Shown piece after piece: positions 1 through 64,000 of a stretch of DNA of 64,000 nt. The translations under genes and the position numbers were made by a program. The notes under the pieces were generated by a model, which made no database searches, was not told the origin of the DNA, and saw only the letters and a list, made by a program, of their open reading frames with translations. Positions within the stretch are counted from its first letter, which is position 1, and each line of letters opens with the position of its first letter. The DNA is from Halothermothrix sp. (GTDB taxonomy: Bacteria; Bacillota; Halanaerobiia; DY22613). Location: assembly GCA_016841825.1 (NCBI GenBank), contig JAENYK010000007.1:174846-238845 (forward strand), in the 5' to 3' direction.

Positions 1-1588
1 GTACTTCGGAAGGATGATCAATGCGACCCCAGGACATTTCAGAGATATGTAATAATCCCTCAATGCCACCCAAATCTATAAAGGCACCAAAATCAACAAT
101 CTTAGTCACAGTACCCTCAACAGTTTGACCTTCTTCTAACTTGGCGATTGTCTCAGCTTTAGCAGCTTCACGCTCTTCTTCCAAAACAACCTTTCTGGAA
201 AGAACTACATTGTTGTTAGCTCTATCAACTTCGATAACTTTTAATTTCAAAGTTTGACCGACAAATTGCTCTAAGTTCTCAACATACTCAATAGCTACAT
301 GAGATGCTGGTACAAACCCTCGTAAACCAATATCAACTACCAGACCGCCTTTAACAACCCGGGTAACTTCAGCTTCTAAGATCTGACCTTGCTCATAAGC
401 TTCCAGAATGCTTTCCCAGGCTTGCTCACGGGCTAAACGCTTTCTGGAAAGATGAATATTACCATCTTCATCTTCCAGACCGATTACTACTACTTCAATC
501 GAATCTCCCTCTTTTACTACTTCATCAGCAGATTGCACAGGGCGATTAGTCAATTCGTCTAAAGTAATGATACCATCAGATTTGTAACCAATGTTTACAA
601 ATACTGCGTCATCTTTAACCTGAACAACGGTACCAGTATACTTTTGACCTTTCTTTAATTGAGCGATGGAATGATCTAACATCATCTCTTGCTCAGTTTG
701 ATTTTCAGTGTTGTTAACCTCATCGGTTAAAACTTCTTTCTTTTCATCAGCGAATTCACTCATTACATCCAAGACCTCCTTAATTATCCAATTCGGGGTC
801 GACGCCCCTGCGGTAACACCAACCCTCTCAACTTCTCGAAACCAGTCCTTTTCTAGCTCGTGGGCAGTTTCAATGTGATAGGTCGTTACCTCTTGATTGT
901 GACAGATTTCTACCAATCTGTTGGTATTTGCACTATTTCTGCCACCAATGACTAACATTAAATCTACTTTCCTAGCTAGATCAGAAGCTGCTTTCTGCTT
1001 TTCTTCAGTGGTTGTGCAGATAGTATTAAATACCTTAATCTCCTTTGCCAGTTCCAACAATCGGGAAACTACTCCTTGAAAACTCTGTATAGATAGAGTT
1101 GTCTGAGCAATAACCCCGACTTTACGTCTTAATTTATGCTCACTAAGCTCATCAGCGGTTTTGACCACCAGAGCATCATAGTTCACGGAACCGACGATTC
1201 CAATAACTTCTGGATGGTTCTGATCGCCACAGATAAGAACCTGATAGCCATCTTCAACAAGTTGTTTTGCGTACTCTTGTGCCCGTTTCACATATGGACA
1301 GGTAGCATCAATAATCTCTAATCCCTGTTCTGTAATCTCATCAATTACATGGGGCGGAACACCATGTGAACGAATTAACACAATCCCTTCGCGTATATCA
1401 TGATAATCCTCAATAGCTTTGACTCCTACTTCTTCTAGACGTTGGACTACCTGTGGATTGTGAATCAATGGACCTAGAGTAAACAAGGGTCTATCTGATT
1501 GCCGAGCCAGGTCCATGACCAGGTCAGTCGCCCGTTTAACCCCAAAGCAGAATCCAGCATGATCTGCTAACACAATCTCCAGAACCAT
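1..1588 (-). CDS. ispH-rpsA: IspH-ribosomal protein S1 fusion, partial (3' end beyond window)
   Basis: The N-terminal ~275 residues are 4-hydroxy-3-methylbut-2-enyl diphosphate reductase, the last enzyme of the MEP isoprenoid pathway. Cluster cysteines are visible in HAGFCFGVKRA, IDATCPYV and the TICTTTEEK stretch, and HGVPP supplies the active-site His. The frame runs without a stop through GASTPNWIIKEVLDVMSEFADEKK into S1 RNA-binding domains. Two complete S1 repeats and part of a third are visible before the edge. IspH-S1 fusions are known in Clostridia. An internal AGGAGG nine bases before the ATG at 763 could also start a free S1. The first ATG (1588) overlaps the Shine-Dalgarno sequence; the CTG at 1582 sits 8 nt after GGAGG and gives the usual IspH N-terminus, so CTG may be the true start. 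Confidence 0.93.
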   Translation of the reverse strand, partial: MVLEIVLADHAGFCFGVKRATDLVMDLARQSDRPLFTLGPLIHNPQVVQRLEEVGVKAIEDYHDIREGIVLIRSHGVPPHVIDEITEQGLEIIDATCPYVKRAQEYAKQLVEDGYQVLICGDQNHPEVIGIVGSVNYDALVVKTADELSEHKLRRKVGVIAQTTLSIQSFQGVVSRLLELAKEIKVFNTICTTTEEKQKAASDLARKVDLMLVIGGRNSANTNRLVEICHNQEVTTYHIETAHELEKDWFREVERVGVTAGASTPNWIIKEVLDVMSEFADEKKEVLTDEVNNTENQTEQEMMLDHSIAQLKKGQKYTGTVVQVKDDAVFVNIGYKSDGIITLDELTNRPVQSADEVVKEGDSIEVVVIGLEDEDGNIHLSRKRLAREQAWESILEAYEQGQILEAEVTRVVKGGLVVDIGLRGFVPASHVAIEYVENLEQFVGQTLKLKVIEVDRANNNVVLSRKVVLEEEREAAKAETIAKLEEGQTVEGTVTKIVDFGAFIDLGGIEGLLHISEMSWGRIDHPSEV

Positions 1589-1944
1589 CACCTCCCTTCC
1601 AACACAACAAAGACTTAAAACATGAGCCACCAATCTCCCGGACAGGTGTACGGTATTTACGCTAAAAGTTTTAAGTTGTATTCATTATTTTGAAACTCAC
1701 CACCGTAATACATTCGTCATGGAATTGCATATTCCTTCCTTCAAGTGAAAAAAACTATGCAAAAAGGTAACTTAACTATTCTTTTGGTGGTTTTTTCCTT
1801 AACCTAAATAAAAAAATTACAAATATTATACTTAAAGTAAAGATTCTACTTATCTATGCTCAAAATATCTTAGTCCCTTTGCATATTATTTCTCCTAGAT
1901 AACTATTTATCCATTAATCTGAGCAATTATTTTAATTTTTGTAT
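1589..1944. other. Intergenic gap before ispH-rpsA
   Basis: This A/T-rich 356-nt stretch separates plsC from the ispH-rpsA fusion. It must hold the fusion's leader, with GGGAGGTG just before the start. A minus-strand TATAAT near 1825 lacks a good -35, so I do not call a promoter. I see no gene or strong hairpin. Confidence 0.4.
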
Positions 1945-2538
1945 TTACACACCGAGTTCTAACTGTTGGGCAATCTTATCCATGATTAATTCACCAACTA
2001 CCTCCATCTCTTCTCTACTCAGTTTACGATTATAAAATTCTGTAAGCTGAATCGGTTTTCCAATATGAACTACAATAGGTCTTTGACCATTACCAGTATT
2101 AAGTAAGCCGCAGGGTAAGATTGGCGCTTTAGCTTTTAAAGCTATCATCACCATTCCCAATTGTGCTTTGCCTAATCCATCTTTATTTCTGGTTCCCTCC
2201 GGAAAAACCCCCAGAACTCCATTATCGGCTAAAATTTTTAGTGAAGTCCGCATTGCTTCCATATCTCCTCTTCCCCGATCTACGGAAAACGCACCAATCT
2301 TTCGCAAAAACCAACCTAAAAGACTATTTTTAAATAACTCCTTTTTGGCCATAAAGCGAGTTATCCGAGTAATAGATGACCCCAACACTAGCGGATCAAG
2401 ATTACTGACATGATTTCCGACCACAATTAGCGATCCTTTCTGAGGAATATTCTCCCGTCCATAAATTTTGAAACCTCTGAATAACTTTAAATAAATAGTA
2501 GCAATCCAATAAGCAAGCCAAAACATAAATCTACTCAT
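1945..2538 (-). CDS. plsC: 1-acyl-sn-glycerol-3-phosphate acyltransferase
   Basis: This enzyme acylates lysophosphatidic acid to phosphatidic acid in membrane phospholipid synthesis. The 197-residue protein has the HX4D catalytic motif in NHVSNLDP (His43, Asp48) and the glycerol-phosphate motif FPEGTR (112-117). A hydrophobic N-terminal segment (about 5-20) suits membrane attachment. Length is typical of short bacterial PlsC. The start lies one base after the cmk stop, so the two are translationally coupled. The order cmk-plsC-ispH-rpsA is common in Clostridia. Confidence 0.92.
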   Translation of the reverse strand: MSRFMFWLAYWIATIYLKLFRGFKIYGRENIPQKGSLIVVGNHVSNLDPLVLGSSITRITRFMAKKELFKNSLLGWFLRKIGAFSVDRGRGDMEAMRTSLKILADNGVLGVFPEGTRNKDGLGKAQLGMVMIALKAKAPILPCGLLNTGNGQRPIVVHIGKPIQLTEFYNRKLSREEMEVVGELIMDKIAQQLELGV

Positions 2539-2539
2539 C

Positions 2540-3211
2540 TCATACCCCCTGCATCAGTTGAATAATTCTGGTGACAACCTCTTTTATCGTCATACCTGTT
2601 GTATCTATTCCAATGGCATCATTTGCCTTTTTCAATGGTGCCACATCTCTACAGGAATCAATAGAATCTCTGGTCTCCAGATTATCTTTAATAGTATCAT
2701 ATTCGACAACCTCCCCTTTATCTTGTAACTCATCCAGACGACGTTGAGTTCTAGTTTTCAGAGAAGCGGTCAAGAAGATCTTCAAATCAGCCTCTGGCAA
2801 AACCACTGTCCCAATATCGCGTCCATCCATAATCACTCCACCATTTTGAGCCATCTCGCGTTGTTTGGAGACCAGGGCATGTCGGACACCAGCGACTTTT
2901 GCTACAAAAGAGACATTATTATTAACCAGGCTTGTCCTGATAGCATCAGTAACATCCCGTTTGTTTAAATATACTGTATTACCATCTCTGGTCAGGGGTG
3001 TAAAACTAATTTCTGCTTCTTCTGCTAATCTCGTTAATCCATCCTCATCTTCCATTGAGATATCATTTTCTAATGCCAACAGCGTTATTGCTCTATACAT
3101 AGCTCCGGTATCAATATATCGATAATTCAAATCTAAAGCCAACTCTTTAGCTGTAGTACTCTTACCTGCCCCCGCTGGGCCATCAATTGCGATAACTAAT
3201 TTTCTGTCCAT
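2540..3211 (-). CDS. cmk: Cytidylate kinase
   Basis: This enzyme phosphorylates CMP/dCMP with ATP. The 223-residue protein opens with the Walker A loop GPAGAGKST (11-19), followed by YRYIDTGAMYRA and the CMP-binding region DGRDIGTVVLPEAD. The C-terminal DRR-like segment TRDSIDSCRDVAPLKKA is the family's LID and Asp/Arg region. Length matches bacterial Cmk. It is first in a run with plsC and probably ispH-rpsA. Confidence 0.95.
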   Translation of the reverse strand: MDRKLVIAIDGPAGAGKSTTAKELALDLNYRYIDTGAMYRAITLLALENDISMEDEDGLTRLAEEAEISFTPLTRDGNTVYLNKRDVTDAIRTSLVNNNVSFVAKVAGVRHALVSKQREMAQNGGVIMDGRDIGTVVLPEADLKIFLTASLKTRTQRRLDELQDKGEVVEYDTIKDNLETRDSIDSCRDVAPLKKANDAIGIDTTGMTIKEVVTRIIQLMQGV

Positions 3212-3478
3212 AAGTTCCTCATCACCCTTCCAAAAACATTAAAATAAAACACACTCATTTTATATTCAATATATAATAGTAATTTCCTCCTTCTAAATTT
3301 TTAAAAGGAGGATTGGATTTCTATAGGGTATAAAAAAAACTACCCGTTGATTTAACCAGTGCACACTTTGCTGTGACTATATTTTTAATAAATTTCATTG
3401 TTGCTATGGTATCCAAATAAACTAATTACCATGTAATGCAGTAGTGCAAAAAAATAAGCCTTCCGCATCTACGAAAGG
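3212..3478. other. Intergenic gap with inverted repeats
   Basis: Between cmk and the upstream membrane-protein gene there is a small inverted repeat at 3286-3311 (CCTCCTT..AAGGAGG). A second lies near 3325-3350 (GGGTA..TACCC) around an A-run. The right end holds the terminator of the 3479-3940 gene. No coding capacity is seen. Confidence 0.35.
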
Positions 3479-3480
3479 CT
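3448..3480 (-). terminator. Rho-independent terminator of the fabF-rnc run
   Basis: On the minus strand AGCCTTTCG and CGGAAGGCT form a 9-bp stem with one mismatch, followed by a U-rich tract TTATTTTTTT. It overlaps the stop of the 153-codon gene and ends the run that begins upstream with fabF or fapR. Confidence 0.8.
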
Positions 3481-3940
3481 AAAATCTGTTCCCCTGTTCT
3501 ACAATAACCTCAATAACTTCCATCTCATTTTTGAGTCTAAATTGTTGTCCGCGCTTTATACTGGAGACATTTGGTGAAAAATCAATAACTTCAAACCAGA
3601 GGGCTTCATTAATTCCGCGGGTATCCAAAATTAGAAGATCTCCATCCCAGACAGGAATTTGGACATACTCAGTTTCAAAATAATAAGCACTCTCATTATT
3701 TAACAATACTCGCACATCTGGATAATCACCGGAGTTTAATAATTTGATGGTGACACTGTCTTCAGAGATAACTGAACTGACTTGCTGAGCCTCCGGTTGG
3801 TCAATGATTCCCAGTCTACCTTCTGCCCATCTTAAATAATCTCGAGTTTGTTCAAATCCCATCATAATTTGCACCGAGATAACTAGTACTAACCCCACAG
3901 TAACAATGCCCATGAGAAAACGTCCAGTCGAATAGAACAA
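3479..3940 (-). CDS. Small membrane-anchored protein of unknown function
   Basis: I do not recognise this 153-residue protein. It has one N-terminal hydrophobic segment (about 9-29) and then a soluble domain rich in beta-type sequence, so it is probably a single-pass protein with the domain outside. The start is TTG at 3940, with AAGGA ten bases upstream; an ATG ten codons later is the alternative but has a weaker Shine-Dalgarno. It follows the flavoprotein gene by 63 nt on the same strand and is closed by a terminator, so it is probably the last gene of that operon. It ends with TAG. Confidence 0.7.
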   Translation of the reverse strand: MFYSTGRFLMGIVTVGLVLVISVQIMMGFEQTRDYLRWAEGRLGIIDQPEAQQVSSVISEDSVTIKLLNSGDYPDVRVLLNNESAYYFETEYVQIPVWDGDLLILDTRGINEALWFEVIDFSPNVSSIKRGQQFRLKNEMEVIEVIVEQGNRF

Positions 3941-4003
3941 TTTTAATCAGTCCTTCCCACATAAAGAACTTTGTAGTAACATTTTATGTGGAGGATATAA
4001 AAT

Positions 4004-5248
4004 TTATCCCTCAACAACTGAAATACCAGCAAGATATCCTGTGGAAAAAGCGGCCTGGAGATTAAAACCACCCGTATAAGCATCTAAATCAATAACCTCA
4101 CCAGCAAAATACAATCCTTTCACCAATTTAGATTCCATAGTACCAGGATTAATCTCTCTGGTATCTACTCCTCCGCGAGTAACTATTGCTTCCCGAAAAC
4201 CTCGATGATCTACAACAGTAAAAGTCAAATTTTTCAAAAGGTGAACCAATCTACCGCGTTCTTCTGCTGTTATTTGATGGATTTTCTTCTCTTCTGAAAT
4301 CTCTACTAATTGAATAATCACCGGTATCAACAGACGGGGTAAAAGATCGTTCAAAGAATTCTTGAAATCTTTTCTACTATACTTTGCAAAATCACGCTGA
4401 ATTCTCTCATCTAACTTCTCCTCAGACAGAGCAGGTTTTAGATCTAGAGAACCAACAACTTCTCCCTCAGCTAATAATGGTACTACGGTTCGACTCAGAG
4501 ATAGCACAATCGGGCCAGTAAGACCATAATCAGTAAATAACATCTCGCCAAAATCTTCACCAATCATTTTATCTTGCTGATAAAAGGTCAGTTTAACATT
4601 ACGTAAAGACAATCCCTGTAATTGGTTAATCCAGGTTTCTTTAGTCACCAAAGGAACTAAAGAAGGTAACAATGACTGAATTGTGTGTCCTAGTTTGCGG
4701 GCCATCTCATAACCATCTCCTGAGGACCCTGTTCCAGGATAAGATAATCCTCCAGTAGCCAAAATAACCTTATTGGCAGCATGAAAAGAGCCTTCTTTTG
4801 TCCTAACACCGATCACCTGACCAGCTTCAACTACAATCCCCTTGACCGCTTGTTTAAAATAATATTTTGCACCAGACTCTTTAGTGTACTTTACCAGAGC
4901 ATCAACCACATCTTTGGCAGCTCCTGATTCAGGAAAGATTCGACCACCCCGTTCAATCTGAGTGAGTACTCCATATTTTCTAAAGAAATCTATTACCTGC
5001 CAGTTACTAAAGGTATACAACGCGCTGTACAAAAAACGTCCAGTTTCTGGAAAATTTTTTATAAAAGTATCGATATCTGCTTCGTTAGTTATATTACAGC
5101 GGCCCTTTCCGGTAATCAATAACTTTCTGCCTGGACGATCATTTTTTTCAAAAACTGTAACGTCCGCTCCCTCCATAGCAGCTGTTCCTGCAGCCATTAA
5201 GCCAGCAGCACCTCCTCCAATGACAATTACTTTAACTGGTTCTGTCAT
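4004..5248 (-). CDS. NAD(P)/FAD-dependent oxidoreductase, HI0933/YhiN (BaiN-like) family
   Basis: The 414-residue flavoprotein begins with the FAD dinucleotide motif GGGAAGLMAAG (11-21). It continues with GRKLLITGKGRCNITN, typical of the HI0933 family, a second nucleotide-binding stretch ATGGLSYPGTGSSGDG, and a C-terminal FAD contact GEVIDLDAYTGGFNLQAAFSTG. The substrate is not known from sequence. Some relatives are called aminoacetone oxidase or BaiN, but I would not transfer either name. The start overlaps the rnc stop by 4 nt, so they are co-translated. Clostridial genomes often carry this gene near cmk and plsC. Confidence 0.88.
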   Translation of the reverse strand: MTEPVKVIVIGGGAAGLMAAGTAAMEGADVTVFEKNDRPGRKLLITGKGRCNITNEADIDTFIKNFPETGRFLYSALYTFSNWQVIDFFRKYGVLTQIERGGRIFPESGAAKDVVDALVKYTKESGAKYYFKQAVKGIVVEAGQVIGVRTKEGSFHAANKVILATGGLSYPGTGSSGDGYEMARKLGHTIQSLLPSLVPLVTKETWINQLQGLSLRNVKLTFYQQDKMIGEDFGEMLFTDYGLTGPIVLSLSRTVVPLLAEGEVVGSLDLKPALSEEKLDERIQRDFAKYSRKDFKNSLNDLLPRLLIPVIIQLVEISEEKKIHQITAEERGRLVHLLKNLTFTVVDHRGFREAIVTRGGVDTREINPGTMESKLVKGLYFAGEVIDLDAYTGGFNLQAAFSTGYLAGISVVEG

Positions 5249-5967
5249 AATAGTTTCTCCTCTTCCAGTTTCGCAATTGCATTAGCAGCCGCTTTTTGCT
5301 GGGCTTCTTTTTTGTTTTTCCCGATTCCGGTTCCGATCACTAAATTTTTATACTCTACCTGTACAGTAAATCGTTTATCATGATCAGGACCTTCCTCATG
5401 AATTACCCGATATAACGGTCTGGTATTGGATCGTTTTTGAATCTCTTCTTGTAAAATTGTCTTATAATCCTGAATGTATTCACCACTGTCAACCATCTCT
5501 ATCTCTTCTGTCAGATATTTTTTGATAAAACGCGCAACTTCTTTCAAACCTCGATCAAGATATATCGCTCCAATCAGTGCTTCAAAAGCATCTGCGAGGA
5601 TCGAATCCCGATCTCTACCACCAGTCATCTCTTCACCCTTACCCAGAAATAAATATTGCCCAAGTTCTAGCCTTTTAGCTGTACGAGCAAGAGTGGGGGC
5701 ACTGACCACCACTGCACGTGTTTTGGCCAGTTCCCCTTCTGGGTAATCCGCGAATTGTTTAAAAATGATATCACTAATTACCAGATTCAAAACAGCATCT
5801 CCCAAAAACTCTAGACGTTCATTGTCTTTTACCACTTTACTCCGATTCTCATTGGCAAAAGATTTGTGAGTCATAGCTTGACGGAGATATCGCTTATTTT
5901 TAAATTTAATCTGGATGACTTTTTGTAAAACGTTAAGATCTCTTGGATTACCTTCCATTGATTTCAC
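5245..5967 (-). CDS. rnc: Ribonuclease III
   Basis: This is the double-strand-specific endoribonuclease that processes rRNA precursors and structured RNAs. The 240-residue protein carries the signature NERLEFLGDAVL (49-60), the second acidic cluster DAFEALIGAIYLD, and a C-terminal dsRNA-binding domain (about 165-235, ending KKEAQQKAAANAIAKL). Length is typical. It lies 5 nt downstream of fabF, an arrangement common in Firmicutes, and overlaps the flavoprotein start. Confidence 0.96.
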   Translation of the reverse strand: MKSMEGNPRDLNVLQKVIQIKFKNKRYLRQAMTHKSFANENRSKVVKDNERLEFLGDAVLNLVISDIIFKQFADYPEGELAKTRAVVVSAPTLARTAKRLELGQYLFLGKGEEMTGGRDRDSILADAFEALIGAIYLDRGLKEVARFIKKYLTEEIEMVDSGEYIQDYKTILQEEIQKRSNTRPLYRVIHEEGPDHDKRFTVQVEYKNLVIGTGIGKNKKEAQQKAAANAIAKLEEEKLL

Positions 5968-5972
5968 TACCT

Positions 5973-7214
5973 TTAATCTTTATATTTTCTAAAGATCACA
6001 GTTGCATTATGACCGCCAAACCCTAGAGAATTGGAAAGCACCACATTAATTTCCCGTTCTTCTGCCTTATTAGGAACATAATACAGATCACACTCTGGAT
6101 CTGGATTATCATAGTTAATTGTTGGAGGGATTATGTGATGATTTATAGCCATTAAAGACGCAACTGCTTCAACAGCACCTGCAGCTCCCAAAAGATGCCC
6201 AGTCATTGATTTGGTTGAACTGACAGCCAATTTATAGGCATACTCCCCAAAGACAGTCTTGATCGCCTGTGTTTCTAACTTGTCATTCTTTGATGTAGAA
6301 GTACCATGAGCATTGATATAATCTACATCCCCGGGAGAGATTCCAGCTTTGTCAATAGCTAACTGCATACAGCGTGCAGCACCTTCTCCTTCAGGAGCCG
6401 GGTCAGTTATATGATAAGCATCTCCAGACATGCCATACCCAATCACTTCCCCATAAATTCTGGCGCCACGTTTTTTGGCAAATTCCAATTCCTCCAATAT
6501 TAGAATAGCCGCACCTTCACCCATCACAAATCCATCACGTTCAGCATCAAAAGGACGACTTGCTCTTTGAGGTTCGTCATTGCGAGTAGATAGTGCCTTC
6601 ATATTGGCAAAACCAGCTATAGCCAATGGAGTTACAGCAGCTTCTGCACCACCAGAAATCATGACATCAGCATCGCCACGTTTGATAATTTCAGTAGCAT
6701 CGCCAATGGCTGTGGCCGCTGAAGCACAGGCGGTAACCGCACTAGAATTATGACCTTTAGCGTTACAGTAAATCGAAACTTGACCAGAAGCGATGTTAGA
6801 GATCATCATTGGAATAAAGAATGGACTCACTCTTCTTGGTCCCTTCTCCGACAAAGTCTTACTTTGATCTTCTAATGTCTGAATTCCACCAATACCAGAG
6901 CCTAATAGTACCCCAGCCCGTGGCGATACGTCATCATCAATCTCTAAATTTGCATCTTTCATCGCCAATAGTGCACTGGCTACTGCAAATTGAGCAAATC
7001 GATCCAAACGCTTGGCTTCTTTGCGGTCGAAATAATCTCCTGGATCAAAATCTTTTACTTCACCACCGATTTTTACCGCATGCTCAGTCGTATCAAAACT
7101 TTCAATATAACCAATACCAGAAACTCCATTAATCATAGAGTTCCAGAAACTATCTAATCCAATACCAACAGGAGAAATTATTCCCATCCCTGTAACAACA
7201 ACTCTTCTATTCAT
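5973..7214 (-). CDS. fabF: 3-oxoacyl-ACP synthase II
   Basis: FabF condenses malonyl-ACP with growing acyl-ACP chains. The 413-residue thiolase-fold enzyme shows the catalytic Cys in [12 protein letters not shown] (about 164) and the two histidines in [11 protein letters not shown] and [16 protein letters not shown] terminator-like hairpin lies between acpP and fabF, so fabF may be read partly by read-through and partly from its own promoter in the 177-nt gap. A weak candidate is TTGAAA-N17-TAAGAT. Confidence 0.96.
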
Positions 7215-7344
7215 TATGTCTTAACCCTCCTCAAAAAGGAATTTAGCATAGTCTGTATCGTCGCCAGAATTACTAAAATCATAACTGGATTCAAATCTTA
7301 ATATTTATATAAAACTATTTCAAATAATAGTAATTATCACCCAA

Positions 7345-7379
7345 AATTTTTTTAAAGAAAGTCCCGCTAGGGGACTTTC
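7345..7379 (-). terminator. Hairpin after acpP (attenuating terminator)
   Basis: On the minus strand a perfect 9-bp stem GAAAGTCCC/GGGACTTTC with a 5-nt loop is followed by TTTAAAAAAATTTT. The imperfect U-tract suggests partial termination that lowers fabF transcription relative to acpP. Confidence 0.6.
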
Positions 7380-7391
7380 TTCATTAATAAA

Positions 7392-7622
7392 TTAGATATG
7401 TTCTTCAATGTAATCAACTGCATCCTGTACAGTTGCAATGTTCTCAGCTTCCTCATCTGGGATCTCAATATCAAACTCTTCTTCAAAAGCCATAATCAAC
7501 TCAACAATGTCTAGAGAATCAGCACCTAAATCTTCAAGGAAGGAAGCCTCAGAAGTAACCTCATCAGGCTCTACGCCCAGTTCTTCTACTACGATATCTC
7601 TTACGCGTTCAAATACGTCCAT
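7392..7622 (-). CDS. acpP: Acyl carrier protein
   Basis: ACP carries fatty-acyl intermediates on a 4'-phosphopantetheine arm. From the ATG at 7622 it is 76 residues, the usual length. The attachment Ser lies in [10 protein letters not shown] (Ser36). The protein is highly acidic and helical, as expected. AAAGGAGG 8 nt upstream supports this ATG; the GTG three codons earlier lies inside the Shine-Dalgarno. It follows fabG by about 40 nt. Confidence 0.97.
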
Positions 7623-7662
7623 GTCTTTCACCTCCTTTCAATATAACAACACATCAATTATA

Positions 7663-8406
7663 TTACATCACCATTCCACCATCAACATTAAAAACCTGTC
7701 CTGTGATGTAATCAGATTTCTCAGAGGCCAAAAATAAGGCTAAATCTGCCACATCCTCAGGCTTACCAAATCTTCCGAGAGGAATAGATTTAAACATTGT
7801 TTCTTTTACATCGTCAGGAAGCTCTGCTGTCATTTGCGACTCAATAAATCCAGGAGCAATGGCATTAACATTAATCCCACGACTTCCGAATTCTCTGGCA
7901 ATAGTTCTGGTAAACCCCATAACCCCAGCTTTGGCAGCAGCATAGTTGGCTTGCCCTGGATTACCGATAAATCCTACTACAGAGGTGATGTTAATAATTT
8001 TCCCGCTGCGCTGTTTTAACATTGCTTTGCTAATAGCTTTTGTGCAAAGGAACATACTTTTTAAATTAGTTTCTATAACTTTATCCCAGTCATCCTCTTT
8101 CATCCGCATCAATAGAGTATCCCGGGTGATACCAGCATTATTCACTAAAATATCTATTTTACCAAAATCTTCTGAAATAGCATTAAACATTCCTTGAACC
8201 TGTTCAGTAATAGCCACATCTGCTCCATAAGCTTTCGCCTTACGCCCAAGATCGACAATCTGTCTCACAACTGCCTCAGCACCAGCCTGATCCCGGTTAT
8301 AATTGACAGCCACATCTGCACCAGCCTGCGCTAATTTCAAAGCTATCGCTGCACCAATACCTTTAGAACTACCAGTTACCACAGCAACCTTTCCTTCCAG
8401 ATTCAT
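7663..8406 (-). CDS. fabG: 3-oxoacyl-ACP reductase
   Basis: This NADPH-dependent short-chain dehydrogenase reduces 3-oxoacyl-ACP. The 247-residue protein has the cofactor loop TGSSKGIGAA (11-20), NNAG, the catalytic Ser in INITSVVG and the YAAAK pair (YxxxK), and ends in GQVFNVDGGMVM. Its place between fabD and acpP makes the FabG assignment firm. Confidence 0.96.
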   Translation of the reverse strand: MNLEGKVAVVTGSSKGIGAAIALKLAQAGADVAVNYNRDQAGAEAVVRQIVDLGRKAKAYGADVAITEQVQGMFNAISEDFGKIDILVNNAGITRDTLLMRMKEDDWDKVIETNLKSMFLCTKAISKAMLKQRSGKIINITSVVGFIGNPGQANYAAAKAGVMGFTRTIAREFGSRGINVNAIAPGFIESQMTAELPDDVKETMFKSIPLGRFGKPEDVADLALFLASEKSDYITGQVFNVDGGMVM

Positions 8407-8432
8407 CTGACTTCCCCCTTAACCCAATAAAT

Positions 8433-9383
8433 TTACACTCTAACCTCTTCCATCAGCAAACCGACTTCTTTTAATGACTCCAGAGCTTGAATGCTATCCA
8501 CGTTATAAGCAGCAACTTTTTTATCAATCCGCTTGAGCATATTTTTCAATGTACTGCCTGGTCCGATCTCAACAAAGGTATCAATACCTGCTTTGATCAT
8601 CTGCTCAATAGAATCTTGCCATTTAACAGAGTTACTTACTTGTTTGATCAAATTCTCCCGAACTTCATCAGCATTCTTCGAAGGTTCTGCTGTGTAGTTG
8701 GAATAAACTATAATTTGAGGATCATTAATTCTAATATTGGTTAATACACCCTGCAGACCATCAGACGCTGGTTTTAAGAGACTACTATGAAACGGTCCAC
8801 TCACATTTAGCTCAACAACTTTTAAAGCTCCTGCTTCTTTTAATTTTTCAGCAGCAGCTCTTACAGCTTTAACTTCTCCAGAGATAACAATCTCAGTTCG
8901 ATTATTATAATTGGCAGGTTCGACAATTCCCTCTGTCTCCTGACAAATTTTTTCAATAAGTTGACGTTCTACTTTTAAAACAGCGGCCATCGTTCCTTCT
9001 CCATAAGGAACTGCTTCTACCATGAAGCGACCACGTTGGCGAACAGTTCTTACCGCATCCGCAAAACTCAATGAATTAGCAGCCACTAATGCAGAATATT
9101 CTCCAAGGCTGTGACCTGCAGCCATTTCACCTTTTAAACCATATTTTTCTAAAACCCGCAATATTGCTATACTGGTTGTCAAAATAGCAGGTTGAGTATT
9201 CTCGGTTTTCTTTAACTCTTCTTCTGGTCCAGCAAAACAGATCTCGCTAATTTTAAATCCCAATGCTTGATCTGCTGTATCAAAGATTTCTTTAGCTTCT
9301 GAGTAGTGATCATAAAAATCTTTCCCCATTCCCACTGTTTGAGAACCCTGACCGGGGAAAAGAAAAGCGATTCTTCGACTCAT
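8433..9383 (-). CDS. fabD: Malonyl-CoA:ACP transacylase
   Basis: FabD moves malonyl from CoA to ACP. The 316-residue protein starts with the family motif FLFPGQGSQTVGMGKD and holds the nucleophile in GHSLGEYSAL, with the catalytic His in NVSGPFHSSLL. AAAGGAGG lies a few bases upstream of the ATG. It sits between fabK and fabG in the operon. Confidence 0.96.
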   Translation of the reverse strand: MSRRIAFLFPGQGSQTVGMGKDFYDHYSEAKEIFDTADQALGFKISEICFAGPEEELKKTENTQPAILTTSIAILRVLEKYGLKGEMAAGHSLGEYSALVAANSLSFADAVRTVRQRGRFMVEAVPYGEGTMAAVLKVERQLIEKICQETEGIVEPANYNNRTEIVISGEVKAVRAAAEKLKEAGALKVVELNVSGPFHSSLLKPASDGLQGVLTNIRINDPQIIVYSNYTAEPSKNADEVRENLIKQVSNSVKWQDSIEQMIKAGIDTFVEIGPGSTLKNMLKRIDKKVAAYNVDSIQALESLKEVGLLMEEVRV

Positions 9384-9397
9384 TAATCTTACCTCCT

Positions 9398-10354
9398 TTA
9401 GACATTTAACAAGTGCCGATTTGTACTTAAGGATGTTCTTACTTGCTTTGCTCCATTAACAATATCATCTATTACTTCCTTGACAGATTGAATTTCTTTG
9501 ATCATTCCAGCTGTTTGACCAGCCATCACACTACCTTCATCAACTTTACCTTCCACAACAGCTGCTCTGAGAGCTCCTCGTCCAACTTCTTCAATCTCTT
9601 CTAGTGCTGCTCCTTTTTTCTCTAAATCGTCCATAATGCGAGTCATTTTATTGCGAAGATTACGCACTGGGTGACCAGTACTGCGACCAGTAACAACTGC
9701 ATCTCTATCTCCTGCTTTGATTAGAGCCTGTTTATAATTATCATGGGCAGTACATTCATTAGTACAGATAAATCTTGTTCCGATCTGCACACCTTCTGCC
9801 CCCAACGCCAGAGAAGCCACTAAGCCTCGTCCGTCGAAAATACCACCTGCAGCAATCACTGGTATCTCTACAGCATCAACAATCTGTGGTACTAACACCA
9901 ATGTACTTAACTCACCTATATGTCCACCCGCCTCTGTGCCTTCAGCAATCAATGCATCTACACCTAAACGAGTCATTCGTTTTGCTAAAGAAACACTGGG
10001 TACAACAGGTATAATCTTACAACCAATACTCTGTAAAACTGAAACATACTTTCCCGGATTACCAGCGCCAGTGGTAATCACAGGTACTCGCTCATCAACA
10101 ATCGTCTGAATCACATCATCTACAAAGGGTGAAAGTAACATTACATTCACCCCAAAAGGTTTATTAGTCAACTGTTTAACTTTACGTATCTCGTTCTTTA
10201 CCACGTCTGCAGGTGCATTCCCTGCGCCAATAATTCCTAGACCACCGGAATTTGACACAGCCCCGGCCAGTTCTCCTGTAGCTACCCAGGCCATACCTCC
10301 CTGGAAGATAGGGTACTCAATACCGAGAATATTACATAGTCTGGTCTGTAGCAT
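9398..10354 (-). CDS. fabK: Enoyl-ACP reductase II (FMN-dependent)
   Basis: FabK is the flavin TIM-barrel enoyl reductase that replaces FabI in many Clostridia and streptococci. The 318-residue protein has the FMN/2-nitropropane dioxygenase-like pattern: IFQGGMAWVATGELAGAVSNSGGLGIIG, the EGTEAGGHIG motif and IPVIAAGGIFDGRG. No fabI is in the window. The context fabH-fabK-fabD supports the role. FabK producers are typically insensitive to FabI inhibitors such as triclosan (family knowledge). Confidence 0.95.
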   Translation of the reverse strand: MLQTRLCNILGIEYPIFQGGMAWVATGELAGAVSNSGGLGIIGAGNAPADVVKNEIRKVKQLTNKPFGVNVMLLSPFVDDVIQTIVDERVPVITTGAGNPGKYVSVLQSIGCKIIPVVPSVSLAKRMTRLGVDALIAEGTEAGGHIGELSTLVLVPQIVDAVEIPVIAAGGIFDGRGLVASLALGAEGVQIGTRFICTNECTAHDNYKQALIKAGDRDAVVTGRSTGHPVRNLRNKMTRIMDDLEKKGAALEEIEEVGRGALRAAVVEGKVDEGSVMAGQTAGMIKEIQSVKEVIDDIVNGAKQVRTSLSTNRHLLNV

Positions 10355-10360
10355 TTAGCA

Positions 10361-11353
10361 TTACTCCTTTGTCCATTCTATTGCTGCAGCCGCCCATGTC
10401 AGGCCAGCTCCAAATCCTACGAGAATAACTTTATCTCCTTTTTTGATCTTACCACTGTGAAATGCTTCATCTAAAGCTATTGGGATTGATGCACTCGATG
10501 TATTACCATATTTGGGCAAATTAACAAATACTTTATCTGAAGGTAGATTTAATCGCTTGGCTGCAGAATCAATAATTCGAATATTAGCTTGATGTGGAAT
10601 CATTAAGTCAATATCTTCTGATGTCCAACCGGCCATCTTCAGAACCTCCTCAGCTGCTTTACCCATCACTTTAACAGCAAAACGAAATACCTGACTCCCA
10701 TCCATTCTAATATAATGTTGATCCTCTTCCACAGAAACTTTACTGGCAGGCTGCTTGGAACCTCCAGCAGGCATATCCAAAAATACTCCACCTGCACCAT
10801 CGCTACCCAGATGAACTCCTACAATACCACCTGTGTCGACTCTTTCAACGATAACTGCACCTGCACCATCTCCAAAGAGAACGCAGGTGGCCCGATCTTT
10901 CCAGTTCATAATCTTGGAAAGAGTCTCTGCCCCAATGACCAGGATTTTTTGATAGCAACCAGTGCGGATAAATTGAGTAGCAATACTTAATCCATAAACA
11001 AATCCAGAACATCCAGCTTCCATATCAAAAGCAGCAGCATTTTTGGCTCCTAATCTATCCTGAAGTAAACAGGCTGTTGCAGGAAACAAATAATCAGGTG
11101 TAACAGTAGCACAGATAATCAAATCTAATTCTTCAGGTTGAATACCTGCATCTTCAATCGCTCGTCTAGCCGCCTCAATAGCAATGTCTGAAGTAGCCTG
11201 GTTATCTTCAACAATCCGTCGCTTTTCGATACCAGAACGGGTTCTAATCCATTCATCACTCGTATCAACTATTTTTTCTAAATCAAAATTCGTTAAAACC
11301 TTTTCTGGAAGACAAGAACCGATTCCAGTAATCCCCGCTTGATATAGTCCCAT
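10361..11353 (-). CDS. fabH: 3-oxoacyl-ACP synthase III
   Basis: FabH starts fatty-acid synthesis by condensing a primer acyl-CoA with malonyl-ACP. The 330-residue protein has the nucleophile in EAGCSGFVYG (about Cys112), the catalytic His in IPHQANIRI and the Asn in YGNTSSAS. It is spaced 3 nt from plsX and 6 nt from fabK, so it belongs to the fapR operon. Confidence 0.96.
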   Translation of the reverse strand: MGLYQAGITGIGSCLPEKVLTNFDLEKIVDTSDEWIRTRSGIEKRRIVEDNQATSDIAIEAARRAIEDAGIQPEELDLIICATVTPDYLFPATACLLQDRLGAKNAAAFDMEAGCSGFVYGLSIATQFIRTGCYQKILVIGAETLSKIMNWKDRATCVLFGDGAGAVIVERVDTGGIVGVHLGSDGAGGVFLDMPAGGSKQPASKVSVEEDQHYIRMDGSQVFRFAVKVMGKAAEEVLKMAGWTSEDIDLMIPHQANIRIIDSAAKRLNLPSDKVFVNLPKYGNTSSASIPIALDEAFHSGKIKKGDKVILVGFGAGLTWAAAAIEWTKE

Positions 11354-11356
11354 TGT

Positions 11357-12376
11357 CTATTCTCCTCCTTCATCAGTTGCATTAATTTCTTGAACATTTT
11401 CAGTAATAGTCTCGACTAAATTATTTAATAAGGACTCGCGTGCAATTCTTACAGCATTACGGATCGCCCAGGCATTAGAACTGCCATGACTAATAATTGA
11501 GATTCCTTTGATTCCTAATAATGGTGCACCACCGTATTCAGTATAATCCATTCTTTTTTGAAGCCCCCTCAAAGCTGGCTTCATGAATAATGCTCCTAGT
11601 TTTGCTAACCTACTCTTCAGAATCTCTTCTTTTAAAATTTTAAAAATAGCGTCAGCAATCCCTTCACTGGTCTTTAATACTATATTACCCACAAATCCAT
11701 CACAAACTACAACATCTACAGTATTTTTAAAAATATCTCGCCCTTCAACATTCCCGATAAAGTTAAGTGGCATCTCCTGCAGTAATGGGTAAGTCTCATG
11801 AGTGAGTTTACTACCTTTATGTTCTTCTTCGCCAATATTTAATAGTCCAACCCGGGGATCAGTCTTTTTTAAGACTTTTTCTGCAAAAATCTTTCCCATC
11901 AGAGCAAATTGAGTTAATTCAAGTGAACCAATATCTACATTGGCCCCTGAATCCAGAACAACTGTCTGGTTTTTAATATTTGGAAATACAGTAGCGATAG
12001 CCGGACGACTTATCCCTTTAATCCGACCAATTTTTAATAATCCAGCAGACATACAGGCCCCAGTATTACCTGCAGAAACAAAAGCTTCGGCTTCGCCTTT
12101 TTTAACCAGTGTAGAACCAACAACTATTGTTGAATCCTTCTTTTTCCTAATAGCACTGGCTGGAGATTCATCCATCTCGATAATCTCAGAAGCATTAACT
12201 ACTGAGATTCTGTCCCGGGGATAATCATGCTTTGCTAATTCTTTAGTAAGCTTATCTTCCGGCCCGACTAAGATTATATGTATATCGGAAAAGTCTTTCA
12301 CAGCTAATACAGATCCGGCTATCGGCTCATGAGGAGCATAATCTCCTCCCATAGCATCTACAACAACTTTTTTCAT
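11357..12376 (-). CDS. plsX: Phosphate acyltransferase
   Basis: PlsX converts acyl-ACP to acyl-phosphate, the donor for PlsY in phosphatidic acid synthesis. The 339-residue protein starts with VVVDAMGGDYAPHEPIAGS and contains SAGNTGA and DGFVGNIVLKTSEG, all PlsX signatures. It lies directly downstream of fapR, the same order as in Bacillus. Confidence 0.96.
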   Translation of the reverse strand: MKKVVVDAMGGDYAPHEPIAGSVLAVKDFSDIHIILVGPEDKLTKELAKHDYPRDRISVVNASEIIEMDESPASAIRKKKDSTIVVGSTLVKKGEAEAFVSAGNTGACMSAGLLKIGRIKGISRPAIATVFPNIKNQTVVLDSGANVDIGSLELTQFALMGKIFAEKVLKKTDPRVGLLNIGEEEHKGSKLTHETYPLLQEMPLNFIGNVEGRDIFKNTVDVVVCDGFVGNIVLKTSEGIADAIFKILKEEILKSRLAKLGALFMKPALRGLQKRMDYTEYGGAPLLGIKGISIISHGSSNAWAIRNAVRIARESLLNNLVETITENVQEINATDEGGE

Positions 12377-12392
12377 AGTTAACTCACCTCTT

Positions 12393-13001
12393 TTACTCTT
12401 CTTCTGCCAATACAGTATCCCTCTCTTTTAACAACTTATGATCATCCATGGCAAAAATAATAAATTTACCTTTGAATACTAGTTCATCTTCTACATATGT
12501 ATTAATCCGTACAAAAAAGCGATGGTTCTTCGCTCTCTCTACCTTAGCTTTGGCAACCATCCGATCTCCTAATTGAACAGGACGCAAGTATTTAATATGA
12601 GAAAAACCCGTTAATGCTACTTCTGCATCAATGATAGCCACAGCTAAAGAGTTAGCCTGAGCAAAAATAAAATGCCCCCTAACTACATTATTTCCTTCAA
12701 AAGTCATCCCTGCTTCAGGTTCAAAAATAGACTTCCCACTTACATTTAGTTCCACATCTACTAACTCACCGATCACATCCACTGCTCCAATAGATTTGAC
12801 TTTAGAGTATGCATCTCTTGCCAACTGACGAGTTCTCTTACGGACTTCTGGTATTCGTAGTTCCATTCTGTCCAGCCTAATAGTTTGAATACTTACTTTA
12901 AACAATTCAGCCAGTTCTTCGTCAGTTTTGAATGGATCATTCTCGATAGCCTGTAATAAAGCCTGATGACGTTCTGATTTTGATAGTTTTCGTTTTCCCA
13001 T
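12393..13001 (-). CDS. fapR: Transcriptional repressor of lipid synthesis FapR
   Basis: FapR has an N-terminal DeoR-like helix-turn-helix (ENDPFKTDEELAELFKVSIQTIRLDRMELRIPE) and a C-terminal hot-dog domain that binds malonyl-CoA, releasing it from DNA. Both parts are visible in this ~202-residue protein. I place the start at the ATG at 13001, since AGGTGA lies 5-6 nt before it; the GTG three codons earlier is within the Shine-Dalgarno. A strong promoter and a FapR-type palindrome lie just upstream, so autoregulation of the whole lipid operon is likely. Confidence 0.95.
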   Translation of the reverse strand: MGKRKLSKSERHQALLQAIENDPFKTDEELAELFKVSIQTIRLDRMELRIPEVRKRTRQLARDAYSKVKSIGAVDVIGELVDVELNVSGKSIFEPEAGMTFEGNNVVRGHFIFAQANSLAVAIIDAEVALTGFSHIKYLRPVQLGDRMVAKAKVERAKNHRFFVRINTYVEDELVFKGKFIIFAMDDHKLLKERDTVLAEEE

Positions 13002-13016
13002 TTTTATCACCTGTTT

Positions 13017-13033
13017 TTAATACCTAGTACTAA
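13017..13033 (-). promoter_or_regulatory. Probable FapR operator
   Basis: The 17-bp near-palindrome TTAATACCTAGTACTAA lies between the fapR promoter and its Shine-Dalgarno and resembles the known TTAGTA-type FapR operator. Binding here would block initiation or early elongation. Confidence 0.75.
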
Positions 13034-13047
13034 TACGAGCTACTAAC

Positions 13048-13076
13048 ATTATATACTATGTATTCTCAAGTTGCAA
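13048..13076 (-). promoter_or_regulatory. Sigma-A-type promoter of the fapR operon
   Basis: On the minus strand TTGCAA, 17 bp, then TATAAT. The predicted start lies about 10 nt upstream of the FapR-type operator, which is the usual geometry for FapR repression. Confidence 0.75.
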
Positions 13077-13162
13077 GTGGCAAATAAACTTTTTTCCTCA
13101 CACTATGTTTTTCCTATTCTGGCTCAGTTTATTCATAATTCACTCCCCGAAAATATTAAGTT

Positions 13163-13203
13163 AAAATAAAAAAAGCAAGGCAAAGTTTGCACTTCGCCTT
13201 GCT
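13163..13203 (-). terminator. Terminator after rpmF
   Basis: On the minus strand AGCAAGGC/GCCTTGCT forms a perfect 8-bp stem followed by TTTTTTTATTTT. It separates the rpmF transcript from fapR. Confidence 0.88.
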
Positions 13204-13212
13204 AAATCAACA

Positions 13213-13386
13213 TTACTTATTGACAACTTCTTTTCCCTTATAGTATCCACACTCTCGACAAACGCGATGTGGAGCTTTTGGGCTATGGCATTGTGGACAT
13301 TCCACCAGATTTGGAGCAGTTAATTTCCAATGAGTCCTTCTTGCTCTCTTACGTGCCTTGGATATCTTGCGCTTTGGTAAAGCCAT
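13213..13386 (-). CDS. rpmF: 50S ribosomal protein L32
   Basis: This 57-residue protein begins [21 protein letters not shown] and has the zinc-ribbon pairs CPQC and CREC of the zinc-binding L32 form. I choose the ATG at 13386 because GGAGG lies 7 nt upstream; a longer frame to 13404 would include the ribosome-binding site as codons. It follows the DUF177 gene by about 35 nt, the classic ylbN-rpmF pair. Confidence 0.96.
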
Positions 13387-13421
13387 TACTAACACCTCCT
13401 CCACCAGACTATATGAAAGAC

Positions 13422-13901
13422 TTAATCTTTATTATTAAAAAAATCTTTCAGTTTGATTAGACGCGGGTCGATAACTTGTCGGTCACAACCACACTCTTTT
13501 AAGTTCAAGTTTTGACCACATCGAGGACAGAGACCTTTACAATTCTCATCACAGATGATCTTAATGGGCATCTCAAGAATCAGGTGTTCTGTAATCGAAT
13601 CATCTAAATCAATCAAATTATCACTATCCAGCGCTTTTTTAGAAATGGTCTCCATAAATTCAATATTCAGAGGATATTTAAACTTTTCCAGACACCGATT
13701 ACATTCAACGATCGGCATTGCATGTACACGTCCAGTCACCAGATACTCATCTCCTGAATTCGTTACCTGTAATTCAAGATGAATCGGTTCGGGAAACTCA
13801 ACAACACGACCAGTAATGGACAGATCATCTATTTCAATCTTCTCGTCCACCAGTTTCATTGCCCCTAAATGATATTTGATAGAACTTACATCAACCTTCA
13901 T
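13422..13901 (-). CDS. DUF177 (YceD/YlbN) family protein
   Basis: This 159-residue protein of the YceD/DUF177 family is almost always encoded just before rpmF and is linked to 23S rRNA accumulation. It has [10 protein letters not shown] and, near the end, a cysteine cluster [23 protein letters not shown] that probably binds zinc. A consensus sigma-A promoter precedes it. Confidence 0.92.
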
Positions 13902-13928
13902 CTCATCACCCCAATATAGCCAAACTTA

Positions 13929-13957
13929 ATTATATAAAGTTATCGCCAATTTGTCAA
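13929..13957 (-). promoter_or_regulatory. Consensus sigma-A promoter for DUF177-rpmF
   Basis: On the minus strand TTGACA and TATAAT are separated by exactly 17 bp, about 28-56 nt upstream of the DUF177 ATG. Both hexamers match consensus perfectly, fitting a ribosomal-protein transcript. Confidence 0.88.
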
Positions 13958-13986
13958 GATTTTTCGCACAATGTTGTATCAAATAT

Positions 13987-15195
13987 CTAAATATTCAGAC
14001 CTTCGATAATCTCTTTTGTATCGCGAGCAATTACTAATTCCTCATTTGTAGGGATAATATAAGCCTTAACTTTAGAGTCATCTGTGGAGATCAAAGCTTC
14101 TTTACCTCTAGTATTGTTCTTTTCAGGATCAAACTTACATCCCAGGAACTCTAAACCTTCTAAAATTCCAGCACGAGCAGGTTTGGAGTTCTCACCAATA
14201 CCCGCTGTAAAGACGATGGCATCTACTCCACCCATAGCTGCTGCATAAGCTCCAATATATTTTTTCACACGATAGCAGAACATATCCTGAGTGATCTTAG
14301 CACGCTCATTGCCCTCATTTGCTGCAGCTTCAATATCACGTGAGTCATTACTGATCCCGGATACACCTAACATACCACTTTTCTTATTTAATACATTATC
14401 CATCTGATCTGCATCCATATTCTCTTTTCTCATCAGGAAAGGAAGAATAGCCGGGTCTAAGTCGCCACTACGGGTTCCCATCAAAACTCCTTCCAGTGGA
14501 GTAAAGCCCATACTTGTGTCTACAGATTTCCCACCATCTACAGCGGCTATACTGGAGCCATTACCCAGATGACATGTAATTACTTTAGCTTTATCATACG
14601 GAATACCCATAATTTCACAGGCCCGTTTTGACACATAACGATGAGATGTACCGTGAAAACCATATCGACGAACACCATGTTCTGTATAATACTCATAAGG
14701 AATACCATAAAGATATGCATAAGGTTTCATGGTTTGATGAAATGCAGTATCGAATACACCAGCCTGTGGTACACCAGGCATCAATTCTTCACACACTTTA
14801 ACGCCAACAATGTTAGGTGGATTGTGCAGTGGGGCTAATTCTACATTAGCTTCCAGTGCCTTGATAACCTCATCAGTAATAAAAACTGAACCAGCAAAGG
14901 CTTCACCACCGTGTACTACCCGATGACCCACAGCGTTAATCTCGGTCATATCTTTAATAACACCATGCTCGTTATGTAACAGAGCTTCTATAACCAACTG
15001 AATCGCCCTGGTGTGATTGGGAATCTCATCTTCAATTGTCACTTTAGGTGCATCTTCACCTGGTCTATGCTCCAAATAAGCATTGTCAATTCCTATTCTT
15101 TGTACAAGTCCTTTTGCTAATACACTTTCATCTTCCATGTTGAAAAGTTGATACTTCAGAGATGAACTACCACAGTTCAAAACCAAAACTTTCAT
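13987..15195 (-). CDS. ackA: Acetate kinase
   Basis: This enzyme interconverts acetyl phosphate and ADP with acetate and ATP, giving substrate-level ATP in fermentation. The 402-residue protein has [36 protein letters not shown] and TAGIGENS, the ASKHA-fold signatures. It lies 28 nt downstream of pta, so the Pta-AckA pathway is one operon. It ends with TAG. Confidence 0.97.
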
Positions 15196-15223
15196 TAATC
15201 CAAACCCCCTAAATTGTTTTTTG

Positions 15224-16219
15224 TTAAGTATTTTGAGCCAACACTGCAGTGATAGCTGTCAAATTAACTACATCATCAACACTACATCCTCTTGATAAAT
15301 CGTTTACTGGCTTTGCCATACCCTGTAAAACCGGGCCAACAGCTTCTGCCCCAGCAAAACGCTGTACTAACTTATAGCCAATGTTCCCAGCCTGTAAGTC
15401 AGGAAATACTAAAATATTAGCCTGTCCTGCAATCTTACTATCTGGTGCTTTTTGTTTGCCAACTTTGGCAACTATTGCTGCATCAGCCTGCATTTCTCCG
15501 TCAATCTGAATGTCTGGAGCCATCTCCTGAGCAATTTTGGTAGCTTCTCGAACTTTGTCAACCAATTCATGGGTTGCACTACCTTTTGTTGAAAATGATA
15601 ACATGGCAACCCGGGGCTCTATCTGTGCTAGAGCTTTTGCTGTCTTTGCTGAAGCCACAGCAATCTCAGCAAGTTGACGGGCGTCTGGATTTGGATTGAC
15701 TGCACAGTCTGCAAAGACCATGAGCCCATCAGGCATTAACTCATGTTCCAGTACCATAAAGAAAGCACCAGAAACTACCGAAATCCCTGGAGCTGTTTTA
15801 ATAATCTGAAATGCTGGTCGCAATACATCACCAGTAGTATTGACTGCACCAGCAACAGAACCATCAGCATCTCCCTGTTTTACCATCATTGAAGAGTAAT
15901 AAAGCACATCTTTCATCTGCTCTAAAGCCTGCTCTTTTGTGATCCCCTTACTCTTCCGCAATTCAAAATACTCATCAGCATAACTACTTAATTTCTCAGA
16001 TTTTTCTGGATCGATCAGCTCAATCCCAGAGAGATCCACTCCCGCCTCGTTGGCTACCTTCTCTACTTCTTCCTGTCTCCCCAGGAGGATAATATGTGCT
16101 AATCCTTCCTTAACTATCTGCTCAGCTGCCTTGACAATCCTCAGCTCATTCCCTTCCGGAAGAACGATACGTTGGATGTTTGCTCTGGCTGAAGCATTAA
16201 TTCTGTCCATTAGTTGCAT
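15224..16219 (-). CDS. pta: Phosphate acetyltransferase
   Basis: Pta converts acetyl-CoA and phosphate to acetyl phosphate. The 331-residue protein is the short form without the extra N-terminal domain and shows [16 protein letters not shown] and the C-terminal [35 protein letters not shown] lies 6 nt before the ATG at 16219; an in-frame TTG one codon earlier is less likely. It is divergent from tmcAL. Confidence 0.96.
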
Positions 16220-16443
16220 CAAAAGCCCCTCCTTGAAATAAATTGTCCACTAATACCATTACTACATTATTGGAAAAATCCCTGCTTTAAATCGACACAA
16301 TTCTTTATTTTATATATTCTGTCTATTCAAAATAATTATTCTTTAATCATAAAGGATAAAATTCCTATGTGTAGAAGACCTTATAAATGGGGTATTTTTT
16401 AGGCATGGTTATTACTTAATTTTTAACTCTGAGGAGGTTCAAG

Positions 16444-17733
16444 ATGAAAATCCTTGGTATTGTTGCAGAATACAATCCATTTCACAATGGACATCATTAT
16501 CATTTGAGCAAATCCAAAACACAGATTCAAGCTGACGCTGTAATCTGCGTTCTTAGTAGTAGTTTTTTACAACGAGGTGAACCTGGAATAATTGATAAAT
16601 GGGAACGTGCCAGGATGGCTCTGGCTGGTGGAGCAGACCTGGTAATTGAACTGCCTACACCCTATGCTTTACGTAGTGCTGAGTTTTTTGCATACGGTGC
16701 TATATCTTTATTAGATGCTACTGGAATCGTGACACATCTATCCTTTGGCTCAGAATCAGGTGATCTTGATAAGTTACAACAGATTGCCAAAGTTTTAGCC
16801 AATGAGCCTCCAGAGTTCAGTAAATTAATCTTTACTCATTTAGACACTGGACTCTCTTATCCAGGTGCCCGTACTCAGGCTTTAATTGACTATATTCGCC
16901 AGTTCGATCCCAACTTTGACCTACCAGCGGACGAGATTGAAGAACTAACCTCTAATCCGAACAACATACTGGGTTTAGAATATTTGAAAGCTATTATTCG
17001 ATTGGAGAGCCGAATCACTCCGATTACTGTCTCCAGAATTGGCCCTGGATATCATGATACCCGAATGGAGAACAGAATTGCCAGTGCTACAGCTATTAGA
17101 GAGGCTCTCAAAGAAAGATTTATGCACAGTGAGCCTTTATTAGATGAAAAGATCAAAAGAATTATCCCAGAGAGTACGATTAATATTTTAGACTCAGTAT
17201 TCGCTGCTGGTAAAGGCCCGATCTTCATTGAAGATTTTTCTTCTCAAATTCTTACACTATTACGACGAGCCAAAGTTGAAGATATTGCTGAACTTTATGA
17301 TGTTAGAGGGGGATTGGAGAATAGAATTAAAGAAGCCGCAGATAATGCGGCTAATATTACTGAACTTATTGAACTGGTCAAAACCAAACGTTACACCTGG
17401 ACGAGAATTCAACGGACTATATTTCACTTTCTTTTAAATCTGACCAGTTTACAGTGCGAATATTTTGATCAACTTGGTGGCCCCCAATATATCCGAATTC
17501 TGGGTTTTACACCCCGGGGCCAGAGGATTCTCTCTCTGATGAAAGATACTGCCCGACTTCCAATTATCACTAGAGTGGCTAACCATTACCAGCGTTTTGA
17601 TACACCAGACCCCATTAATCAAATGCTAGAACTGGAATTACTATCCACATCTTTGTATTCCCTTGCCATGCCTGATCCCCAATACCGAATTGGGAATCGA
17701 GATCTTCTGGAAAAAGTAATTATTTGGAAATAA
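16444..17733 (+). CDS. tmcAL: tRNA(Met) cytidine acetate ligase (YlbM)
   Basis: TmcAL uses ATP and acetate to form N4-acetylcytidine at the wobble base of elongator tRNA-Met. The 429-residue protein starts MKILGIVAEYNPFHNGHHYHL, the HIGH-like nucleotidyltransferase motif of the family, and continues with SSSFLQRGEPGIIDKWERARMAL. GAGGAGG lies 6 nt before the ATG. YlbM neighbours YlbK, YlbL, YlbN and rpmF in Bacillus too; here pta-ackA lies between. Confidence 0.94.
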   Translation: MKILGIVAEYNPFHNGHHYHLSKSKTQIQADAVICVLSSSFLQRGEPGIIDKWERARMALAGGADLVIELPTPYALRSAEFFAYGAISLLDATGIVTHLSFGSESGDLDKLQQIAKVLANEPPEFSKLIFTHLDTGLSYPGARTQALIDYIRQFDPNFDLPADEIEELTSNPNNILGLEYLKAIIRLESRITPITVSRIGPGYHDTRMENRIASATAIREALKERFMHSEPLLDEKIKRIIPESTINILDSVFAAGKGPIFIEDFSSQILTLLRRAKVEDIAELYDVRGGLENRIKEAADNAANITELIELVKTKRYTWTRIQRTIFHFLLNLTSLQCEYFDQLGGPQYIRILGFTPRGQRILSLMKDTARLPIITRVANHYQRFDTPDPINQMLELELLSTSLYSLAMPDPQYRIGNRDLLEKVIIWK

Positions 17734-18290
17734 ATATCATTTGCCCTTTATCTACTGCTACCTCTACAGCCTTTTCTGTAACCAGATAACTAAAAGTCGC
17801 ATTAAGAGCAAGCTGTTAATGCTTAGGTTGAACGAACTTCAGGAGAAGATTGTACTTCCACGAAAGTAAACACAATTTAGTTATTTACAATCTCACCTTT
17901 AGAGGCTGAGAGACTCTCCTGATGAAATGTCGTTAATAAGCAGAAATTGTGGATAAAGTTAAAAATCGGGATACGGTCTCAGAGATTTGATATTTCTGAA
18001 TTAATCGAGCTACCACCTCTTCTCTGGTGAGTGGCTCTTTTATTATTATCGGGTGTAAAAACCAATCTGCCCCATCATGATCTGCATGGGCAGAAGTAAT
18101 AATTAACGTATCAGGTTTAATTCCAAACTCCTTAATGCTTTAGTCACTCTTTTGCTGTTGAAGCATCAATTCCCCGATCAATAGAATACCTTTACTGACA
18201 GTGTACAGGATTACTTTTGCTGGAAAGTAAAATAGAATAACCTGTCAGTCAGATTAATCAACATCTTTCCACCTTTTCAAATTTGATTCT
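17720..18290 (-). pseudogene. Decayed MBL-fold hydrolase, interrupted by repeat element A
   Basis: Reading the minus strand from about 18285, one frame gives KFEKVERC*LI*LTGYSILLSSK, then NPVHCQ*RYSIDRGIDASTAKE*. A second frame gives KEFGIKPDTLIITSAHADHDGADWF, the zinc-binding HxHxDH-like region of MBL-fold enzymes. It then jumps to EPLTREEVVARLIQKYQ and SETVSRFLTLSTISAY. Repeat element A follows, and after it the frame resumes with TFSYLVTEKAVEVAVDKGQMIFISK and a stop at 17720, overlapping the end of tmcAL. There are several stops, at least one frameshift and probably a central deletion, so no product is expected. Confidence 0.8.
17799..17940 (+). repeat. Dispersed structured repeat, copy A
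   Basis: First of four related intergenic elements. A 5' hairpin (GCATTAA/TTAATGC around CTG) is followed by TTGAACGA, an inner stem AGATTGT/ACAATCT, CAGGAG/CTCCTG, and the closing GAAATGTCGTTAA. It splits the reading frame of the MBL-fold pseudogene, which implies insertion. Confidence 0.75.
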
Positions 18291-18298
18291 CTCTAAAT

Positions 18299-19342
18299 TT
18301 AGGCAGCTTTTTTCTGAAGACCTAAGAGAAAATTCACCGCTTCTTCGATAGTTTTAACCTGGATAACCTGAAGTTTGGCAGCCGCTTTTACTGCTTCCTG
18401 ATAATTATCTGGTGGCGACAGAAAATATTCTGCCCCCTCTCTCTCAGCAGCTAACACTTTCTGGGTAACACCACTAATTGGTCCTACCAGACCGTCAAAA
18501 TCAATGGTTCCGGTTCCGGCAATTTTATAACCACGGGTCAAATCCTCTGGATGCAGTTGATTAATGATCTCCAGAGTAAACATGGTTCCTGCTGATGGAC
18601 CCAGAATATTCTCAGTATGAATCTCCACATCCACAGGAAAAACAACTTCCCGATGATGAGTAAAAATATAAATTCCAATAGAAGCTTTTTCTGGATTCTC
18701 CCCAGATTCGATAGTTTTTATCTTAAAATCCAGAACCTGATCATCACGTTTAACTTTTACATCAACGACATCACCAATCTGGTGATTCTGGATTAATTTA
18801 ACCGCTTCCGATGCCAAATCTACCTTTTGATCATTTATCTCGATGATCACATCTCCAGGTTTTAACACATCTCTGGCGTGACTGCTCTCCATTACTTCAG
18901 ATATCTCTGCACCTTCACCAGAGAACTGGGTCTCGTATCCCATCTGTCGTAAAGCCACGACTTTAGCGTAAATCTGGCTTTCTGACATCATCTCTTCCAT
19001 TAACTTCAAATATGTTTCCATATCCATATCCTGAGGTATCGTCTCTTCTTTTGGGGATAGCGAAAAACCTTTGGGACGGACTATCGATATGAGTAAAAGA
19101 TTAAATAAATTAGCCTGTTTAGACGAGACCGCTGTCAGATAAAAAGCCCCTGCTGCGTCTTTTTCCCCTTTCTCAACCGAGATAATCTCGCTCAAAGGCA
19201 AAGCCACACCTGGAGCTGTAATATAAAAATCCACTTTTATGTAATTAGCTGCTACCAACAGTATTGTGATAACAGCAACGATCATTAAAAAACGGTTTAA
19301 TCTTTCTTCAGAAAAGAACCTCTTCCTACTCAACTTAACCAA
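18299..19342 (-). CDS. PDZ and Lon-like (S16) serine protease, SepM/YlbL family
   Basis: The 347-residue protein has an N-terminal membrane anchor (about 17-36), a PDZ domain (about 125-210, with LKPGDVIIEINDQKV) and a C-terminal S16 domain with the catalytic Ser in ILGPSAGTMFTLEII and the Lys in ISGVTQKVLAAEREGA. Relatives process extracellular or membrane peptides, such as SepM on competence pheromone in streptococci, and are called YlbL in Bacillus. The start overlaps the patatin stop by 8 nt. Confidence 0.92.
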   Translation of the reverse strand: MVKLSRKRFFSEERLNRFLMIVAVITILLVAANYIKVDFYITAPGVALPLSEIISVEKGEKDAAGAFYLTAVSSKQANLFNLLLISIVRPKGFSLSPKEETIPQDMDMETYLKLMEEMMSESQIYAKVVALRQMGYETQFSGEGAEISEVMESSHARDVLKPGDVIIEINDQKVDLASEAVKLIQNHQIGDVVDVKVKRDDQVLDFKIKTIESGENPEKASIGIYIFTHHREVVFPVDVEIHTENILGPSAGTMFTLEIINQLHPEDLTRGYKIAGTGTIDFDGLVGPISGVTQKVLAAEREGAEYFLSPPDNYQEAVKAAAKLQVIQVKTIEEAVNFLLGLQKKAA

Positions 19343-20114
19343 CTCCTGTCATCTGCTTAATTTCGGGAACCATCTTTCGGGCAGCATCTATTCCGGCTTG
19401 AATCATCACATCAGCCAGACCGAGATCCATCGCTGGTAGATGGGCGACTTCAGGACGAATAATAATATCTGCATCTATCCAACCTTCCCGACTGATCTCC
19501 CGCATCATAATATCACTTGCCTGAATCATAATCTCAAAAATATTCTTCAACCTGGTTCGACCAATGCTAAATCCCACATCAACAGCGATTACCATGTCCG
19601 CCCCCATCTCTTTGACAAGACTAATAGGAATTCGATCCACCAAAGCTCCATCAACTAACAATCGACCCTCTTTTTTAAATGGTACATAGATGCCCGGAAT
19701 CGAAGAGCTAGCTCTAATAGCTTCTGCGACAGACCCAGACTTTAAGATAACCGGTTCCCCACGTTCAATATCCGTTGCTACTGCCACGAAGGGTATCAGC
19801 AAATCATCAAATGTCTTATCATGGGTAATTACCCGTAAAAAATCTAATAATCTCTTTCCGGCTACTAAACCCCGCCTGGGAAGAGTAAGATCAGTGAGGT
19901 GTTCCCATTTTATATTAGTGGCTAACTTCCTCAAATATTTGAGTTCTTGCCCTAAAGCATAAAGGCCTCCTATTAAACTGCCTGCACTGGTTCCACCAAT
20001 CATATCGATTGGAATTCCTTCTTCTTCAAAGACCTGCAAAACTCCCAGGTGAGCAAAACCTCTGATAGCTCCTGAACTCAAAGCCAATCCAACTTTTGGT
20101 CTTTCATTTACCAA
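19335..20114 (-). CDS. Patatin-like phospholipase (YlbK/RssA family)
   Basis: The 259-residue protein has the patatin Ser-Asp dyad: GGTSAGSLIGG holds the nucleophile (GxSxG) and VDGALVDRIP the Asp. ALSSGAIRGFAHLGVL is the glycine-rich oxyanion loop. No signal peptide is present, so it is cytoplasmic or membrane-peripheral. It forms a pair with the YlbL-type protease, as in Bacillus. Confidence 0.9.
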   Translation of the reverse strand: MVNERPKVGLALSSGAIRGFAHLGVLQVFEEEGIPIDMIGGTSAGSLIGGLYALGQELKYLRKLATNIKWEHLTDLTLPRRGLVAGKRLLDFLRVITHDKTFDDLLIPFVAVATDIERGEPVILKSGSVAEAIRASSSIPGIYVPFKKEGRLLVDGALVDRIPISLVKEMGADMVIAVDVGFSIGRTRLKNIFEIMIQASDIMMREISREGWIDADIIIRPEVAHLPAMDLGLADVMIQAGIDAARKMVPEIKQMTGVG

Positions 20115-20264
20115 ACTATGGTCACCTCTTTACTTTTGTTTTATTTATATTCACAAATTCCTTTAATCATACTTTAATATGACCATAATTTTCTTAATTT
20201 ACTACATATCATCGCGGATTTTTTTAAAAATTTCAAGTCTGTTCCAGATAATTTTCGAAAATGG

Positions 20265-21236
20265 CTAGCGTAACATTTTAAAATAAAATTTTGACTCAAC
20301 CAGATAATCAATAGAGAGATCTGGATCACTATCTTTATAGATAGTTGCTAATTCCTGATATACCTCGGCAATTTCAGCCAAAATTTCTTTGTCCTTTAAT
20401 TCATTAAGAGCTAATTTGAAGAAAAATATAGCAGTATCATATTCTTTCAATGCTTTGTAGTATAAAGCTTTCACAAAAAAATTTCGGGCAATCTCAATAT
20501 GATCCTTATATTCAGTTTCTGATAAGATAAGAGCAGCTTTATCTATATAATCAGAGGCTTTCTCCAGTTGTTCTAATCTAATGTACACTTTTCCCAGCTC
20601 ATTGTAAGTATAAGGAAGATATTCCTGCACATTAAATCGTAAAGCTTCAGAATAACGGGATAAAGCTTTCTGATAATACCCCTTCTCATAATAAACCATT
20701 CCAATATTATGAAGAACCATTGTAATATTCCGAAAATCCAGATCTTTTAGTTTTAAAGCCTTTTCATAATAAAAAATAGCAGTATCATATTTTTCCAACT
20801 GTTGGTAATATCGTGCCTGATGATAATAGACTAAACCAAGGCCCACATATGCTTTAAATTCAGTTCCGGGAACTGGTATATTAAGTAATGTCTGATATTG
20901 TTTAATAGCCTCTTCGTAATCGCCAAGATGTGCCAAAGAAATAGCCTGGATTTCATAAAGATCAACTCTATCCTCCAAACCAAGTAGATCAACATACTGG
21001 GCGACCTTTTTACAATGTTGAATTGCTCTGGAATAATCACCTTTATGATAATAACTATCTGCTCGCTTAATCATTAGTCTGACAAGATGACTCCCACGAT
21101 TCAACAATCGTGCATAGGCAATTGCTTCAGAAAGCATCTCAATACAATCATCGTATCTTCCCAGATCGTAATAACTCATGCTTTCTTCTAATATTTCATT
21201 AAAACGATCCTCCGTTAATGACATCAACGAACTCAC
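20265..21236 (-). CDS. Tetratricopeptide repeat protein
   Basis: The 323-residue protein is almost entirely helical TPR-type repeats, for example YYDLGRYDDCIEMLSEAIAYA, HLGDYEEAIKQYQTLLN, YYEKGYYQKALSRYSEAL and YNELGKVYIRLEQLEKASDYI. There is no signal sequence. It is probably an adaptor or scaffold; the partner cannot be told from sequence. It stands alone between two gaps. Confidence 0.85.
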   Translation of the reverse strand: MSSLMSLTEDRFNEILEESMSYYDLGRYDDCIEMLSEAIAYARLLNRGSHLVRLMIKRADSYYHKGDYSRAIQHCKKVAQYVDLLGLEDRVDLYEIQAISLAHLGDYEEAIKQYQTLLNIPVPGTEFKAYVGLGLVYYHQARYYQQLEKYDTAIFYYEKALKLKDLDFRNITMVLHNIGMVYYEKGYYQKALSRYSEALRFNVQEYLPYTYNELGKVYIRLEQLEKASDYIDKAALILSETEYKDHIEIARNFFVKALYYKALKEYDTAIFFFKLALNELKDKEILAEIAEVYQELATIYKDSDPDLSIDYLVESKFYFKMLR

Positions 21237-21496
21237 CTTCTTTCCTTAGCACATTTTTGCGAACACCTTTTTCTTCATTTTATAACACATTTCAAAATTT
21301 ACTGTTAATCCTTAAAATCTTTGGCATTTTAATTATTCTACAACAATCCCAAAAATCCTGCAAAAACTATTTCAAAAATATTATTGATATTCCATATTAT
21401 TCCTTTATTTTTTTACTTACATCCATTCAGGCAGGATTATTCCAGATAATGCTGAATATATTAGTATAAGCAAATATATCAAAGGAGATGATTCCA

Positions 21497-22693
21497 TTGC
21501 CTACTGCGGTCAATGCACATTCAGAAAAGATTGCTCAGGCCATTAAGTTATTGCCAGAGCATCAACTAGATATGTGGATCACCATATCCAGAGAGACCAT
21601 GCACGGCAAAGATCCAGCTCTAAGCCTTATCTATTCTGGGGATACTGTCTGGTTATCGGCATTTATCATCACTAGAGATGGTGCAAATATAGCCCTTGTT
21701 GGCAATCATGATGCCGACGGAATCCGTCAGAGAGAAGAATTCGCTACTATCCTCAGTTATGATGAAGATTTCCGGCAGCCTTTTTTAGAAATTTTAAATC
21801 AATTTAAACCTGAGCGAATCGGTCTTAACTTCTCTCTGGAGAATCCGGCTGCCGATGGATTAAGCTATGGCTTATGGCTAAAACTACAAAGTCTCTTGCA
21901 AGATACGCCTTATATTCACAGAATATACTCCGCTGCCAGCTTAATCGGCCAGCTACGGGGAATTAAAACACCGGGTGAGATAGACAAGATCATTACATCC
22001 ATCGACTGTGCCCAGGAGATCATAACTGATGTTGGTCACAGGTTAACTCCTGGTCTCAGTGAACTGGATATCAGTATGCTCTTCAAAAAGGGAATGAAAA
22101 TCAAAGAAGTTTCCGCTGCCTGGAGTGCAGACGGATGTCCTGCAGTTAACTGCGGCCCGGAAAGTAGAGTAGGCCATAGTCAACCTTCCCCTGATAGTAT
22201 TTTGCATCAGGGTCATATCGTGCATATAGATTTTGGAGTTATCAAAGACAATTATGCCTCCGACCTTCAGCGAGTCTGGTATCTACCAAAAGAAGGTGAA
22301 GATTCTGTTCCACCCGAAGTAGCAAAAGCTTTTTATGTGGTACGTCAGGCTATCGGTAAATCTGCTGCCTTTATTAAACCTGGAGTTCTGGGATATGAAG
22401 TTGACCATATCGCACGCCAGATGATTATTGACGCTGGATATCCCGAATATAAGCATGCCCTGGGACACGAAGTCGGTCAAAAAGCCCATGATGGAGGTAT
22501 CATCTTAGGCCCTAAATGGCCCCGTTACGAAGGTACTAACAATATACCTTTGCAATCCGGAAACGTTTTCACCCTCGAATTGGGAGTCCCCACCTCTGCA
22601 GGTTATCTTGGTCTAGAAGAGATGATTCTGGTCGAAGATGATGGTTGTAGATTTTTAAGTAAACCACAGGAAGATATCTGGATTATCAAATGA
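21497..22693 (+). CDS. M24 family metallopeptidase (Xaa-Pro aminopeptidase-like)
   Basis: The roughly 398-residue protein has an N-terminal creatinase-like domain and a C-terminal pita-bread fold. Probable metal ligands are in VHIDFGV, YASDLQRV, HALGHEVGQKAHD, TLELGVP and LEEMILVEDD. It is likely to cut peptides before proline, but substrates in this family vary. I favour the TTG at 21497, 8-9 nt after GGAG; the ATG at 21488 overlaps the Shine-Dalgarno. Confidence 0.88.
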   Translation: MPTAVNAHSEKIAQAIKLLPEHQLDMWITISRETMHGKDPALSLIYSGDTVWLSAFIITRDGANIALVGNHDADGIRQREEFATILSYDEDFRQPFLEILNQFKPERIGLNFSLENPAADGLSYGLWLKLQSLLQDTPYIHRIYSAASLIGQLRGIKTPGEIDKIITSIDCAQEIITDVGHRLTPGLSELDISMLFKKGMKIKEVSAAWSADGCPAVNCGPESRVGHSQPSPDSILHQGHIVHIDFGVIKDNYASDLQRVWYLPKEGEDSVPPEVAKAFYVVRQAIGKSAAFIKPGVLGYEVDHIARQMIIDAGYPEYKHALGHEVGQKAHDGGIILGPKWPRYEGTNNIPLQSGNVFTLELGVPTSAGYLGLEEMILVEDDGCRFLSKPQEDIWIIK

Positions 22694-22717
22694 TAGAAAT
22701 ATTTAATTGATTTACAT

Positions 22718-22753
22718 AGCACAGGCTGATTCTTCAAAGATTTAGCCTGTGTT
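22718..22753. terminator. Bidirectional hairpin between convergent genes
   Basis: CACAGGCT/AGCCTGTG forms an 8-bp perfect stem between the convergent M24 and methyltransferase genes. The T-tracts are weak on both sides. Confidence 0.55.
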
Positions 22754-22756
22754 AAC

Positions 22757-23488
22757 TTAATCTCGAAAAGCTACTCCAATCAGTGGTCTGGAATTATTCG
22801 GATCATATTCTGCTCCCTGAAAACTACCCATTAATGCTAACTTCGTAAAACCAACAGTGGTTAACAACATTTTTATCTCCACAGAATGCAGAGGATATAA
22901 AGCGATAGAATGCCTGGACTCTTCTCCATCCTTAACCACTAATCTGGTATTAAAATAAATCAAATTAGTGTTCTGATCATATTGATAATCCCGATAAAAA
23001 GTAACTCCCTTCTCATGATTATCGATCACCGGTAAACTGGTAATCTTCTGACTTATTATTCGATCATAGTTGACGATTTGAAAAATAAAACAACCACCTG
23101 AGTTCAAAAGATTATATATCTGGTTAAAGAAATTTCTTATCTCTAGTAAGCGGGTTAGATGAACAATTGTGTTTCCAAAACAGCTAATCCCGGCAAAATT
23201 ACCTGCAAACACCTGACCTAATTCTCGCATATCACCAACCCGAAAGTCAATCTCAACTTCTTCATGTTTCGCTCTTTGACGGGCTTCTGCGATCATCTCT
23301 TCACTTAAGTCTACTCCGCTAAGCTGATACCCATCTTTCGCCAGATTAATCGCCATCTCTCCAGTGCTGCAGCCGACATCCAACATGCTCGCACCCAGAG
23401 GAATATACTTCTTAATTAACGCCAGTTTATGGACTGTCAGTGGAAAGATATCTTCATAATATTTGCTTAAATCCTGGTAAAATTTCAT
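22757..23488 (-). CDS. Class I SAM-dependent methyltransferase
   Basis: The 243-residue protein has the SAM-binding motif MLDVGCSTGEMAINLA (about 35-50), the acidic loop LSGVDLSEEMI, and GDMRELG followed by GISCFGNTIVHL. It is a Methyltransf_25-type small-molecule or unknown-substrate enzyme. The neighbours do not reveal its substrate. Confidence 0.88.
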   Translation of the reverse strand: MKFYQDLSKYYEDIFPLTVHKLALIKKYIPLGASMLDVGCSTGEMAINLAKDGYQLSGVDLSEEMIAEARQRAKHEEVEIDFRVGDMRELGQVFAGNFAGISCFGNTIVHLTRLLEIRNFFNQIYNLLNSGGCFIFQIVNYDRIISQKITSLPVIDNHEKGVTFYRDYQYDQNTNLIYFNTRLVVKDGEESRHSIALYPLHSVEIKMLLTTVGFTKLALMGSFQGAEYDPNNSRPLIGVAFRD

Positions 23489-23562
23489 TCGATTAAACCT
23501 CCTTTATTAGCTTAGCATATCCATTTTCGTGCGATAATTCTTAAGAAAAAGTTAGCAATATG

Positions 23563-23593
23563 AAAAAAGCAAACCCATCAAAATGGTGGGTTT
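23563..23593 (-). terminator. Terminator after the M30-like lipoprotein gene
   Basis: On the minus strand AAACCCACCA/TGATGGGTTT forms a 10-bp stem with one mismatch, followed by GCTTTTTTC. Confidence 0.8.
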
Positions 23594-23616
23594 GGACTGA
23601 GATTGATTAATTTATT

Positions 23617-25107
23617 TTATCTAAAAGTAATGACTGATACATTGATGGAAGGAATAGAACTCCCATCATAAGAGGAGATATTAAACCAGAGATCGGTATC
23701 TTCCTCATCAATCAGATAATACTGTACCCCTCCCCCCCTAATTTGTAGGGTATCTAATAATGATAGTTTTTTGTAGACAGGAGCACTTGCCAGACTTAAT
23801 TTAAGATAACGATAATCATCATCTGGAATATTAGCAAATCGATCAATCATATTGGCTGTCATCCAGTTTTGCACGATCTCGTCAAAACTTACGCCGACTA
23901 CTCTACTAATCTCATCTTCAATCTTCCGGTCGGCATGGATGATCTTCGAGATAATATCCAGATTATCATAGTGGTCATACAGATAGTATGCGAACAATCC
24001 GGCAGAGCCATAGTTGGAGTATTCCCGATCATACTCCCAATCCCGAAGACCATCACGGGCTGGATTTGCAAAATAACCACGATTCTGATCATAAATTCGC
24101 CAATCATTATTCAACTGCAAATAGCATGTGAGAGTAGAAGCCAAAACTGACAAACCCTCATTAATCCAGAGATCATCGTAGGCAAAACGCGAGCTGGAAG
24201 CTTGAAGTTTTGCACTATAAAATAACAGATGTTGGAATTCATGAGCAATATTACTATAAATTTTAGTCATCTGATTTTGTGCCAAAACATTCGCATTGAG
24301 ATAGATCATATCCTGATTATTAGAATAAGAGAGATCTTTATAATTAGTCTCATCAAAATAGCCAATTAAATCTATAGGAGAACCATAATATGTTAGTGGT
24401 GTAATTAGCAGAGTAACTTTACCATCCCCATCCTTATCATAAGGCACACCAAATCCATAATCCTTTAAAAGATCATAAATTCGGATTTCAAATTCAGCCA
24501 ATATCTTATCTACTTGAGTAGAGTTAACATCCACTGCGTTAACATCCACATATATTTGCATTCTGGGACCTGTTTTAGCTTCATATGCTGTAACTTGTGA
24601 ATAGACATTTCCACTATAGGTTTTTTTACAAACCCAGAAAAGTCTCTCACCTGCTTGAAGTCCCTGGAGATTCATCAACTCAGCCTGTTCCTCAGATTTA
24701 ATCATCCCGGCATCTCCGGTATAGGCAAAATAGTCGTTAGATGAACTCTTCACCGACAAATCTTCAGCTTCATCCAATCCGATCTGACCACTGTTCTGAC
24801 TTTGCCCTGCCGCATTAGCTGTGCTAAACTTATCTAACGAAATACTTAGTTTATAATTCTCCCTATTTCCGATTGGTGAGAGTGCTACAATCGCCTTGCG
24901 ATCACCAGACAAATCAGGTAATTCAAAGCCTGGGTTATGCGGATAAACTATAAAAGTATCAATATCCACTACACTTCCCGTTAAACCTGGAGTATTTGGA
25001 TTAATATTTATTGGACTCAATTCACCTAACCAGGCAAGACATCCCGATAAAGAGACTGTCAAAATTCCCATCCAGACAAGTAACATTAGCTTTTTATGTA
25101 TTCTCAT
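23617..25107 (-). CDS. Secreted lipoprotein with M30 (hyicolysin)-like zinc metallopeptidase domain
   Basis: The 496-residue protein starts with a lipoprotein signal (lipobox LSGC at about 20-23). After about 150 residues it has the zinc motif in NIAHEFQHLLFYSAK (HExxH) and a downstream WINEGLSVLAS, whose Glu is the likely third ligand, matching M30-type peptidases. It is probably attached outside the cytoplasmic membrane and acts on extracellular protein. The C-terminal ~80 residues look like a beta-sandwich (WFNISSYDGSSIPSINVSVITF). It is a single gene with its own terminator. Confidence 0.8.
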   Translation of the reverse strand: MRIHKKLMLLVWMGILTVSLSGCLAWLGELSPININPNTPGLTGSVVDIDTFIVYPHNPGFELPDLSGDRKAIVALSPIGNRENYKLSISLDKFSTANAAGQSQNSGQIGLDEAEDLSVKSSSNDYFAYTGDAGMIKSEEQAELMNLQGLQAGERLFWVCKKTYSGNVYSQVTAYEAKTGPRMQIYVDVNAVDVNSTQVDKILAEFEIRIYDLLKDYGFGVPYDKDGDGKVTLLITPLTYYGSPIDLIGYFDETNYKDLSYSNNQDMIYLNANVLAQNQMTKIYSNIAHEFQHLLFYSAKLQASSSRFAYDDLWINEGLSVLASTLTCYLQLNNDWRIYDQNRGYFANPARDGLRDWEYDREYSNYGSAGLFAYYLYDHYDNLDIISKIIHADRKIEDEISRVVGVSFDEIVQNWMTANMIDRFANIPDDDYRYLKLSLASAPVYKKLSLLDTLQIRGGGVQYYLIDEEDTDLWFNISSYDGSSIPSINVSVITFR

Positions 25108-25354
25108 TGTAAACTGCCGCCTTCTCTATCGACCAGTCAGTGAGCATATATACCTCAACTAGACAGTCAATACTGATGACGACTTACACCTACCTTTCTT
25201 AAATATAATTAAAATATAATATAGAAAAAGAACTTCTCCCTGTCAGAGTAATTCTTGTTGCTAATCTTATATTTATATTTATCTGTCGCCCAGAAAAATC
25301 CTTCATTTTAATGTAAATTTATTCTTTCATAACTCGCAAATCTCCAAATTCACC
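25108..25354. other. Divergent intergenic region
   Basis: A/T-rich region between the M30-like gene and the riboswitch promoter. It must contain the minus-strand promoter of the lipoprotein gene. I see no gene or strong structure. Confidence 0.35.
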
Positions 25355-25383
25355 TTGACAGATTTAACATTTTTCAGTAAAAT
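25355..25383 (+). promoter_or_regulatory. Sigma-A promoter of the riboswitch-ATPase transcript
   Basis: TTGACA and TAAAAT are spaced by 17 bp, placing the transcript start near 25390, about 20 nt before the riboswitch aptamer. Confidence 0.82.
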
Positions 25384-25407
25384 GATCTTAAGAAACTTAT
25401 TTTACTC

Positions 25408-25505
25408 ATTAAAGGGGAGTAGCTACTACGATGAGGATCAACATTTCGGCAGTAATCTGCCTGGTCCTCGTCCTTTGGTAAATTACCCAAAGAGCAAGAC
25501 CTTTA
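25408..25505 (+). ncRNA. yybP-ykoY (Mn2+) riboswitch aptamer
   Basis: The sequence has the conserved parts of this class in order: AAAGGGGAGTAGC at 25411, ATCAACATTTCGG near 25437, CCTGGTCCTCGTCCTTTGG, then ACCCAAAGAGCAAGACCTTT. The 5' AAAGG and 3' CCTTT close helix P1. The CCTTT is also the left arm of a terminator, so metal binding that stabilises P1 should prevent termination and switch the gene on. The cargo gene is a P-type cation ATPase, as for yoaB of Lactococcus. Confidence 0.9.
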
Positions 25506-25539
25506 ACGCTAGTCTTTTATCGCGTTGAAGGTTTTTTTA
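25500..25539 (+). terminator. Riboswitch expression-platform terminator
   Basis: CCTTTAACGC/GCGTTGAAGG forms a 10-bp stem with one G-U pair, followed by seven T. The left arm overlaps the 3' strand of riboswitch P1, so the two structures exclude each other. Confidence 0.88.
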
Positions 25540-25599
25540 TTTTCTCAAGTACTAACTTGTGAATTGAATGGAGAATATGCAAAGCATTCATAATAATGG

Positions 25600-25720
25600 G
25601 TATAATATAGGCTAAGAATCGGTAGCTGTTTATACTTGGTTTAACGACTTAAGAAGGGACTTGTGCTGCACTCTCCACCGATGGAGGCCAGAAGACTATC
25701 CTGCTGAAATATCGATATAA
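25600..25720 (+). repeat. Dispersed structured repeat, copy B
   Basis: Second copy, in the ATPase leader between the riboswitch terminator and the start codon. The 5' hairpin is GTATAA/TTATAC. It then shows TTTAACGACTT, GGGACTTGT, a CTCC/GGAG stem, and ends CTGAAATATCGATA. It lacks the central 20-30 nt of copies A and C. Confidence 0.65.
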
Positions 25721-25769
25721 TTATTCCACATTAAAATAATTACGTACATAAAAAGGAGGTTTACTAATT

Positions 25770-28457
25770 TTGAACTGGTATCAGCTTGAATCAAAACAGG
25801 TTGCAAAAGAATTGAACACCGATTTAAAAAATGGGTTATCCAATAACCTGGTAAAAATGCGTCAGGAAGAATATGGTTTTAATGAACTAATAGGCAAAGA
25901 AGGACGAAGTATCTGGGATATGATAATCGCCCAATTCAAAGATTTTCTGATCATCATTCTGATCGCCTCCAGTATAATCTCCATACTAGTGGGTGAAGTT
26001 ACAGATGCAATCGTTATCCTGATTATCGTTGTTTTAAATGCTGTTTTAGGGGTATCCCAGGAAAATAGAGCCAATAAGGCTCTGGAAGCGCTAAAACAAA
26101 TGGCCTCACCTCAAGCCAAAGTAATTCGCGATGGTAAAATTCTTCAGGTTCCTTCAAAAGAACTGGTTCCCGGAGACCTGGTTATCTTAGAGACCGGAGA
26201 TTATATACCAGCAGACTTACGCTTAGTAGAAAGTGTCAATCTTAAGATTGAAGAAGCATCACTCACAGGTGAATCGGTAGCGGTGGAAAAAAATGCTGAT
26301 GAGATTCTGGATGGTGAAGTCTCTATCGGTGACCGCCATAATCTCGGATTTATGGGAACAATTATTACATACGGTCGCGGGAAAGGAATTGTCGTCAATA
26401 CCGGGATGAAAACCGAAATTGGGCAGATTGCCGAAATGTTAGAATCTTATGAGGAAGGCGATACCCCTCTACAACGGAAATTAGCTGACTTCGGCAAATT
26501 ATTAGGTTATGTTGCTATGGGGGTTGTTGTTTTAGTATTTATTCTGGGATTGATCAGAAATGAACCCATTCTGGATATGTTTATGACCTCAATCAGCCTG
26601 GCAGTAGCTGCCATTCCGGAGGGGCTGCCGGCTATCGTAACCATTGTTCTGGCTCTGGGAATGAAGCGAATGATTCAACGTCACGCCATCGTCAAAAGAC
26701 TCCATGCTGTAGAATCTTTAGGAAGTGTGACCATCATCTGCTCCGATAAGACCGGTACACTGACCAGGAACGAAATGACTGTAGTATCTACCTACACTGG
26801 ACATAAAACCTATACCGTAACTGGTAAAGGCTATGCACCTGAAGGTGAATTTTACTTTAAAGATGAAATAATTAACCCCCAGGAAAATCCCGATCTTTCA
26901 ATATTGTTAAAGATGTGTGCTTTAAACAATGACTCGAAACTTGATAAAAATAAAGAAAAGGGAGATGAAGATGCCTGGAAACTGATTGGTGACCCTACAG
27001 AAGGTTCATTACTGGTAGCCGCCCTGAAAGCCGGGTACTCTCTCGAGAAACTTCATAATATCCATCCCCGGTTGCAGGAGATTCCTTTTGATTCTGAACG
27101 TAAACGGATGACCACGTTTCATAATAACCCAGAAAATAAGAACTTTTATGCTTTTGTCAAGGGGGCTCCTGATGTCACCCTGGCATTGTGTACCAGGATG
27201 TATAAACATGGAACGATAACTACAATTACTGATACAGATAAAAAAGGTATTATGAAAGCCAATTCCGATATGGCTAAACAATCTTTACGTGTTCTGGCGC
27301 TTGCCTTTCGAGAGATTGATGAGATTCCTAAAAATCCAACCCCGGGTGAAATAGAAAATGACCTAATATTTGTCGGTTTGATGGGAATGATTGATCCTGC
27401 CCGACCCGAAGCTGTTGAAGCTATTGCCACCTGTAAATCTGCTGGTATCCGTCCGATCATGATCACAGGTGATTATCAGACCACCGCCGTAGCTATTGCC
27501 AAAGAGTTAGGCATTATCGAAAGTGAAACAGCTTCGATGACAGGTGCAGAATTAGATAAAATTTCAGATGAAGAACTGACCAAAGCAGTGCAAAAAGTCA
27601 GTGTTTTTGCCAGAGTCTCCCCACAACATAAAGTAAAAATTGTTGAAGCCTTGAAAGCTAATGGAGAGATCGTCTCCATGACTGGCGACGGTGTTAATGA
27701 TGCTCCTGCCCTGAAACGTGCCGATATTGGTGTAGCTATGGGGATTACTGGTACAGATGTAGCAAAAGAAACTGCTGAGATGATTCTAACTGATGATAAT
27801 TTTGCCAGTATTGTCTCTGCAGTGGAAGAAGGTCGAGTCATCTACAGTAACATCAGAAAATTTATCTTCTTCCTCCTATCCTGTAACGTTGCTGAACTGA
27901 TGATCATCTTTCTGGCTATGGTCTTGAATATGCCAATACCTTTAGAACCAATTCAGATATTGTGGTTGAATCTGGTAACAGATGCGTTCCCAGCGCTGGC
28001 CCTGGGAATGGAACCTGCTGAACCTGGATTGATGAAAGAAAAACCTCGTGATCCTCAAGAGTCAATTATTAATCGGAAGATGCGTTGGGGAATCATTATC
28101 CAGAGTCTGGCGATGACGTTTGCTGTATTGGGAATCTTCTGGGTGATCTACCGGCAAACTGGCGATGTACACACAGCCCGTAACTATGCCTTCGTTACTC
28201 TGATTACCAGCGAATTATTGCGTGCCTATACTGCACGTTCAGAAGATATCTCTATCTTTAGACTGGGCTTTTTGACTAACAAATTTGTCATTGGTGGCAC
28301 ACTCTTCTCCTTCGCCTTAGTATTGATGGTAATGTATATACCATTCTTCCAGCCTATATTTGGTACAATCGCATTGGGCCTAAATGAGTGGATACGGGTA
28401 TTAATGTACGCTATCGTTCCATCAGTTGTCGCAGAGATAACAAAACTTTTTCATTAA
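25770..28457 (+). CDS. P-type (P2A-like) divalent cation-transporting ATPase, probable Mn2+/Ca2+ exporter
   Basis: The 895-residue protein has the full P-type order: cation-transporter N domain, actuator motif TGES (in SLTGESVAV), phosphorylation motif CSDKTGTLTRNE, and hinge GDGVNDAPALKRAD. Membrane ligands of the SERCA/PMR1 type are present: PEGL in M4, CNVAELM in M5 and NLVTDAFPAL in M6. These suit Ca2+ or Mn2+. The Mn2+ riboswitch upstream makes Mn2+ efflux the best guess. The start is TTG, with AAAGGAGG 10 nt upstream. A strong terminator follows. Confidence 0.93.
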   Translation: MNWYQLESKQVAKELNTDLKNGLSNNLVKMRQEEYGFNELIGKEGRSIWDMIIAQFKDFLIIILIASSIISILVGEVTDAIVILIIVVLNAVLGVSQENRANKALEALKQMASPQAKVIRDGKILQVPSKELVPGDLVILETGDYIPADLRLVESVNLKIEEASLTGESVAVEKNADEILDGEVSIGDRHNLGFMGTIITYGRGKGIVVNTGMKTEIGQIAEMLESYEEGDTPLQRKLADFGKLLGYVAMGVVVLVFILGLIRNEPILDMFMTSISLAVAAIPEGLPAIVTIVLALGMKRMIQRHAIVKRLHAVESLGSVTIICSDKTGTLTRNEMTVVSTYTGHKTYTVTGKGYAPEGEFYFKDEIINPQENPDLSILLKMCALNNDSKLDKNKEKGDEDAWKLIGDPTEGSLLVAALKAGYSLEKLHNIHPRLQEIPFDSERKRMTTFHNNPENKNFYAFVKGAPDVTLALCTRMYKHGTITTITDTDKKGIMKANSDMAKQSLRVLALAFREIDEIPKNPTPGEIENDLIFVGLMGMIDPARPEAVEAIATCKSAGIRPIMITGDYQTTAVAIAKELGIIESETASMTGAELDKISDEELTKAVQKVSVFARVSPQHKVKIVEALKANGEIVSMTGDGVNDAPALKRADIGVAMGITGTDVAKETAEMILTDDNFASIVSAVEEGRVIYSNIRKFIFFLLSCNVAELMIIFLAMVLNMPIPLEPIQILWLNLVTDAFPALALGMEPAEPGLMKEKPRDPQESIINRKMRWGIIIQSLAMTFAVLGIFWVIYRQTGDVHTARNYAFVTLITSELLRAYTARSEDISIFRLGFLTNKFVIGGTLFSFALVLMVMYIPFFQPIFGTIALGLNEWIRVLMYAIVPSVVAEITKLFH

Positions 28458-28476
28458 TATAATTAGAAATGTTAGA

Positions 28477-28522
28477 AGTAGCCCGACTTTAGCTAGTTTG
28501 CTAAAGTTGGGCTACTTTTTTT
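28477..28522 (+). terminator. Terminator of the ATPase gene
   Basis: A 17-bp stem AGTAGCCCGACTTTAGC/GCTAAAGTTGGGCTACT with one G-T pair is followed by six T. The hairpin may also serve the convergent esterase gene. Confidence 0.92.
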
Positions 28523-28533
28523 AGAATCGTCTC

Positions 28534-29403
28534 TTAGACAAAATTTTCGAGAAATGATAATGCCCGCTTAAAAACATCTTTTGTTTCTGATTTTGTCATA
28601 TCATAGTCAAACGCATGGCCCGCTCCGGATACTGTGATAAGTTCTGCATAAACTCCCTGATTGGTCAACTCCTGAAACATTTGTACCGATTGCTCATAGG
28701 GAACATCAGTATCCATATCACCGTGGATAAGTAATGTTGGTGGATAAGATTTGTTAATATTGTACACTGGGCAAAATTGCTGCAACAGTTGCTTGTCTAT
28801 CTTGAAATCATAGCCGCTAATTAGATTGGTCCAGATACCCTGTTGACGACAATACAAATAGAATTGAAAACGCTCTCTGTTACCCTGAGTGATCGCTTGA
28901 TTACTCACAAAAGAATAAGCCTCTTCTTTGAGTACATGAGGTTGTTGAGAGTAAAATTCACTGGGTTTACCATACCAATCTGCCAGGATATCACCATACC
29001 CATAAAAAGAGACTATCGCTTGCGGTTTTTCCGGAAATGCACCAGCCAATAGGCTGAGATAACCTCCTGCTGAACTTCCTACCAGAGCTATTCTCTCCGG
29101 GTCTATTTTTAAAAGATCTTTACCTTGAATTTTGACCCAGTTAAGTGCATCAGTAATATCTTCTCTAATTTGTTCTAATTTTGTTTCAGGGGCTAAACGA
29201 TAATCGATTGAGACAACTGTATATCCAGCTTGATTGTAGAGTTGAATCTGCTCTGGAATCATACTATCTTTTGAACCCCAGATTAAAGCTCCACCGTGAA
29301 TGAAGATAATTGCCGGAGATTTAGGGATTGTTGTCGGATAAACATCTGCTTTAATTGAACAATTCCCCACCCTTTTGTATTCATAAGTCTGCTTCATATC
29401 CAT
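28534..29403 (-). CDS. Alpha/beta hydrolase, carboxylesterase/BD-FAE-like
   Basis: The 289-residue protein has the oxyanion HGGALIWG motif, the nucleophile in LVGSSAGGYLSLL (GxSxG), the Asp in LIHGDMDTDVPYEQ and the His in GAGHAFDYD. There is no signal peptide. The substrate is unknown; hormone-sensitive-lipase or BD-FAE esterases are closest by motif. It is transcribed alone. Confidence 0.87.
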   Translation of the reverse strand: MDMKQTYEYKRVGNCSIKADVYPTTIPKSPAIIFIHGGALIWGSKDSMIPEQIQLYNQAGYTVVSIDYRLAPETKLEQIREDITDALNWVKIQGKDLLKIDPERIALVGSSAGGYLSLLAGAFPEKPQAIVSFYGYGDILADWYGKPSEFYSQQPHVLKEEAYSFVSNQAITQGNRERFQFYLYCRQQGIWTNLISGYDFKIDKQLLQQFCPVYNINKSYPPTLLIHGDMDTDVPYEQSVQMFQELTNQGVYAELITVSGAGHAFDYDMTKSETKDVFKRALSFLENFV

Positions 29404-29550
29404 CTGGTCATCTCCTTATGATGTTTTTTGATTACGAACAAAATAAATCATAATAACAGATCATTTTCGTAAGTCAGATTTTATCAATATTTCTATTCGT
29501 CAAATTATTCTTTTCACCTGCATAAGTTATGCACTCTCGGTTACCACTCC

Positions 29551-29684
29551 ATTAAAGGCGCTGTTAACGCCTGGCTTAACGACTTTAGATGGGGATTTGT
29601 ACACCCACTGAAGTAAACACCATCTAGTTATTTATACTCCCACCTATAAAAGCCGGGAAACTTCCCTTCGGAAATGTCGATAAA
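29551..29684 (+). repeat. Dispersed structured repeat, copy C
   Basis: Third copy, in the 477-nt gap before the SpoIID-domain gene. The 5' hairpin is GGCG-CTGTTAA-CGCC. It continues with GGCTTAACGACTT, an inner AGATGG/CCATCT stem, GCCGGGAAACTTCCC and GGAAATGTCGATAA. It is closest to copy A in length and order. Confidence 0.72.
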
Positions 29685-29785
29685 ATTAAAAAAAATTGAG
29701 ATTAATAATCTATAATTTGCATCAATTATTGCTTTTTATTAGTTTCACTTAATTTTATTTTATATTTTTACATAAATATAATTAT

Positions 29786-29814
29786 TTGACAGTTACTTGT
29801 ATTTATTATATAAT
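29786..29814 (+). promoter_or_regulatory. Consensus sigma-A promoter before the SpoIID-domain gene
   Basis: TTGACA and TATAAT match consensus exactly with a 17-bp spacer, about 65 nt upstream of the GTG start. A vegetative promoter suggests the gene is not limited to sporulation. Confidence 0.87.
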
Positions 29815-29880
29815 GGAGATGCGCAGGATATATCCAAAAAAATTAGAAAGATCGCGTACGTGAGATAAGGGGGAAACATT

Positions 29881-31071
29881 GTGAGAAAAATCCTATTATC
29901 ATTAGCTGTCTGTTTGATTGTCAGTTGTATCTTATTTACCATACCATCCTTTGCTGCTCAGGATTCACCAGCCGATGTATTCAAAGTTTCTCATTTAGAA
30001 GCAAAAGCTTTCACCAAAGATGATAAACTTAACGAATTTTACAATTATGCAGAATATGATTCTACTTACTATTATAACGACCCAAATAATGGGCGGGTTG
30101 TTGGAGTTGTTTATGATGAGGAAACAGAAAAATTTGTCAAAGATGCGTGGATTGAGAATTTAGAATTAGGTTTCAAAGTGAAAACAGATAAACAAGGTCG
30201 TTTTGAGATTAACTATTTGCCTGATGGTGAATATACCTGGATTGTTAAAGCACCGGGATACAAAGGTTCTACCTATGCCTCATTTCCAGTTAACTCAATC
30301 CTGGGAGCCAGTATCTATCGCTTTGCACTCAGCTCACAACGTTCAATTAACTCTAATCTAAAATTGGACAAAGAAGCCAGACATGACCATGCCACAGAAC
30401 ATGAATCTCACCCTTTAGAAAGTGATATTTCTATCAATTCAACCCATACCGGGTGGCCAGTAATTGTTAACTTCAGCGTTAACTACAATAACGTCATCTA
30501 TTATCCCGATATGGATGAATATCTATATTATGTAGTCGCATCTGAATTATGGTCTCCTGATAGTTCACTATATTCCGGTATCTCTTCTGCCGCACTACTT
30601 CAGGGTTTTAAAGCTCAGGCTGTCACAGCCAGAACCTACGCAGATTATATCACCAGAATGTACGATAAACATAATGGTTATGACCTTTGTTCGACCACCT
30701 GTTGTCAGGTCTATAATCCACACTACACTAACCAGATGACCATTGATGCCGTTGATGGTACAACTAATCAGATGCTACTGGTAATCTATAACTGGCCAAC
30801 TTATGACTATATTTTTGTCGAAGCAGTCTTCTCAGCTTCCTGCCTCGGCTACACCAAAGATAATGAAGATGTCTGGGGTAGTAATCCAATATCTTACTTG
30901 CGAGGTGTAGTCTGCCCTTATGACCTTCGCCCAACTCTGGATTCGGGTCATAACGTAGGACTTTGTCAAGATGGAGCTATCGGTTATGCCAGGAATGGCT
31001 ATAACTATATTCAAATCTTAAACCATTATTTCACCGGGACTACTGTGAAGATCTGTAATCCACAGGCATAA
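29881..31071 (+). CDS. Secreted SpoIID/LytB-domain protein with carboxypeptidase-regulatory-like domain
   Basis: The 396-residue protein has a signal peptide (about 1-25), a CarboxypepD_reg-like beta domain (about 70-140, GRVVGVVYDEETEKFVKDAWIE) and a C-terminal SpoIID domain. The last is recognisable by ALLQGFKAQAVTARTYADYI and VGLCQDGAIGYARNGYNYIQILNHYFTG. SpoIID is a lytic transglycosylase for denuded glycan, so this may act on peptidoglycan. The catalytic Glu of the family probably corresponds to VVASELWSP. The start is GTG after AAGGGGG. It has its own sigma-A promoter. Confidence 0.85.
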   Translation: MRKILLSLAVCLIVSCILFTIPSFAAQDSPADVFKVSHLEAKAFTKDDKLNEFYNYAEYDSTYYYNDPNNGRVVGVVYDEETEKFVKDAWIENLELGFKVKTDKQGRFEINYLPDGEYTWIVKAPGYKGSTYASFPVNSILGASIYRFALSSQRSINSNLKLDKEARHDHATEHESHPLESDISINSTHTGWPVIVNFSVNYNNVIYYPDMDEYLYYVVASELWSPDSSLYSGISSAALLQGFKAQAVTARTYADYITRMYDKHNGYDLCSTTCCQVYNPHYTNQMTIDAVDGTTNQMLLVIYNWPTYDYIFVEAVFSASCLGYTKDNEDVWGSNPISYLRGVVCPYDLRPTLDSGHNVGLCQDGAIGYARNGYNYIQILNHYFTGTTVKICNPQA

Positions 31072-31239
31072 CTAAACATCAAAATTTTTTATAAAATTTT
31101 GTCAAAGATGCAGTAGAAGTGAAGTCCAAATGAACAACGCATACTGATTTGCTTCGTTTGCTTCACTCATAATCATTAACTTTTGGATTGGATGATGTAA
31201 TCTAATACCAATAGAATATGCATATTCACCTACTATAAC

Positions 31240-31278
31240 AACAAACCACTATGGAATTGCTTCCAATAGTGGTTTGTT
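31240..31278. terminator. Strong hairpin between convergent spoIID-like and cooS genes
   Basis: AACAAACCACTAT(t)GGAA pairs with TTCCAATAGTGGTTTGTT in a 17-bp stem with one bulge. T-tracts are poor on both strands, but its place between convergent genes fits a bidirectional terminator. Confidence 0.6.
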
Positions 31279-31357
31279 ATATACTAAACGTTAATATTAT
31301 AGGTCTGGCGAATTAAACAAAAGTGCCTGGAACTCAATTACCCTATTTCTAAATATA

Positions 31358-33511
31358 CTATATCTTCTCACTGAGCAACTGTTCATTGTAGGAAAGTCCC
31401 AATTCTCTCCGCTTCTCCTCAATATGACGACGATATATATTAACCGCTTTTGTTGCATCCATCTCAACCATTACTTTACCCAGACCAAGAGTTTCAGTAG
31501 TGCTAGTCAGAGTCTCAACTACCACATCCGACCCAGTAATTGATGGAACTGGTGCAACATGGATTAGCCAGCCCATAGCTACTGCTGAACAAGCATCTGC
31601 AACAGCTTTCTGTTCCAGATATTCAGGCGCACCGATTACCAGTGGTAATTTGTTGGTATCGACTTCTAAAGCATCTGCTATCTCCATAGCGGTGTGACTC
31701 ATCTTACCAATATCTACACATGCACCATAACTGAGAACCGGTGGAGTACCTAATGCCTCACAGACAGTTTTTAAACCTGGCCCTGCTTCAGCAGCTGCAG
31801 AAGGATGAGTCAAACCTGTATATTCCATAACTGCCGAAGTACATCCCCCAGAGAGTACCAGAATGTCATTTTTAATCAACTCCTGGGCTACTTTAAAGAT
31901 ATTACTCCCACCCTGTCCGTAACGGGCTGTTGTACAGCCAACAATTGTGGCAATACCACGAATATTACCTTCAACAATTTGCTCAATCAATGGCTTCCAG
32001 CTTCCACCAAGAGCTGCCTTAACAGATTCAGTACTAAACCCTACCACACACTCACTGGTATATGGTGGAATATATACTTCTCGATCTTCTTCCTGACGTT
32101 TGATAAAGGATTGTAAAGCCATCTCCAGTATTTTTTCAGCCTGTTCTTCCATTTTCTCTGGAATAAAATCAACATTTTCTGTATCGGGAAAGGGAATAAC
32201 AGGGTCAACACTGACCAGTTTTGTTCCAAAACGTTTGGCGAAGATTGGTAAAGTCGCCTCGGTACAATTATAATCAAACATAAATAGATCAACAGCACCT
32301 GTTGCCAGCAGATATTCTTGAGATAACCACTCACCTTCCTGACCACCATATGCTGGCATACTCTGAGTCATTTTATAATTCATTAATTGCTGTCCTTCAC
32401 AGGTATGACCCAACACCTGCATTCCATTGGCTCCGATTTCTTTAGCTCGATTCTGCCATTTATCTGTCGAAGCCAGCTCAACCACTTTATGTGCCAGTAA
32501 GGGCATATGACCATTTGTCACAATATTCACCAGGTCTGCACTCAACAAGCCCATATTTTGCTTTCGATGGACAATTTCCTGTGTACCCATTAATATCTCC
32601 TGCAATATATCCAAAGCTAATAAGCCCTGAAAATCATTAGCAATACCCAATCGTACGCATTGTAGCAGAAATTTGACTGGGTCTGAAGCCAGATTTGTCA
32701 TACACATAGCCTGAGTAAAACCAATCTCCGCGTTGGCTCCTCCAGGAAATAAATCCAGTTTTCGCCACAAATCTTTTCTTTGTTGGGGAGCAAAGGCTTC
32801 CACCATCTTTGACTCTTCATACTGAGGACGACAAATATCTTCAATCACCCAATTTGCAAAGTTAACTGCCACTCCCTGTATTGGAACAGTACTATCCAAA
32901 CCCGCCATCTCAGAATATTTACGTAATTTGTCCTCATCTCGAATCTGCAAACCATTCTCTGGATTCTGGCCAGCTGCTCTCAAAGTTCTGGCTGCCTGAT
33001 GCGCATGATAACAATTGGCAGCAGTACCGATGGTTACATGACGATATGTAAAGTTTCGGGCAACCATCACATGAGCGTCTACCCCGCAAACTCCTCTTGG
33101 TGATTTTTGTGAAATTCGGCAGGGACCATTGGCACACAATTGGCAGCTTAACCCCTCTATACAAAAGCGACATTGAGGTTGTTGCTCAGTGTACCTGTCA
33201 AATACATTTGTCAAAGTTTGGTTATGTACTACTTGATACATCTGCCGCATTGCCGGATCAATAATCACATTCAAAGGATAACCTTCTTTATCCTGTTCCT
33301 TTTGCACGTGTTCTCTCTGCCATTGATAAACCTTATCCATGGGAATTTCTTCTGTAATAACTTTATGATATGGTGAGATTTTTTCGTGAAGGTCGTGGTG
33401 TTCTAGCGGATCATTAGTTGAAGATCCAGTTTTATTTTTTCCATAATGCACATTTTTATTTCCCAGAGGATTGACTCCACTAATTAATTCCTTATCTTTT
33501 ACATCTGACAT
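31358..33511 (-). CDS. cooS: Anaerobic Ni-Fe carbon monoxide dehydrogenase, catalytic subunit
   Basis: CooS interconverts CO and CO2 at a Ni-Fe-S C-cluster. By eye the C-cluster ligands are all kept: His in NGHMPLLA, Cys in LGHTCEGQQ, DYNCTEA, IVGCTTA, LSGGCTS and YGACVDIG, plus the catalytic Lys in LEQKAVADA. B-cluster cysteines are in SCQLCANGPCRI and RGVCG. It has an unusual ~110-residue N-terminal extension, and a CX2C arrangement (QCRFC) where the D-cluster pair sits. The ATG at 33511 follows AAGGAGGG by 10 nt; a longer frame to 33538 would include that site. No cooF, cooC or hydrogenase genes are adjacent. Confidence 0.9.
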   Translation of the reverse strand: MSDVKDKELISGVNPLGNKNVHYGKNKTGSSTNDPLEHHDLHEKISPYHKVITEEIPMDKVYQWQREHVQKEQDKEGYPLNVIIDPAMRQMYQVVHNQTLTNVFDRYTEQQPQCRFCIEGLSCQLCANGPCRISQKSPRGVCGVDAHVMVARNFTYRHVTIGTAANCYHAHQAARTLRAAGQNPENGLQIRDEDKLRKYSEMAGLDSTVPIQGVAVNFANWVIEDICRPQYEESKMVEAFAPQQRKDLWRKLDLFPGGANAEIGFTQAMCMTNLASDPVKFLLQCVRLGIANDFQGLLALDILQEILMGTQEIVHRKQNMGLLSADLVNIVTNGHMPLLAHKVVELASTDKWQNRAKEIGANGMQVLGHTCEGQQLMNYKMTQSMPAYGGQEGEWLSQEYLLATGAVDLFMFDYNCTEATLPIFAKRFGTKLVSVDPVIPFPDTENVDFIPEKMEEQAEKILEMALQSFIKRQEEDREVYIPPYTSECVVGFSTESVKAALGGSWKPLIEQIVEGNIRGIATIVGCTTARYGQGGSNIFKVAQELIKNDILVLSGGCTSAVMEYTGLTHPSAAAEAGPGLKTVCEALGTPPVLSYGACVDIGKMSHTAMEIADALEVDTNKLPLVIGAPEYLEQKAVADACSAVAMGWLIHVAPVPSITGSDVVVETLTSTTETLGLGKVMVEMDATKAVNIYRRHIEEKRRELGLSYNEQLLSEKI

Positions 33512-33607
33512 TTTGTTTACTCCCTCCTTTGGTTTCATTTCTCTAATTAGGTTTTATCTATTATCTCCAAAATATGCGAAACCAGATATTTTTCTATAAC
33601 GATAAAC

Positions 33608-33645
33608 TGTGATAGATATTACATTCAGTTGTGATATTTATCAAT
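33608..33645. promoter_or_regulatory. Tandem CRP/FNR-type boxes between cooS and the CMD gene
   Basis: TGTGATAGATATTACA (33608-33623) and TGTGATATTTATCAAT (33630-33645) each fit TGTGA-N6-TNANN-type CRP/FNR/CooA half-site pairs. Their centres are 22 bp apart, two helical turns. They lie between divergent genes and could act on either. Confidence 0.5.
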
Positions 33646-33745
33646 GAGTTTTTTGAAAAGTAATGTTAAAATGAAGCTAATCAATGAAAAGCTTAAATAA
33701 ATTATTTTTGGATAACTTATAAATAGTTAAAGGAGGTTTTGAATC

Positions 33746-34162
33746 ATGAATAATGGTATGAAAAAACAAAATTGTCTGAATCGTAATCTGCAAGGTGAAT
33801 TTAAAAAAGAGATAGGGTTCACTCCTCCAGGAATTATGGTTGCAGAAAAACTGGGCATGGATATGCAGCATCTACTAGCTGATTATCATCATTTAGTCTG
33901 GAGAGATGATGTTATCCCTTTAAAATACAAATATCTGATCGCCCTAGCTTCAGCTATCTTTGACAACCATGAAGTACGTACAATGTTGGAATTAAAAAAA
34001 GCAGTGACTAATGGAGCTACTCGTGAAGAAATATTAGAAGTTTTGCGGCAAATTGTCTGGTTGAGAGGTGCCCCAACTCTGGTTAAGCTTGCACCAATTA
34101 TCAAATATCTCGACAAACATTTAGCCGAAAAAGAGCAGGTGAAACCGGATGACAAAAATTAA
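33746..34162 (+). CDS. Carboxymuconolactone decarboxylase (CMD/AhpD-like) family protein
   Basis: The 138-residue helical protein has the CMD pattern LKYKYLIALASAIFDNHEVRTMLELKKAVTNGATREEILEVLRQIVWLRGAPTL. The redox CxxC of AhpD is absent, so peroxidase activity is doubtful; the only Cys is near the N-terminus. AAAGGAGG lies upstream of the ATG. It overlaps the DUF1858 gene by 14 nt and is divergent from cooS. Confidence 0.85.
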   Translation: MNNGMKKQNCLNRNLQGEFKKEIGFTPPGIMVAEKLGMDMQHLLADYHHLVWRDDVIPLKYKYLIALASAIFDNHEVRTMLELKKAVTNGATREEILEVLRQIVWLRGAPTLVKLAPIIKYLDKHLAEKEQVKPDDKN

Positions 34163-34352
34163 TAAAAATATGACTATTGCTGAAGTGTTACGTCAATTCC
34201 CAAAGACAGTTCCTGTATTTCGAAATTTTGGAATGCATTGTCTGGGATGTCCCACCGCAACTGGTGAGACCCTGGAACAGGCCGCTGTAGTACACGGATT
34301 TGAGATCAATGAACTGCTAGATGCATTAAATAAAAATACCATAACTGAATAA
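34149..34352 (+). CDS. DUF1858 domain protein
   Basis: This 67-residue protein is a single DUF1858 domain, with the redox-type CxxC in FGMHCLGCPTATGETLEQAAVVHG. Such domains are often next to or fused with hybrid cluster and other anaerobic redox proteins. It overlaps the CMD gene in another frame and shares its transcript, which ends at the hairpin at 34379. Context suggests a redox or metal role near CODH, but nothing more specific. Confidence 0.88.
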   Translation: MTKINKNMTIAEVLRQFPKTVPVFRNFGMHCLGCPTATGETLEQAAVVHGFEINELLDALNKNTITE

Positions 34353-34378
34353 ATAACCTACTCTCTAAATCTTATAAG

Positions 34379-34414
34379 AAGACCCATGAATTTTTCCTCG
34401 ATTCATGGGTCTTT
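34379..34414 (+). terminator. Terminator after the DUF1858 gene
   Basis: AAGACCCATGAAT/ATTCATGGGTCTT stem with a short loop, followed by T residues. Confidence 0.75.
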
Positions 34415-34440
34415 GAACTGGTTATCAATTAAATTAAAAG

Positions 34441-34561
34441 CATCAACACTCAACTGTTAATGTTTGGCTTAACGATTTCAGAAAGGGATTTGTACTCCAC
34501 TGAGGTTGTTATGCTTCGTTATAGAGGCCGGGAAGTGTCATTCCTAAAATATCGTTAAAAG
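34441..34561 (+). repeat. Dispersed structured repeat, copy D
   Basis: Fourth copy, after the DUF1858 terminator. It overlaps the last bases of the convergent patatin gene, whose TAA lies in the element's terminal CGTTAA. The 5' hairpin is CATCAACA/TGTTAATG. The outer closing helix TTAACGAT/ATCGTTAA is perfect over 8 bp. GGATTTGTACTCCACTGAGG and AGAGGCCGGGAAG follow the family pattern. Confidence 0.7.
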
Positions 34562-36402
34562 CTAAAATCTATACTCAAATCCAATTTTGGTTGATTTGCA
34601 TGAAGGTCATAAGCTAAATAACCACTAAATCGTGAAGGTTTTAAACCTAAAATCTTAAAGTTAACACTTCCTCCCACACCCACAGCCCAAAGTCCAGCAG
34701 ATTGATAATCTATAAACTGAGTACATTCAAATCCTGTCAAAAGAATACTCTGTAAGATCTCTTTGGAATATGAGAAATCGTAATTATAGACAGATTCTAC
34801 TGATGCCTGTACAACTCCTGCAGTGTTACCTTCTAACCCCCGATAGATCAATGGGATATCCAGTATATCTGTATTATGATAGAGTACTTTTGATTGTAAG
34901 TCAAACCTTTCCGATAACGGATAAGTTAATTCCTGATAGGCAGCAATCTTCACTGATTTACTATCAGATGTAATCAGCGGATAATATAAATCTGTCTCTC
35001 CAGTCCAGGTAAAAGCTTTAAGATCTATCTGATGGGAACCTTTTAGATGTAGATAATTTGCTCTGGATAAATGGGCCAGGCCTGAAAACAGACTATAATT
35101 AGCACCATAATATGTGAAACCACCCTCCCAGACCAGTTCATCTTTGTCAATACCAACACGTCCGATTAAATCAATTTCCGAAGTCAATTTCTTAAACTCT
35201 ACACCTATTTCTAAGTTGTCTAATTTAGTGCCTTCAGTGATCAATAAAGTACGCCAATGACTTTTCCCCAACTCGAGTCCATATTGGGGTGTAAAACAAT
35301 CCGGTTGTAATCGACTCTGATTAAAACCTGAATGATCTTTCCCATAATAAAATAATGGTTTCCAGACAAAGTCATCCAGAACCATCCGATCATTAGCAAG
35401 ATCTACTAATAAAGGTTCCATCTCTATCTCTGTCTTTGTTACTGGTTTCCGTAAAGCAATATGTCTATTTTCAAGTTCAGCTTTAATTTGAGGAATTATT
35501 TTTTTGGTCTCTAGATAGCCTAACTGAATAAATTGGCTGGCCAGGTGAAAATCCATAAATGAATAATCCCCTACATCATGAGCAATAATTACATCAGAGT
35601 TGGCATCGACAACCCGTCGGGCATACTCTTCTTTAATTAAATTAATCAATCTGATCGTACTCCGAATCGAACTATCATACCGGGTATAGGGCAGTTCATC
35701 ATAAGCAGTTGTTGCAATCACAAAATCTGCCCCGAGAGCTTTAGCTGCACCAGCTGGTGTCAGTTCAGTCATTCCTGCATCAACCAGAAAGAAATCACCT
35801 AACTGTTGTCCCTGAAAACATATCGGAATCGCATATGGCCCCTGAACAGCAGAACTGATCTCCCCTGTGGTATGAATATATTTGACACCATGGGTAAGAT
35901 CAAAACTCAGCAAAGCAGTTGGTATTGGCATATCTTTTAGATCTAGACCTCCAGAAATCTTTTCTAAAAACTGGTTAAACTCTCTGGTGTTTAACAAAGA
36001 CTTATAAAAGGGGAAGTTCAGGTTAAACATTTGCGGTAAATTTACCTTTGTCACCAATTCTTTTATCTGGTCAGTAGACATACCGCTCCCATACAAAACT
36101 GCTACGATAGCTCCCATACTGGTTCCTACAACCAGATCAACCGGGATCATCTCCTCCTCTAAAGCCTGCAAAACACCAATATTAACTAATGCCCTGGCCC
36201 CTCCACCTCCAAGAGCTACAGCTACTGTTGGATGTTCAATCTCCCGGAACCTTTCCAGATCTTCAACAAAATAGACATCCTCAGAATTATATACCACTTG
36301 ATAAATCGGCTTATCGGTCTCCGCTGTAGCAAAAGTACTTGTTGAAATCAATAAGACGATGACTATTAGCAGTGCTTTAATAATAAACTTCTTGCCACTC
36401 AT
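34555..36402 (-). CDS. Secreted patatin-like phospholipase with C-terminal beta-barrel-like domain
   Basis: The 615-residue protein has a signal peptide (about 1-26), a patatin domain (about 55-300: ALGGGGARALVNIGVL, nucleophile in VGTSMGAIVAV, Asp in VDAGMTE), and a ~250-residue C-terminal part of alternating polar and hydrophobic strands ending in SIDFSF. A terminal Phe after amphipathic strands is typical of outer-membrane barrels, so the layout recalls PlpD-type (type Vd) patatins. This implies a diderm cell envelope. No clear POTRA domain is visible. No close operon partner. Confidence 0.82.
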   Translation of the reverse strand: MSGKKFIIKALLIVIVLLISTSTFATAETDKPIYQVVYNSEDVYFVEDLERFREIEHPTVAVALGGGGARALVNIGVLQALEEEMIPVDLVVGTSMGAIVAVLYGSGMSTDQIKELVTKVNLPQMFNLNFPFYKSLLNTREFNQFLEKISGGLDLKDMPIPTALLSFDLTHGVKYIHTTGEISSAVQGPYAIPICFQGQQLGDFFLVDAGMTELTPAGAAKALGADFVIATTAYDELPYTRYDSSIRSTIRLINLIKEEYARRVVDANSDVIIAHDVGDYSFMDFHLASQFIQLGYLETKKIIPQIKAELENRHIALRKPVTKTEIEMEPLLVDLANDRMVLDDFVWKPLFYYGKDHSGFNQSRLQPDCFTPQYGLELGKSHWRTLLITEGTKLDNLEIGVEFKKLTSEIDLIGRVGIDKDELVWEGGFTYYGANYSLFSGLAHLSRANYLHLKGSHQIDLKAFTWTGETDLYYPLITSDSKSVKIAAYQELTYPLSERFDLQSKVLYHNTDILDIPLIYRGLEGNTAGVVQASVESVYNYDFSYSKEILQSILLTGFECTQFIDYQSAGLWAVGVGGSVNFKILGLKPSRFSGYLAYDLHANQPKLDLSIDFSF

Positions 36403-36551
36403 CTTGATCCCTCCCTCAAAATATTTTAACGTAAATTAATAATTATAGTAAATAATGACGAATATACAAATATTAAGACTAAGTAATTACTCTTTATTAT
36501 ATCACCTTCAAATTGAGATAGCAATAATTAGCTCATAACTTCTCATTCAGC

Positions 36552-36600
36552 AAAAAACCGTTAACTAAAATCCCTACCCATGAGAGATCTTAGTTAACGG
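36552..36600 (-). terminator. Terminator of tldD-tldE
   Basis: On the minus strand CCGTTAACTAAGATC/GATTTTAGTTAACGG pairs over 15 bp with one mismatch and is followed by six T. Confidence 0.85.
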
Positions 36601-36648
36601 TATGCTGTCTTTCATCTTTTACAATGCAATTAAGAAGGTCTAGTACTC

Positions 36649-37968
36649 TTAAGCAATAGTCACATAAATATCTTTACACAGTATATGCGGAGCATAGACT
36701 GGAGAAGCAAAAACTACAGGAGTTAATTTGTTCTCAATGGCAACCAGATTGTCTTTCCAAACCTTATAAATATTAGTTCCCAAAGCACCATTTTTGACTC
36801 TACCCACAACTTCACCATTCTCAATTTTATAAGCCATCTCCATATCACTATCAATATTACCCTGATAAAGATTACCCATCATCAAACCCGAGATATCATC
36901 AATTAATAATCCCAATTTGATCTCCTGGATCATCTCTTCTAATGAAACCTTTCCGGGTTTAAAGATCAGATTAGTAAAATTCTCTTCCATTTTAGAACTA
37001 TAGTTATTATTCATCTTAATTCCATTGCCAGTAGGTATTTTGTTCATCTCGGCAGCTGATTCTAGACTGAAAATGAAATTTTTCAAAATCCCATCTTCTA
37101 CCAGAACAGTCTTCTGCATTGGTGTACCTTCATCATCAAATTTATGAGAACCAAATCCATCCGGCATGATACCATCATCTATAAGTGTAATCATCTCATG
37201 GAAGATCTGAGTATTCATCTTTTCTTTTAATGGAGAAACTCCTTTAGCAACTAGTTGACCTTTAAATCCCTGTAGAGCCAGAGTCATTTGGTTGACAGCA
37301 GATGGTGTAAAGATAACTGGGTATCTCCCCGACTCCATAGTTACGGTCTTTCGAGATATTTTCATGCGTTCAATTAAATCATCAGCGAATTTGGTAAAAT
37401 TAATTCTCCCTCCCTGGGGAAGATAGACATCTCCAATATTGATAAAGTTGTCTCCTTCTACCAAAAGAGCTGAGCCCTGAAGAATGGATTCATATTTATC
37501 GGCAGCCAGATTCAATCCATAGGAGTTATGAATCTCTTTCGTCTCTTTTCGCCTTTGTATATTTAGAGTTACTTTAATATTCTTATCATAAGACAGAATC
37601 TTCTTTAGTACTGTCTCACCTTCACTGACCAGATCTTCGATTGATGGAGCAAAGTATTCTTCATTTGTCAGATCCAATTCAGGATAATTAGCCCCAGGTT
37701 GGACAAAATCAAAAGTTAATTTGTCTCCATAACCAGCGAACTCGACTACTTTTTTGGCATGACTATCCAGATCTGTCAAATCACTAGTAGCAATACTCCC
37801 CACTTTATCATCTTTAACCGCTTTCAAAGATAAGCCGTGTAACTTCTTGCTGGAAACCTGTTTCAAAAGACTATCCTCAAATATAATCTCATCTAAATAA
37901 TGCTTCACAAAATATGCTTCGGCTTTATCTGCACCATTATTCATAGTTAGGTTAATGATATTTTTCAT
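36649..37968 (-). CDS. TldE/PmbA-family metalloprotease subunit
   Basis: The 439-residue protein is the non-metal-binding partner of TldD in the TldD/E peptidase. FDDEGTPMQKTVLVEDGILKNFIFS and GLLIDDISGLMMGNLYQGNIDSDMEMAYKIENGEVVG are family landmarks. TldD/E opens unfolded peptides and matures some modified peptides (microcins), but no such precursor is seen nearby. It overlaps tldD by 4 nt. Confidence 0.92.
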   Translation of the reverse strand: MKNIINLTMNNGADKAEAYFVKHYLDEIIFEDSLLKQVSSKKLHGLSLKAVKDDKVGSIATSDLTDLDSHAKKVVEFAGYGDKLTFDFVQPGANYPELDLTNEEYFAPSIEDLVSEGETVLKKILSYDKNIKVTLNIQRRKETKEIHNSYGLNLAADKYESILQGSALLVEGDNFINIGDVYLPQGGRINFTKFADDLIERMKISRKTVTMESGRYPVIFTPSAVNQMTLALQGFKGQLVAKGVSPLKEKMNTQIFHEMITLIDDGIMPDGFGSHKFDDEGTPMQKTVLVEDGILKNFIFSLESAAEMNKIPTGNGIKMNNNYSSKMEENFTNLIFKPGKVSLEEMIQEIKLGLLIDDISGLMMGNLYQGNIDSDMEMAYKIENGEVVGRVKNGALGTNIYKVWKDNLVAIENKLTPVVFASPVYAPHILCKDIYVTIA

Positions 37969-39344
37969 GCCTCTTCACCCCCAATATTAACATTCTTAAT
38001 CCTAATGTGAGGAGATCCTTCGGAAGTAGGTAAACCTTGCTGACCACCTTTTCCACAACCTCCTGGAGAATTTTCTACAGTCTCATCATTGCCTATCATC
38101 TCAATGTTTTTCAGGGTTGTAAACACATTACCACTCAGGGTAACACCTTTGACCAATTCACCAAGCTTACCATTCTGAATTCGATAACCATAAACAGAAG
38201 TGAATGTAAAGTTCTCACCATTGGTCTTCCCACCACTCGCCTTTAACATATACACACCTTCGTCAATATCTTTGATCATCTCTGCAAAACTATATTTATC
38301 TCCTTCAATAACAGTTGTCCTCATTCGGGGGATAGGAGGATACTTATAGGAGATAGCCCTGGCATTACCAGTAGGGGATTCTTTCAATTTAGCTGCCGTC
38401 TCCCGGGAATGCAGTCTTTTCACTAATTTACCATCTTTGATTAGATATGTCTTCTCACAAAGAGTTCCTTCGTCATCATACTTACTGGTTCCACGTTTTC
38501 CAGGATATGGTCCATCATAAATATTAAGTTCAGGAGTTCCAAAATCCCGTCCAATCTTCATTACTTCCTGCATCTCTGGGTTCTCAGCCACATTATCACC
38601 TTCACTAAGATGACCAAAAGCTTCGTGGACAAATACTCCTGCCATATTAGGATCAAGGATTACGGTATAAAGACCCCCTTTCACTCTCGGAGCATCTACT
38701 AATGCTGCCAGACGCTGACACATTTTATGAATCTCATCTTCCAGACCGAAGATAAAATTAATGTCATCAATGCTTCCATTACCATAATAGTCATATTCAG
38801 TAATGTCACCTTTAGATGCCATACCGAGAATCATAACCTGCATATCACATTTTTCTTGAACTATGTATGTACCATCAGAGTTGGCAAATGTAATTGTAGA
38901 AAACTTCTCACTAAATCTACCTTGAGAAAAATTAATTGGTTCACCATAATTATCAATAATCTGACAATATTTTTTCACAGTATCGATTTTTTTTGCCAGA
39001 CTTACTTTCCGTGCATCACCTGGATGATCGAAGTATATCTCCTCATGTACAGGAGTCACTGCAGCATATACACTTTTAGATCTTCCAACCAATTTAGCCT
39101 GTAATACTGCTTCAGAAGCAGATTCTTCTAAGTCAGCCAGGTTATTGAAGACCACAAACCCCCAACCACCATTATTCAATACACGCACATTACCACCCGA
39201 TTCGGCTACATTTGATAATTCAGTCAATTTAGAATTTTTCATCTCAAAACCAGTCTGATCTGATTTTTCCAACCGAATCTCCATGTAATCATATTCAGAG
39301 CGATGCCGGTCAAAGATCTGTTGAAAACGTGATGTTAAGTCCAT
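37965..39344 (-). CDS. tldD: TldD-family zinc metalloprotease
   Basis: The 459-residue protein has the HExxxH zinc motif in VFVHEAFGHLSEGD and the family block GTSKYDDEGTLCEKTYLIKDGKLV. It forms the catalytic half of the TldD/E heterodimer with the overlapping downstream gene. Length is typical. Its own promoter should lie in the upstream A/T-rich gap. Confidence 0.94.
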   Translation of the reverse strand: MDLTSRFQQIFDRHRSEYDYMEIRLEKSDQTGFEMKNSKLTELSNVAESGGNVRVLNNGGWGFVVFNNLADLEESASEAVLQAKLVGRSKSVYAAVTPVHEEIYFDHPGDARKVSLAKKIDTVKKYCQIIDNYGEPINFSQGRFSEKFSTITFANSDGTYIVQEKCDMQVMILGMASKGDITEYDYYGNGSIDDINFIFGLEDEIHKMCQRLAALVDAPRVKGGLYTVILDPNMAGVFVHEAFGHLSEGDNVAENPEMQEVMKIGRDFGTPELNIYDGPYPGKRGTSKYDDEGTLCEKTYLIKDGKLVKRLHSRETAAKLKESPTGNARAISYKYPPIPRMRTTVIEGDKYSFAEMIKDIDEGVYMLKASGGKTNGENFTFTSVYGYRIQNGKLGELVKGVTLSGNVFTTLKNIEMIGNDETVENSPGGCGKGGQQGLPTSEGSPHIRIKNVNIGGEEA

Positions 39345-39553
39345 ATAAAATACCTCCTTCTTTTTATTAATATTTTTCTTGGCATTTTACCATAATATTA
39401 AGATTAATGCTAAATTTTTTTAAAGAGAACATTAAATATTCTTAGATATATTATAATCTCCTTTTTAAATTAAGTCAAGGATAATTGGCGATAATATGCT
39501 ATTTTGAAGACTATATTTTCCAAATTAGTAGATTCAGTACAATGAATTATTAG

Positions 39554-39588
39554 CAAAAAACTATCTGACTATAAAAATCAGATAGTTT
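39554..39588 (-). terminator. Terminator of the ABC exporter operon
   Basis: On the minus strand AAACTATCTGA/TCAGATAGTTT is an 11-bp perfect stem followed by TTTTTTGC. Confidence 0.85.
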
Positions 39589-39604
39589 CCAATTGATGAC
39601 TAAA

Positions 39605-40330
39605 TTAATCAACTTTGACTGTGAACTTTTTATAAAACAAATATAGATAGAATAAGTGACAGAACACTCCTCCCACTAAATAAAGCCAATAAAAATTATC
39701 AGTTCCGAAACTGGCTAAAAATGCTTCTATTACCCAATATGTTGGGAAAATCCCCAGTAAAACCTCCCACCTGACAACAAGCAAATACGCAGCAAGCGGT
39801 GCTAAAAATAGTAATCCAGTTGCTTTAGACAATGCCAGACCTTCTACCTTATTCTCAGCAAAAACTCCTAAAAATAATACGATTATCGGTGCTTCCAGAG
39901 CAGTTAAAATATTCACCGGAATTAATTTAAAATAATTCATTTCCACCAAATTTGTCAATGGTAATAAAAAAGAACTAAGAAGAAAGCTCAATATCATTGG
40001 GTTCAAAACACGTAGTATCAGGTATCCAGATTTGGTTAAAGGGGTAACTGAATAATAAAGTAACATATTTTCATCCCGTTCATCCAATATAATAAAGCCA
40101 ACTAACATTCCGATCATCATCGGAGTCATCATCAGCAAAAAACCTACTATAAATTGATAATGCACAGTCAGATCAAACTCCAACTTATCCAGCAAAATCT
40201 CTGCTATCAGAGGAATGCCAAACCTGATTAGCAAAGTGATTAACAAGGGAACCAGGATAGCAATAAAAAGTAACGGATCGCGACTAAGATCTTTTAAGTC
40301 TCTATAAGAAAAAGCAAGTATCTTTTTCAT
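39605..40330 (-). CDS. ABC transporter permease (second subunit)
   Basis: From the ATG at 40330, about 241 residues with about six hydrophobic segments, an ABC-2-type permease. AGGTGG lies 5 nt upstream and the start overlaps the preceding stop as ATGA, so I prefer it to the longer frame at 40384. It forms an exporter with the other permease and the ATPase upstream. The substrate is unknown, but control by a TetR regulator suggests a drug or toxic compound. Confidence 0.87.
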   Translation of the reverse strand: MKKILAFSYRDLKDLSRDPLLFIAILVPLLITLLIRFGIPLIAEILLDKLEFDLTVHYQFIVGFLLMMTPMMIGMLVGFIILDERDENMLLYYSVTPLTKSGYLILRVLNPMILSFLLSSFLLPLTNLVEMNYFKLIPVNILTALEAPIIVLFLGVFAENKVEGLALSKATGLLFLAPLAAYLLVVRWEVLLGIFPTYWVIEAFLASFGTDNFYWLYLVGGVFCHLFYLYLFYKKFTVKVD

Positions 40331-41031
40331 CGGCCACCACCTATTTTTAAAATAATATATTTGTGGAACCAACATCTGGCCCATTGATATCCTATACCAA
40401 TCCAGACCACCAGATTAACAACAGCAAGCAATAGTTCAGTCAATGGAACATCTTGAAAAATTGCAGTCAGAAGTACAAGTGAACCTTTCCCTGGTAATAG
40501 ATAGAATAAAGGTGTTTTGAACAATCCTAAATACTCTACAATTGGTAGAACAAACACGATCATCACAAAAGGTGACACCATGATATACTGGTTGAGGTTC
40601 TTTGAACGGGCAACCAGAGCTAAACCTAATAAAGTATAGAATAGAGAACTTAATATTACTCCGATAAGCAGAGGTAATAATTTGAAACCACTCCCAAAGG
40701 TAAAAACTAAAATGCCCATACTGGCTAGTACAGCAATCAAAGTTAAGGACAATAGTTTGGCGATAAAGTACTCTTTAATCCTTAAGGGGGTCACAAATAA
40801 CCTCTCCAGAATGTTCTGCCCTTTTTCCAATAAAACGATCCCTCCAATAAAGAAAAAACCTAATACCGCTGGATCGGTAAAGATAACCAGAACCGCTGCG
40901 AAATCTCTCACAGACTCTGGAACTAAATGCAGGATAAGAATGTAGATCAGACTAATAAAAAAATATACATAATAAAACCCATGTCGAAATTGAAATCTTA
41001 TATCATGCCAGATAGCTGATAAAAGTCTCAT
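40327..41031 (-). CDS. ABC transporter permease (first subunit)
   Basis: The 234-residue protein has about six membrane segments (for example FAAVLVIFTDPAVLGFFFIGGIVLL and YIMVSPFVMIVFVLPIVEYLGLF), consistent with an ABC-2 permease. It overlaps both the ATPase gene (4 nt) and the second permease (4 nt), so the subunits are made together. Confidence 0.86.
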   Translation of the reverse strand: MRLLSAIWHDIRFQFRHGFYYVYFFISLIYILILHLVPESVRDFAAVLVIFTDPAVLGFFFIGGIVLLEKGQNILERLFVTPLRIKEYFIAKLLSLTLIAVLASMGILVFTFGSGFKLLPLLIGVILSSLFYTLLGLALVARSKNLNQYIMVSPFVMIVFVLPIVEYLGLFKTPLFYLLPGKGSLVLLTAIFQDVPLTELLLAVVNLVVWIGIGYQWARCWFHKYIILKIGGGR

Positions 41032-41882
41032 AGCAAACTCCTCCCGGTCACCTGGATAAAAACATCTTCCAGAGTCGCTTCCAGAGTATGCATCGTCTCG
41101 ATCTCTCTATCTTTGATTAAGTGCAAAAAGGTTTGATTTGTGCCTATATTTTTTAATTCAAAATCCGAGTGTTTAATCTGTCCATTCTCACGGTATTCAG
41201 TCCGAAGAAGTTTTTTCCCATAATCAATCTTCATCTGACGGGGTGAATCAATTAAGTTTATCTTTCCATCAACGATAAAAGCTACTCGATCACAGATATC
41301 ATCTGCAACGTTCATATTATGAGTGGTAAGAAAGATGGTTTTTCCTTCATTTTTCTTTTGAACAATTATCTCTTTCACTACTTTAGCATTAACTGGATCA
41401 AGTCCTGATGTAGGCTCATCTAAAAAAATAATCTCCGGTCTATTTAAAAACGCACGACAAAAATTTAATCTCATCTTCATTCCTTTAGAATAATTTGCCA
41501 CTCTGGTGTTTATATCATTTTCCAGATTAACCATGGTTAAGAGTTTTTTTGGATCTTCAGTCTGACCAGAGTATAGTGACCGAAAGAATTCTAAATTCTC
41601 CAGTGCAGTAAATTTACTATACAGATTAGGGAATTCAAAAGCTACTCCAATTTTTTCATAATAGTTAGCTGTGTGTTCACTAACCTCTTTACCTGAAACC
41701 CTGACACTACCGAAATAATTCTTCAAAACTCCGATGATGATCTTCTGAGTAGTACTTTTCCCAGAACCAGATGGACCCAAAAAACCAAAAATCTCACCTT
41801 TGTGGATGGAGAAGTCTAACCCCTTGATAGTGTCAGCAGAACTTCCTGGATAACTAAATTTCAAATTTTTGATCTCAATCAT
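41028..41882 (-). CDS. ABC transporter ATP-binding protein
   Basis: From the ATG at 41882 it is about 284 residues. Walker A GPSGSGKST, signature YSKGMKMRLN (a variant of LSGGQ, common in ABC-2 ATPases), Walker B EIIFLDEPTSGLDP and the switch His in TTHNM are present. AAGGAG lies 10 nt upstream; a frame from 41915 would overlap the tetR end. It powers the two permeases downstream. Confidence 0.92.
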   Translation of the reverse strand: MIEIKNLKFSYPGSSADTIKGLDFSIHKGEIFGFLGPSGSGKSTTQKIIIGVLKNYFGSVRVSGKEVSEHTANYYEKIGVAFEFPNLYSKFTALENLEFFRSLYSGQTEDPKKLLTMVNLENDINTRVANYSKGMKMRLNFCRAFLNRPEIIFLDEPTSGLDPVNAKVVKEIIVQKKNEGKTIFLTTHNMNVADDICDRVAFIVDGKINLIDSPRQMKIDYGKKLLRTEYRENGQIKHSDFELKNIGTNQTFLHLIKDREIETMHTLEATLEDVFIQVTGRSLL

Positions 41883-41889
41883 AATTCCC

Positions 41890-42495
41890 TCACTCCTTTC
41901 CAGTAAACAACCCATCTGTAATTAGATCTATCAATAGATCCATAATAGCTGCAAAATATTTTTCACCTATCTCTTTTTTATGCAGTGTGAGAAGAAAAAT
42001 AGCACGAATTATTCCCGAAATGAGTTGTGGATCTTGAGTAATCATCTTGCCCTCACTTTGCCAAAGAGTGATTAGCGGTAAAAGAGCATCTGTATCCCTC
42101 TGTTGATGGGCGTCAATCTTTTCCTGGGGCAATCTACGAATTAACAGTTCATACTCCTCTTCCAGAAAAATCTGCTTTAAAAATGGATTTTCAGCTGCGG
42201 CTATTAGACCTTGTTTGAGCATCTGTCTAAAAGATTCCTTCTCTTTATCTGTCTGGAAGAATACTGACAGCAGCTCATTTTTCAGGATCTCTTCTTCCCT
42301 CTCCAAAATAGTAAAATATAACTCCTCTTTGGAATCGAAAAATTTGTAGAATGAACCCTGAGCAATACCGACTGCATCGGTTAGGTTCTTAATACTTGTT
42401 TTTTTTAGACCATATCTGGCAAACAGACCACGACCTTTCTCCAATAAATTATTACAAATAAGCTCCTTCTCTCTGTCATCAAAAGCTTTAACCAT
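41890..42495 (-). CDS. TetR family transcriptional regulator
   Basis: From the ATG at 42495 (AAGGAG 8 nt upstream) it is about 201 residues. The N-terminal helix-turn-helix is clear: LFARYGLKKTSIKNLTDAVGIAQGSFYKFFDSKEELYFTIL. The C-terminal part is a helical ligand domain. It is the first gene of the ABC exporter operon and probably represses it through the palindrome at 42532. Confidence 0.92.
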   Translation of the reverse strand: MVKAFDDREKELICNNLLEKGRGLFARYGLKKTSIKNLTDAVGIAQGSFYKFFDSKEELYFTILEREEEILKNELLSVFFQTDKEKESFRQMLKQGLIAAAENPFLKQIFLEEEYELLIRRLPQEKIDAHQQRDTDALLPLITLWQSEGKMITQDPQLISGIIRAIFLLTLHKKEIGEKYFAAIMDLLIDLITDGLFTGKE

Positions 42496-42531
42496 TAAAA
42501 CACTCCTTTCCAAAATAATCATTACACCTGT

Positions 42532-42568
42532 GTTTATATGAATATTTTTATTTTATATTCATATAAAC
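42532..42568. promoter_or_regulatory. Perfect 14-bp inverted repeat, probable TetR operator
   Basis: GTTTATATGAATAT and ATATTCATATAAAC are exact reverse complements around a 9-bp A/T spacer, about 40-70 nt upstream of the tetR start. The position fits an autoregulatory operator over the promoter. Confidence 0.7.
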
Positions 42569-42640
42569 ATTATAAACTTATCTCTATGCTTTGTCAATAG
42601 TTTTATAAAAAACCTTATTTGAACGCTTACATATAAAAGC

Positions 42641-42687
42641 AAATAAGTTCCGACAGGCTTTCAGCCAGTATGTATCGGAACTTATTT
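42641..42687. terminator. 13-bp hairpin in the gap upstream of tetR
   Basis: AAATAAGTTCCGA/TCGGAACTTATTT is a perfect stem, with a nested GGCT/AGCC hairpin in its 21-nt loop. It lies after the small Cys-containing frames. It may terminate them, though the T-run is weak. Confidence 0.45.
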
Positions 42688-42739
42688 ACTTCCCAACAAA
42701 GTTTACTTCTGAGACATTGAATAAAAGGGGTCATTTCAA

Positions 42740-42847
42740 CTAATTGTTTGCTTTCTCTTTCTTACAACTACAATTATTCTCCAAATTTAAGCTCATACAG
42801 AGATCTGTATCAATCTCCACGTTAAGTCTTTCACATAATACCAACAT
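42740..42847 (-). CDS. Small cysteine-containing peptide, unknown
   Basis: A 35-codon frame reading MLVLCERLNVEIDTDLCMSL, then NLENNCSCKKEKANN. It has four Cys, of which two form CSC near the end. AAGGAGGG lies 7 nt before the ATG, an excellent ribosome-binding site, which is the main reason to list it. It overlaps the end of the frame above in another register. I know no family for it. Confidence 0.4.
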   Translation of the reverse strand: MLVLCERLNVEIDTDLCMSLNLENNCSCKKEKANN

Positions 42848-43014
42848 ATCCTATCCCTCCTTCGAACATTTGATTTGTCTGAGCATGATGTAAATTTTGT
42901 GCATAAAGTTCCTGAGTTTGAGTCATTTTTCACAAAATTGCTAACATTATAAGCCGAGCTATAATAGTTGGACCAAAATCTACACTCAGGATAATCGCAA
43001 ATCTGGTCGACCAT
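42793..43014 (-). CDS. Small DUF1540-like cysteine protein, doubtful
   Basis: The frame from the ATG at 43014 begins MVDQICDYPECRFWSNYY and later has TLCTKFTSC. This spacing resembles a DUF1540 metal-binding domain in which one central Cys has become Ser (SSAY). The tail after residue ~45 looks unrelated and overlaps the next small frame. A short GGAG-taca-ATG precedes it. It may be a decaying copy. Confidence 0.35.
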   Translation of the reverse strand: MVDQICDYPECRFWSNYYSSAYNVSNFVKNDSNSGTLCTKFTSCSDKSNVRRRDRICWYYVKDLTWRLIQISV

Positions 43015-43464
43015 TGTACTCCTAGTATTCCCCAATGACCTGCTTTAATTATTATATTCTAAAAAGCTGATTTTGCTTAGTACAATAGATTGTCCACATT
43101 TGAGTAAGCATCATAGACAAAAAAAGAGGGATAATCCCTCTAAATAATAATCTTACTCTTCGACTAATTGCATTATCTTCTTACACCCCTTTTGGCCTAA
43201 TTATTTTTTATATAATCTCTTCCTGCTCAGTTAGAGAAAGCACTGTATCATCTAATTGTAATACATATCAAAAAAATGAGAAGACTGACGTCAAACAGTC
43301 TCCTCATTTTTAACAGAATTGCTGTCGCAACTCTACTCCTTGTAGCAACATTATAACATATTGTTGCTTATATTGCAACTATTTTTTGAAATAAATATTG
43401 CATTTCAAAAATGGTTTTTTATAACCATAATAAATCACCTTTTTAACTCAGTCTTGACCACCAC
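43015..43464. other. Gap with terminator-like hairpins
   Basis: Apart from the hairpin at 43271-43312 and a small one near 43130 (AGAGGGAT/ATCCCTCT), I find only short minus-strand coding-like scraps near 43160-43250. There is no intact gene. Confidence 0.35.
43271..43312. terminator. Strong bidirectional hairpin
   Basis: AAAAATGAGaAGACTG/CAGTCTcCTCATTTTT pairs over about 15 bp with an 8-nt loop and A- and T-tracts on both sides. No intact gene ends here, so it may be left from a lost gene. Confidence 0.7.
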
Positions 43465-43549
43465 ATCTGGTGGAATGTCGTATTCCCGGCATTGCTGCCG
43501 TTTTTTATTCTGGCAAAAGTTTTAATGGGGCTTGGAGAAGTTAATGCCA
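43465..43549 (+). pseudogene. Fragment of ylbJ (85 bp)
   Basis: These 85 bp match 49986-50070 inside intact ylbJ with 6 differences (about 93%) and no gaps. Translated in that frame they read WWNVVFPALLPFFILAKVLMG. Flanking bases do not match. The fragment lies on the left of the CRISPR arrays and the intact gene on the right. Confidence 0.88.
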
Positions 43550-43590
43550 CTCGAATATTCAACACAAACCTCCAAATACTTCTGCAGTGT

Positions 43591-43617
43591 AAAAAAACCA
43601 CCTCGAAAGGTGGTTTT
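43591..43617. terminator. Hairpin next to the ylbJ fragment
   Basis: AAAACCACCT/AGGTGGTTTT is a perfect 10-bp stem with a short loop, preceded by an A-run. Read on the minus strand it would end the TM2-type remnant. Confidence 0.65.
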
Positions 43618-43633
43618 GATGTCGCTAATATGC

Positions 43634-43790
43634 TCTCGCTCCATATTTTTGTGCAAATCTGTATTCGCTTGAAGCAAGATATGAAATCCCCTCAATTATA
43701 CCTATGATGGAAGGAATCAACGTCCAACACAAGTTCCTATCGCTTCTCGCTCTTTATGTTGATAACAGTTCATCTAAACGTCCTCCTTTT
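43634..43790 (-). pseudogene. Remnant of a B-box/TM2-type membrane protein
   Basis: After AAAGGAGG an ATG at 43790 opens MNCYQHKEREAIGTCVG, like the start of B-box zinc-finger proteins of Firmicutes, then hits a stop. Another frame continues CWTLIPSIIGIIEGISYLAS, SEYRFAQKYG and a stop, like the end of a TM2-domain protein. The joint looks like an internal deletion that removed the middle of the gene. Confidence 0.6.
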
Positions 43791-43900
43791 AATTTTAATA
43801 TAAATTTCGATATTAAACAAAATATTCCTGCTTAAAATAAAAAAAGACCACCTATACTTAGCTGGTATAAACAATCTATTTATATGGTATTTTCCCATAA

Positions 43901-44182
43901 TTACCTGACTCTTTTCAAAATAAACTCATCATGCTTGACAACTTCTGCTTCTATGCGTTCTAACCTAGCAGTGTTTTGTATCTGACCATCAAACAAAGCT
44001 GACAATTTCTCTCCATGATCTTGCTCTATAGTAAGGACTGTTTTCTTGATATCTTTAACTTCGCTTTCTAGATTTTTTTGTCTTCCCTCTAATTTTTTCT
44101 GTCCCTCTTTTAAGTCATCTACAGTTTTCGTTAGAGTTCCTACCTGATCAACAATAAGTTCTAACAATTCTCGATCAGTCAT
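43901..44182 (-). CDS. Small coiled-coil protein, unknown
   Basis: A 93-residue protein beginning MTDRELLELIVDQVGTLTKTV, with heptad-type sequence through most of its length (KEGQKKLEGRQKNLESEVKDIKK) and ALFDG near residue 65. Similar hypothetical proteins occur in Clostridia; function unknown. GAGGTG lies 6 nt before the ATG at 44182; the GTG at 44191 is the alternative. A paralogue at 46471-46755, beside the second array, is broken by an amber codon. Confidence 0.75.
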   Translation of the reverse strand: MTDRELLELIVDQVGTLTKTVDDLKEGQKKLEGRQKNLESEVKDIKKTVLTIEQDHGEKLSALFDGQIQNTARLERIEAEVVKHDEFILKRVR

Positions 44183-44279
44183 TTTACTCACCTCTCTTTA
44201 GGGTCATAGTTTATCTATTCTCTGTCTAAAACGATTTTCCTTCTGGATTGCTGGAAGGATATTATAGGTGGACGACATC

Positions 44280-46300
44280 ATTTCAATTATGTGCCCGTGT
44301 GGGGTGCGACCTAAGATAGACTGGATAAAGGGGGAAGTAACCCATATTTCAATCCACGCACCCGCATGGGGTGCGACTCAATCTTAGTTCTACTAATGAG
44401 CCAACTCAGAATTTCAATCCGCGCACCCGCATGGGGTGCGACCCCTGCTCCTGCGTTGTGGTGCAATTTGCACAACGATTTCAATCCACGCACCCGCATG
44501 GGGTGCGACCTGGTGACTTAACAAATATGTGTGTTAGCCCAGAAGATTTCAATCCACGCACCCGCATGGGGTGCGACCTTCATGAGGAGGCAAAACAAGT
44601 GAGTGGCATAAAATTTCAATCCACGCACCCGCATGGGGTGCGACAAGACAATGTTCGCTAATTCCGAAATCTATGAAATTTCAATCCACGCACCCGCATG
44701 GGGTGCGACAGTCACAGTTACAAAGTCTTAGGTGATGACTAATATTTCAATCCACGCACCCGCATGGGGTGCGACGAGGCGACCACGGATAAGAAGTGTA
44801 TCGTAGTATTTATTTCAATCCACGCACCCGCATGGGGTGCGACAAAGACTTAATATCTATAGGTTCAAAACGTCGTGTATTTCAATCCACGCACCCGCAT
44901 GGGGTGCGACTCTAGCATTATGTTCTTAAGGACTGCGATCAATAATTTCAATCCACGCACCCGCATGGGGTGCGACTGTATATCTGACATAGTTGATAGC
45001 CTTGATGATATTTCAATCCACGCACCCGCATGGGGTGCGACCATCTTTTGCTATCTCTAAAAGACTAACTTTAGATTTCAATCCACGCACCCGCATGGGG
45101 TGCGACTCAGTATGGCTCAGTATTTGGTCTTTGGTCATATTTCAATCCACGCACCCGCATGGGGTGCGACTTATAGTTTGCTTTTTCTCCTTTTAACATA
45201 GATGATTTCAATCCACGCACCCGCATGGGGTGCGACACTCCTTTTTTGTATTTTTTAGAGAACTTTTTAGAATTTCAATCCACGCACCCGCATGGGGTGC
45301 GACAAAATTATCTATAGTAATATAACTTTGTATCAACATTTCAATCCACGCACCCGCATGGGGTGCGACAAAATTATCTATAGTAATATAACTTTGTATC
45401 AACATTTCAATCCACGCACCCGCATGGGGTGCGACGTTAATAACATTTCCTTAAGTTGATCTCGCCACAAATTTCAATCCACGCACCCGCATGGGGTGCG
45501 ACAGAGCTTATTATAAGATCATATCCTTTTAAGTTGAATTTCAATCCACGCACCCGCATGGGGTGCGACACAATTTCATGGTTGCTGAAATTAATGGCGA
45601 TTATATTTCAATCCACGCACCCGCATGGGGTGCGACTTCATGCTGTAACTCCATCCTGCACACCGCAATCTATTTCAATCCACGCACCCGCATGGGGTGC
45701 GACATAATTTTCTTCTTTTTCCTTCGCTTCTTCTTTTATTTCAATCCACGCACCCGCATGGGGTGCGACATTAGTGCAACACTAGAAAAGCTGAATTTGT
45801 CCATTTCAATCCACGCACCCGCATGGGGTGCGACACAAAATAAAAAGCGAAAGGGGTTTTGAAAATGTTATTTCAATCCACGCACCCGCATGGGGTGCGA
45901 CATTAGTCGTCAGTCAAATCATAGCTATACAAAATAAGATTTCAATCCACGCACCCGCATGGGGTGCGACTGGAAATGATATAGTCTATAGTTTCGGCAA
46001 AGATATTTCAATCCACGCACCCGCATGGGGTGCGACCTAAGATGACAAATACGGATGTAATTAACGCTCGATTTCAATCCACGCACCCGCATGGGGTGCG
46101 ACTCTTGTTTTTCAGGCTTTTGACTTTTTCCAAATGATTTCAATCCACGCACCCGCATGGGGTGCGACTAGATCCAAACAGATCATTCTCCAGATAAACA
46201 TAATTTCAATCCACGCACCCGCATGGGGTGCGACGGGGAAGTATTAGGCAAACATTCAGAGGTATCTGATTTCAATCCACGCACCCGCATGGGGTGCGAC
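44280..46300 (-). CRISPR. CRISPR array 1, type I-C-like repeats, 30 intact repeats plus a degenerate one
   Basis: 32-bp repeats at 65-68-bp steps from 44346 to 46300, with 29 spacers of about 33-36 bp. On the minus strand the repeat starts GTCGCACCCC and ends GGATTGAAAT, the type I-C pattern; the core reads ATGCGGG. A degenerate repeat at 44280-44310 marks the leader-distal end. Its core is GTGTG-type like array 2. The second repeat has one A-to-G change. The leader is on the right, so transcription runs leftward. Two neighbouring spacers (45304-45337, 45370-45403) are identical. Confidence 0.97.
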
Positions 46301-46467
46301 AGTACCCAGAGAAAACGCAGTAATACCAACGTCTCATTTGACGGTTTCCGCGAACCTCAAAAATCTCCTACATTTTTCACCTAAAAATTTGGACTTAAAT
46401 CGTCTCAAGCTAGATGTGACAACGGGTGCGAACCTCCCGGGGTTTTCATGTGTGCTTCGGGTTCGCG
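46301..46467 (-). promoter_or_regulatory. Leader of CRISPR array 1
   Basis: These ~167 bp directly after the last repeat match the leader of array 2 with only about 5 substitutions. They contain a GCGAACC/GGTTCGC inverted repeat near 46430-46467, as in other type I-C leaders. Confidence 0.85.
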
Positions 46468-46470
46468 AAT

Positions 46471-46755
46471 TCATTCCGCTTTCTTATTCAACCTGATAAA
46501 ACTTCTTTCATATTGAGCAGTTTTGCCTACCACATAAGATAAATCGGTTTGAATGGTATCTAGACGTTCGTTCAGCTGCTCTTCCAGATGCTCTATCTGA
46601 TCACCGCGCAAGGAGTGTCCATCGAAGAGAGCGGTAATTTTAGTACCATAACTCTACTCCATGCGGAGTTGATTATTTTTTATGTCTTGAACCTCTTTTT
46701 CGATGCCACTCACTTTTTGAACCAGCAACTCCAGCATTTCTCGATCTGTCACCAT
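46471..46755 (-). pseudogene. Coiled-coil gene paralogue broken by an in-frame TAG
   Basis: From the ATG at 46755, well placed after GGAGGTG, the frame reads MVTDREMLELLVQKVSGIEK and stops at TAG (46654-46656). It continues in the same frame with SYGTKITALFDGH and ERLDTIQTDLSYVVGK to TGA at 46471. Aligned to 43901-44182, the TAG stands where the paralogue has Gln, so a CAG-to-TAG change explains it. The full length would be about 94 residues, matching the paralogue. Confidence 0.78.
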
Positions 46756-46814
46756 AGTCACCTCCATGTTTCTGCTTTTCGATCTACCCAAGACTTTTAT
46801 TGTAGCATTTTTCC

Positions 46815-48774
46815 ATTTCAATACACGCACCCGCGTGGGATGCAACCAACTATAGATATAGTATATCATTGGTTTGTTAAAATTTCAATCCACGCACCCG
46901 TGTGGGGTGCGACAGATTACGTCTCTACAGTTTGACGCTCTTTTTGTATTTCAATCCACGCACCCGTGTGGGGTACGACCAAATGTATAACAGATGTTAG
47001 ACACCAAAAAGGAGATTTCAATACACGCACCCGTGTGGGGTGCGACGGGAATAGGGAGTATGTTGTAGTTCACGAAGATGATATTTCAATCCACGCACCC
47101 GTGTGGGGTGCGACACAAATTTCCAATTTTATAACCTGGCAATTGCTTTATTTCAATCCACGCACCCGTGTGGGGTGCGACGCTTGCTGGTAAAGCTGGT
47201 ACTATAAGTGCTACTATTTCAATCCACGCACCCGTGTGGGGTGCGACTAAAATTATCTATAGTAATATAACTTTGTATCAACATTTCAATCCACGCACCC
47301 GTGTGGGGTGCGACGCACCCTGAGTCGACCTATATGCTCGTACATCTCAGATTTCAATCCACGCACCCGTGTGGGGTGCGACTGGCGCTGCCATCGGAAG
47401 AAAGGGAAGAGTTTCTGATTTCAATCCACGCACCCGTGTGGGGTGCGACGTTTGCTGCCTCTAATATATAAGATTGATAAAAAAATTTCAATCCACGCAC
47501 CCGTGTGGGGTGCGACGAGTGCCTCTAATTGTGCCTCCTTCCTCGTTAAGATTTCAATCCACGCACCCGTGTGGGGTGCGACTTCTATACCAGCCCCATT
47601 TGATCAGGTCATTAGGAATTTCAATCCACGCACCCGTGTGGGGTGCGACGAATATCTTCTAGTTTTAAAACTCGTTCTCTTCTATTTCAATCCACGCACC
47701 CGTGTGGGGTGCGACTTAATCATTATATAAATGGATATGAGATAAAAAGTATTTCAATCCACGCACCCGTGTGGGGTGCGACTTTTGCTTTTATTATATG
47801 TTGTTTCGGAGTAAGTATTTCAATCCACGCACCCGTGTGGGGTGCGACCTCTGTCTTCCTTCTCAACAAACATACTACCTGTATTTCAATCCACGCACCC
47901 GTGTGGGGTGCGACTCTTTCTTTAGTAAATCTTCTATTGCTTCATCAAATTTCAATCCACGCACCCGTGTGGGGTGCGACGCAGGGTCTATTTTTAATCG
48001 CCCAGTGCACCATCTATTTCAATCCACGCACCCGTGTGGGGTGCGACTGGGGCTGGATTTGAATACACAGAGGATATGGTTATTTCAATCCACGCACCCG
48101 TGTGGGGTGCGACCTTCAGCCAGCTTTTCCCTCTTGAATTTGTCAGATTTCAATCCACGCACCCGTGTGGGGTGCGACGCAATCCTGATATAAGCTGTTC
48201 CAGTTCTCTGATAATTTCAATCCACGCACCCGTGTGGGGTGCGACAGTTTGTATTGGAAACATCTAGCAATCTAAACGAATTTCAATCCACGCACCCGTG
48301 TGGGGTGCGACTCAAGAAATCGAGGTAGGGGAACTAATCCCCTAATTTCAATCCACGCACCCGTGTGGGGTGCGACACACGAACATAGGAGGCTTAAGGC
48401 TGAGACATGGAGATTTCAATCCACGCACCCGTGTGGGGTGCGACTGTAGCAATCACTTGGTAGATATAATCGGGCTAATTTCAATCCACGCACCCGTGTG
48501 GGGTGCGACTGGAGAGACAGCCACTATATGGCTACTCTTTGGAATTTCAATCCACGCACCCGTGTGGGGTGCGACGAGCCGAAGCGAAAGAACTATTATC
48601 GGTATCATCAATTTCAATCCACGCACCCGTGTGGGGTGCGACACAAACAATAGTAAAGTGTTTAAATTATCTGATAATTTCAATCCACGCACCCGTGTGG
48701 GGTGCGACCTTCGAATCCTTGCAATGTACCCAAAAGCCCGTTATTTCAATCCACGCACCCGTGTGGGGTGCGAC
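46815..48774 (-). CRISPR. CRISPR array 2, type I-C-like repeats, 29 intact repeats plus a degenerate one
   Basis: Repeats run from 46882 to 48774 with 28 spacers, and a degenerate distal repeat lies at 46815-46846. The repeat equals that of array 1 except for the loop (plus strand CCGTGTGG instead of CCGCATGG). Repeats 2 and 3 from the left carry single changes. The spacer at 47248-47282 matches the doubled spacer of array 1 with one extra T at its left end. The leader is on the right. No cas genes are in the window. Confidence 0.97.
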
Positions 48775-48941
48775 GGTACCCAGAGAAAACGCAGTAATAC
48801 CAACGTCTCATTTGACGGTTTCCGCGAACCTCAAAAATCTCCTACATTTTTCACCTAAAAATTTGGGCTTAAATCGTCTCAAGCTAGATGTAACAACGGG
48901 TGCGAACCTCCCGGGGTTTTTATGTGTGCTTCAGGTTCGCG
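48775..48941 (-). promoter_or_regulatory. Leader of CRISPR array 2
   Basis: Nearly identical to the array 1 leader and in the same position relative to its array, so both arrays should recruit the same adaptation machinery. Confidence 0.85.
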
Positions 48942-49052
48942 GAGAATTAACCAGATCTAATAGAAAAATGTGTTTGTAGTTAAGTATCTGACTTCTGCAT
49001 TAATCTGTTTAGGTTCTCCCTTAATTGCAGTTTTTATAATTATATACAATTT

Positions 49053-49420
49053 TTAGTCTCCCGAATCCGACAAACCACAGTACTCTTTTTCTCCTTCTAT
49101 TGACCAACTATTCACAACCACCTCCCCATAGTACGAAGATGCATTAACAAATTCAAAAGTGTTGTCACCAATCCATTCAATAAATAAACCCCCATGAGTT
49201 ATTTTATTTTTATCGTTAGTGATAAAAATAATATCTCCTGGCTTAACTGTGTCCAAATGTACTAATTGGATATCCCACCTCAAACATAAGGTTTACCAAT
49301 TTGTTCAAGTGCTAGTTCTAACACTTCCTGGGCTTCATTTTCTGTCACTAAAACTTGATTTATAGAAGTATTGGAACACTCAAATAATACTATTGTTAAA
49401 AATAAAATAAATATGTATGT
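49053..49420 (-). pseudogene. Remnant of an NlpC/P60 lipoprotein
   Basis: A minus-strand frame reads a lipoprotein-like signal (FLTIVLFECSN) and then EAQEVLELALEQIGKPYV, followed by TGA where the family has Trp, and GG. Another frame resumes VKPGDIIFITNDKNKITHGGL and NTFEFVNASSYYGEVVV to the stop at 49053. The segment with the catalytic DCSG is missing, so a deletion and a nonsense change inactivated a cell-wall hydrolase. No start codon is left at the front. Confidence 0.75.
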
Positions 49421-49865
49421 TAATTTTTAAGCTGTTGAACTTTTTCAACAGCCTGAATAGAGCATACGTTATATTTTAAATTATACCATAAATTAATTTA
49501 AAAGGCAATTTAGATAATAATAAAACCACCAAAATAGCGGTTTTATAGTACATATTTCAATAGTATCAACAAATATCCCATCCCTACAGGTAAAAGATTA
49601 TTAATTTTTATTCATTCATGATCTCTTCCGGCTTCATGCTAGACCTAACAAAAAGATCGCTTCAATTTAAGGCAATTCAATTCTTTTGCTTTGAATAGAT
49701 TTATCAATCACAACACAGGGTAATGTCCTCTTTTTGTAATTAATCTCAATCTAAACGCCTCCAAAAGCTAAACAGATATATAAGATTATTAATCATAAAT
49801 TCCTTACTCCTAAAATAATTATAGAAAGACAACATGATAGTATTAAAGATTGGGGGACGAACATT
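49421..49865. other. Gap before ylbJ
   Basis: It holds a CTGTTGAA/TTCAACAG hairpin at 49431-49452 and a weaker AAAACC/GGTTTT one near 49523-49546. A short minus-strand stretch near 49555-49650 reads MKPEEIMNE, a stop, then LLPVGMGYLLILLKYVL. It may be another membrane-protein remnant. The ylbJ Shine-Dalgarno (GGGGG) lies at the right end. Confidence 0.35.
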
Positions 49866-51107
49866 GTGGAGCAAAAATCTCTTCGCAGACAGTGGGTAAT
49901 TTTAGCTTTAATATCTGTATTTATAACAGTCTGTATGGTTATTTATTCAGAAGAATCTTTTGAGGCAGCTGTGAGCGGATTAAGAATCTGGTGGAACGTT
50001 GTATTCCCAGCATTGCTGCCGTTTTTTATTCTGGCAGAAGTTTTAATGGGGCTAGGAGTAGTTAATGCCATGGGAGCATTGTTGGAACCTCTTATGAGAC
50101 CGGTATTTAGAGTACCAGGAGTTGGAGCTTTTGCTTTAGCAATGGGTCTAGCGTCCGGTTACCCAATTGGTGCAAAGATTACTGGTAATTTGAGACGGAA
50201 AAAATTGTGTTCACGCATAGAGGCTGAGCGTCTTCTGTGTTTCACTAATACAGCTGATCCTCTCTTTCTGGTTGGAGCTGTTGCTGTCGGAATGTTTGGT
50301 AATGCTTCGCTAGGCTTTGCTCTGGCAGGAGCGCATTACACCTCCAGTATTGCTTTGGGGCTAATCATGCGCTTTCACGGAAGAAAAGAAGAAAGAAAAG
50401 GTGACATTATCGCAGAACCCACAAAACGAGGAAATATTGTTATTCGAGCATTAAACGCTTTATATGCTGCCCGCAAGGAAGATGGGCGCTCCTTCGGGCA
50501 ACTGTTGGGAGATAGTATCACTGGATCTGTGCAATCGTTATTATCAATTGGGGGATTTATTATAATATTTTCAGTAATCACGCAGATAATAACTTCTGTT
50601 GGAATTGTAACTATTTTGACAAAAATTATCATGTTCATTCTTGCTCCTTTTGGGGTTGCTGAATCCATGGTATTACCGATAATCGGTGGTATTTTTGAAA
50701 TCACTAATGGCTCCGATCTGGCAGCCAGAGCAATTGCCCCTCTCTTTCAACAAATTGCAATTTGTAGTGCAATTATCGCTTGGTCAGGTTTATCCGTCCA
50801 TGCGCAAGTGGCTTCAATGGTTAATGGTACTGATATAAGAGTTAAGCCCTATATATTCGCCCGGATACTTCATGCAATTCTGGCAGCGTTATGCACTTTC
50901 ATCTTTTTGAGTCCAACAGTTAGTGTTCTGATGCCAGTACATATGCCGCTTATCTTTAATGATTCTATTTATACTTTAGGGTTCTCCGCCAGATTCAATT
51001 TCATCTTAAATAATCTGCTATTACTTCTTGGAGTTATGATACTGTCTTCGTTGATAATAACTCTATTTCAGCGAATAAAAATCATCATCTATAGATATAA
51101 AGAATAG
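49866..51107 (+). CDS. ylbJ: Sporulation integral membrane protein YlbJ
   Basis: The 413-residue membrane protein has about eight hydrophobic segments and the nucleoside-recognition/Gate-type pattern FPALLPFFILAEVLMGLG, VPGVGAFALAMGLASGYPIGAKITGNL and FTNTADPLFLVGAVAVG. In Bacillus YlbJ is made under sigma-E and is needed for spore cortex and dipicolinic acid transport. It normally neighbours ylbK and ylbM but here lies 30 kb away, beside the CRISPR arrays. The start is GTG and the stop TAG. Confidence 0.93.
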   Translation: MEQKSLRRQWVILALISVFITVCMVIYSEESFEAAVSGLRIWWNVVFPALLPFFILAEVLMGLGVVNAMGALLEPLMRPVFRVPGVGAFALAMGLASGYPIGAKITGNLRRKKLCSRIEAERLLCFTNTADPLFLVGAVAVGMFGNASLGFALAGAHYTSSIALGLIMRFHGRKEERKGDIIAEPTKRGNIVIRALNALYAARKEDGRSFGQLLGDSITGSVQSLLSIGGFIIIFSVITQIITSVGIVTILTKIIMFILAPFGVAESMVLPIIGGIFEITNGSDLAARAIAPLFQQIAICSAIIAWSGLSVHAQVASMVNGTDIRVKPYIFARILHAILAALCTFIFLSPTVSVLMPVHMPLIFNDSIYTLGFSARFNFILNNLLLLLGVMILSSLIITLFQRIKIIIYRYKE

Positions 51108-51113
51108 TATTAG

Positions 51114-51146
51114 AGGCCAGTACAAGAACATGCACTGGCCTTTTTA
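51114..51146 (+). terminator. Terminator of ylbJ
   Basis: AGGCCAGT(a)CA/TG(c)ACTGGCCT stem followed by TTTTTATTT. Confidence 0.9.
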
Positions 51147-51365
51147 TTTCTGAAAATGCGTACTTTTTTGATTGATTTATATTCAATAAACTCATCGTCA
51201 ATTAATATCAGTTTGCTGTATTAGTAAAACACAAACGACGTTTAGTCTCTATTCTTAAATACAAATTTTCCATTCTCAAAAGATCCCAACATATGTTCGA
51301 TTTATTATATTAATTTGCAGGAAAAATTACCCTACTTAACGAATCTATCTATAAATCAAACATCT

Positions 51366-51410
51366 AAAGGAGGTGAGTAGTCGCCCTTAATTAACCTGGC
51401 GACTATAATT
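51366..51410 (+). promoter_or_regulatory. Shine-Dalgarno separated from GTG by a hairpin
   Basis: AAAGGAGGTGAG (51367-51377) is followed by a 7-bp hairpin AGTCGCC/GGCGACT (51379-51404) and then ATAATT before the GTG at 51411. Linear spacing is 37 nt, too far. With the hairpin folded it becomes about 11 nt. No better start is seen between. Confidence 0.55.
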
Positions 51411-52592
51411 GTGAACAGGATATTTACTCAAGTAAGATGTGCCCTTTTAATCACTCTTTTACTCATTGCATTATCTTCCACACTTTTAGCTTCTGATGAA
51501 TTGCTCAAAGTCCATTTTCTGGACGTAGGCCAGGCAGATTCTATAGTTTTACAGCTTTCCAATAAACAGGTCATGGTTATTGATGCTGGTAATAATGCAG
51601 ACGGTCCAATGATAGTCGAATATATTCGCAACCTGGGGATCAAAAAGATAGATTATCTAATTGGAACACATCCCCATGAAGATCATATCGGTGGATTAGA
51701 CGAGCTAATCAAATCTTTTGAGATTGGCAAAATCTATATGCCAAAGATCACTCATAATACCCAGACTTTCGAAGATGTGCTCTTAGCAGTTCAGGCTAAA
51801 GGCCTAAAGATCACCAGTGCCGCATCTGGAATGGAGATCTTAAAAACAACCGATCTCAATGGAATCATTCTCGCGCCAAATAGCAGTAACTATGATAATT
51901 TGAATAATTGGTCTGTTGTCGTCAAATTAATCTATAAGAATACTTCATTTATCTTCACTGGCGATGCTGAAATAGAATCAGAACAGGAAACACTGAATTC
52001 GATGGTTGATCTTAAAGCAGATCTATTAAAGGTAGGCCACCATGGAAGTAGCACTTCTACCAGTGCACAGTTCTTAAAAGCAGTTGATCCTACATACGCC
52101 GTTATTTCAGTTGGAACTGATAACAAATATGGTCATCCAGCAGCATCTACTATCAATTTACTACAACAGTCTGGCATACAGATTTATCGTACAGACCAAC
52201 AGGGAACTATTATTGTCACAAGTGATGGTAAGAAGATTCAATTTAACCAGAAACCCATGAGTGCCATTGTGACTTCCAATACCCCTGCCAGTATTGTTAT
52301 CACCAATGTAGATCTCCAGGGAGAGACAGTTACCCTCAAAAATACAGGTAACACTTTAGTAGATTTAAGTAATTGGAATTTAAAGAGTGTCAATGGAGAC
52401 CAGAGTTTTAATTTTCCTCAGGAAACTCTGCTAAAAGCTGGAGAATCTCTTAAAATCGTGAGTGGTAAACAAGCCCAGAATGGGAAGAATACCCTACTCT
52501 GGACCAATAGTTATATCTGGAATAATGATGGTGATCCCGCTATCTTATATAATTCTAATGGGATAATAATCTCTGAATTTGGAGGGAAATAA
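51411..52592 (+). CDS. Secreted ComEC-like MBL-fold hydrolase with lamin-tail domain
   Basis: The 393-residue protein has a signal peptide (about 1-27) and an MBL-fold domain of the type fused in ComEC: FLDVGQADSIVLQL, THPHEDHIGG, FTGDAE and KVGHHGSSTSTSAQFL. It has a C-terminal lamin-tail (LTD) domain from about residue 290 (VDLQGETVTLKNTGNTLVDLSNWNLK). It may be an extracellular nuclease or phosphodiesterase. The DUF3006 gene follows directly, a pairing common for this family. Confidence 0.87.
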   Translation: MNRIFTQVRCALLITLLLIALSSTLLASDELLKVHFLDVGQADSIVLQLSNKQVMVIDAGNNADGPMIVEYIRNLGIKKIDYLIGTHPHEDHIGGLDELIKSFEIGKIYMPKITHNTQTFEDVLLAVQAKGLKITSAASGMEILKTTDLNGIILAPNSSNYDNLNNWSVVVKLIYKNTSFIFTGDAEIESEQETLNSMVDLKADLLKVGHHGSSTSTSAQFLKAVDPTYAVISVGTDNKYGHPAASTINLLQQSGIQIYRTDQQGTIIVTSDGKKIQFNQKPMSAIVTSNTPASIVITNVDLQGETVTLKNTGNTLVDLSNWNLKSVNGDQSFNFPQETLLKAGESLKIVSGKQAQNGKNTLLWTNSYIWNNDGDPAILYNSNGIIISEFGGK

Positions 52593-52784
52593 ATGTTAAT
52601 TATCGACCGTTTTGAAGGAGATCAGGCAGTAATCGAATTTGACAGCGTTACCTTTGATATTCCCAGATCTGCTTTGCCCGAGGAAGCAGAAGCAGGTGAT
52701 ATAATTTCGATTAACTTAGAAAAAAATAAGAGTATCAGCCGAAAAAATCGTATTAATAAACTAAGTGAAGAGCTATTTGAATAA
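52593..52784 (+). CDS. DUF3006 protein
   Basis: A 63-residue protein beginning MLIIDRFEGDQAVIEFDSVTF, with the DUF3006 pattern and IPRSALPEEAEAGDIISI. Such proteins are small beta-barrel-like and accompany ComEC-like MBL genes. The ATG directly follows the upstream stop codon, with GGAGGG before it. Confidence 0.9.
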   Translation: MLIIDRFEGDQAVIEFDSVTFDIPRSALPEEAEAGDIISINLEKNKSISRKNRINKLSEELFE

Positions 52785-52795
52785 ATAAGTGAACA

Positions 52796-52830
52796 AAACC
52801 CGCCACCTCTATCATATAGGTGACGGGTTT
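52796..52830. terminator. Bidirectional terminator
   Basis: AAACCCGcCACCT/AGGTGaCGGGTTT lies between the convergent DUF3006 gene and the next minus-strand gene. Confidence 0.75.
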
Positions 52831-52831
52831 G

Positions 52832-53308
52832 TTAATTTCCTTTTTCACTTTGGATTATTAAGAGATTATTCTCCAGACTATCCTTCAAAAGTGCCAATTC
52901 ATTACCTCCAAGCTTAATTACTGTATAACGGTCTTCCTCCTCCGCTTCCATAATCTTATTCAAATAAACAGTTCCTGATTCAAAATCCAGATAACATCTG
53001 GCATCCCAAAGTCCTTCAGCAATCAGGCGAAATGGATAAGAATCTTCAGGAATAGAATCAGTCTTCACTGCTACCAGTTCTCCAGTATAAACAGCATCAA
53101 GAAAATTTCTCCAGACCATCTTATGGGACAGACTCCATTCATCTTTTAAGTGAATCAACATCTGAGTATTATGTACTAATACCCGATCATAATAGTCTCT
53201 CACTTCAGAATGAGGATTATCTTTTTTCGGCATCTGATAAAATCCATAAGCAATTATGGAAAGAATGACTATCCACAAAACATAGGACAAAATATCACTA
53301 TTCTTCAT
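52832..53308 (-). CDS. Small membrane-anchored protein, unknown
   Basis: From the ATG at 53308 (GGAGG 7 nt upstream) it has 158 residues: one membrane segment (about 6-24) followed by a soluble acidic domain. I do not recognise a family. It lies 25 nt after the C45 gene on the same strand, so the two are probably co-transcribed and may work together at the membrane surface. Confidence 0.72.
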   Translation of the reverse strand: MKNSDILSYVLWIVILSIIAYGFYQMPKKDNPHSEVRDYYDRVLVHNTQMLIHLKDEWSLSHKMVWRNFLDAVYTGELVAVKTDSIPEDSYPFRLIAEGLWDARCYLDFESGTVYLNKIMEAEEEDRYTVIKLGGNELALLKDSLENNLLIIQSEKGN

Positions 53309-53332
53309 AGCCAATCCTCCAATCAATAAAGA

Positions 53333-55021
53333 CTATAAACCTAGTTCCTTATCTATCTTATTAAGTTCAGCTGTGACTCTATCCAAAATATATTCTTCCG
53401 GTGCATCCTGCAAAATAATATTCTCCAAAATTTCCCTGGCTATAATAAAATCATTATTACCTTTATGAGCCAGGGCCAGCTCTAATTCTACCATGTATGG
53501 TCGCAAGTAATAAACATTTTTACCGTTTCGAATCCATTGACCATCACCGACTAATGGAAGCAGCTGATGATAGAGCTGAATAGCCTGATCGAATTTCCCA
53601 ATCTGCAGATAAAAATAAGCTTCTTCCTTTAATACATGTATTGTTTCTAACTCTTTTTGCTCAAATCTGGCAATCACCTGGTTGATCTTTAAATCCGTCC
53701 AATAGTCCAGATTATTCCGATGAAACCAGTGTTGGGAAGCAAAATAAGAGTCACTAACCATGGTTTGTCCAATATACTGTAATGGATTTTTGGCAGTAGA
53801 ATTAAATTTAAATCCCCAAAAAATACCAGAGGCAGCCGGTACTACATCATTAATACTAATCCAGATCTCTTCCCTCATCGGTAAGAACACTACACTTTGA
53901 ATATTCATACCGTTAGCAATAGGCCTAACACCGTCCTCTTCTACCAGTCTATCGTCCAGAATTCCAATCATCTCAATAAGATTTAAAGGGGTAGTAGAAT
54001 TTTGATAATAATGAGCCAGTCGTTCAGCCTGGTGCTGTCGATATCTACTCTCAGAAGATTCCTCATTTTCGTTCTCCTCACGTATTAGCTCAAAATGATT
54101 AGCAGCAGCTACCATATCAGTGATATAGTCAGAACGGGAAACTAGCCATCTGGGTGTAAACTCAAAAACTGTTCCTTTACCATCCTGTCTACTGGTAACC
54201 ATCAAATTATTTCCAATGGTTCGGCGACTGGAGACTAAAATCTCTTCTACCTGTTGAATATTTTTCGCAGATTCCATGATCTCCCGATAGAGAATTCCTG
54301 ATGGTACTCCAAAGATCGTGTCATATTTTATCTCCGAGGTCATACTTCCCAGCGATAGCCCGGCTTCATTCATTCCAGTAAGTATACCAATAAAACCTGG
54401 CCAACCTACTGAGACTACCTGCTGCTGGTTTTGAACAGCATACACCAATACCACCTGCCGATTCCACAGAGAATGAGCCAGGTTGTAATCCAAATTTCGC
54501 CCATGAACGATCTCTCCATTCTGAGTATAATCACCCCAGACAGATATATTGGTACACTGATTGAGATTAAATAGATCATCATAAATATTAATTAATATAA
54601 CATCCTGTAATAACACTCCAGCCCCATCGGCGATCCCCTTCATCTCCAGACGGTACTTTTCGGGAATATATTGAAAATAAGTCCTGGTAACATAATTTAG
54701 ATAACCATCTTTAAGTATTCTTTGTAAACTTCCATTGGTTCTCAAAATATCATCCATCACATCCAAAAGACTGTGAATCTCTGTTTTCAACAGCTCTCCA
54801 TGTTGATAACCGACTTCATAGGGTGTACCATGAAGGTTCACGATAGTCAGATCACCAACAACTTGCTTCTGTCCCTGGGAGACAGTGGGTTGTGTATAGA
54901 CAGTGGTGGCTGTAAGCGACAAAGGATTATATATGTATACACCAACACTTATCAGCAGAATCACCAACAGACTTATAATTGCTTTAAAAACTGTTTCAGG
55001 ACTACCTTTAGAATTTTTCAT
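53333..55021 (-). CDS. C45-type autoproteolytic hydrolase/acyltransferase with C-terminal TPR-like region
   Basis: The 562-residue protein has an N-terminal membrane anchor (about 10-30) and an Ntn-hydrolase domain like C45/phospholipase B-like proteins: LHGTPYEVGYQHGELL, the likely nucleophile Cys in LNQCTNISVWG, and GEIVHGRNLDYNLAHSLW. About 130 C-terminal residues are helical with TPR character (YFYLQIGKFDQAIQLYHQLL). It probably cleaves acyl or peptide amides outside the cell; the substrate is unknown. Confidence 0.83.
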   Translation of the reverse strand: MKNSKGSPETVFKAIISLLVILLISVGVYIYNPLSLTATTVYTQPTVSQGQKQVVGDLTIVNLHGTPYEVGYQHGELLKTEIHSLLDVMDDILRTNGSLQRILKDGYLNYVTRTYFQYIPEKYRLEMKGIADGAGVLLQDVILINIYDDLFNLNQCTNISVWGDYTQNGEIVHGRNLDYNLAHSLWNRQVVLVYAVQNQQQVVSVGWPGFIGILTGMNEAGLSLGSMTSEIKYDTIFGVPSGILYREIMESAKNIQQVEEILVSSRRTIGNNLMVTSRQDGKGTVFEFTPRWLVSRSDYITDMVAAANHFELIREENENEESSESRYRQHQAERLAHYYQNSTTPLNLIEMIGILDDRLVEEDGVRPIANGMNIQSVVFLPMREEIWISINDVVPAASGIFWGFKFNSTAKNPLQYIGQTMVSDSYFASQHWFHRNNLDYWTDLKINQVIARFEQKELETIHVLKEEAYFYLQIGKFDQAIQLYHQLLPLVGDGQWIRNGKNVYYLRPYMVELELALAHKGNNDFIIAREILENIILQDAPEEYILDRVTAELNKIDKELGL

Positions 55022-55206
55022 ACCAGCACATCCTTTGTATCTTTTTATATCCGTATATTTCTTCCCTTACACCTTATATCCTCCTTTGAAAAGTTAAATT
55101 AGGTTACGAAAAAAGATGTTATTTTACATCTCAATTCTTCTGACGGCAGGATATTCTCGAAAAATCACGAATATTGTTTAACATAAAAAGGAAAGGAGTT
55201 TTCCAA

Positions 55207-56007
55207 ATGGAATCAAAACTTATACTAATTTTGCTGATAGTAATCATCACTCTCTTTAACCTGACCCCAGTATTTGCTGCAGACACAAAAGCTAACATAC
55301 TCTTTGATGCCGGGCATGCTGAAGATGCAGGTAATGCAGACTGGGTGATCCAGGGGGCATATTCCGATTTTGCTACCCTATTAAAAAAACATGGTTTCAA
55401 TGTCAGTGACACCCGGGACAAGTTGACTGAAGGGCAATTAAAAAAATATGATGCCCTGGTTATTGCTGAACCAAACTCTGTGTTTGCACCAGAAGAACAA
55501 AGAGCCATCATTGAATTTATTGCCTCTGGAGGTGGAGTCTTTTTTATTGGAAACCATATAGAATCTGACCGCAACAGAAATGGAATTGACTCGGTAGGTG
55601 TTTTTAATCAATTCGTCGGAGAATTAGGTTTTACCTTCGAAAATGTTAACTTTCTTCGAGCCAATCTCTCTGCAGAACCTGTTAATGGTGAATATATTGA
55701 ACATCCCGTAACTTATAAAGTCAAAGCCATGGCCATCTGGTCTGGTACGAGTATCAAAATTCATGACCCTAAGCGAGTTCAAGGTCTGATTATGTTCTCC
55801 AAATGGCTCTATGGACAACCTGCTTTAGCTGTTGGAACCCACGTTCTTGGACGTTTTGTCATCGTTGGAGACAGTGCTATTTTTGATGACGGCAGTGGAA
55901 CTAACCCGATGGAAAACCTCCATAAAGGGTTTATTGAATTTGATCATCAACAACTGGCCCTGAATGCAATCAATTGGCTTACCGAGCAGCCCAATGAAGA
56001 CTACTAA
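55207..56007 (+). CDS. Secreted protein with GATase1/DUF4350-like domain
   Basis: From the ATG at 55207 (AAAGGAG 8 nt upstream) it has 266 residues with a signal peptide (about 1-23). The mature part starts NILFDAGHAEDAGNADW and has YDALVIAEPNSVFAPEEQRAI and FIASGGGVFFIGNH. This resembles class I amidotransferase-like folds in DUF4350 and ABC auxiliary proteins, usually without catalysis. A binding role outside the membrane is likely. The family call is tentative. Confidence 0.78.
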   Translation: MESKLILILLIVIITLFNLTPVFAADTKANILFDAGHAEDAGNADWVIQGAYSDFATLLKKHGFNVSDTRDKLTEGQLKKYDALVIAEPNSVFAPEEQRAIIEFIASGGGVFFIGNHIESDRNRNGIDSVGVFNQFVGELGFTFENVNFLRANLSAEPVNGEYIEHPVTYKVKAMAIWSGTSIKIHDPKRVQGLIMFSKWLYGQPALAVGTHVLGRFVIVGDSAIFDDGSGTNPMENLHKGFIEFDHQQLALNAINWLTEQPNEDY

Positions 56008-56017
56008 TATAGCAGGA

Positions 56018-56060
56018 GAAGCCTCACTGATTACATAATCACATATCGGTGAGGCTTTCA
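56018..56060 (+). terminator. Terminator after the GATase-like gene
   Basis: GAAGCCTCAC/GTGAGGCTTTC stem around a 21-nt loop between convergent genes. Confidence 0.6.
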
Positions 56061-56119
56061 GTTCAAATCTATTGGGTAGATAAAAAAACATTACTTAAAA
56101 ATAATACAATTCAGGATTA

Positions 56120-57055
56120 TTAATAAGATCTAATAGCCCAATTAATTCCTTCGAAAGTACCTGAATGAAATAACAAGCCAAGATGTCTACCTTCAACACC
56201 TATTCTAAATCCGTAATGTGGAGTATCAAATGCAGGAGTTCCTATATTATCATCTATTGCCTGCTCCCATTCTCCGGGAATTGCAGAAGAGATCTCAATA
56301 AATCCCGGGCCAGCCGAGTCAGTCATGTCTCTGGGTTGTTTCAACGGATTAAACAGTAAAACTGGATCAATAGCTCCCAAAACCCCCCACTTCTTCTCAC
56401 CAGTATCATATTTAGCCCAATCTTGATCCAATTGTGCCAAAAATGCACTGTCAACACATAAATCCTTCAATTGCCCAACTATACTGACAGAAGTTTCCAC
56501 ACCCAGATTGGGAGTGCCTACCGTAAAGACCTTATGCACTGAATCCCATGTCTCTTGACTTAAGGTCATATATTTACGTGATACCAATCCTCCCATGCTA
56601 TGAGCAACAATGACAACCTTATCTTTTTTAGTAAATCTTTTAATCAAATTAATCATCCGCTCGACACGATGTGCATAAAGAGTCAAATCACCGTAAATTG
56701 ATTCCTGAATTGGGTTAGTAGTATAATAGGAAATCGACCAGATCCAATGTTCAGGTACATCACCTAAGTAACTGTGAAATATCTTCTCTCCATCCCAATA
56801 TCTCATCTCAAAGTATTCCGTTCCAACCATAGTTCTCATAGTCTTTTCCCAATGGTTTGTATCACCAGCTATACCATGAATAAAAATAATTGGATAATCT
56901 ACTACCTGATCTTCAGCAAATATTTTTTCCCAGGTAGATCTTTCGAAATAATTTCTCTGTTTTGCAGAATCTTTCATTGCAGACAAACTAACCATAGAAA
57001 AAATACTGATCATCAGCAAAATAATTACCAAAATATTCAATAATCTTTTGAACAT
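56120..57055 (-). CDS. Secreted lipase/esterase, alpha/beta hydrolase
   Basis: From the ATG at 57055 (GAGGAG 8 nt upstream) the protein has 311 residues and a signal peptide or anchor (about 1-24). It has YPIIFIHGIAGDTNHWEKT as the oxyanion region and the nucleophile in VVIVAHSMGGLVSRKYM. A triacylglycerol lipase-like or PGAP1-like role is possible. A longer frame to 57223 adds a non-signal-like stretch without good initiation signals. Confidence 0.85.
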   Translation of the reverse strand: MFKRLLNILVIILLMISIFSMVSLSAMKDSAKQRNYFERSTWEKIFAEDQVVDYPIIFIHGIAGDTNHWEKTMRTMVGTEYFEMRYWDGEKIFHSYLGDVPEHWIWSISYYTTNPIQESIYGDLTLYAHRVERMINLIKRFTKKDKVVIVAHSMGGLVSRKYMTLSQETWDSVHKVFTVGTPNLGVETSVSIVGQLKDLCVDSAFLAQLDQDWAKYDTGEKKWGVLGAIDPVLLFNPLKQPRDMTDSAGPGFIEISSAIPGEWEQAIDDNIGTPAFDTPHYGFRIGVEGRHLGLLFHSGTFEGINWAIRSY

Positions 57056-57278
57056 ATCTACTTCTCCTCTCCCAATATCTACCTTTATTAATAAACGAAA
57101 TGGCTCAAGATAATTCATCCTGATTATAGTTTCGGGATATATATAACTTCTCCTGCTCAACATGAATCTTATTAACATACATTTATCAAACGATAGTAGT
57201 GAAGAATAACAGAATTGAGCCATACGAAGATAGATATCAAAATCTAAAGGTTAATTCCCCACTAGTATCTTTTATTTT

Positions 57279-58367
57279 CTACTCCCTTGTCTTCAATCTT
57301 CTAGCTTTAAATTCAGCAGCTATCCAGATAATTAATGGGAGGATAACCTGAAAGGGAAAAGCATAAATAGGCCAATAATCTTTTGCCCAGGAAACCATAT
57401 CCATAATATTATTATAAACCAGATAGGCCAGGTTAACCATCAAAATCCCCAGAGGAGTTACGATAAATCGATAATGATCATATTCAAACACTCTTGATAA
57501 TCCCTTACTAGCCGCCAGGAGGCATGTACTTATCTTTACAAACCCGCCTGTGAGTAATGCAACTGCAGGGAGAATCTCCAATCTTTGAAGCAAATTTCCA
57601 ATATCCAATCTACTAACAGCAATATGTGATGGAAAATACGATTGTTGATAGAGCTCGTAACCCAAAGTCATAAGTTCATTAACAGAAGTCAAAAAAACTA
57701 CTAAACCACCAATGGCCAGACCAAACCAAAAGGTTTTATAGATATTTTTTACCCCATCTAGTGAGGATATCATCATAAAAACTACAATTTCAGTAAATGG
57801 AAAGGAGAAGACATTCATTGCTCCAATTAATACTGGTTTATAGCCGTTATAAAAAATTGGCAAAACATTATCGAAATCCCATTCAGTTGTTAGTAATACT
57901 ACTGTTAATATTACTAATATTACCAGAAAGCGAACGGCTAATAGACACAATCTACCCAGAACCTCTATACCTTCTTTTGTCACCCATATACATAATAAGG
58001 CCAATATCGACATTGTAACAATCATTGGAGTACTAGGAATTCCGACCGCACTGAGATACTCACCAAAATTTCGTAAAACCAGGCTCCCCAGATAAAGTGC
58101 AAACCAGATATACAATAGTGCAATAAATTTGCCTCCAATTTTTCCAAAAAGTAACTCAACAATATCAAAAAAATCTTTATTCGGAAATAGAGAGATAACC
58201 CTCGCATAGATAGTGATAAACGGTACAGCCATTACAAATCCCAGAATAATTGCAATCCAGAGGTCATTCTTTGCTTCTGCACCAGTTGGCAAGACCAGAC
58301 TACTACCCATGATAAAAATTATTATAATAGAGATCCCCTGTTTTACTGAAATAAATTCTTTATTCAT
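57279..58367 (-). CDS. Spore germination permease, GerAB family
   Basis: GerAB-type proteins are APC-fold receptors in the inner spore membrane that sense germinants. The 362-residue protein has about ten membrane segments (for example GISIIIIFIMGSSLVLPTG, ALYIWFALYLGSLVLRNFGEYL). AAGGGG lies 7 nt before the ATG. It is last in the operon gerAA, gerAC, small gene, gerAB. Confidence 0.93.
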   Translation of the reverse strand: MNKEFISVKQGISIIIIFIMGSSLVLPTGAEAKNDLWIAIILGFVMAVPFITIYARVISLFPNKDFFDIVELLFGKIGGKFIALLYIWFALYLGSLVLRNFGEYLSAVGIPSTPMIVTMSILALLCIWVTKEGIEVLGRLCLLAVRFLVILVILTVVLLTTEWDFDNVLPIFYNGYKPVLIGAMNVFSFPFTEIVVFMMISSLDGVKNIYKTFWFGLAIGGLVVFLTSVNELMTLGYELYQQSYFPSHIAVSRLDIGNLLQRLEILPAVALLTGGFVKISTCLLAASKGLSRVFEYDHYRFIVTPLGILMVNLAYLVYNNIMDMVSWAKDYWPIYAFPFQVILPLIIWIAAEFKARRLKTRE

Positions 58368-58371
58368 CGCG

Positions 58372-58593
58372 CTACCCCTTAATTTCAGTTTTAATCAACT
58401 CAACAACATTTTTAAAAATTTCCGCTGGACTAATAATTTTCTCTCCTAAAACCTGATAAATGCTGACTCCAAAAGCCAAAACAAACAAAGCGATATATAA
58501 CCATAGCTTACCCATTTGCTTTTCACACCACAATGGATAACCTTCTAACACAGCTATTATAGCAAATAGCAAAATAAGAACAATTAAATTCAT
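58372..58593 (-). CDS. Small membrane protein of the germination operon
   Basis: A 73-residue protein with two hydrophobic segments (about 1-16 and 30-47), starting 1 nt after the gerAC stop and ending 4 nt before gerAB. Short two-helix proteins sit in many ger operons (GerD/GerX-like small proteins) and can tune germination. I assign no specific name. Confidence 0.78.
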   Translation of the reverse strand: MNLIVLILLFAIIAVLEGYPLWCEKQMGKLWLYIALFVLAFGVSIYQVLGEKIISPAEIFKNVVELIKTEIKG

Positions 58594-58594
58594 C

Positions 58595-59758
58595 TTAATC
58601 CCTCATTTTTATTGGTGTTGAAACAAGTGCACTAGACACAATTTTTATTTCGACATTGACTTCAAATGGCAAATCACGAAAGGCTTCATGCCAGTTTGAA
58701 TTTATTTCTTTCCATCTATTGGGTAATTCACGTTTTATGCTATCTCCAAATCCAAAAATATCAGTAATATATTCATACTGAACTTTTCTAATCATCTGTT
58801 CCACTTGAATTTTAACATAATTACTTACTTCTTTTTCCAGTTTTTTTCTAACTTTATCATCGGAAAAATCAACTGGCCGTTCAACTAACTCAGCTAATGT
58901 CACGTCCATTTTGATATCAATATTCATTATAACCTGACCATTTATATCTTTAGGAGTGATTTTTCCTGAATTGCTGTTTATTTCATAGGTAATAGATGAA
59001 TTGTCCTTGGAACCGTTTTTGACAACTATTAAACCATTAAGATTTTTTTCACTCATCCAGTTGAATGCTTTGGACTCTATCCCATTTAAATAACCAATCA
59101 TTGCATCTTTATGAAATACCGCAGTTCCATAAACCTGAGGTAATTTTTTCCCATTGTAATCAACAGTGTTTGTCAATGGCACAACAGGTGCAAATCCTTC
59201 AGCCATTAGCCTTTGTAAAAATTTCCATAATTCCATAGGATAAAAACTGTTTTGATAAATATTAGAATCCTGTACACTATCTAAATAAAAAGACGCCGCA
59301 GTAGCAATATCATAATCGCTATCAAAAATATCCGAAGCTCTTCCCTGTGCTATAAAAAGCCACATATCTGCCCTAACTTCAGCATCACGATATACCCAAT
59401 CCAGAATCGGTTTAATTCCTTTTTTTGCAACTTCTTCACTAATTATTATAACTTTACCATGTCCCCAATAGAGTTTTCTACCAAAACGAATTATTAATTT
59501 TCTTACAGCCTCAAAAATGGATTCTCCTTCAATTCCTCTAACCACAGCTTCCATCTTAGCGTTTTGTCCACCAGTTTGAGGATTAATAACCTCTACAGTT
59601 ACAACATATTGATTCTTTTCATTAATGTCTATCGCCATTCCAGTAGCGATTGCATAGTTATTAATCTCATGATAGTCCCAACAACCACCGAGAAACATGA
59701 ACAATGTGAGCATTGAATAACATACTATTAACCTCATTTTATTTCTGGTCCACATCAT
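58595..59758 (-). CDS. Germination lipoprotein, GerAC family
   Basis: GerAC proteins are lipoproteins on the outer face of the inner spore membrane. The signal ends in the lipobox FLGGC with WDYHEINNYAIATGMAID after it, a strong family mark, and GIEGESIFEAVRKLIIRFGRKLYWGHGKVIIISEE follows. Total about 387 residues. The start at 59758 is 8 nt after GGAG; ATGs at 59764 and 59755 are alternatives. It overlaps the end of gerAA. Confidence 0.93.
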   Translation of the reverse strand: MMWTRNKMRLIVCYSMLTLFMFLGGCWDYHEINNYAIATGMAIDINEKNQYVVTVEVINPQTGGQNAKMEAVVRGIEGESIFEAVRKLIIRFGRKLYWGHGKVIIISEEVAKKGIKPILDWVYRDAEVRADMWLFIAQGRASDIFDSDYDIATAASFYLDSVQDSNIYQNSFYPMELWKFLQRLMAEGFAPVVPLTNTVDYNGKKLPQVYGTAVFHKDAMIGYLNGIESKAFNWMSEKNLNGLIVVKNGSKDNSSITYEINSNSGKITPKDINGQVIMNIDIKMDVTLAELVERPVDFSDDKVRKKLEKEVSNYVKIQVEQMIRKVQYEYITDIFGFGDSIKRELPNRWKEINSNWHEAFRDLPFEVNVEIKIVSSALVSTPIKMRD

Positions 59759-61301
59759 TGACATCTCTCCTCAAATCTTCTGTGGGTTGACGCTCAATAT
59801 TAAGCTTACCAATTAAAATCGGTCTGAGATACATATACCACCAGGGTGCCCTAATCATAGTGTCCTTTAAATCCTGAGCTTGCAAAGAACCCAGTGAAGA
59901 CATGTATGGTACGCCAAATGATCGGATAGACATTAAATGAATAAAAATCCCCAGCACTCCAAACATATAACCATACAGACCGAAAACAGCAGATAATAAG
60001 ATAAGGGTAAGTCTAATAAGTAAGACACTACCAAATACTTTTGGAACCAGAAAGCTAGAAATACCTGTCAAAGCTGTAATAATAATAATCGGCGCACTAA
60101 CTAATTTTGCAGAAACTGCAGCATCTCCCAGAATAATCGCTCCGACTATACTTACAGCCTGACCGATCGGAGTTGGTAACCTTATTCCACCCTCCCGCAA
60201 AAGTTCGAAAAACAATCCCAAAACTATCGCTTCAAATATGGTTGGAAACGGAACACCTTCTCTGGAAGCTGAAATTGATAACAATAGAGGTGTTGGAATC
60301 ATCTCCTGATGAAAAGTAACCAGAGCTACATAGATAGCAGGGGTGCTGGTAGTGAAGAAATATGCAGTATAACGCATTATACGATCTATAGATGCAAAAA
60401 TAAAGTTTTTATAATAATCTTCATTAGCCTGAAAATTCTCCAAAAATAGATACGGAAAGGTCAATACAAAAGGTGTACCATCACAGAGCAAAGCAACCCT
60501 ACCTTCTAACAGCTTTGCAACCACTATATCAGGTCTTTCTGTATACCCTATAGTTCTAAAAGGTGAAAATGGAGAATCTCTAATAAACTCTTCAATATAC
60601 CCTGTTTCCAGAATGCCATCGATTTCAATTCTCTGTAAACGTTCCAATAGTTCTTGAATAACTCTCTCCTGAGCCAAACCTTTAATATAACAGATACAAA
60701 TCTTGGTCCTGGTTCGCTTGCCAAAATATTTGAATTGAAATTTAAGGTTTGGATCTTTTATTTTTCTTCTAATCAGAGTAATATTGACATTTATTGATTC
60801 GATAAAACCTTCTCTGGGCCCACGTACAACACTCTCTGACTCAGGTTCAACAATAGATCGCATAACCCAGCCCTTTGTGTCAATTAAGATTCCTTCGGTC
60901 GCCCCATCTACTAATAGAAGAGTATCACCATACAGTATCTCATAGACAAAATCGTCAAAGTCATCAACTTTTTTCAGCTCTTCTGTCGCAATTATCTTTT
61001 CACTGAAGAATTCCATTAGCTTATCCGGATTAATTTTGGATGACATCTGACAATTCATTATCCGTCTTAGAACACCCCGATTAAGAATATCCTTATCAAC
61101 CATTCCATCCACAAATACCAGACAACATTTGATTTCGTCAGATGTTTCAAATCTTCTAAATTTTACAGTCTCATCATCACAAAAGATTGCTTCTAAAAGC
61201 TTAATATTCTTATTTAGAGATCTGGTAAGTTTAGTTATCCCCTTCTCTTTTCTTTGCTGTTTACTCTTCCCTAGTATCAGATCTTTTAACATTTTAAACA
61301 T
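59739..61301 (-). CDS. Germinant receptor subunit, GerAA family
   Basis: The 520-residue protein has a large N-terminal soluble domain (to about 290) and then several membrane segments with the family core RPDIVVAKLLEGRVALLCDGTPFVLTFPYLF, LLLSISASREGVPFPTIFEAI and RLPTPIGQAVSIVGAIILGDAAV. With GerAB and GerAC it forms a nutrient receptor channel. It is first in the operon. Confidence 0.95.
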   Translation of the reverse strand: MFKMLKDLILGKSKQQRKEKGITKLTRSLNKNIKLLEAIFCDDETVKFRRFETSDEIKCCLVFVDGMVDKDILNRGVLRRIMNCQMSSKINPDKLMEFFSEKIIATEELKKVDDFDDFVYEILYGDTLLLVDGATEGILIDTKGWVMRSIVEPESESVVRGPREGFIESINVNITLIRRKIKDPNLKFQFKYFGKRTRTKICICYIKGLAQERVIQELLERLQRIEIDGILETGYIEEFIRDSPFSPFRTIGYTERPDIVVAKLLEGRVALLCDGTPFVLTFPYLFLENFQANEDYYKNFIFASIDRIMRYTAYFFTTSTPAIYVALVTFHQEMIPTPLLLSISASREGVPFPTIFEAIVLGLFFELLREGGIRLPTPIGQAVSIVGAIILGDAAVSAKLVSAPIIIITALTGISSFLVPKVFGSVLLIRLTLILLSAVFGLYGYMFGVLGIFIHLMSIRSFGVPYMSSLGSLQAQDLKDTMIRAPWWYMYLRPILIGKLNIERQPTEDLRRDVNDVDQK

Positions 61302-61340
61302 ATGATTATCTCCTTTAGATATAACAAGTCTGTTAAGGTT

Positions 61341-61370
61341 TAGTATTCGACTAATCCGTAAAAATCATAC
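61341..61370 (-). promoter_or_regulatory. Possible sigma-G promoter of the gerA-type operon
   Basis: On the minus strand GTATG, 18 bp, then AATACTA. This fits the Bacillus sigma-G pattern GNATR-N18-CATNMTA with one mismatch, as expected for a forespore germination operon. Confidence 0.45.
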
Positions 61371-61531
61371 CTTGTTATTTAACTTCTCCAAAGTACTATT
61401 CTTCTGATGGTCATAGTACACTTCTGGCAAAATAATCAAAAGAAATAAAGTTAGTGATATTGATCAGAGCAGGATTCACTCTATTGATGCAGAATTGTTA
61501 ATATAATAAGATTTTATGGGAGGAATAAATA

Positions 61532-63718
61532 ATGAGCGTCAAAAAACAATTGCACCTGGCGATTATCATTTTAATTGCTTCTTTTCTGCTCTTCGGATGT
61601 GGTAGTAGTAATGATGAATTCCCATCTTACAAATTAACCATTACTAACGAAGGATCAGGAAATGTTACAAAAGATCCCGATAGATCCTCATACAAGAAAG
61701 ATACGGAAGTATCTTTAACCGCTGTTGCGAATAAAGGTTAGCATTTTAACCAATGGTTAGGAGACAGTACGGGAACTCAAAACCCTATCATCATTACAAT
61801 GACCCACAACACGAATATTATTGCCAAATATGTTAAGAATAGACCACCTGTATTAAACCCCATCGGTAATAAAGCTATTAAGCAATATGAAGAGTTAGAT
61901 TTTCAAATATCCGCAGTTGATCCTGATGGAGATGAGCTAGTTTACAGTGCACAGGGAGATAAAAGTGATTGTTTTGATCCATTAACCCAGAATTTCCACT
62001 GGAGACCTGGTTATGGCACAGCAGGCACTTATACTATCACCTTTAGCGTTACCGATAGTGATCAAACCGATGAAGAGACTATTACTATTGAAGTAGAATT
62101 TGCTAATGGTGCTCCGGAATTTGATCTCCCAGACCGGACTATCAATGAGAACGTTCTACTGGAGTTTGACGTCGAAGCGATCGATCCTGAAGGTGAATCA
62201 ATTACATACTCTGCAAGTGGCGAACTGGGTGATTACTTTGATCCAGAAACCAGACATTTTAGCTGGACACCATCAACAGCAGATATTGGCCCTCACTCTT
62301 TAACCATTACAGCAACTGACGAACAGACCAATGCACGATCCAAAACCTGTATCATTACAGTTAAAGATGTCAATTATCCACCTGAGTTCGATCTAACTGA
62401 CAAATCTGTGGCGAAAAATGAACGACTGACCTTTGAAGTAAGTGCCACAGATCAAGATGCCGATCCATTAACATATACCGCCAATGGCTCATTAGCAGAA
62501 TATTTTGATCCTGATACCCATATCTTCGACTGGACTCCAAATAATAGTGACATTGGCGATCATTCACTCACTATTGCTGTCAGCGATGGTGTCGATGATA
62601 CTGTGAAGACGATCACTATTCATGTGATTGATCATAATCATCCACCAGTTATTACGCTCTCAGATCATAGCGTGGAAGAGACCGAAACCCTGATGGTACA
62701 GATTGTCGGCAGAGATCTGGATAATGATCTATTAACTTTCAGTGCCGCGAATCTACCTGAAGGAGCGAACTTTCACTATGACACTCAAATCTTCGAATGG
62801 ACTCCCGATTACGGAGAAGCAGGTAACACCTATGACGTTACCTTTACTGTGTCAGATGGTGAGATTACTGTGGAAGATATAATGACTATCAGTGTGGGAG
62901 TCAGAATTGTTGATTCGAACTTAGAGGCAGCTATTAAAGATTTTCTGGCTGAACCCAAAGAGATAATCACCCCCACCGATATGTTAACTATTGAAGATTT
63001 TGATGCTTCCAACCGTAACATCTCCGACATTAGGGGAGTCGAATATATGACTAATCTGCGCGATTTAACTTTAAATGATAACAATATCAGTGATCTTAAT
63101 CCACTAATTAATTTGAATAAACTGGAATATCTGGAACTGGTCAATAATAATATCAGTGATCTTCAGGGGCTACCCCACAATAGTGATGGTACTAATACCA
63201 ATTTACTATCACTTAATATCGAAGGTAATAATGTGCATAATCTTGACCTTTTGGAGAATTTCTCTGCTTTACGTGATATTACTGCCTCATCAAATCAGAT
63301 TGATTCAGTATTTGATCCCAGTATGCTCTCAAATTTACGTTATTTGAGGTTAAATGATAACAGTATTAGCGATATTAGTTCATTAGCTAAGTTAAGTACT
63401 ACAATAGAACAAATCAAGTTAAGTGATAATGGCATTACCAATATTGATCCCCTGAGCACCATCTATTCGCTAACCGAATTACGCTTGACCGGTAATCCGA
63501 TATCTAATATTGATAGTCTATTCCATTCGATAAATCTTTCAACCCTGTATGTTAATCGAACTAATATTAGCAAGATTGAAGTTTTGAAAACACTGGCAGA
63601 GAACAACTTGACTCATGTTGACCTATCGAATAACAGTTCGTTAGATCTATCTGAAGGGTCACTGCCCAGTCAGGTTATTACTTACATTAAGGGATTAGGG
63701 GTTACAGTAATCGAATAA
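61532..63718 (+). pseudogene. Ig-like/LRR surface lipoprotein gene with one in-frame TAG
   Basis: A signal with lipobox LLFGC opens the frame and an InlB-type repeat begins (YKLTITNEGSGNVTKDPDRS). After TAVANKG a TAG (61739-61741) stands where the repeat expects Tyr (GYHFNQW), and the same frame runs on for over 650 codons. It contains four He_PIG/cadherin-like Ig domains (each with a FDPxTxxFxWTP-type strand) and about nine leucine-rich repeats (LTLNDNNISDLNPLINL). Without the TAG it would be a ~728-residue adhesin-like lipoprotein. A second start at the ATG at 61799 is unlikely to be exported. Confidence 0.82.
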
Positions 63719-63728
63719 GCATAACATC

Positions 63729-63766
63729 AAGGCTGAAAAGTGTTAAATTCACATTCAGCCTTTTTT
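63729..63766 (+). terminator. Terminator after the Ig/LRR gene
   Basis: AAGGCTGA/TCAGCCTT with an inner GTG/CAC pair, followed by TTTT. Confidence 0.85.
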
Positions 63767-63770
63767 CTAT

Positions 63771-63797
63771 AAAAAAAGCCTGATCTGCATCAGGCTT
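63771..63797 (-). terminator. Terminator of the minus-strand gene at the right edge
   Basis: AGCCTGAT/ATCAGGCT is a perfect 8-bp stem with a 4-nt loop, followed on the minus strand by TTTTTTTATAG. Confidence 0.85.
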
Positions 63798-63856
63798 CAT
63801 CTTCATGCTATGTATTATTATTTATTCAAGGGTGACTCTTCTCTGGCTAACTCAGA

Positions 63857-64000
63857 CTATAATCTCTGGTAATCAGTCACTAACAACTCAACACAGTATC
63901 CTCCTTCTTCAAAAACTCTACTTCTTAAAGGTATAGCTAATTCGGGATCGATAACCCATTCGGAATTCAGGATATCCTCTCCATCTTGTTCGATATATAA
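63857..64000 (-). CDS. C-terminal part of an unknown protein (cut by window edge)
   Basis: The last 47 codons are visible, reading LYIEQDGEDILNSEWVIDPE to VTDYQRL and TAG. The pattern looks beta-rich. I recognise no family. A good terminator follows, so it is a real gene end. Confidence 0.6.
   Translation of the reverse strand, partial: LYIEQDGEDILNSEWVIDPELAIPLRSRVFEEGGYCVELLVTDYQRL

Follow-up and report, generated by a model that had tools for sequence, protein, structure and literature searches.

Between tmcAL and ylbL, a decayed gene for an MBL-fold protein lies on the minus strand, and its reading frame is interrupted by a noncoding sequence, here referred to as element A. Was this sequence inserted into a gene that was once continuous, and if so, what moves such elements? 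The original prediction held that the element splits the gene and that its noncoding family moves. The features of the window, that is, the whole 64,000-nt stretch of DNA analyzed here, are given below (G001 denotes the relative with the empty site).

16444-17733, plus strand: tmcAL
17720-17790, minus strand: C-terminal segment of the MBL-fold pseudogene following the element (SYLVTEKAVEVAVDKGQMIFISK, stop); G001 protein match and translation
17791-17795, minus strand: right flank copy TTTTA (one substitution away from TTTAA); from the sequence, other copies having TTTAA at both ends
17796-17932, minus strand: element A core (CGAC...GCGAC), 137 nt; profile match 17793-17936, E 3.8e-34, ~85% identical to the copies' consensus
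17799-17822, minus strand: right terminal hairpin GCATTAACAGCTTGCTCTTAATGC, set 3 nt in from the end of the core; consensus fold, 66 right ends genome-wide
17891-17913, minus strand: internal hairpin 1 (CTCTCA...TGAGA type); consensus fold, common to family B
17933-17936, minus strand: left target remnant TTAA (TTTAA minus a T); sequence compared with the G001 empty site
17937-18045, minus strand: MBL-fold pseudogene segment preceding the element (KEPLTREEVV...STISAY); match to the G001 protein
18068-18262, minus strand: damaged N-terminal part of the pseudogene, with internal deletion and frameshifts; tblastn 18068-18235 corresponds to G001 residues 12-71
18299-19342, minus strand: ylbL
25624-25717, minus strand: fourth element A copy, decayed and truncated; E 1e-11
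29550-29684, minus strand: second element A copy; E 2.7e-33
34440-34559, minus strand: third element A copy, decayed; E 1.6e-17

Elsewhere, the window holds a CRISPR array at 44279-48941 with about 60 repeats of ATTTCAATCCACGCACCCGCATGGGGTGCGAC, flanked on both sides by an 85-bp direct repeat that is 93% identical between its two copies (43465-43549 and 49986-50070).

Insertion of element A at a TTTAA site in the MBL-fold gene

The MBL frame KEPLTREEVVARLIQKYQISETVSRFLTLSTISAY, which runs to ...STISAY, ends at 17937 and picks up at 17790 with SYLVTEKAVEVAVDKGQMIFISK and a stop; about 146 unrelated bases separate the two parts. By a protein search of 40 relatives we found an orthologue in G001, the sole other genome of the same family, which belongs to a different genus. 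The gene order there is ylbL - MBL - tmcAL, as in the window, and the protein is intact, with 302 aa, a Lactamase_B domain (PF00753) and the C-terminus ETVSQYFLTFSAVSAYLSYLESEEMLNIEVRDGQLIFISR. The orthologue aligns on both sides of the junction and its flanks are contiguous without the element. The DNA of G001 reads TCCGCTTA-TTTAA-GTTATCTTG (site sequence GCTTATTTAAGTTATCT; longer stretch TCCGCTTATTTAAGTTATCTTG), while that of the window reads TCTGCTTA-TTAA-core-TTTTA-GTTATCTGG. To turn TTTAA-core-TTTAA into the window sequence takes only the loss of a left-hand base and the change of a right-hand one, and since the G001 junction holds a single TTTAA, the pentamer at which other copies sit, element A entered at TTTAA. 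The base after the right TTTAA is G in the window copy (17790), as in the empty site.

The prediction that one frame had been interrupted therefore stands: the intact 302-aa protein matches the joined translation on both sides, and the empty site sought in a relative is present with its single TTTAA. The further claim that the family moves is borne out for the past, as the empty site shows past mobility and not present activity. The event was not a simple split. Frame, interruption and resumption are all seen, but the gene also carries a large deletion and frameshifts: about 150-170 residues are gone, with roughly G001 residues 72-240 (most of the MBL domain) lacking a counterpart, and the N-terminal part contains frameshifts and stops. 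The region of about 17940-18290 is MBL remnant and holds no element A sequence. Because of these other inactivating lesions, element A is only one candidate for what killed the gene, and it may have entered before or after the others arose.

Element A and the related family B

Element A is about 148 nt long when both TTTAA copies are counted, and at least 40 scored matches to it are present in its own genome (best other copy, E 2.6e-34). Left ends with at most 3 mismatches number 110 in this genome, against 4 for a reversed-pattern control, and right ends number 66 against 0. A profile search of 1.449 Mb of own-genome sequence, made up of stretches picked around copies and covering 94 of the 110 left ends, yielded 131 copies, both ends being present in 101; from this left-end coverage we estimate about 150 or more copies genome-wide. 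Well-bounded copies start with TTTAACGAC and end with GCGACTTTAA. The left pentamer is nearly fixed among 57 of them (T.96, T 1, T 1, A.89, A.88), TTTAA flanks nearly every well-kept copy on both sides, and a pyrimidine (T or C) follows the right TTTAA in 88% of well-bounded copies. None of the 131 copies in the 1.449 Mb lies within an ORF of at least 90 aa. We take element A to be a non-autonomous mobile DNA element without coding capacity.

The consensus fold (-54.8 kcal/mol) consists of a long outer stem over most of the element, internal hairpins and the right terminal hairpin, so that subterminal hairpins are predicted at both ends (right terminal and left-side hairpins). The ends themselves, CGACAT and GTCGCAT, match only partly and with an offset, and form no convincing terminal inverted repeats. 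Variants include solo right hairpins, internal deletions and truncations. Solo right-end hairpins with GACTTTAA-type ends stand beside unrelated sequence at C2:11995 (L180), C2:128884 (L181) and C40:13657 (L191) of the own genome. An autonomous element A, sought through unpaired left and right ends, did not emerge: every unpaired end came from a truncated or internally deleted copy or from a solo right hairpin. We also dropped an integron attC-like reading of TTTAAC...GTTAAAC, since the element runs past this box with a second hairpin and shows no cassettes.

Among all genomes searched, this high-copy noncoding family is confined to its own genome. BLAST found no element A in 60 relatives, phages and plasmids, a covariance model found none in 58 other genomes of the class, and the right-end pattern has no occurrence in GTDB r220 or IMG/VR. 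A 20-base left-end pattern occurs in six viral contigs by chance, the A profile finding nothing past those 20 bases.

A related family of about 115 nt, here called family B, occurs in the same genome, with 31 matches in the own-genome stretches (for example, L131 356-470) and 0 in the window, and has no orientation bias there (16 to 15). At least 116 GTDB stretches, most of them from Desulfosporosinus and relatives, carry its right end, and a profile search of those stretches gave 168 copies (GTDB loci L205-L320). Matches to the A profile occur at 21 of the B loci and span about A positions 22-116; the best, in other species, has E 4e-6. Of the 17 B copies whose left end is clear, 14 sit 3' of TTTAT; the family ends with GAACGAGTTCAC (terminal TTCAC; GAGTTCAC) and makes no target duplication. 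Its hairpins covary: in 16 representatives we counted 22 double changes, against 7.3 +/- 2.1 in shuffled data. The ORFs that end beside B elements belong to unrelated host genes, and none encodes TnpB. In a Desulfosporosinus MAG (L350, 1465-2500), a degenerate B-like element, preceded on the left by TTGAT, stands immediately after a REP-associated tyrosine transposase gene (NF047646, above cut-off); as B is so frequent and this adjacency was seen once, the link between B and the transposase is suggestive only. Calothrix plasmid AP018209.1 (L357 1955-2037) carries a 28-base exact match to the B hairpin 2 region, lying inside a similar hairpin pair, and related stretches are found on 14 cyanobacterial plasmid records. 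An Rfam search gave no match over element A or family B. Element A is in this way tied to a related family that is spread through Desulfosporosinus and relatives and absent from Rfam.

Candidate modes of movement

We consider it probable, at roughly 0.6, that element A is a non-autonomous hairpin element mobilized in trans by a Y1/HUH transposase. Its working form would be a single strand folded into hairpins. The transposase, an IS200/IS605 TnpA or a REP-associated relative, would cut this strand at TTTAA at each end, and the strand would be joined 3' of a TTTAA where DNA lies open as a single strand, chiefly on the lagging-strand template. The copy in the MBL gene, which lies between ylbL and tmcAL, would have entered its TTTAA in this way. 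We infer an HUH enzyme as the mover from the fixed left pentamer, the lack of matching inverted repeats, the subterminal hairpins and the kinship with family B. In support, a Sulfolobus islandicus IS605 element, whose guide-RNA scaffold ends in UUCAC, inserts at TTTAA and has the same pentamer as its TnpB motif (PMC11043419). IS200/IS605 elements are reported to show a lagging-strand bias (PMC5371812, PMC6006769), and the orientation of element A would fit these reports: 98 of 131 copies run along the local leading strand (98 vs 33, p = 1e-8), a bias that is confounded with gene direction, both flanking genes being on the lagging strand at only 5 loci, which split 2 to 3. The even split of family B in this genome counts against the reading.

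No Y1/HUH enzyme with A-type ends was found in the own genome, where the only two Y1_Tnp fragments are part of an IS605 whose ends do not match those of A. This resident IS605 (C22:430777-431988; L103, L202) has an intact tnpB, a tnpA fragment and the right end GAGAGGTTCAA, unlike those of A and B, and was ruled out as the parent of element A on this difference. IS200/IS605 elements make no target duplication. A simple 5-bp target duplication would likewise give TTTAA on both sides of element A, which counts against a Y1/HUH enzyme; such a duplication looks the same as a right end encoded by the element.

The leading alternative, though we think it unlikely, is a conventional MITE whose DDE transposase would choose TTTAA as its target and duplicate the 5 bp. 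It would account for TTTAA on both sides of nearly all well-kept copies and for the one TTTAA of the empty site; the offset, non-matching ends (CGACAT vs GTCGCAT) speak against it, the long subterminal hairpins and the homology to the duplication-free family B fit an HUH enzyme better, and the searches for an autonomous partner bearing A ends turned up none. Less likely still is a bcr1-like element, moved by a process resembling site-specific recombination, as suggested for the TTTAT-bearing repeats of Bacillus cereus. Size and copy number are alike, the pentamers are one base apart (PMC6542083) and family B uses TTTAT itself, but the bcr1 mechanism is itself only a proposal and the likeness is one of description. 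This reading may simply be a different label for the same class.

A broader proposal, of about the same low probability, joins A and B in one wide Bacillota superfamily, perhaps also reaching cyanobacteria, of solo covarying hairpin elements. Their ancestry would lie in the guide-RNA end of TnpB transposons, and a Y1 transposase acting in trans would move or maintain them, perhaps aided by TnpB-type RNA guidance at TTTAA or TTTAT.

It is very improbable that element A is a functional structured RNA family, a regulator or small RNA under selection at each locus, rather than a transposon. The strong predicted folding of the consensus (-54.8 kcal/mol) and the intergenic position of copies oriented with genes would suit such a family. 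However, 78 divergent copies, for which RNAalifold gave no consensus structure and whose paired positions were therefore counted on the consensus fold, had no covariation (67 double changes vs 63.3 +/- 6.6 in shuffles) and 546 broken pairs (553 +/- 8.6 in shuffles). Their mean pairwise identity of 0.723 is near the star expectation of 0.707. As paired positions change independently, resident copies decay separately from a master form and the structure is not kept in place. Truncated and internally deleted copies are common as well, and the window copy sits in a formerly coding frame. We ruled out a maintained RNA gene on the absent covariation and the lack of an Rfam match. Hairpins that covary between species in B and resident copies that decay in A are expected if the structure serves movement and not the host, and this pattern makes the question of the mobilizing enzyme testable.

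That there was no insertion at all, the unrelated sequence being natural here in homologues or the flanks coming from different genes, could draw on the bad decay of the gene and the short segments on which the reading hangs, but is refuted by the syntenic G001 orthologue, aligned across the junction with TTTAA at the site. The empty site cleanly shows past mobility and gives the exact target.

Comparison with known systems

Among known systems, element A can be compared with five types. First, the PATEs of IS200/IS605 are likewise short and noncoding, with hairpins near the ends, a fixed left pentanucleotide and presumed trans mobilization by Y1; element A inserts 3' of the fixed pentanucleotide TTTAA, as PATEs do at theirs, judging by well-bounded copies and the empty site. 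One PATE-like element has been reported in Halanaerobium hydrogeniformans (PMC7290912). Element A differs in that no parent IS with matching ends was found, TTTAA stands on both sides, and there are about 150 or more copies versus one. As no parent IS or TnpA with A ends was found in the genome and TTTAA is two-sided, we say that element A resembles a PATE in its working but do not count it among the proven ones. Second, REP/RAYT (TnpA-REP) sequences are also high-copy, dispersed, intergenic hairpins. Element A is longer, with several hairpins and no GTAG-type foot seen, and no RAYT gene was detected in its genome; one family B example (L350) follows a REP-associated tyrosine transposase gene, and no copy of A was seen beside a gene of this kind. 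Third, the matching terminal inverted repeats of classical MITEs were not found in element A. Fourth, the right end and TnpB guide-RNA scaffold of the Sulfolobus islandicus IS605 (PMC11043419) share the TTTAA target with A and the terminal TTCAC with B; A and B have no tnpB attached, and the likeness is one of motifs. Fifth, bcr1-bcr3 of the Bacillus cereus group (PMC6542083) live in different hosts and were compared by description only, and on that description they resemble element A in size class, copy number, the TTTAT/TTTAA pentamer and restriction to one group.

Follow-up and report, generated by a model that had tools for sequence, protein, structure and literature searches.

The window analysed here, a 64,000-nucleotide stretch of a Halothermothrix sp. 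genome, contains four similar segments that fold strongly, and the question is whether they are structured elements under selection or copies of something that once moved. An earlier note, made from the letters alone, had favoured selection on RNA or single-stranded DNA structure. The four copies, all in one shared orientation, are present where they had been described, and the refined coordinates are slightly longer. Copies A (17791..17937, R1 match 1.4e-30) and C (29541..29684, R1 match 3.6e-30) are full length, the central hairpin region of copy D (34432..34559, R1 match 6.5e-17) is shortened, and copy B (25601..25719, nhmmer positions 20-145) is degenerate with its internal arm deleted. 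All four were placed by alignment A1 and are assigned to the minus strand; copy A, for instance, had been described on the plus strand and its proposed transposition orientation is the minus strand. The motifs listed as common to the four copies were recovered as a hairpin, a (T/C)TTAACGA block, GGGATTTGT, AGGCYGGGA and AAATGTCGTTAAA. A subterminal hairpin of copy A, which reads GCATTAAGAGCAAGCTGTTAATGC on the plus strand, is predicted from the sequence and the consensus fold at 17798..17822 (minus strand), close to what is the right end in the proposed orientation. Copy B lies upstream of a P-type ATPase ORF (25770-28457). Copy D ends in a TTTAA pentamer (34555..34559, minus strand) whose TAA is the stop codon (34555-34557) of a patatin-like gene on the minus strand (34555-36402).

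In order to evaluate the extent of the family, a pattern search was followed by a profile search built from 38 aligned copies. The host genome, a 5.08-Mb draft in 43 contigs, contains at least 150 copies, roughly 160, of a unit of about 148 bp. A set of 145 unique copies was detected by nhmmer in 1.65 Mb of sequence (80 stretches around profile matches and the window). The expectation that further copies exist is thus borne out within the genome. It did not extend to relatives: none of 58 other members of the class gave a match to the same profile under stricter filters, with which weak matches can be lost. In an exact-pattern scan of genome contigs, a Bacteroidetes record gave an isolated match of 19 bases from which the rest of the element was absent, and among viral contigs a single one matched one element end; the other end had no match. 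Plasmid and phage BLAST searches with the element returned chance fragments only.

The folding itself is pronounced. The consensus has a predicted energy of -55.5 kcal/mol compared to -29.6 +/- 3 for dinucleotide shuffles (z -8.6), and consists of a hairpin, GCATTAACAG-CAAG-CTGTTAATGC, followed by one long stem, TTTAACGACTTCAGAAGGGG/CCCTTCTGAAATGTCGTTAAA, which encloses two smaller hairpins. The covarying helices claimed in the earlier note are not found beyond the level of shuffles, either in 38 or in 98 copies. RNAalifold called no consensus pair in the 38 aligned copies; 81.7% of the cells at consensus pairs were paired, against 81.3 +/- 0.3% with shuffled columns, and the covariation score was 0.147 against 0.144 +/- 0.005. 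The 98 full copies contained 71 compensatory cells compared to 65.4 +/- 6.2 in shuffles. Their inner hairpins were slightly above expectation in paired cells (1063 versus 1053 +/- 5), an excess that could come from subfamily structure. The earlier note had itself named such an outcome, no significant covariation, as a refutation of its claim. The covariation had been read by eye from four copies, and private pairings were picked: the inner stems AGATTGT/ACAATCT of copy A and AGATGG/CCATCT of copy C both lie off the family consensus pairs.

A strong consensus fold together with an absence of covariation indicates that the copies decayed independently from a palindromic ancestor. The 98 full copies have a median identity of 86.7% to the young consensus, with a maximum of 97.3%, and the first hairpin is missing between its flanks in several copies. 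The copies have thus mutated largely independently, and the family is a decaying mobile element rather than a constrained RNA. All copies sit between genes (ORF overlap 0/145), which is no evidence by itself because an insertion would break an ORF. Terminators were found near 31 of 145 copies and near 72 of 439 control points, an association that is not convincing. Some partial forms were also observed. An inverted double of the right end (G000:C2:358759-358805) forms a near-perfect palindrome flanked by TTTAAA and TCAAA. Two solo left ends consist of the first hairpin only (G000:C38:122953-122994 and G000:C2:128882-128910), which would fit a loss of the long palindrome once the element had inserted.

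The ends of the element are fixed. On the strand of the original description, full copies start with TTAAAG and end with GTTAAA; they are preceded by a purine and followed by few G residues. TTAAA is the only direct repeat common to both ends of full-length copies, in which no target duplication beyond this pentamer was found. When the 20 bases inside TTAAA were compared end against end, only 4 of 20 matched, hence the element has no terminal inverted repeats. Genes that reach or enter an end gave a further indication: 19 of 24 use the TAA of TTTAA as their stop codon (12 of 16 and 7 of 8 for the two ends), compared to about one third expected if truncation occurred at random (joint p = 5e-6). 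Apparently, TTTAA was in place before insertion and is left on both sides afterwards. The coincidence is seen at both ends and hence does not separate insertion by a Y1 transposase from a fixed duplication. No empty site was detected when joined flanks were compared with 1.65 Mb of the genome's own sequence. In the consensus fold, read in the proposed orientation, a palindrome lies close to each end, at a distance of 8 nt on the right and of about 20 nt from TTTAA on the left. The candidate guide tetranucleotide at the hairpin foot, which in an IS200/IS605-derived element would pair with the cleavage site, varies with subfamily: young copies read CTTAAG at the foot of the right hairpin, in keeping with TTTAA, whereas the CCCAAG of older copies does not fit it.

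The G-rich strand was taken, from GC skew, as the template of lagging-strand synthesis. For 108 of 145 copies (p = 3e-9), this strand carries the reverse complement of the element as originally described. In a joint model the leading strand adds information after gene strand (LRT 6.75), whereas little is gained from gene strand once the leading strand is included (1.89); the orientation bias is therefore better explained by replication than by the strand of the genes. IS200/IS605 elements insert into the lagging-strand template (PMC6006769), and no such preference was seen in Halanaerobium hydrogeniformans (PMC7290912).

The same genome holds a second dispersed repeat of about 117 bp with hairpins, of which about 30 copies were sampled (for example at about 15437-15555 of stretch L099, G000:C2:110484-110602). 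Its layout is TATATCTAAGTTC...GCTTTAGCTGAACGAGTTCACT, and its right end has a terminal hairpin with a CTTTAG loop, followed by GAGTTCAC. The reverse complement of the first family is distantly similar to it, aligning with a score of 61, the best of 2000 shuffles reaching 42. It shows no strand bias (15 of 30). By its likeness, this second family looks like the right end of an IS605-type transposon. The window also contains, at 44300-48720, two CRISPR-like arrays with repeats of about 32 bp (ATTTCAATCCACGCACCCGCATGGGGTGCGAC and a GTGTG variant) and a period of about 66, which is why this stretch is devoid of long ORFs; the repeat resembles type I-C repeats.

A present-day mobiliser was searched for in the host genome. 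PF01797 detected no intact Y1 transposase, only two fragments. One degenerate IS605 (G000:C22:430777 region) carries an intact TnpB of about 376 aa after a 52-aa remnant of the Y1 transposase; the ends associated with this one intact TnpB of the genome and with the transposase fragments differ from those of the element. No TnpA/TnpB locus of the genome or of its class relatives had ends similar to the element's, and we detected neither an autonomous copy with both element ends around a gene nor paired solo ends. A search for IS91-type Y2 transposases gave no match in the genome and was equally silent in control genomes.

Together, these observations make it probable, though by no means certain, that the family is a non-autonomous IS200/IS605-like element of about 148 bp, similar to PATEs, that depended for its movement on a Y1 transposase acting in trans and since lost. 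Its transposition orientation would be the reverse complement of the one originally described: host TTTAA would be followed by CGACATTTCAGAAGGGAAGT, the hairpin CTCCCAGCCTCTATAGGTGGGAG, an arm in the middle, a further arm (CCCCTTCTGAAGTCGTTAAA) whose sequence is complementary to that of the left end, the hairpin GCATTAACAG-CTTG-CTGTTAATGC and the right terminus GACTTTAA, and then by a host Y. Folding would take place while the strand, as template for lagging-strand synthesis, is single-stranded. The subterminal hairpins would be recognised by a Y1 HUH transposase of the IS200/IS605 type acting in trans, which would cut at both TTTAA sites and insert the element on the 3' side of a TTTAA elsewhere, again in a template of the lagging strand. 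Neighbouring stop codons would remain intact after insertion because both ends carry TTTAA. The autonomous source would since have disappeared, leaving the remaining copies to decay. Counting against this account, the two hairpins of the element are not alike; in IS608 both hairpins are the same (PMC7290912). Further points against it are that the searches found no intact Y1 transposase, no autonomous copy, no similar ends at TnpA or TnpB loci of relatives and no empty site, that the guide varies with subfamily, and that the second repeat family lacks a strand bias and resembles IS605 by likeness only.

Among the other explanations, a DDE transposase that moves a classical MITE and duplicates a fixed TTAA(A) target would account for TTAAA at both ends and also for the stop codons found there. 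This is unlikely given that the bases inside TTAAA show no terminal inverted repeat, and a bias towards one replication strand is not expected of such an element. A bcr1-like element with a mobiliser of some other kind, perhaps related to site-specific recombination rather than Y1, is a minor possibility: size, copy number, intergenic position and lineage restriction are similar, the pentamer is T-rich there too (TTTAT for bcr elements, PMC6542083), and the genome has no intact Y1 gene, but Y1 is favoured by the homology of the element's body to the IS605-like repeat and by the lagging-strand bias. We regard as quite unlikely the broader variant in which the element, and possibly bcr1, would form a distinct class that is coupled to replication, folds as a single strand and targets a T-rich pentamer, with an enzyme outside both the known Y1 and the DDE transposases and with no identifiable autonomous partner.

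Two further readings are less likely still. The structured RNA, or selected single-stranded DNA, with covarying helices proposed in the earlier note would suit the very stable consensus fold and the intergenic position of the copies; it has become very improbable with covariation absent from 38 and 98 copies alike, a hairpin deleted in several of them, a presence in 1 of 59 genomes and a negative Rfam search. Rfam gave no match in the window at the gathering score, and a permissive search of the four copies with their flanks nothing convincing on the element, in agreement with the view that this is not a known RNA class. Folding as single-stranded DNA probably did matter, as the fold statistics and the replication-tracking orientation suggest, but selection on the structure does not stand, and the folding most likely reflects past movement and not a conserved RNA function. 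That the copies are attC-like integron sites is scarcely credible. Both degenerate boxes, RYYYAAC (GTTTAAC) and GTTRRRY (GTTAAAT), fit by letter, but the stem of the consensus fold runs on across them with no unpaired central spacer, each copy occurs singly among ordinary genes, on either strand, and of five Phage_integrase matches those that were read resemble Xer-type recombinases or short ones of phage type.

The preferred reading, a Y1-mobilised miniature element, places the family close to several known systems. PATEs have no ITRs, no target duplication and near-terminal palindromes of which the 5' one lies further from the end, as exemplified by the HqIRS families of IS200/IS605 in Haloquadratum (PMC3119063); one PATE-like copy has been described in Halanaerobium hydrogeniformans (PMC7290912). 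The element is similarly short, non-coding and abundant, with a fixed targeting pentamer and neither ITRs nor a variable target duplication, and its 5' palindrome too lies further from the end; the mobiliser of PATEs is likewise often present only as pseudogenes. It differs in that its ends also pair together in one long stem and that its two subterminal hairpins are unlike each other. Because no IS605-type transposon with related ends was found, we do not file it as a proven PATE.

Judged by description, its anatomy also resembles that of bcr1, which is about 155 bp long, in size, copy number, intergenic position, lineage restriction and a T-rich pentamer; the pentamer itself differs, TTTAT compared to TTTAA here. 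bcr1 is a MITE-like element with up to 130 copies in the Bacillus cereus group (PMC6542083, PMC3446304), and bcr mobility has been linked to the TTTAT motif (PMC6542083). Plasmid records, some with bcr1, showed no similarity to the element. REP sequences with TnpA_REP/RAYT are likewise intergenic, high-copy palindromes related to Y1 transposases (PMC8266576, PMC6006769); however, they measure 21-65 nt against about 148 nt, and no intact TnpA_REP-like gene (PF01797) was found in the element's own genome. The earlier note had not recognised a known MITE, which holds narrowly, in that terminal inverted repeats are lacking; the family is still a miniature non-autonomous mobile element of PATE-like or bcr1-like character.

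The element is thus ordinary in kind and new in sequence. It provides an example of how dispersed, strongly folding repeats can mimic a covarying RNA when they are in fact decaying mobile DNA. Its roughly 160 copies, single pentamer target and bias towards one replication strand make it a useful case of an orphan miniature element, probably driven by a Y1 transposase, that has lost its mobiliser, and the comparison between bcr1 and PATEs becomes testable with it.
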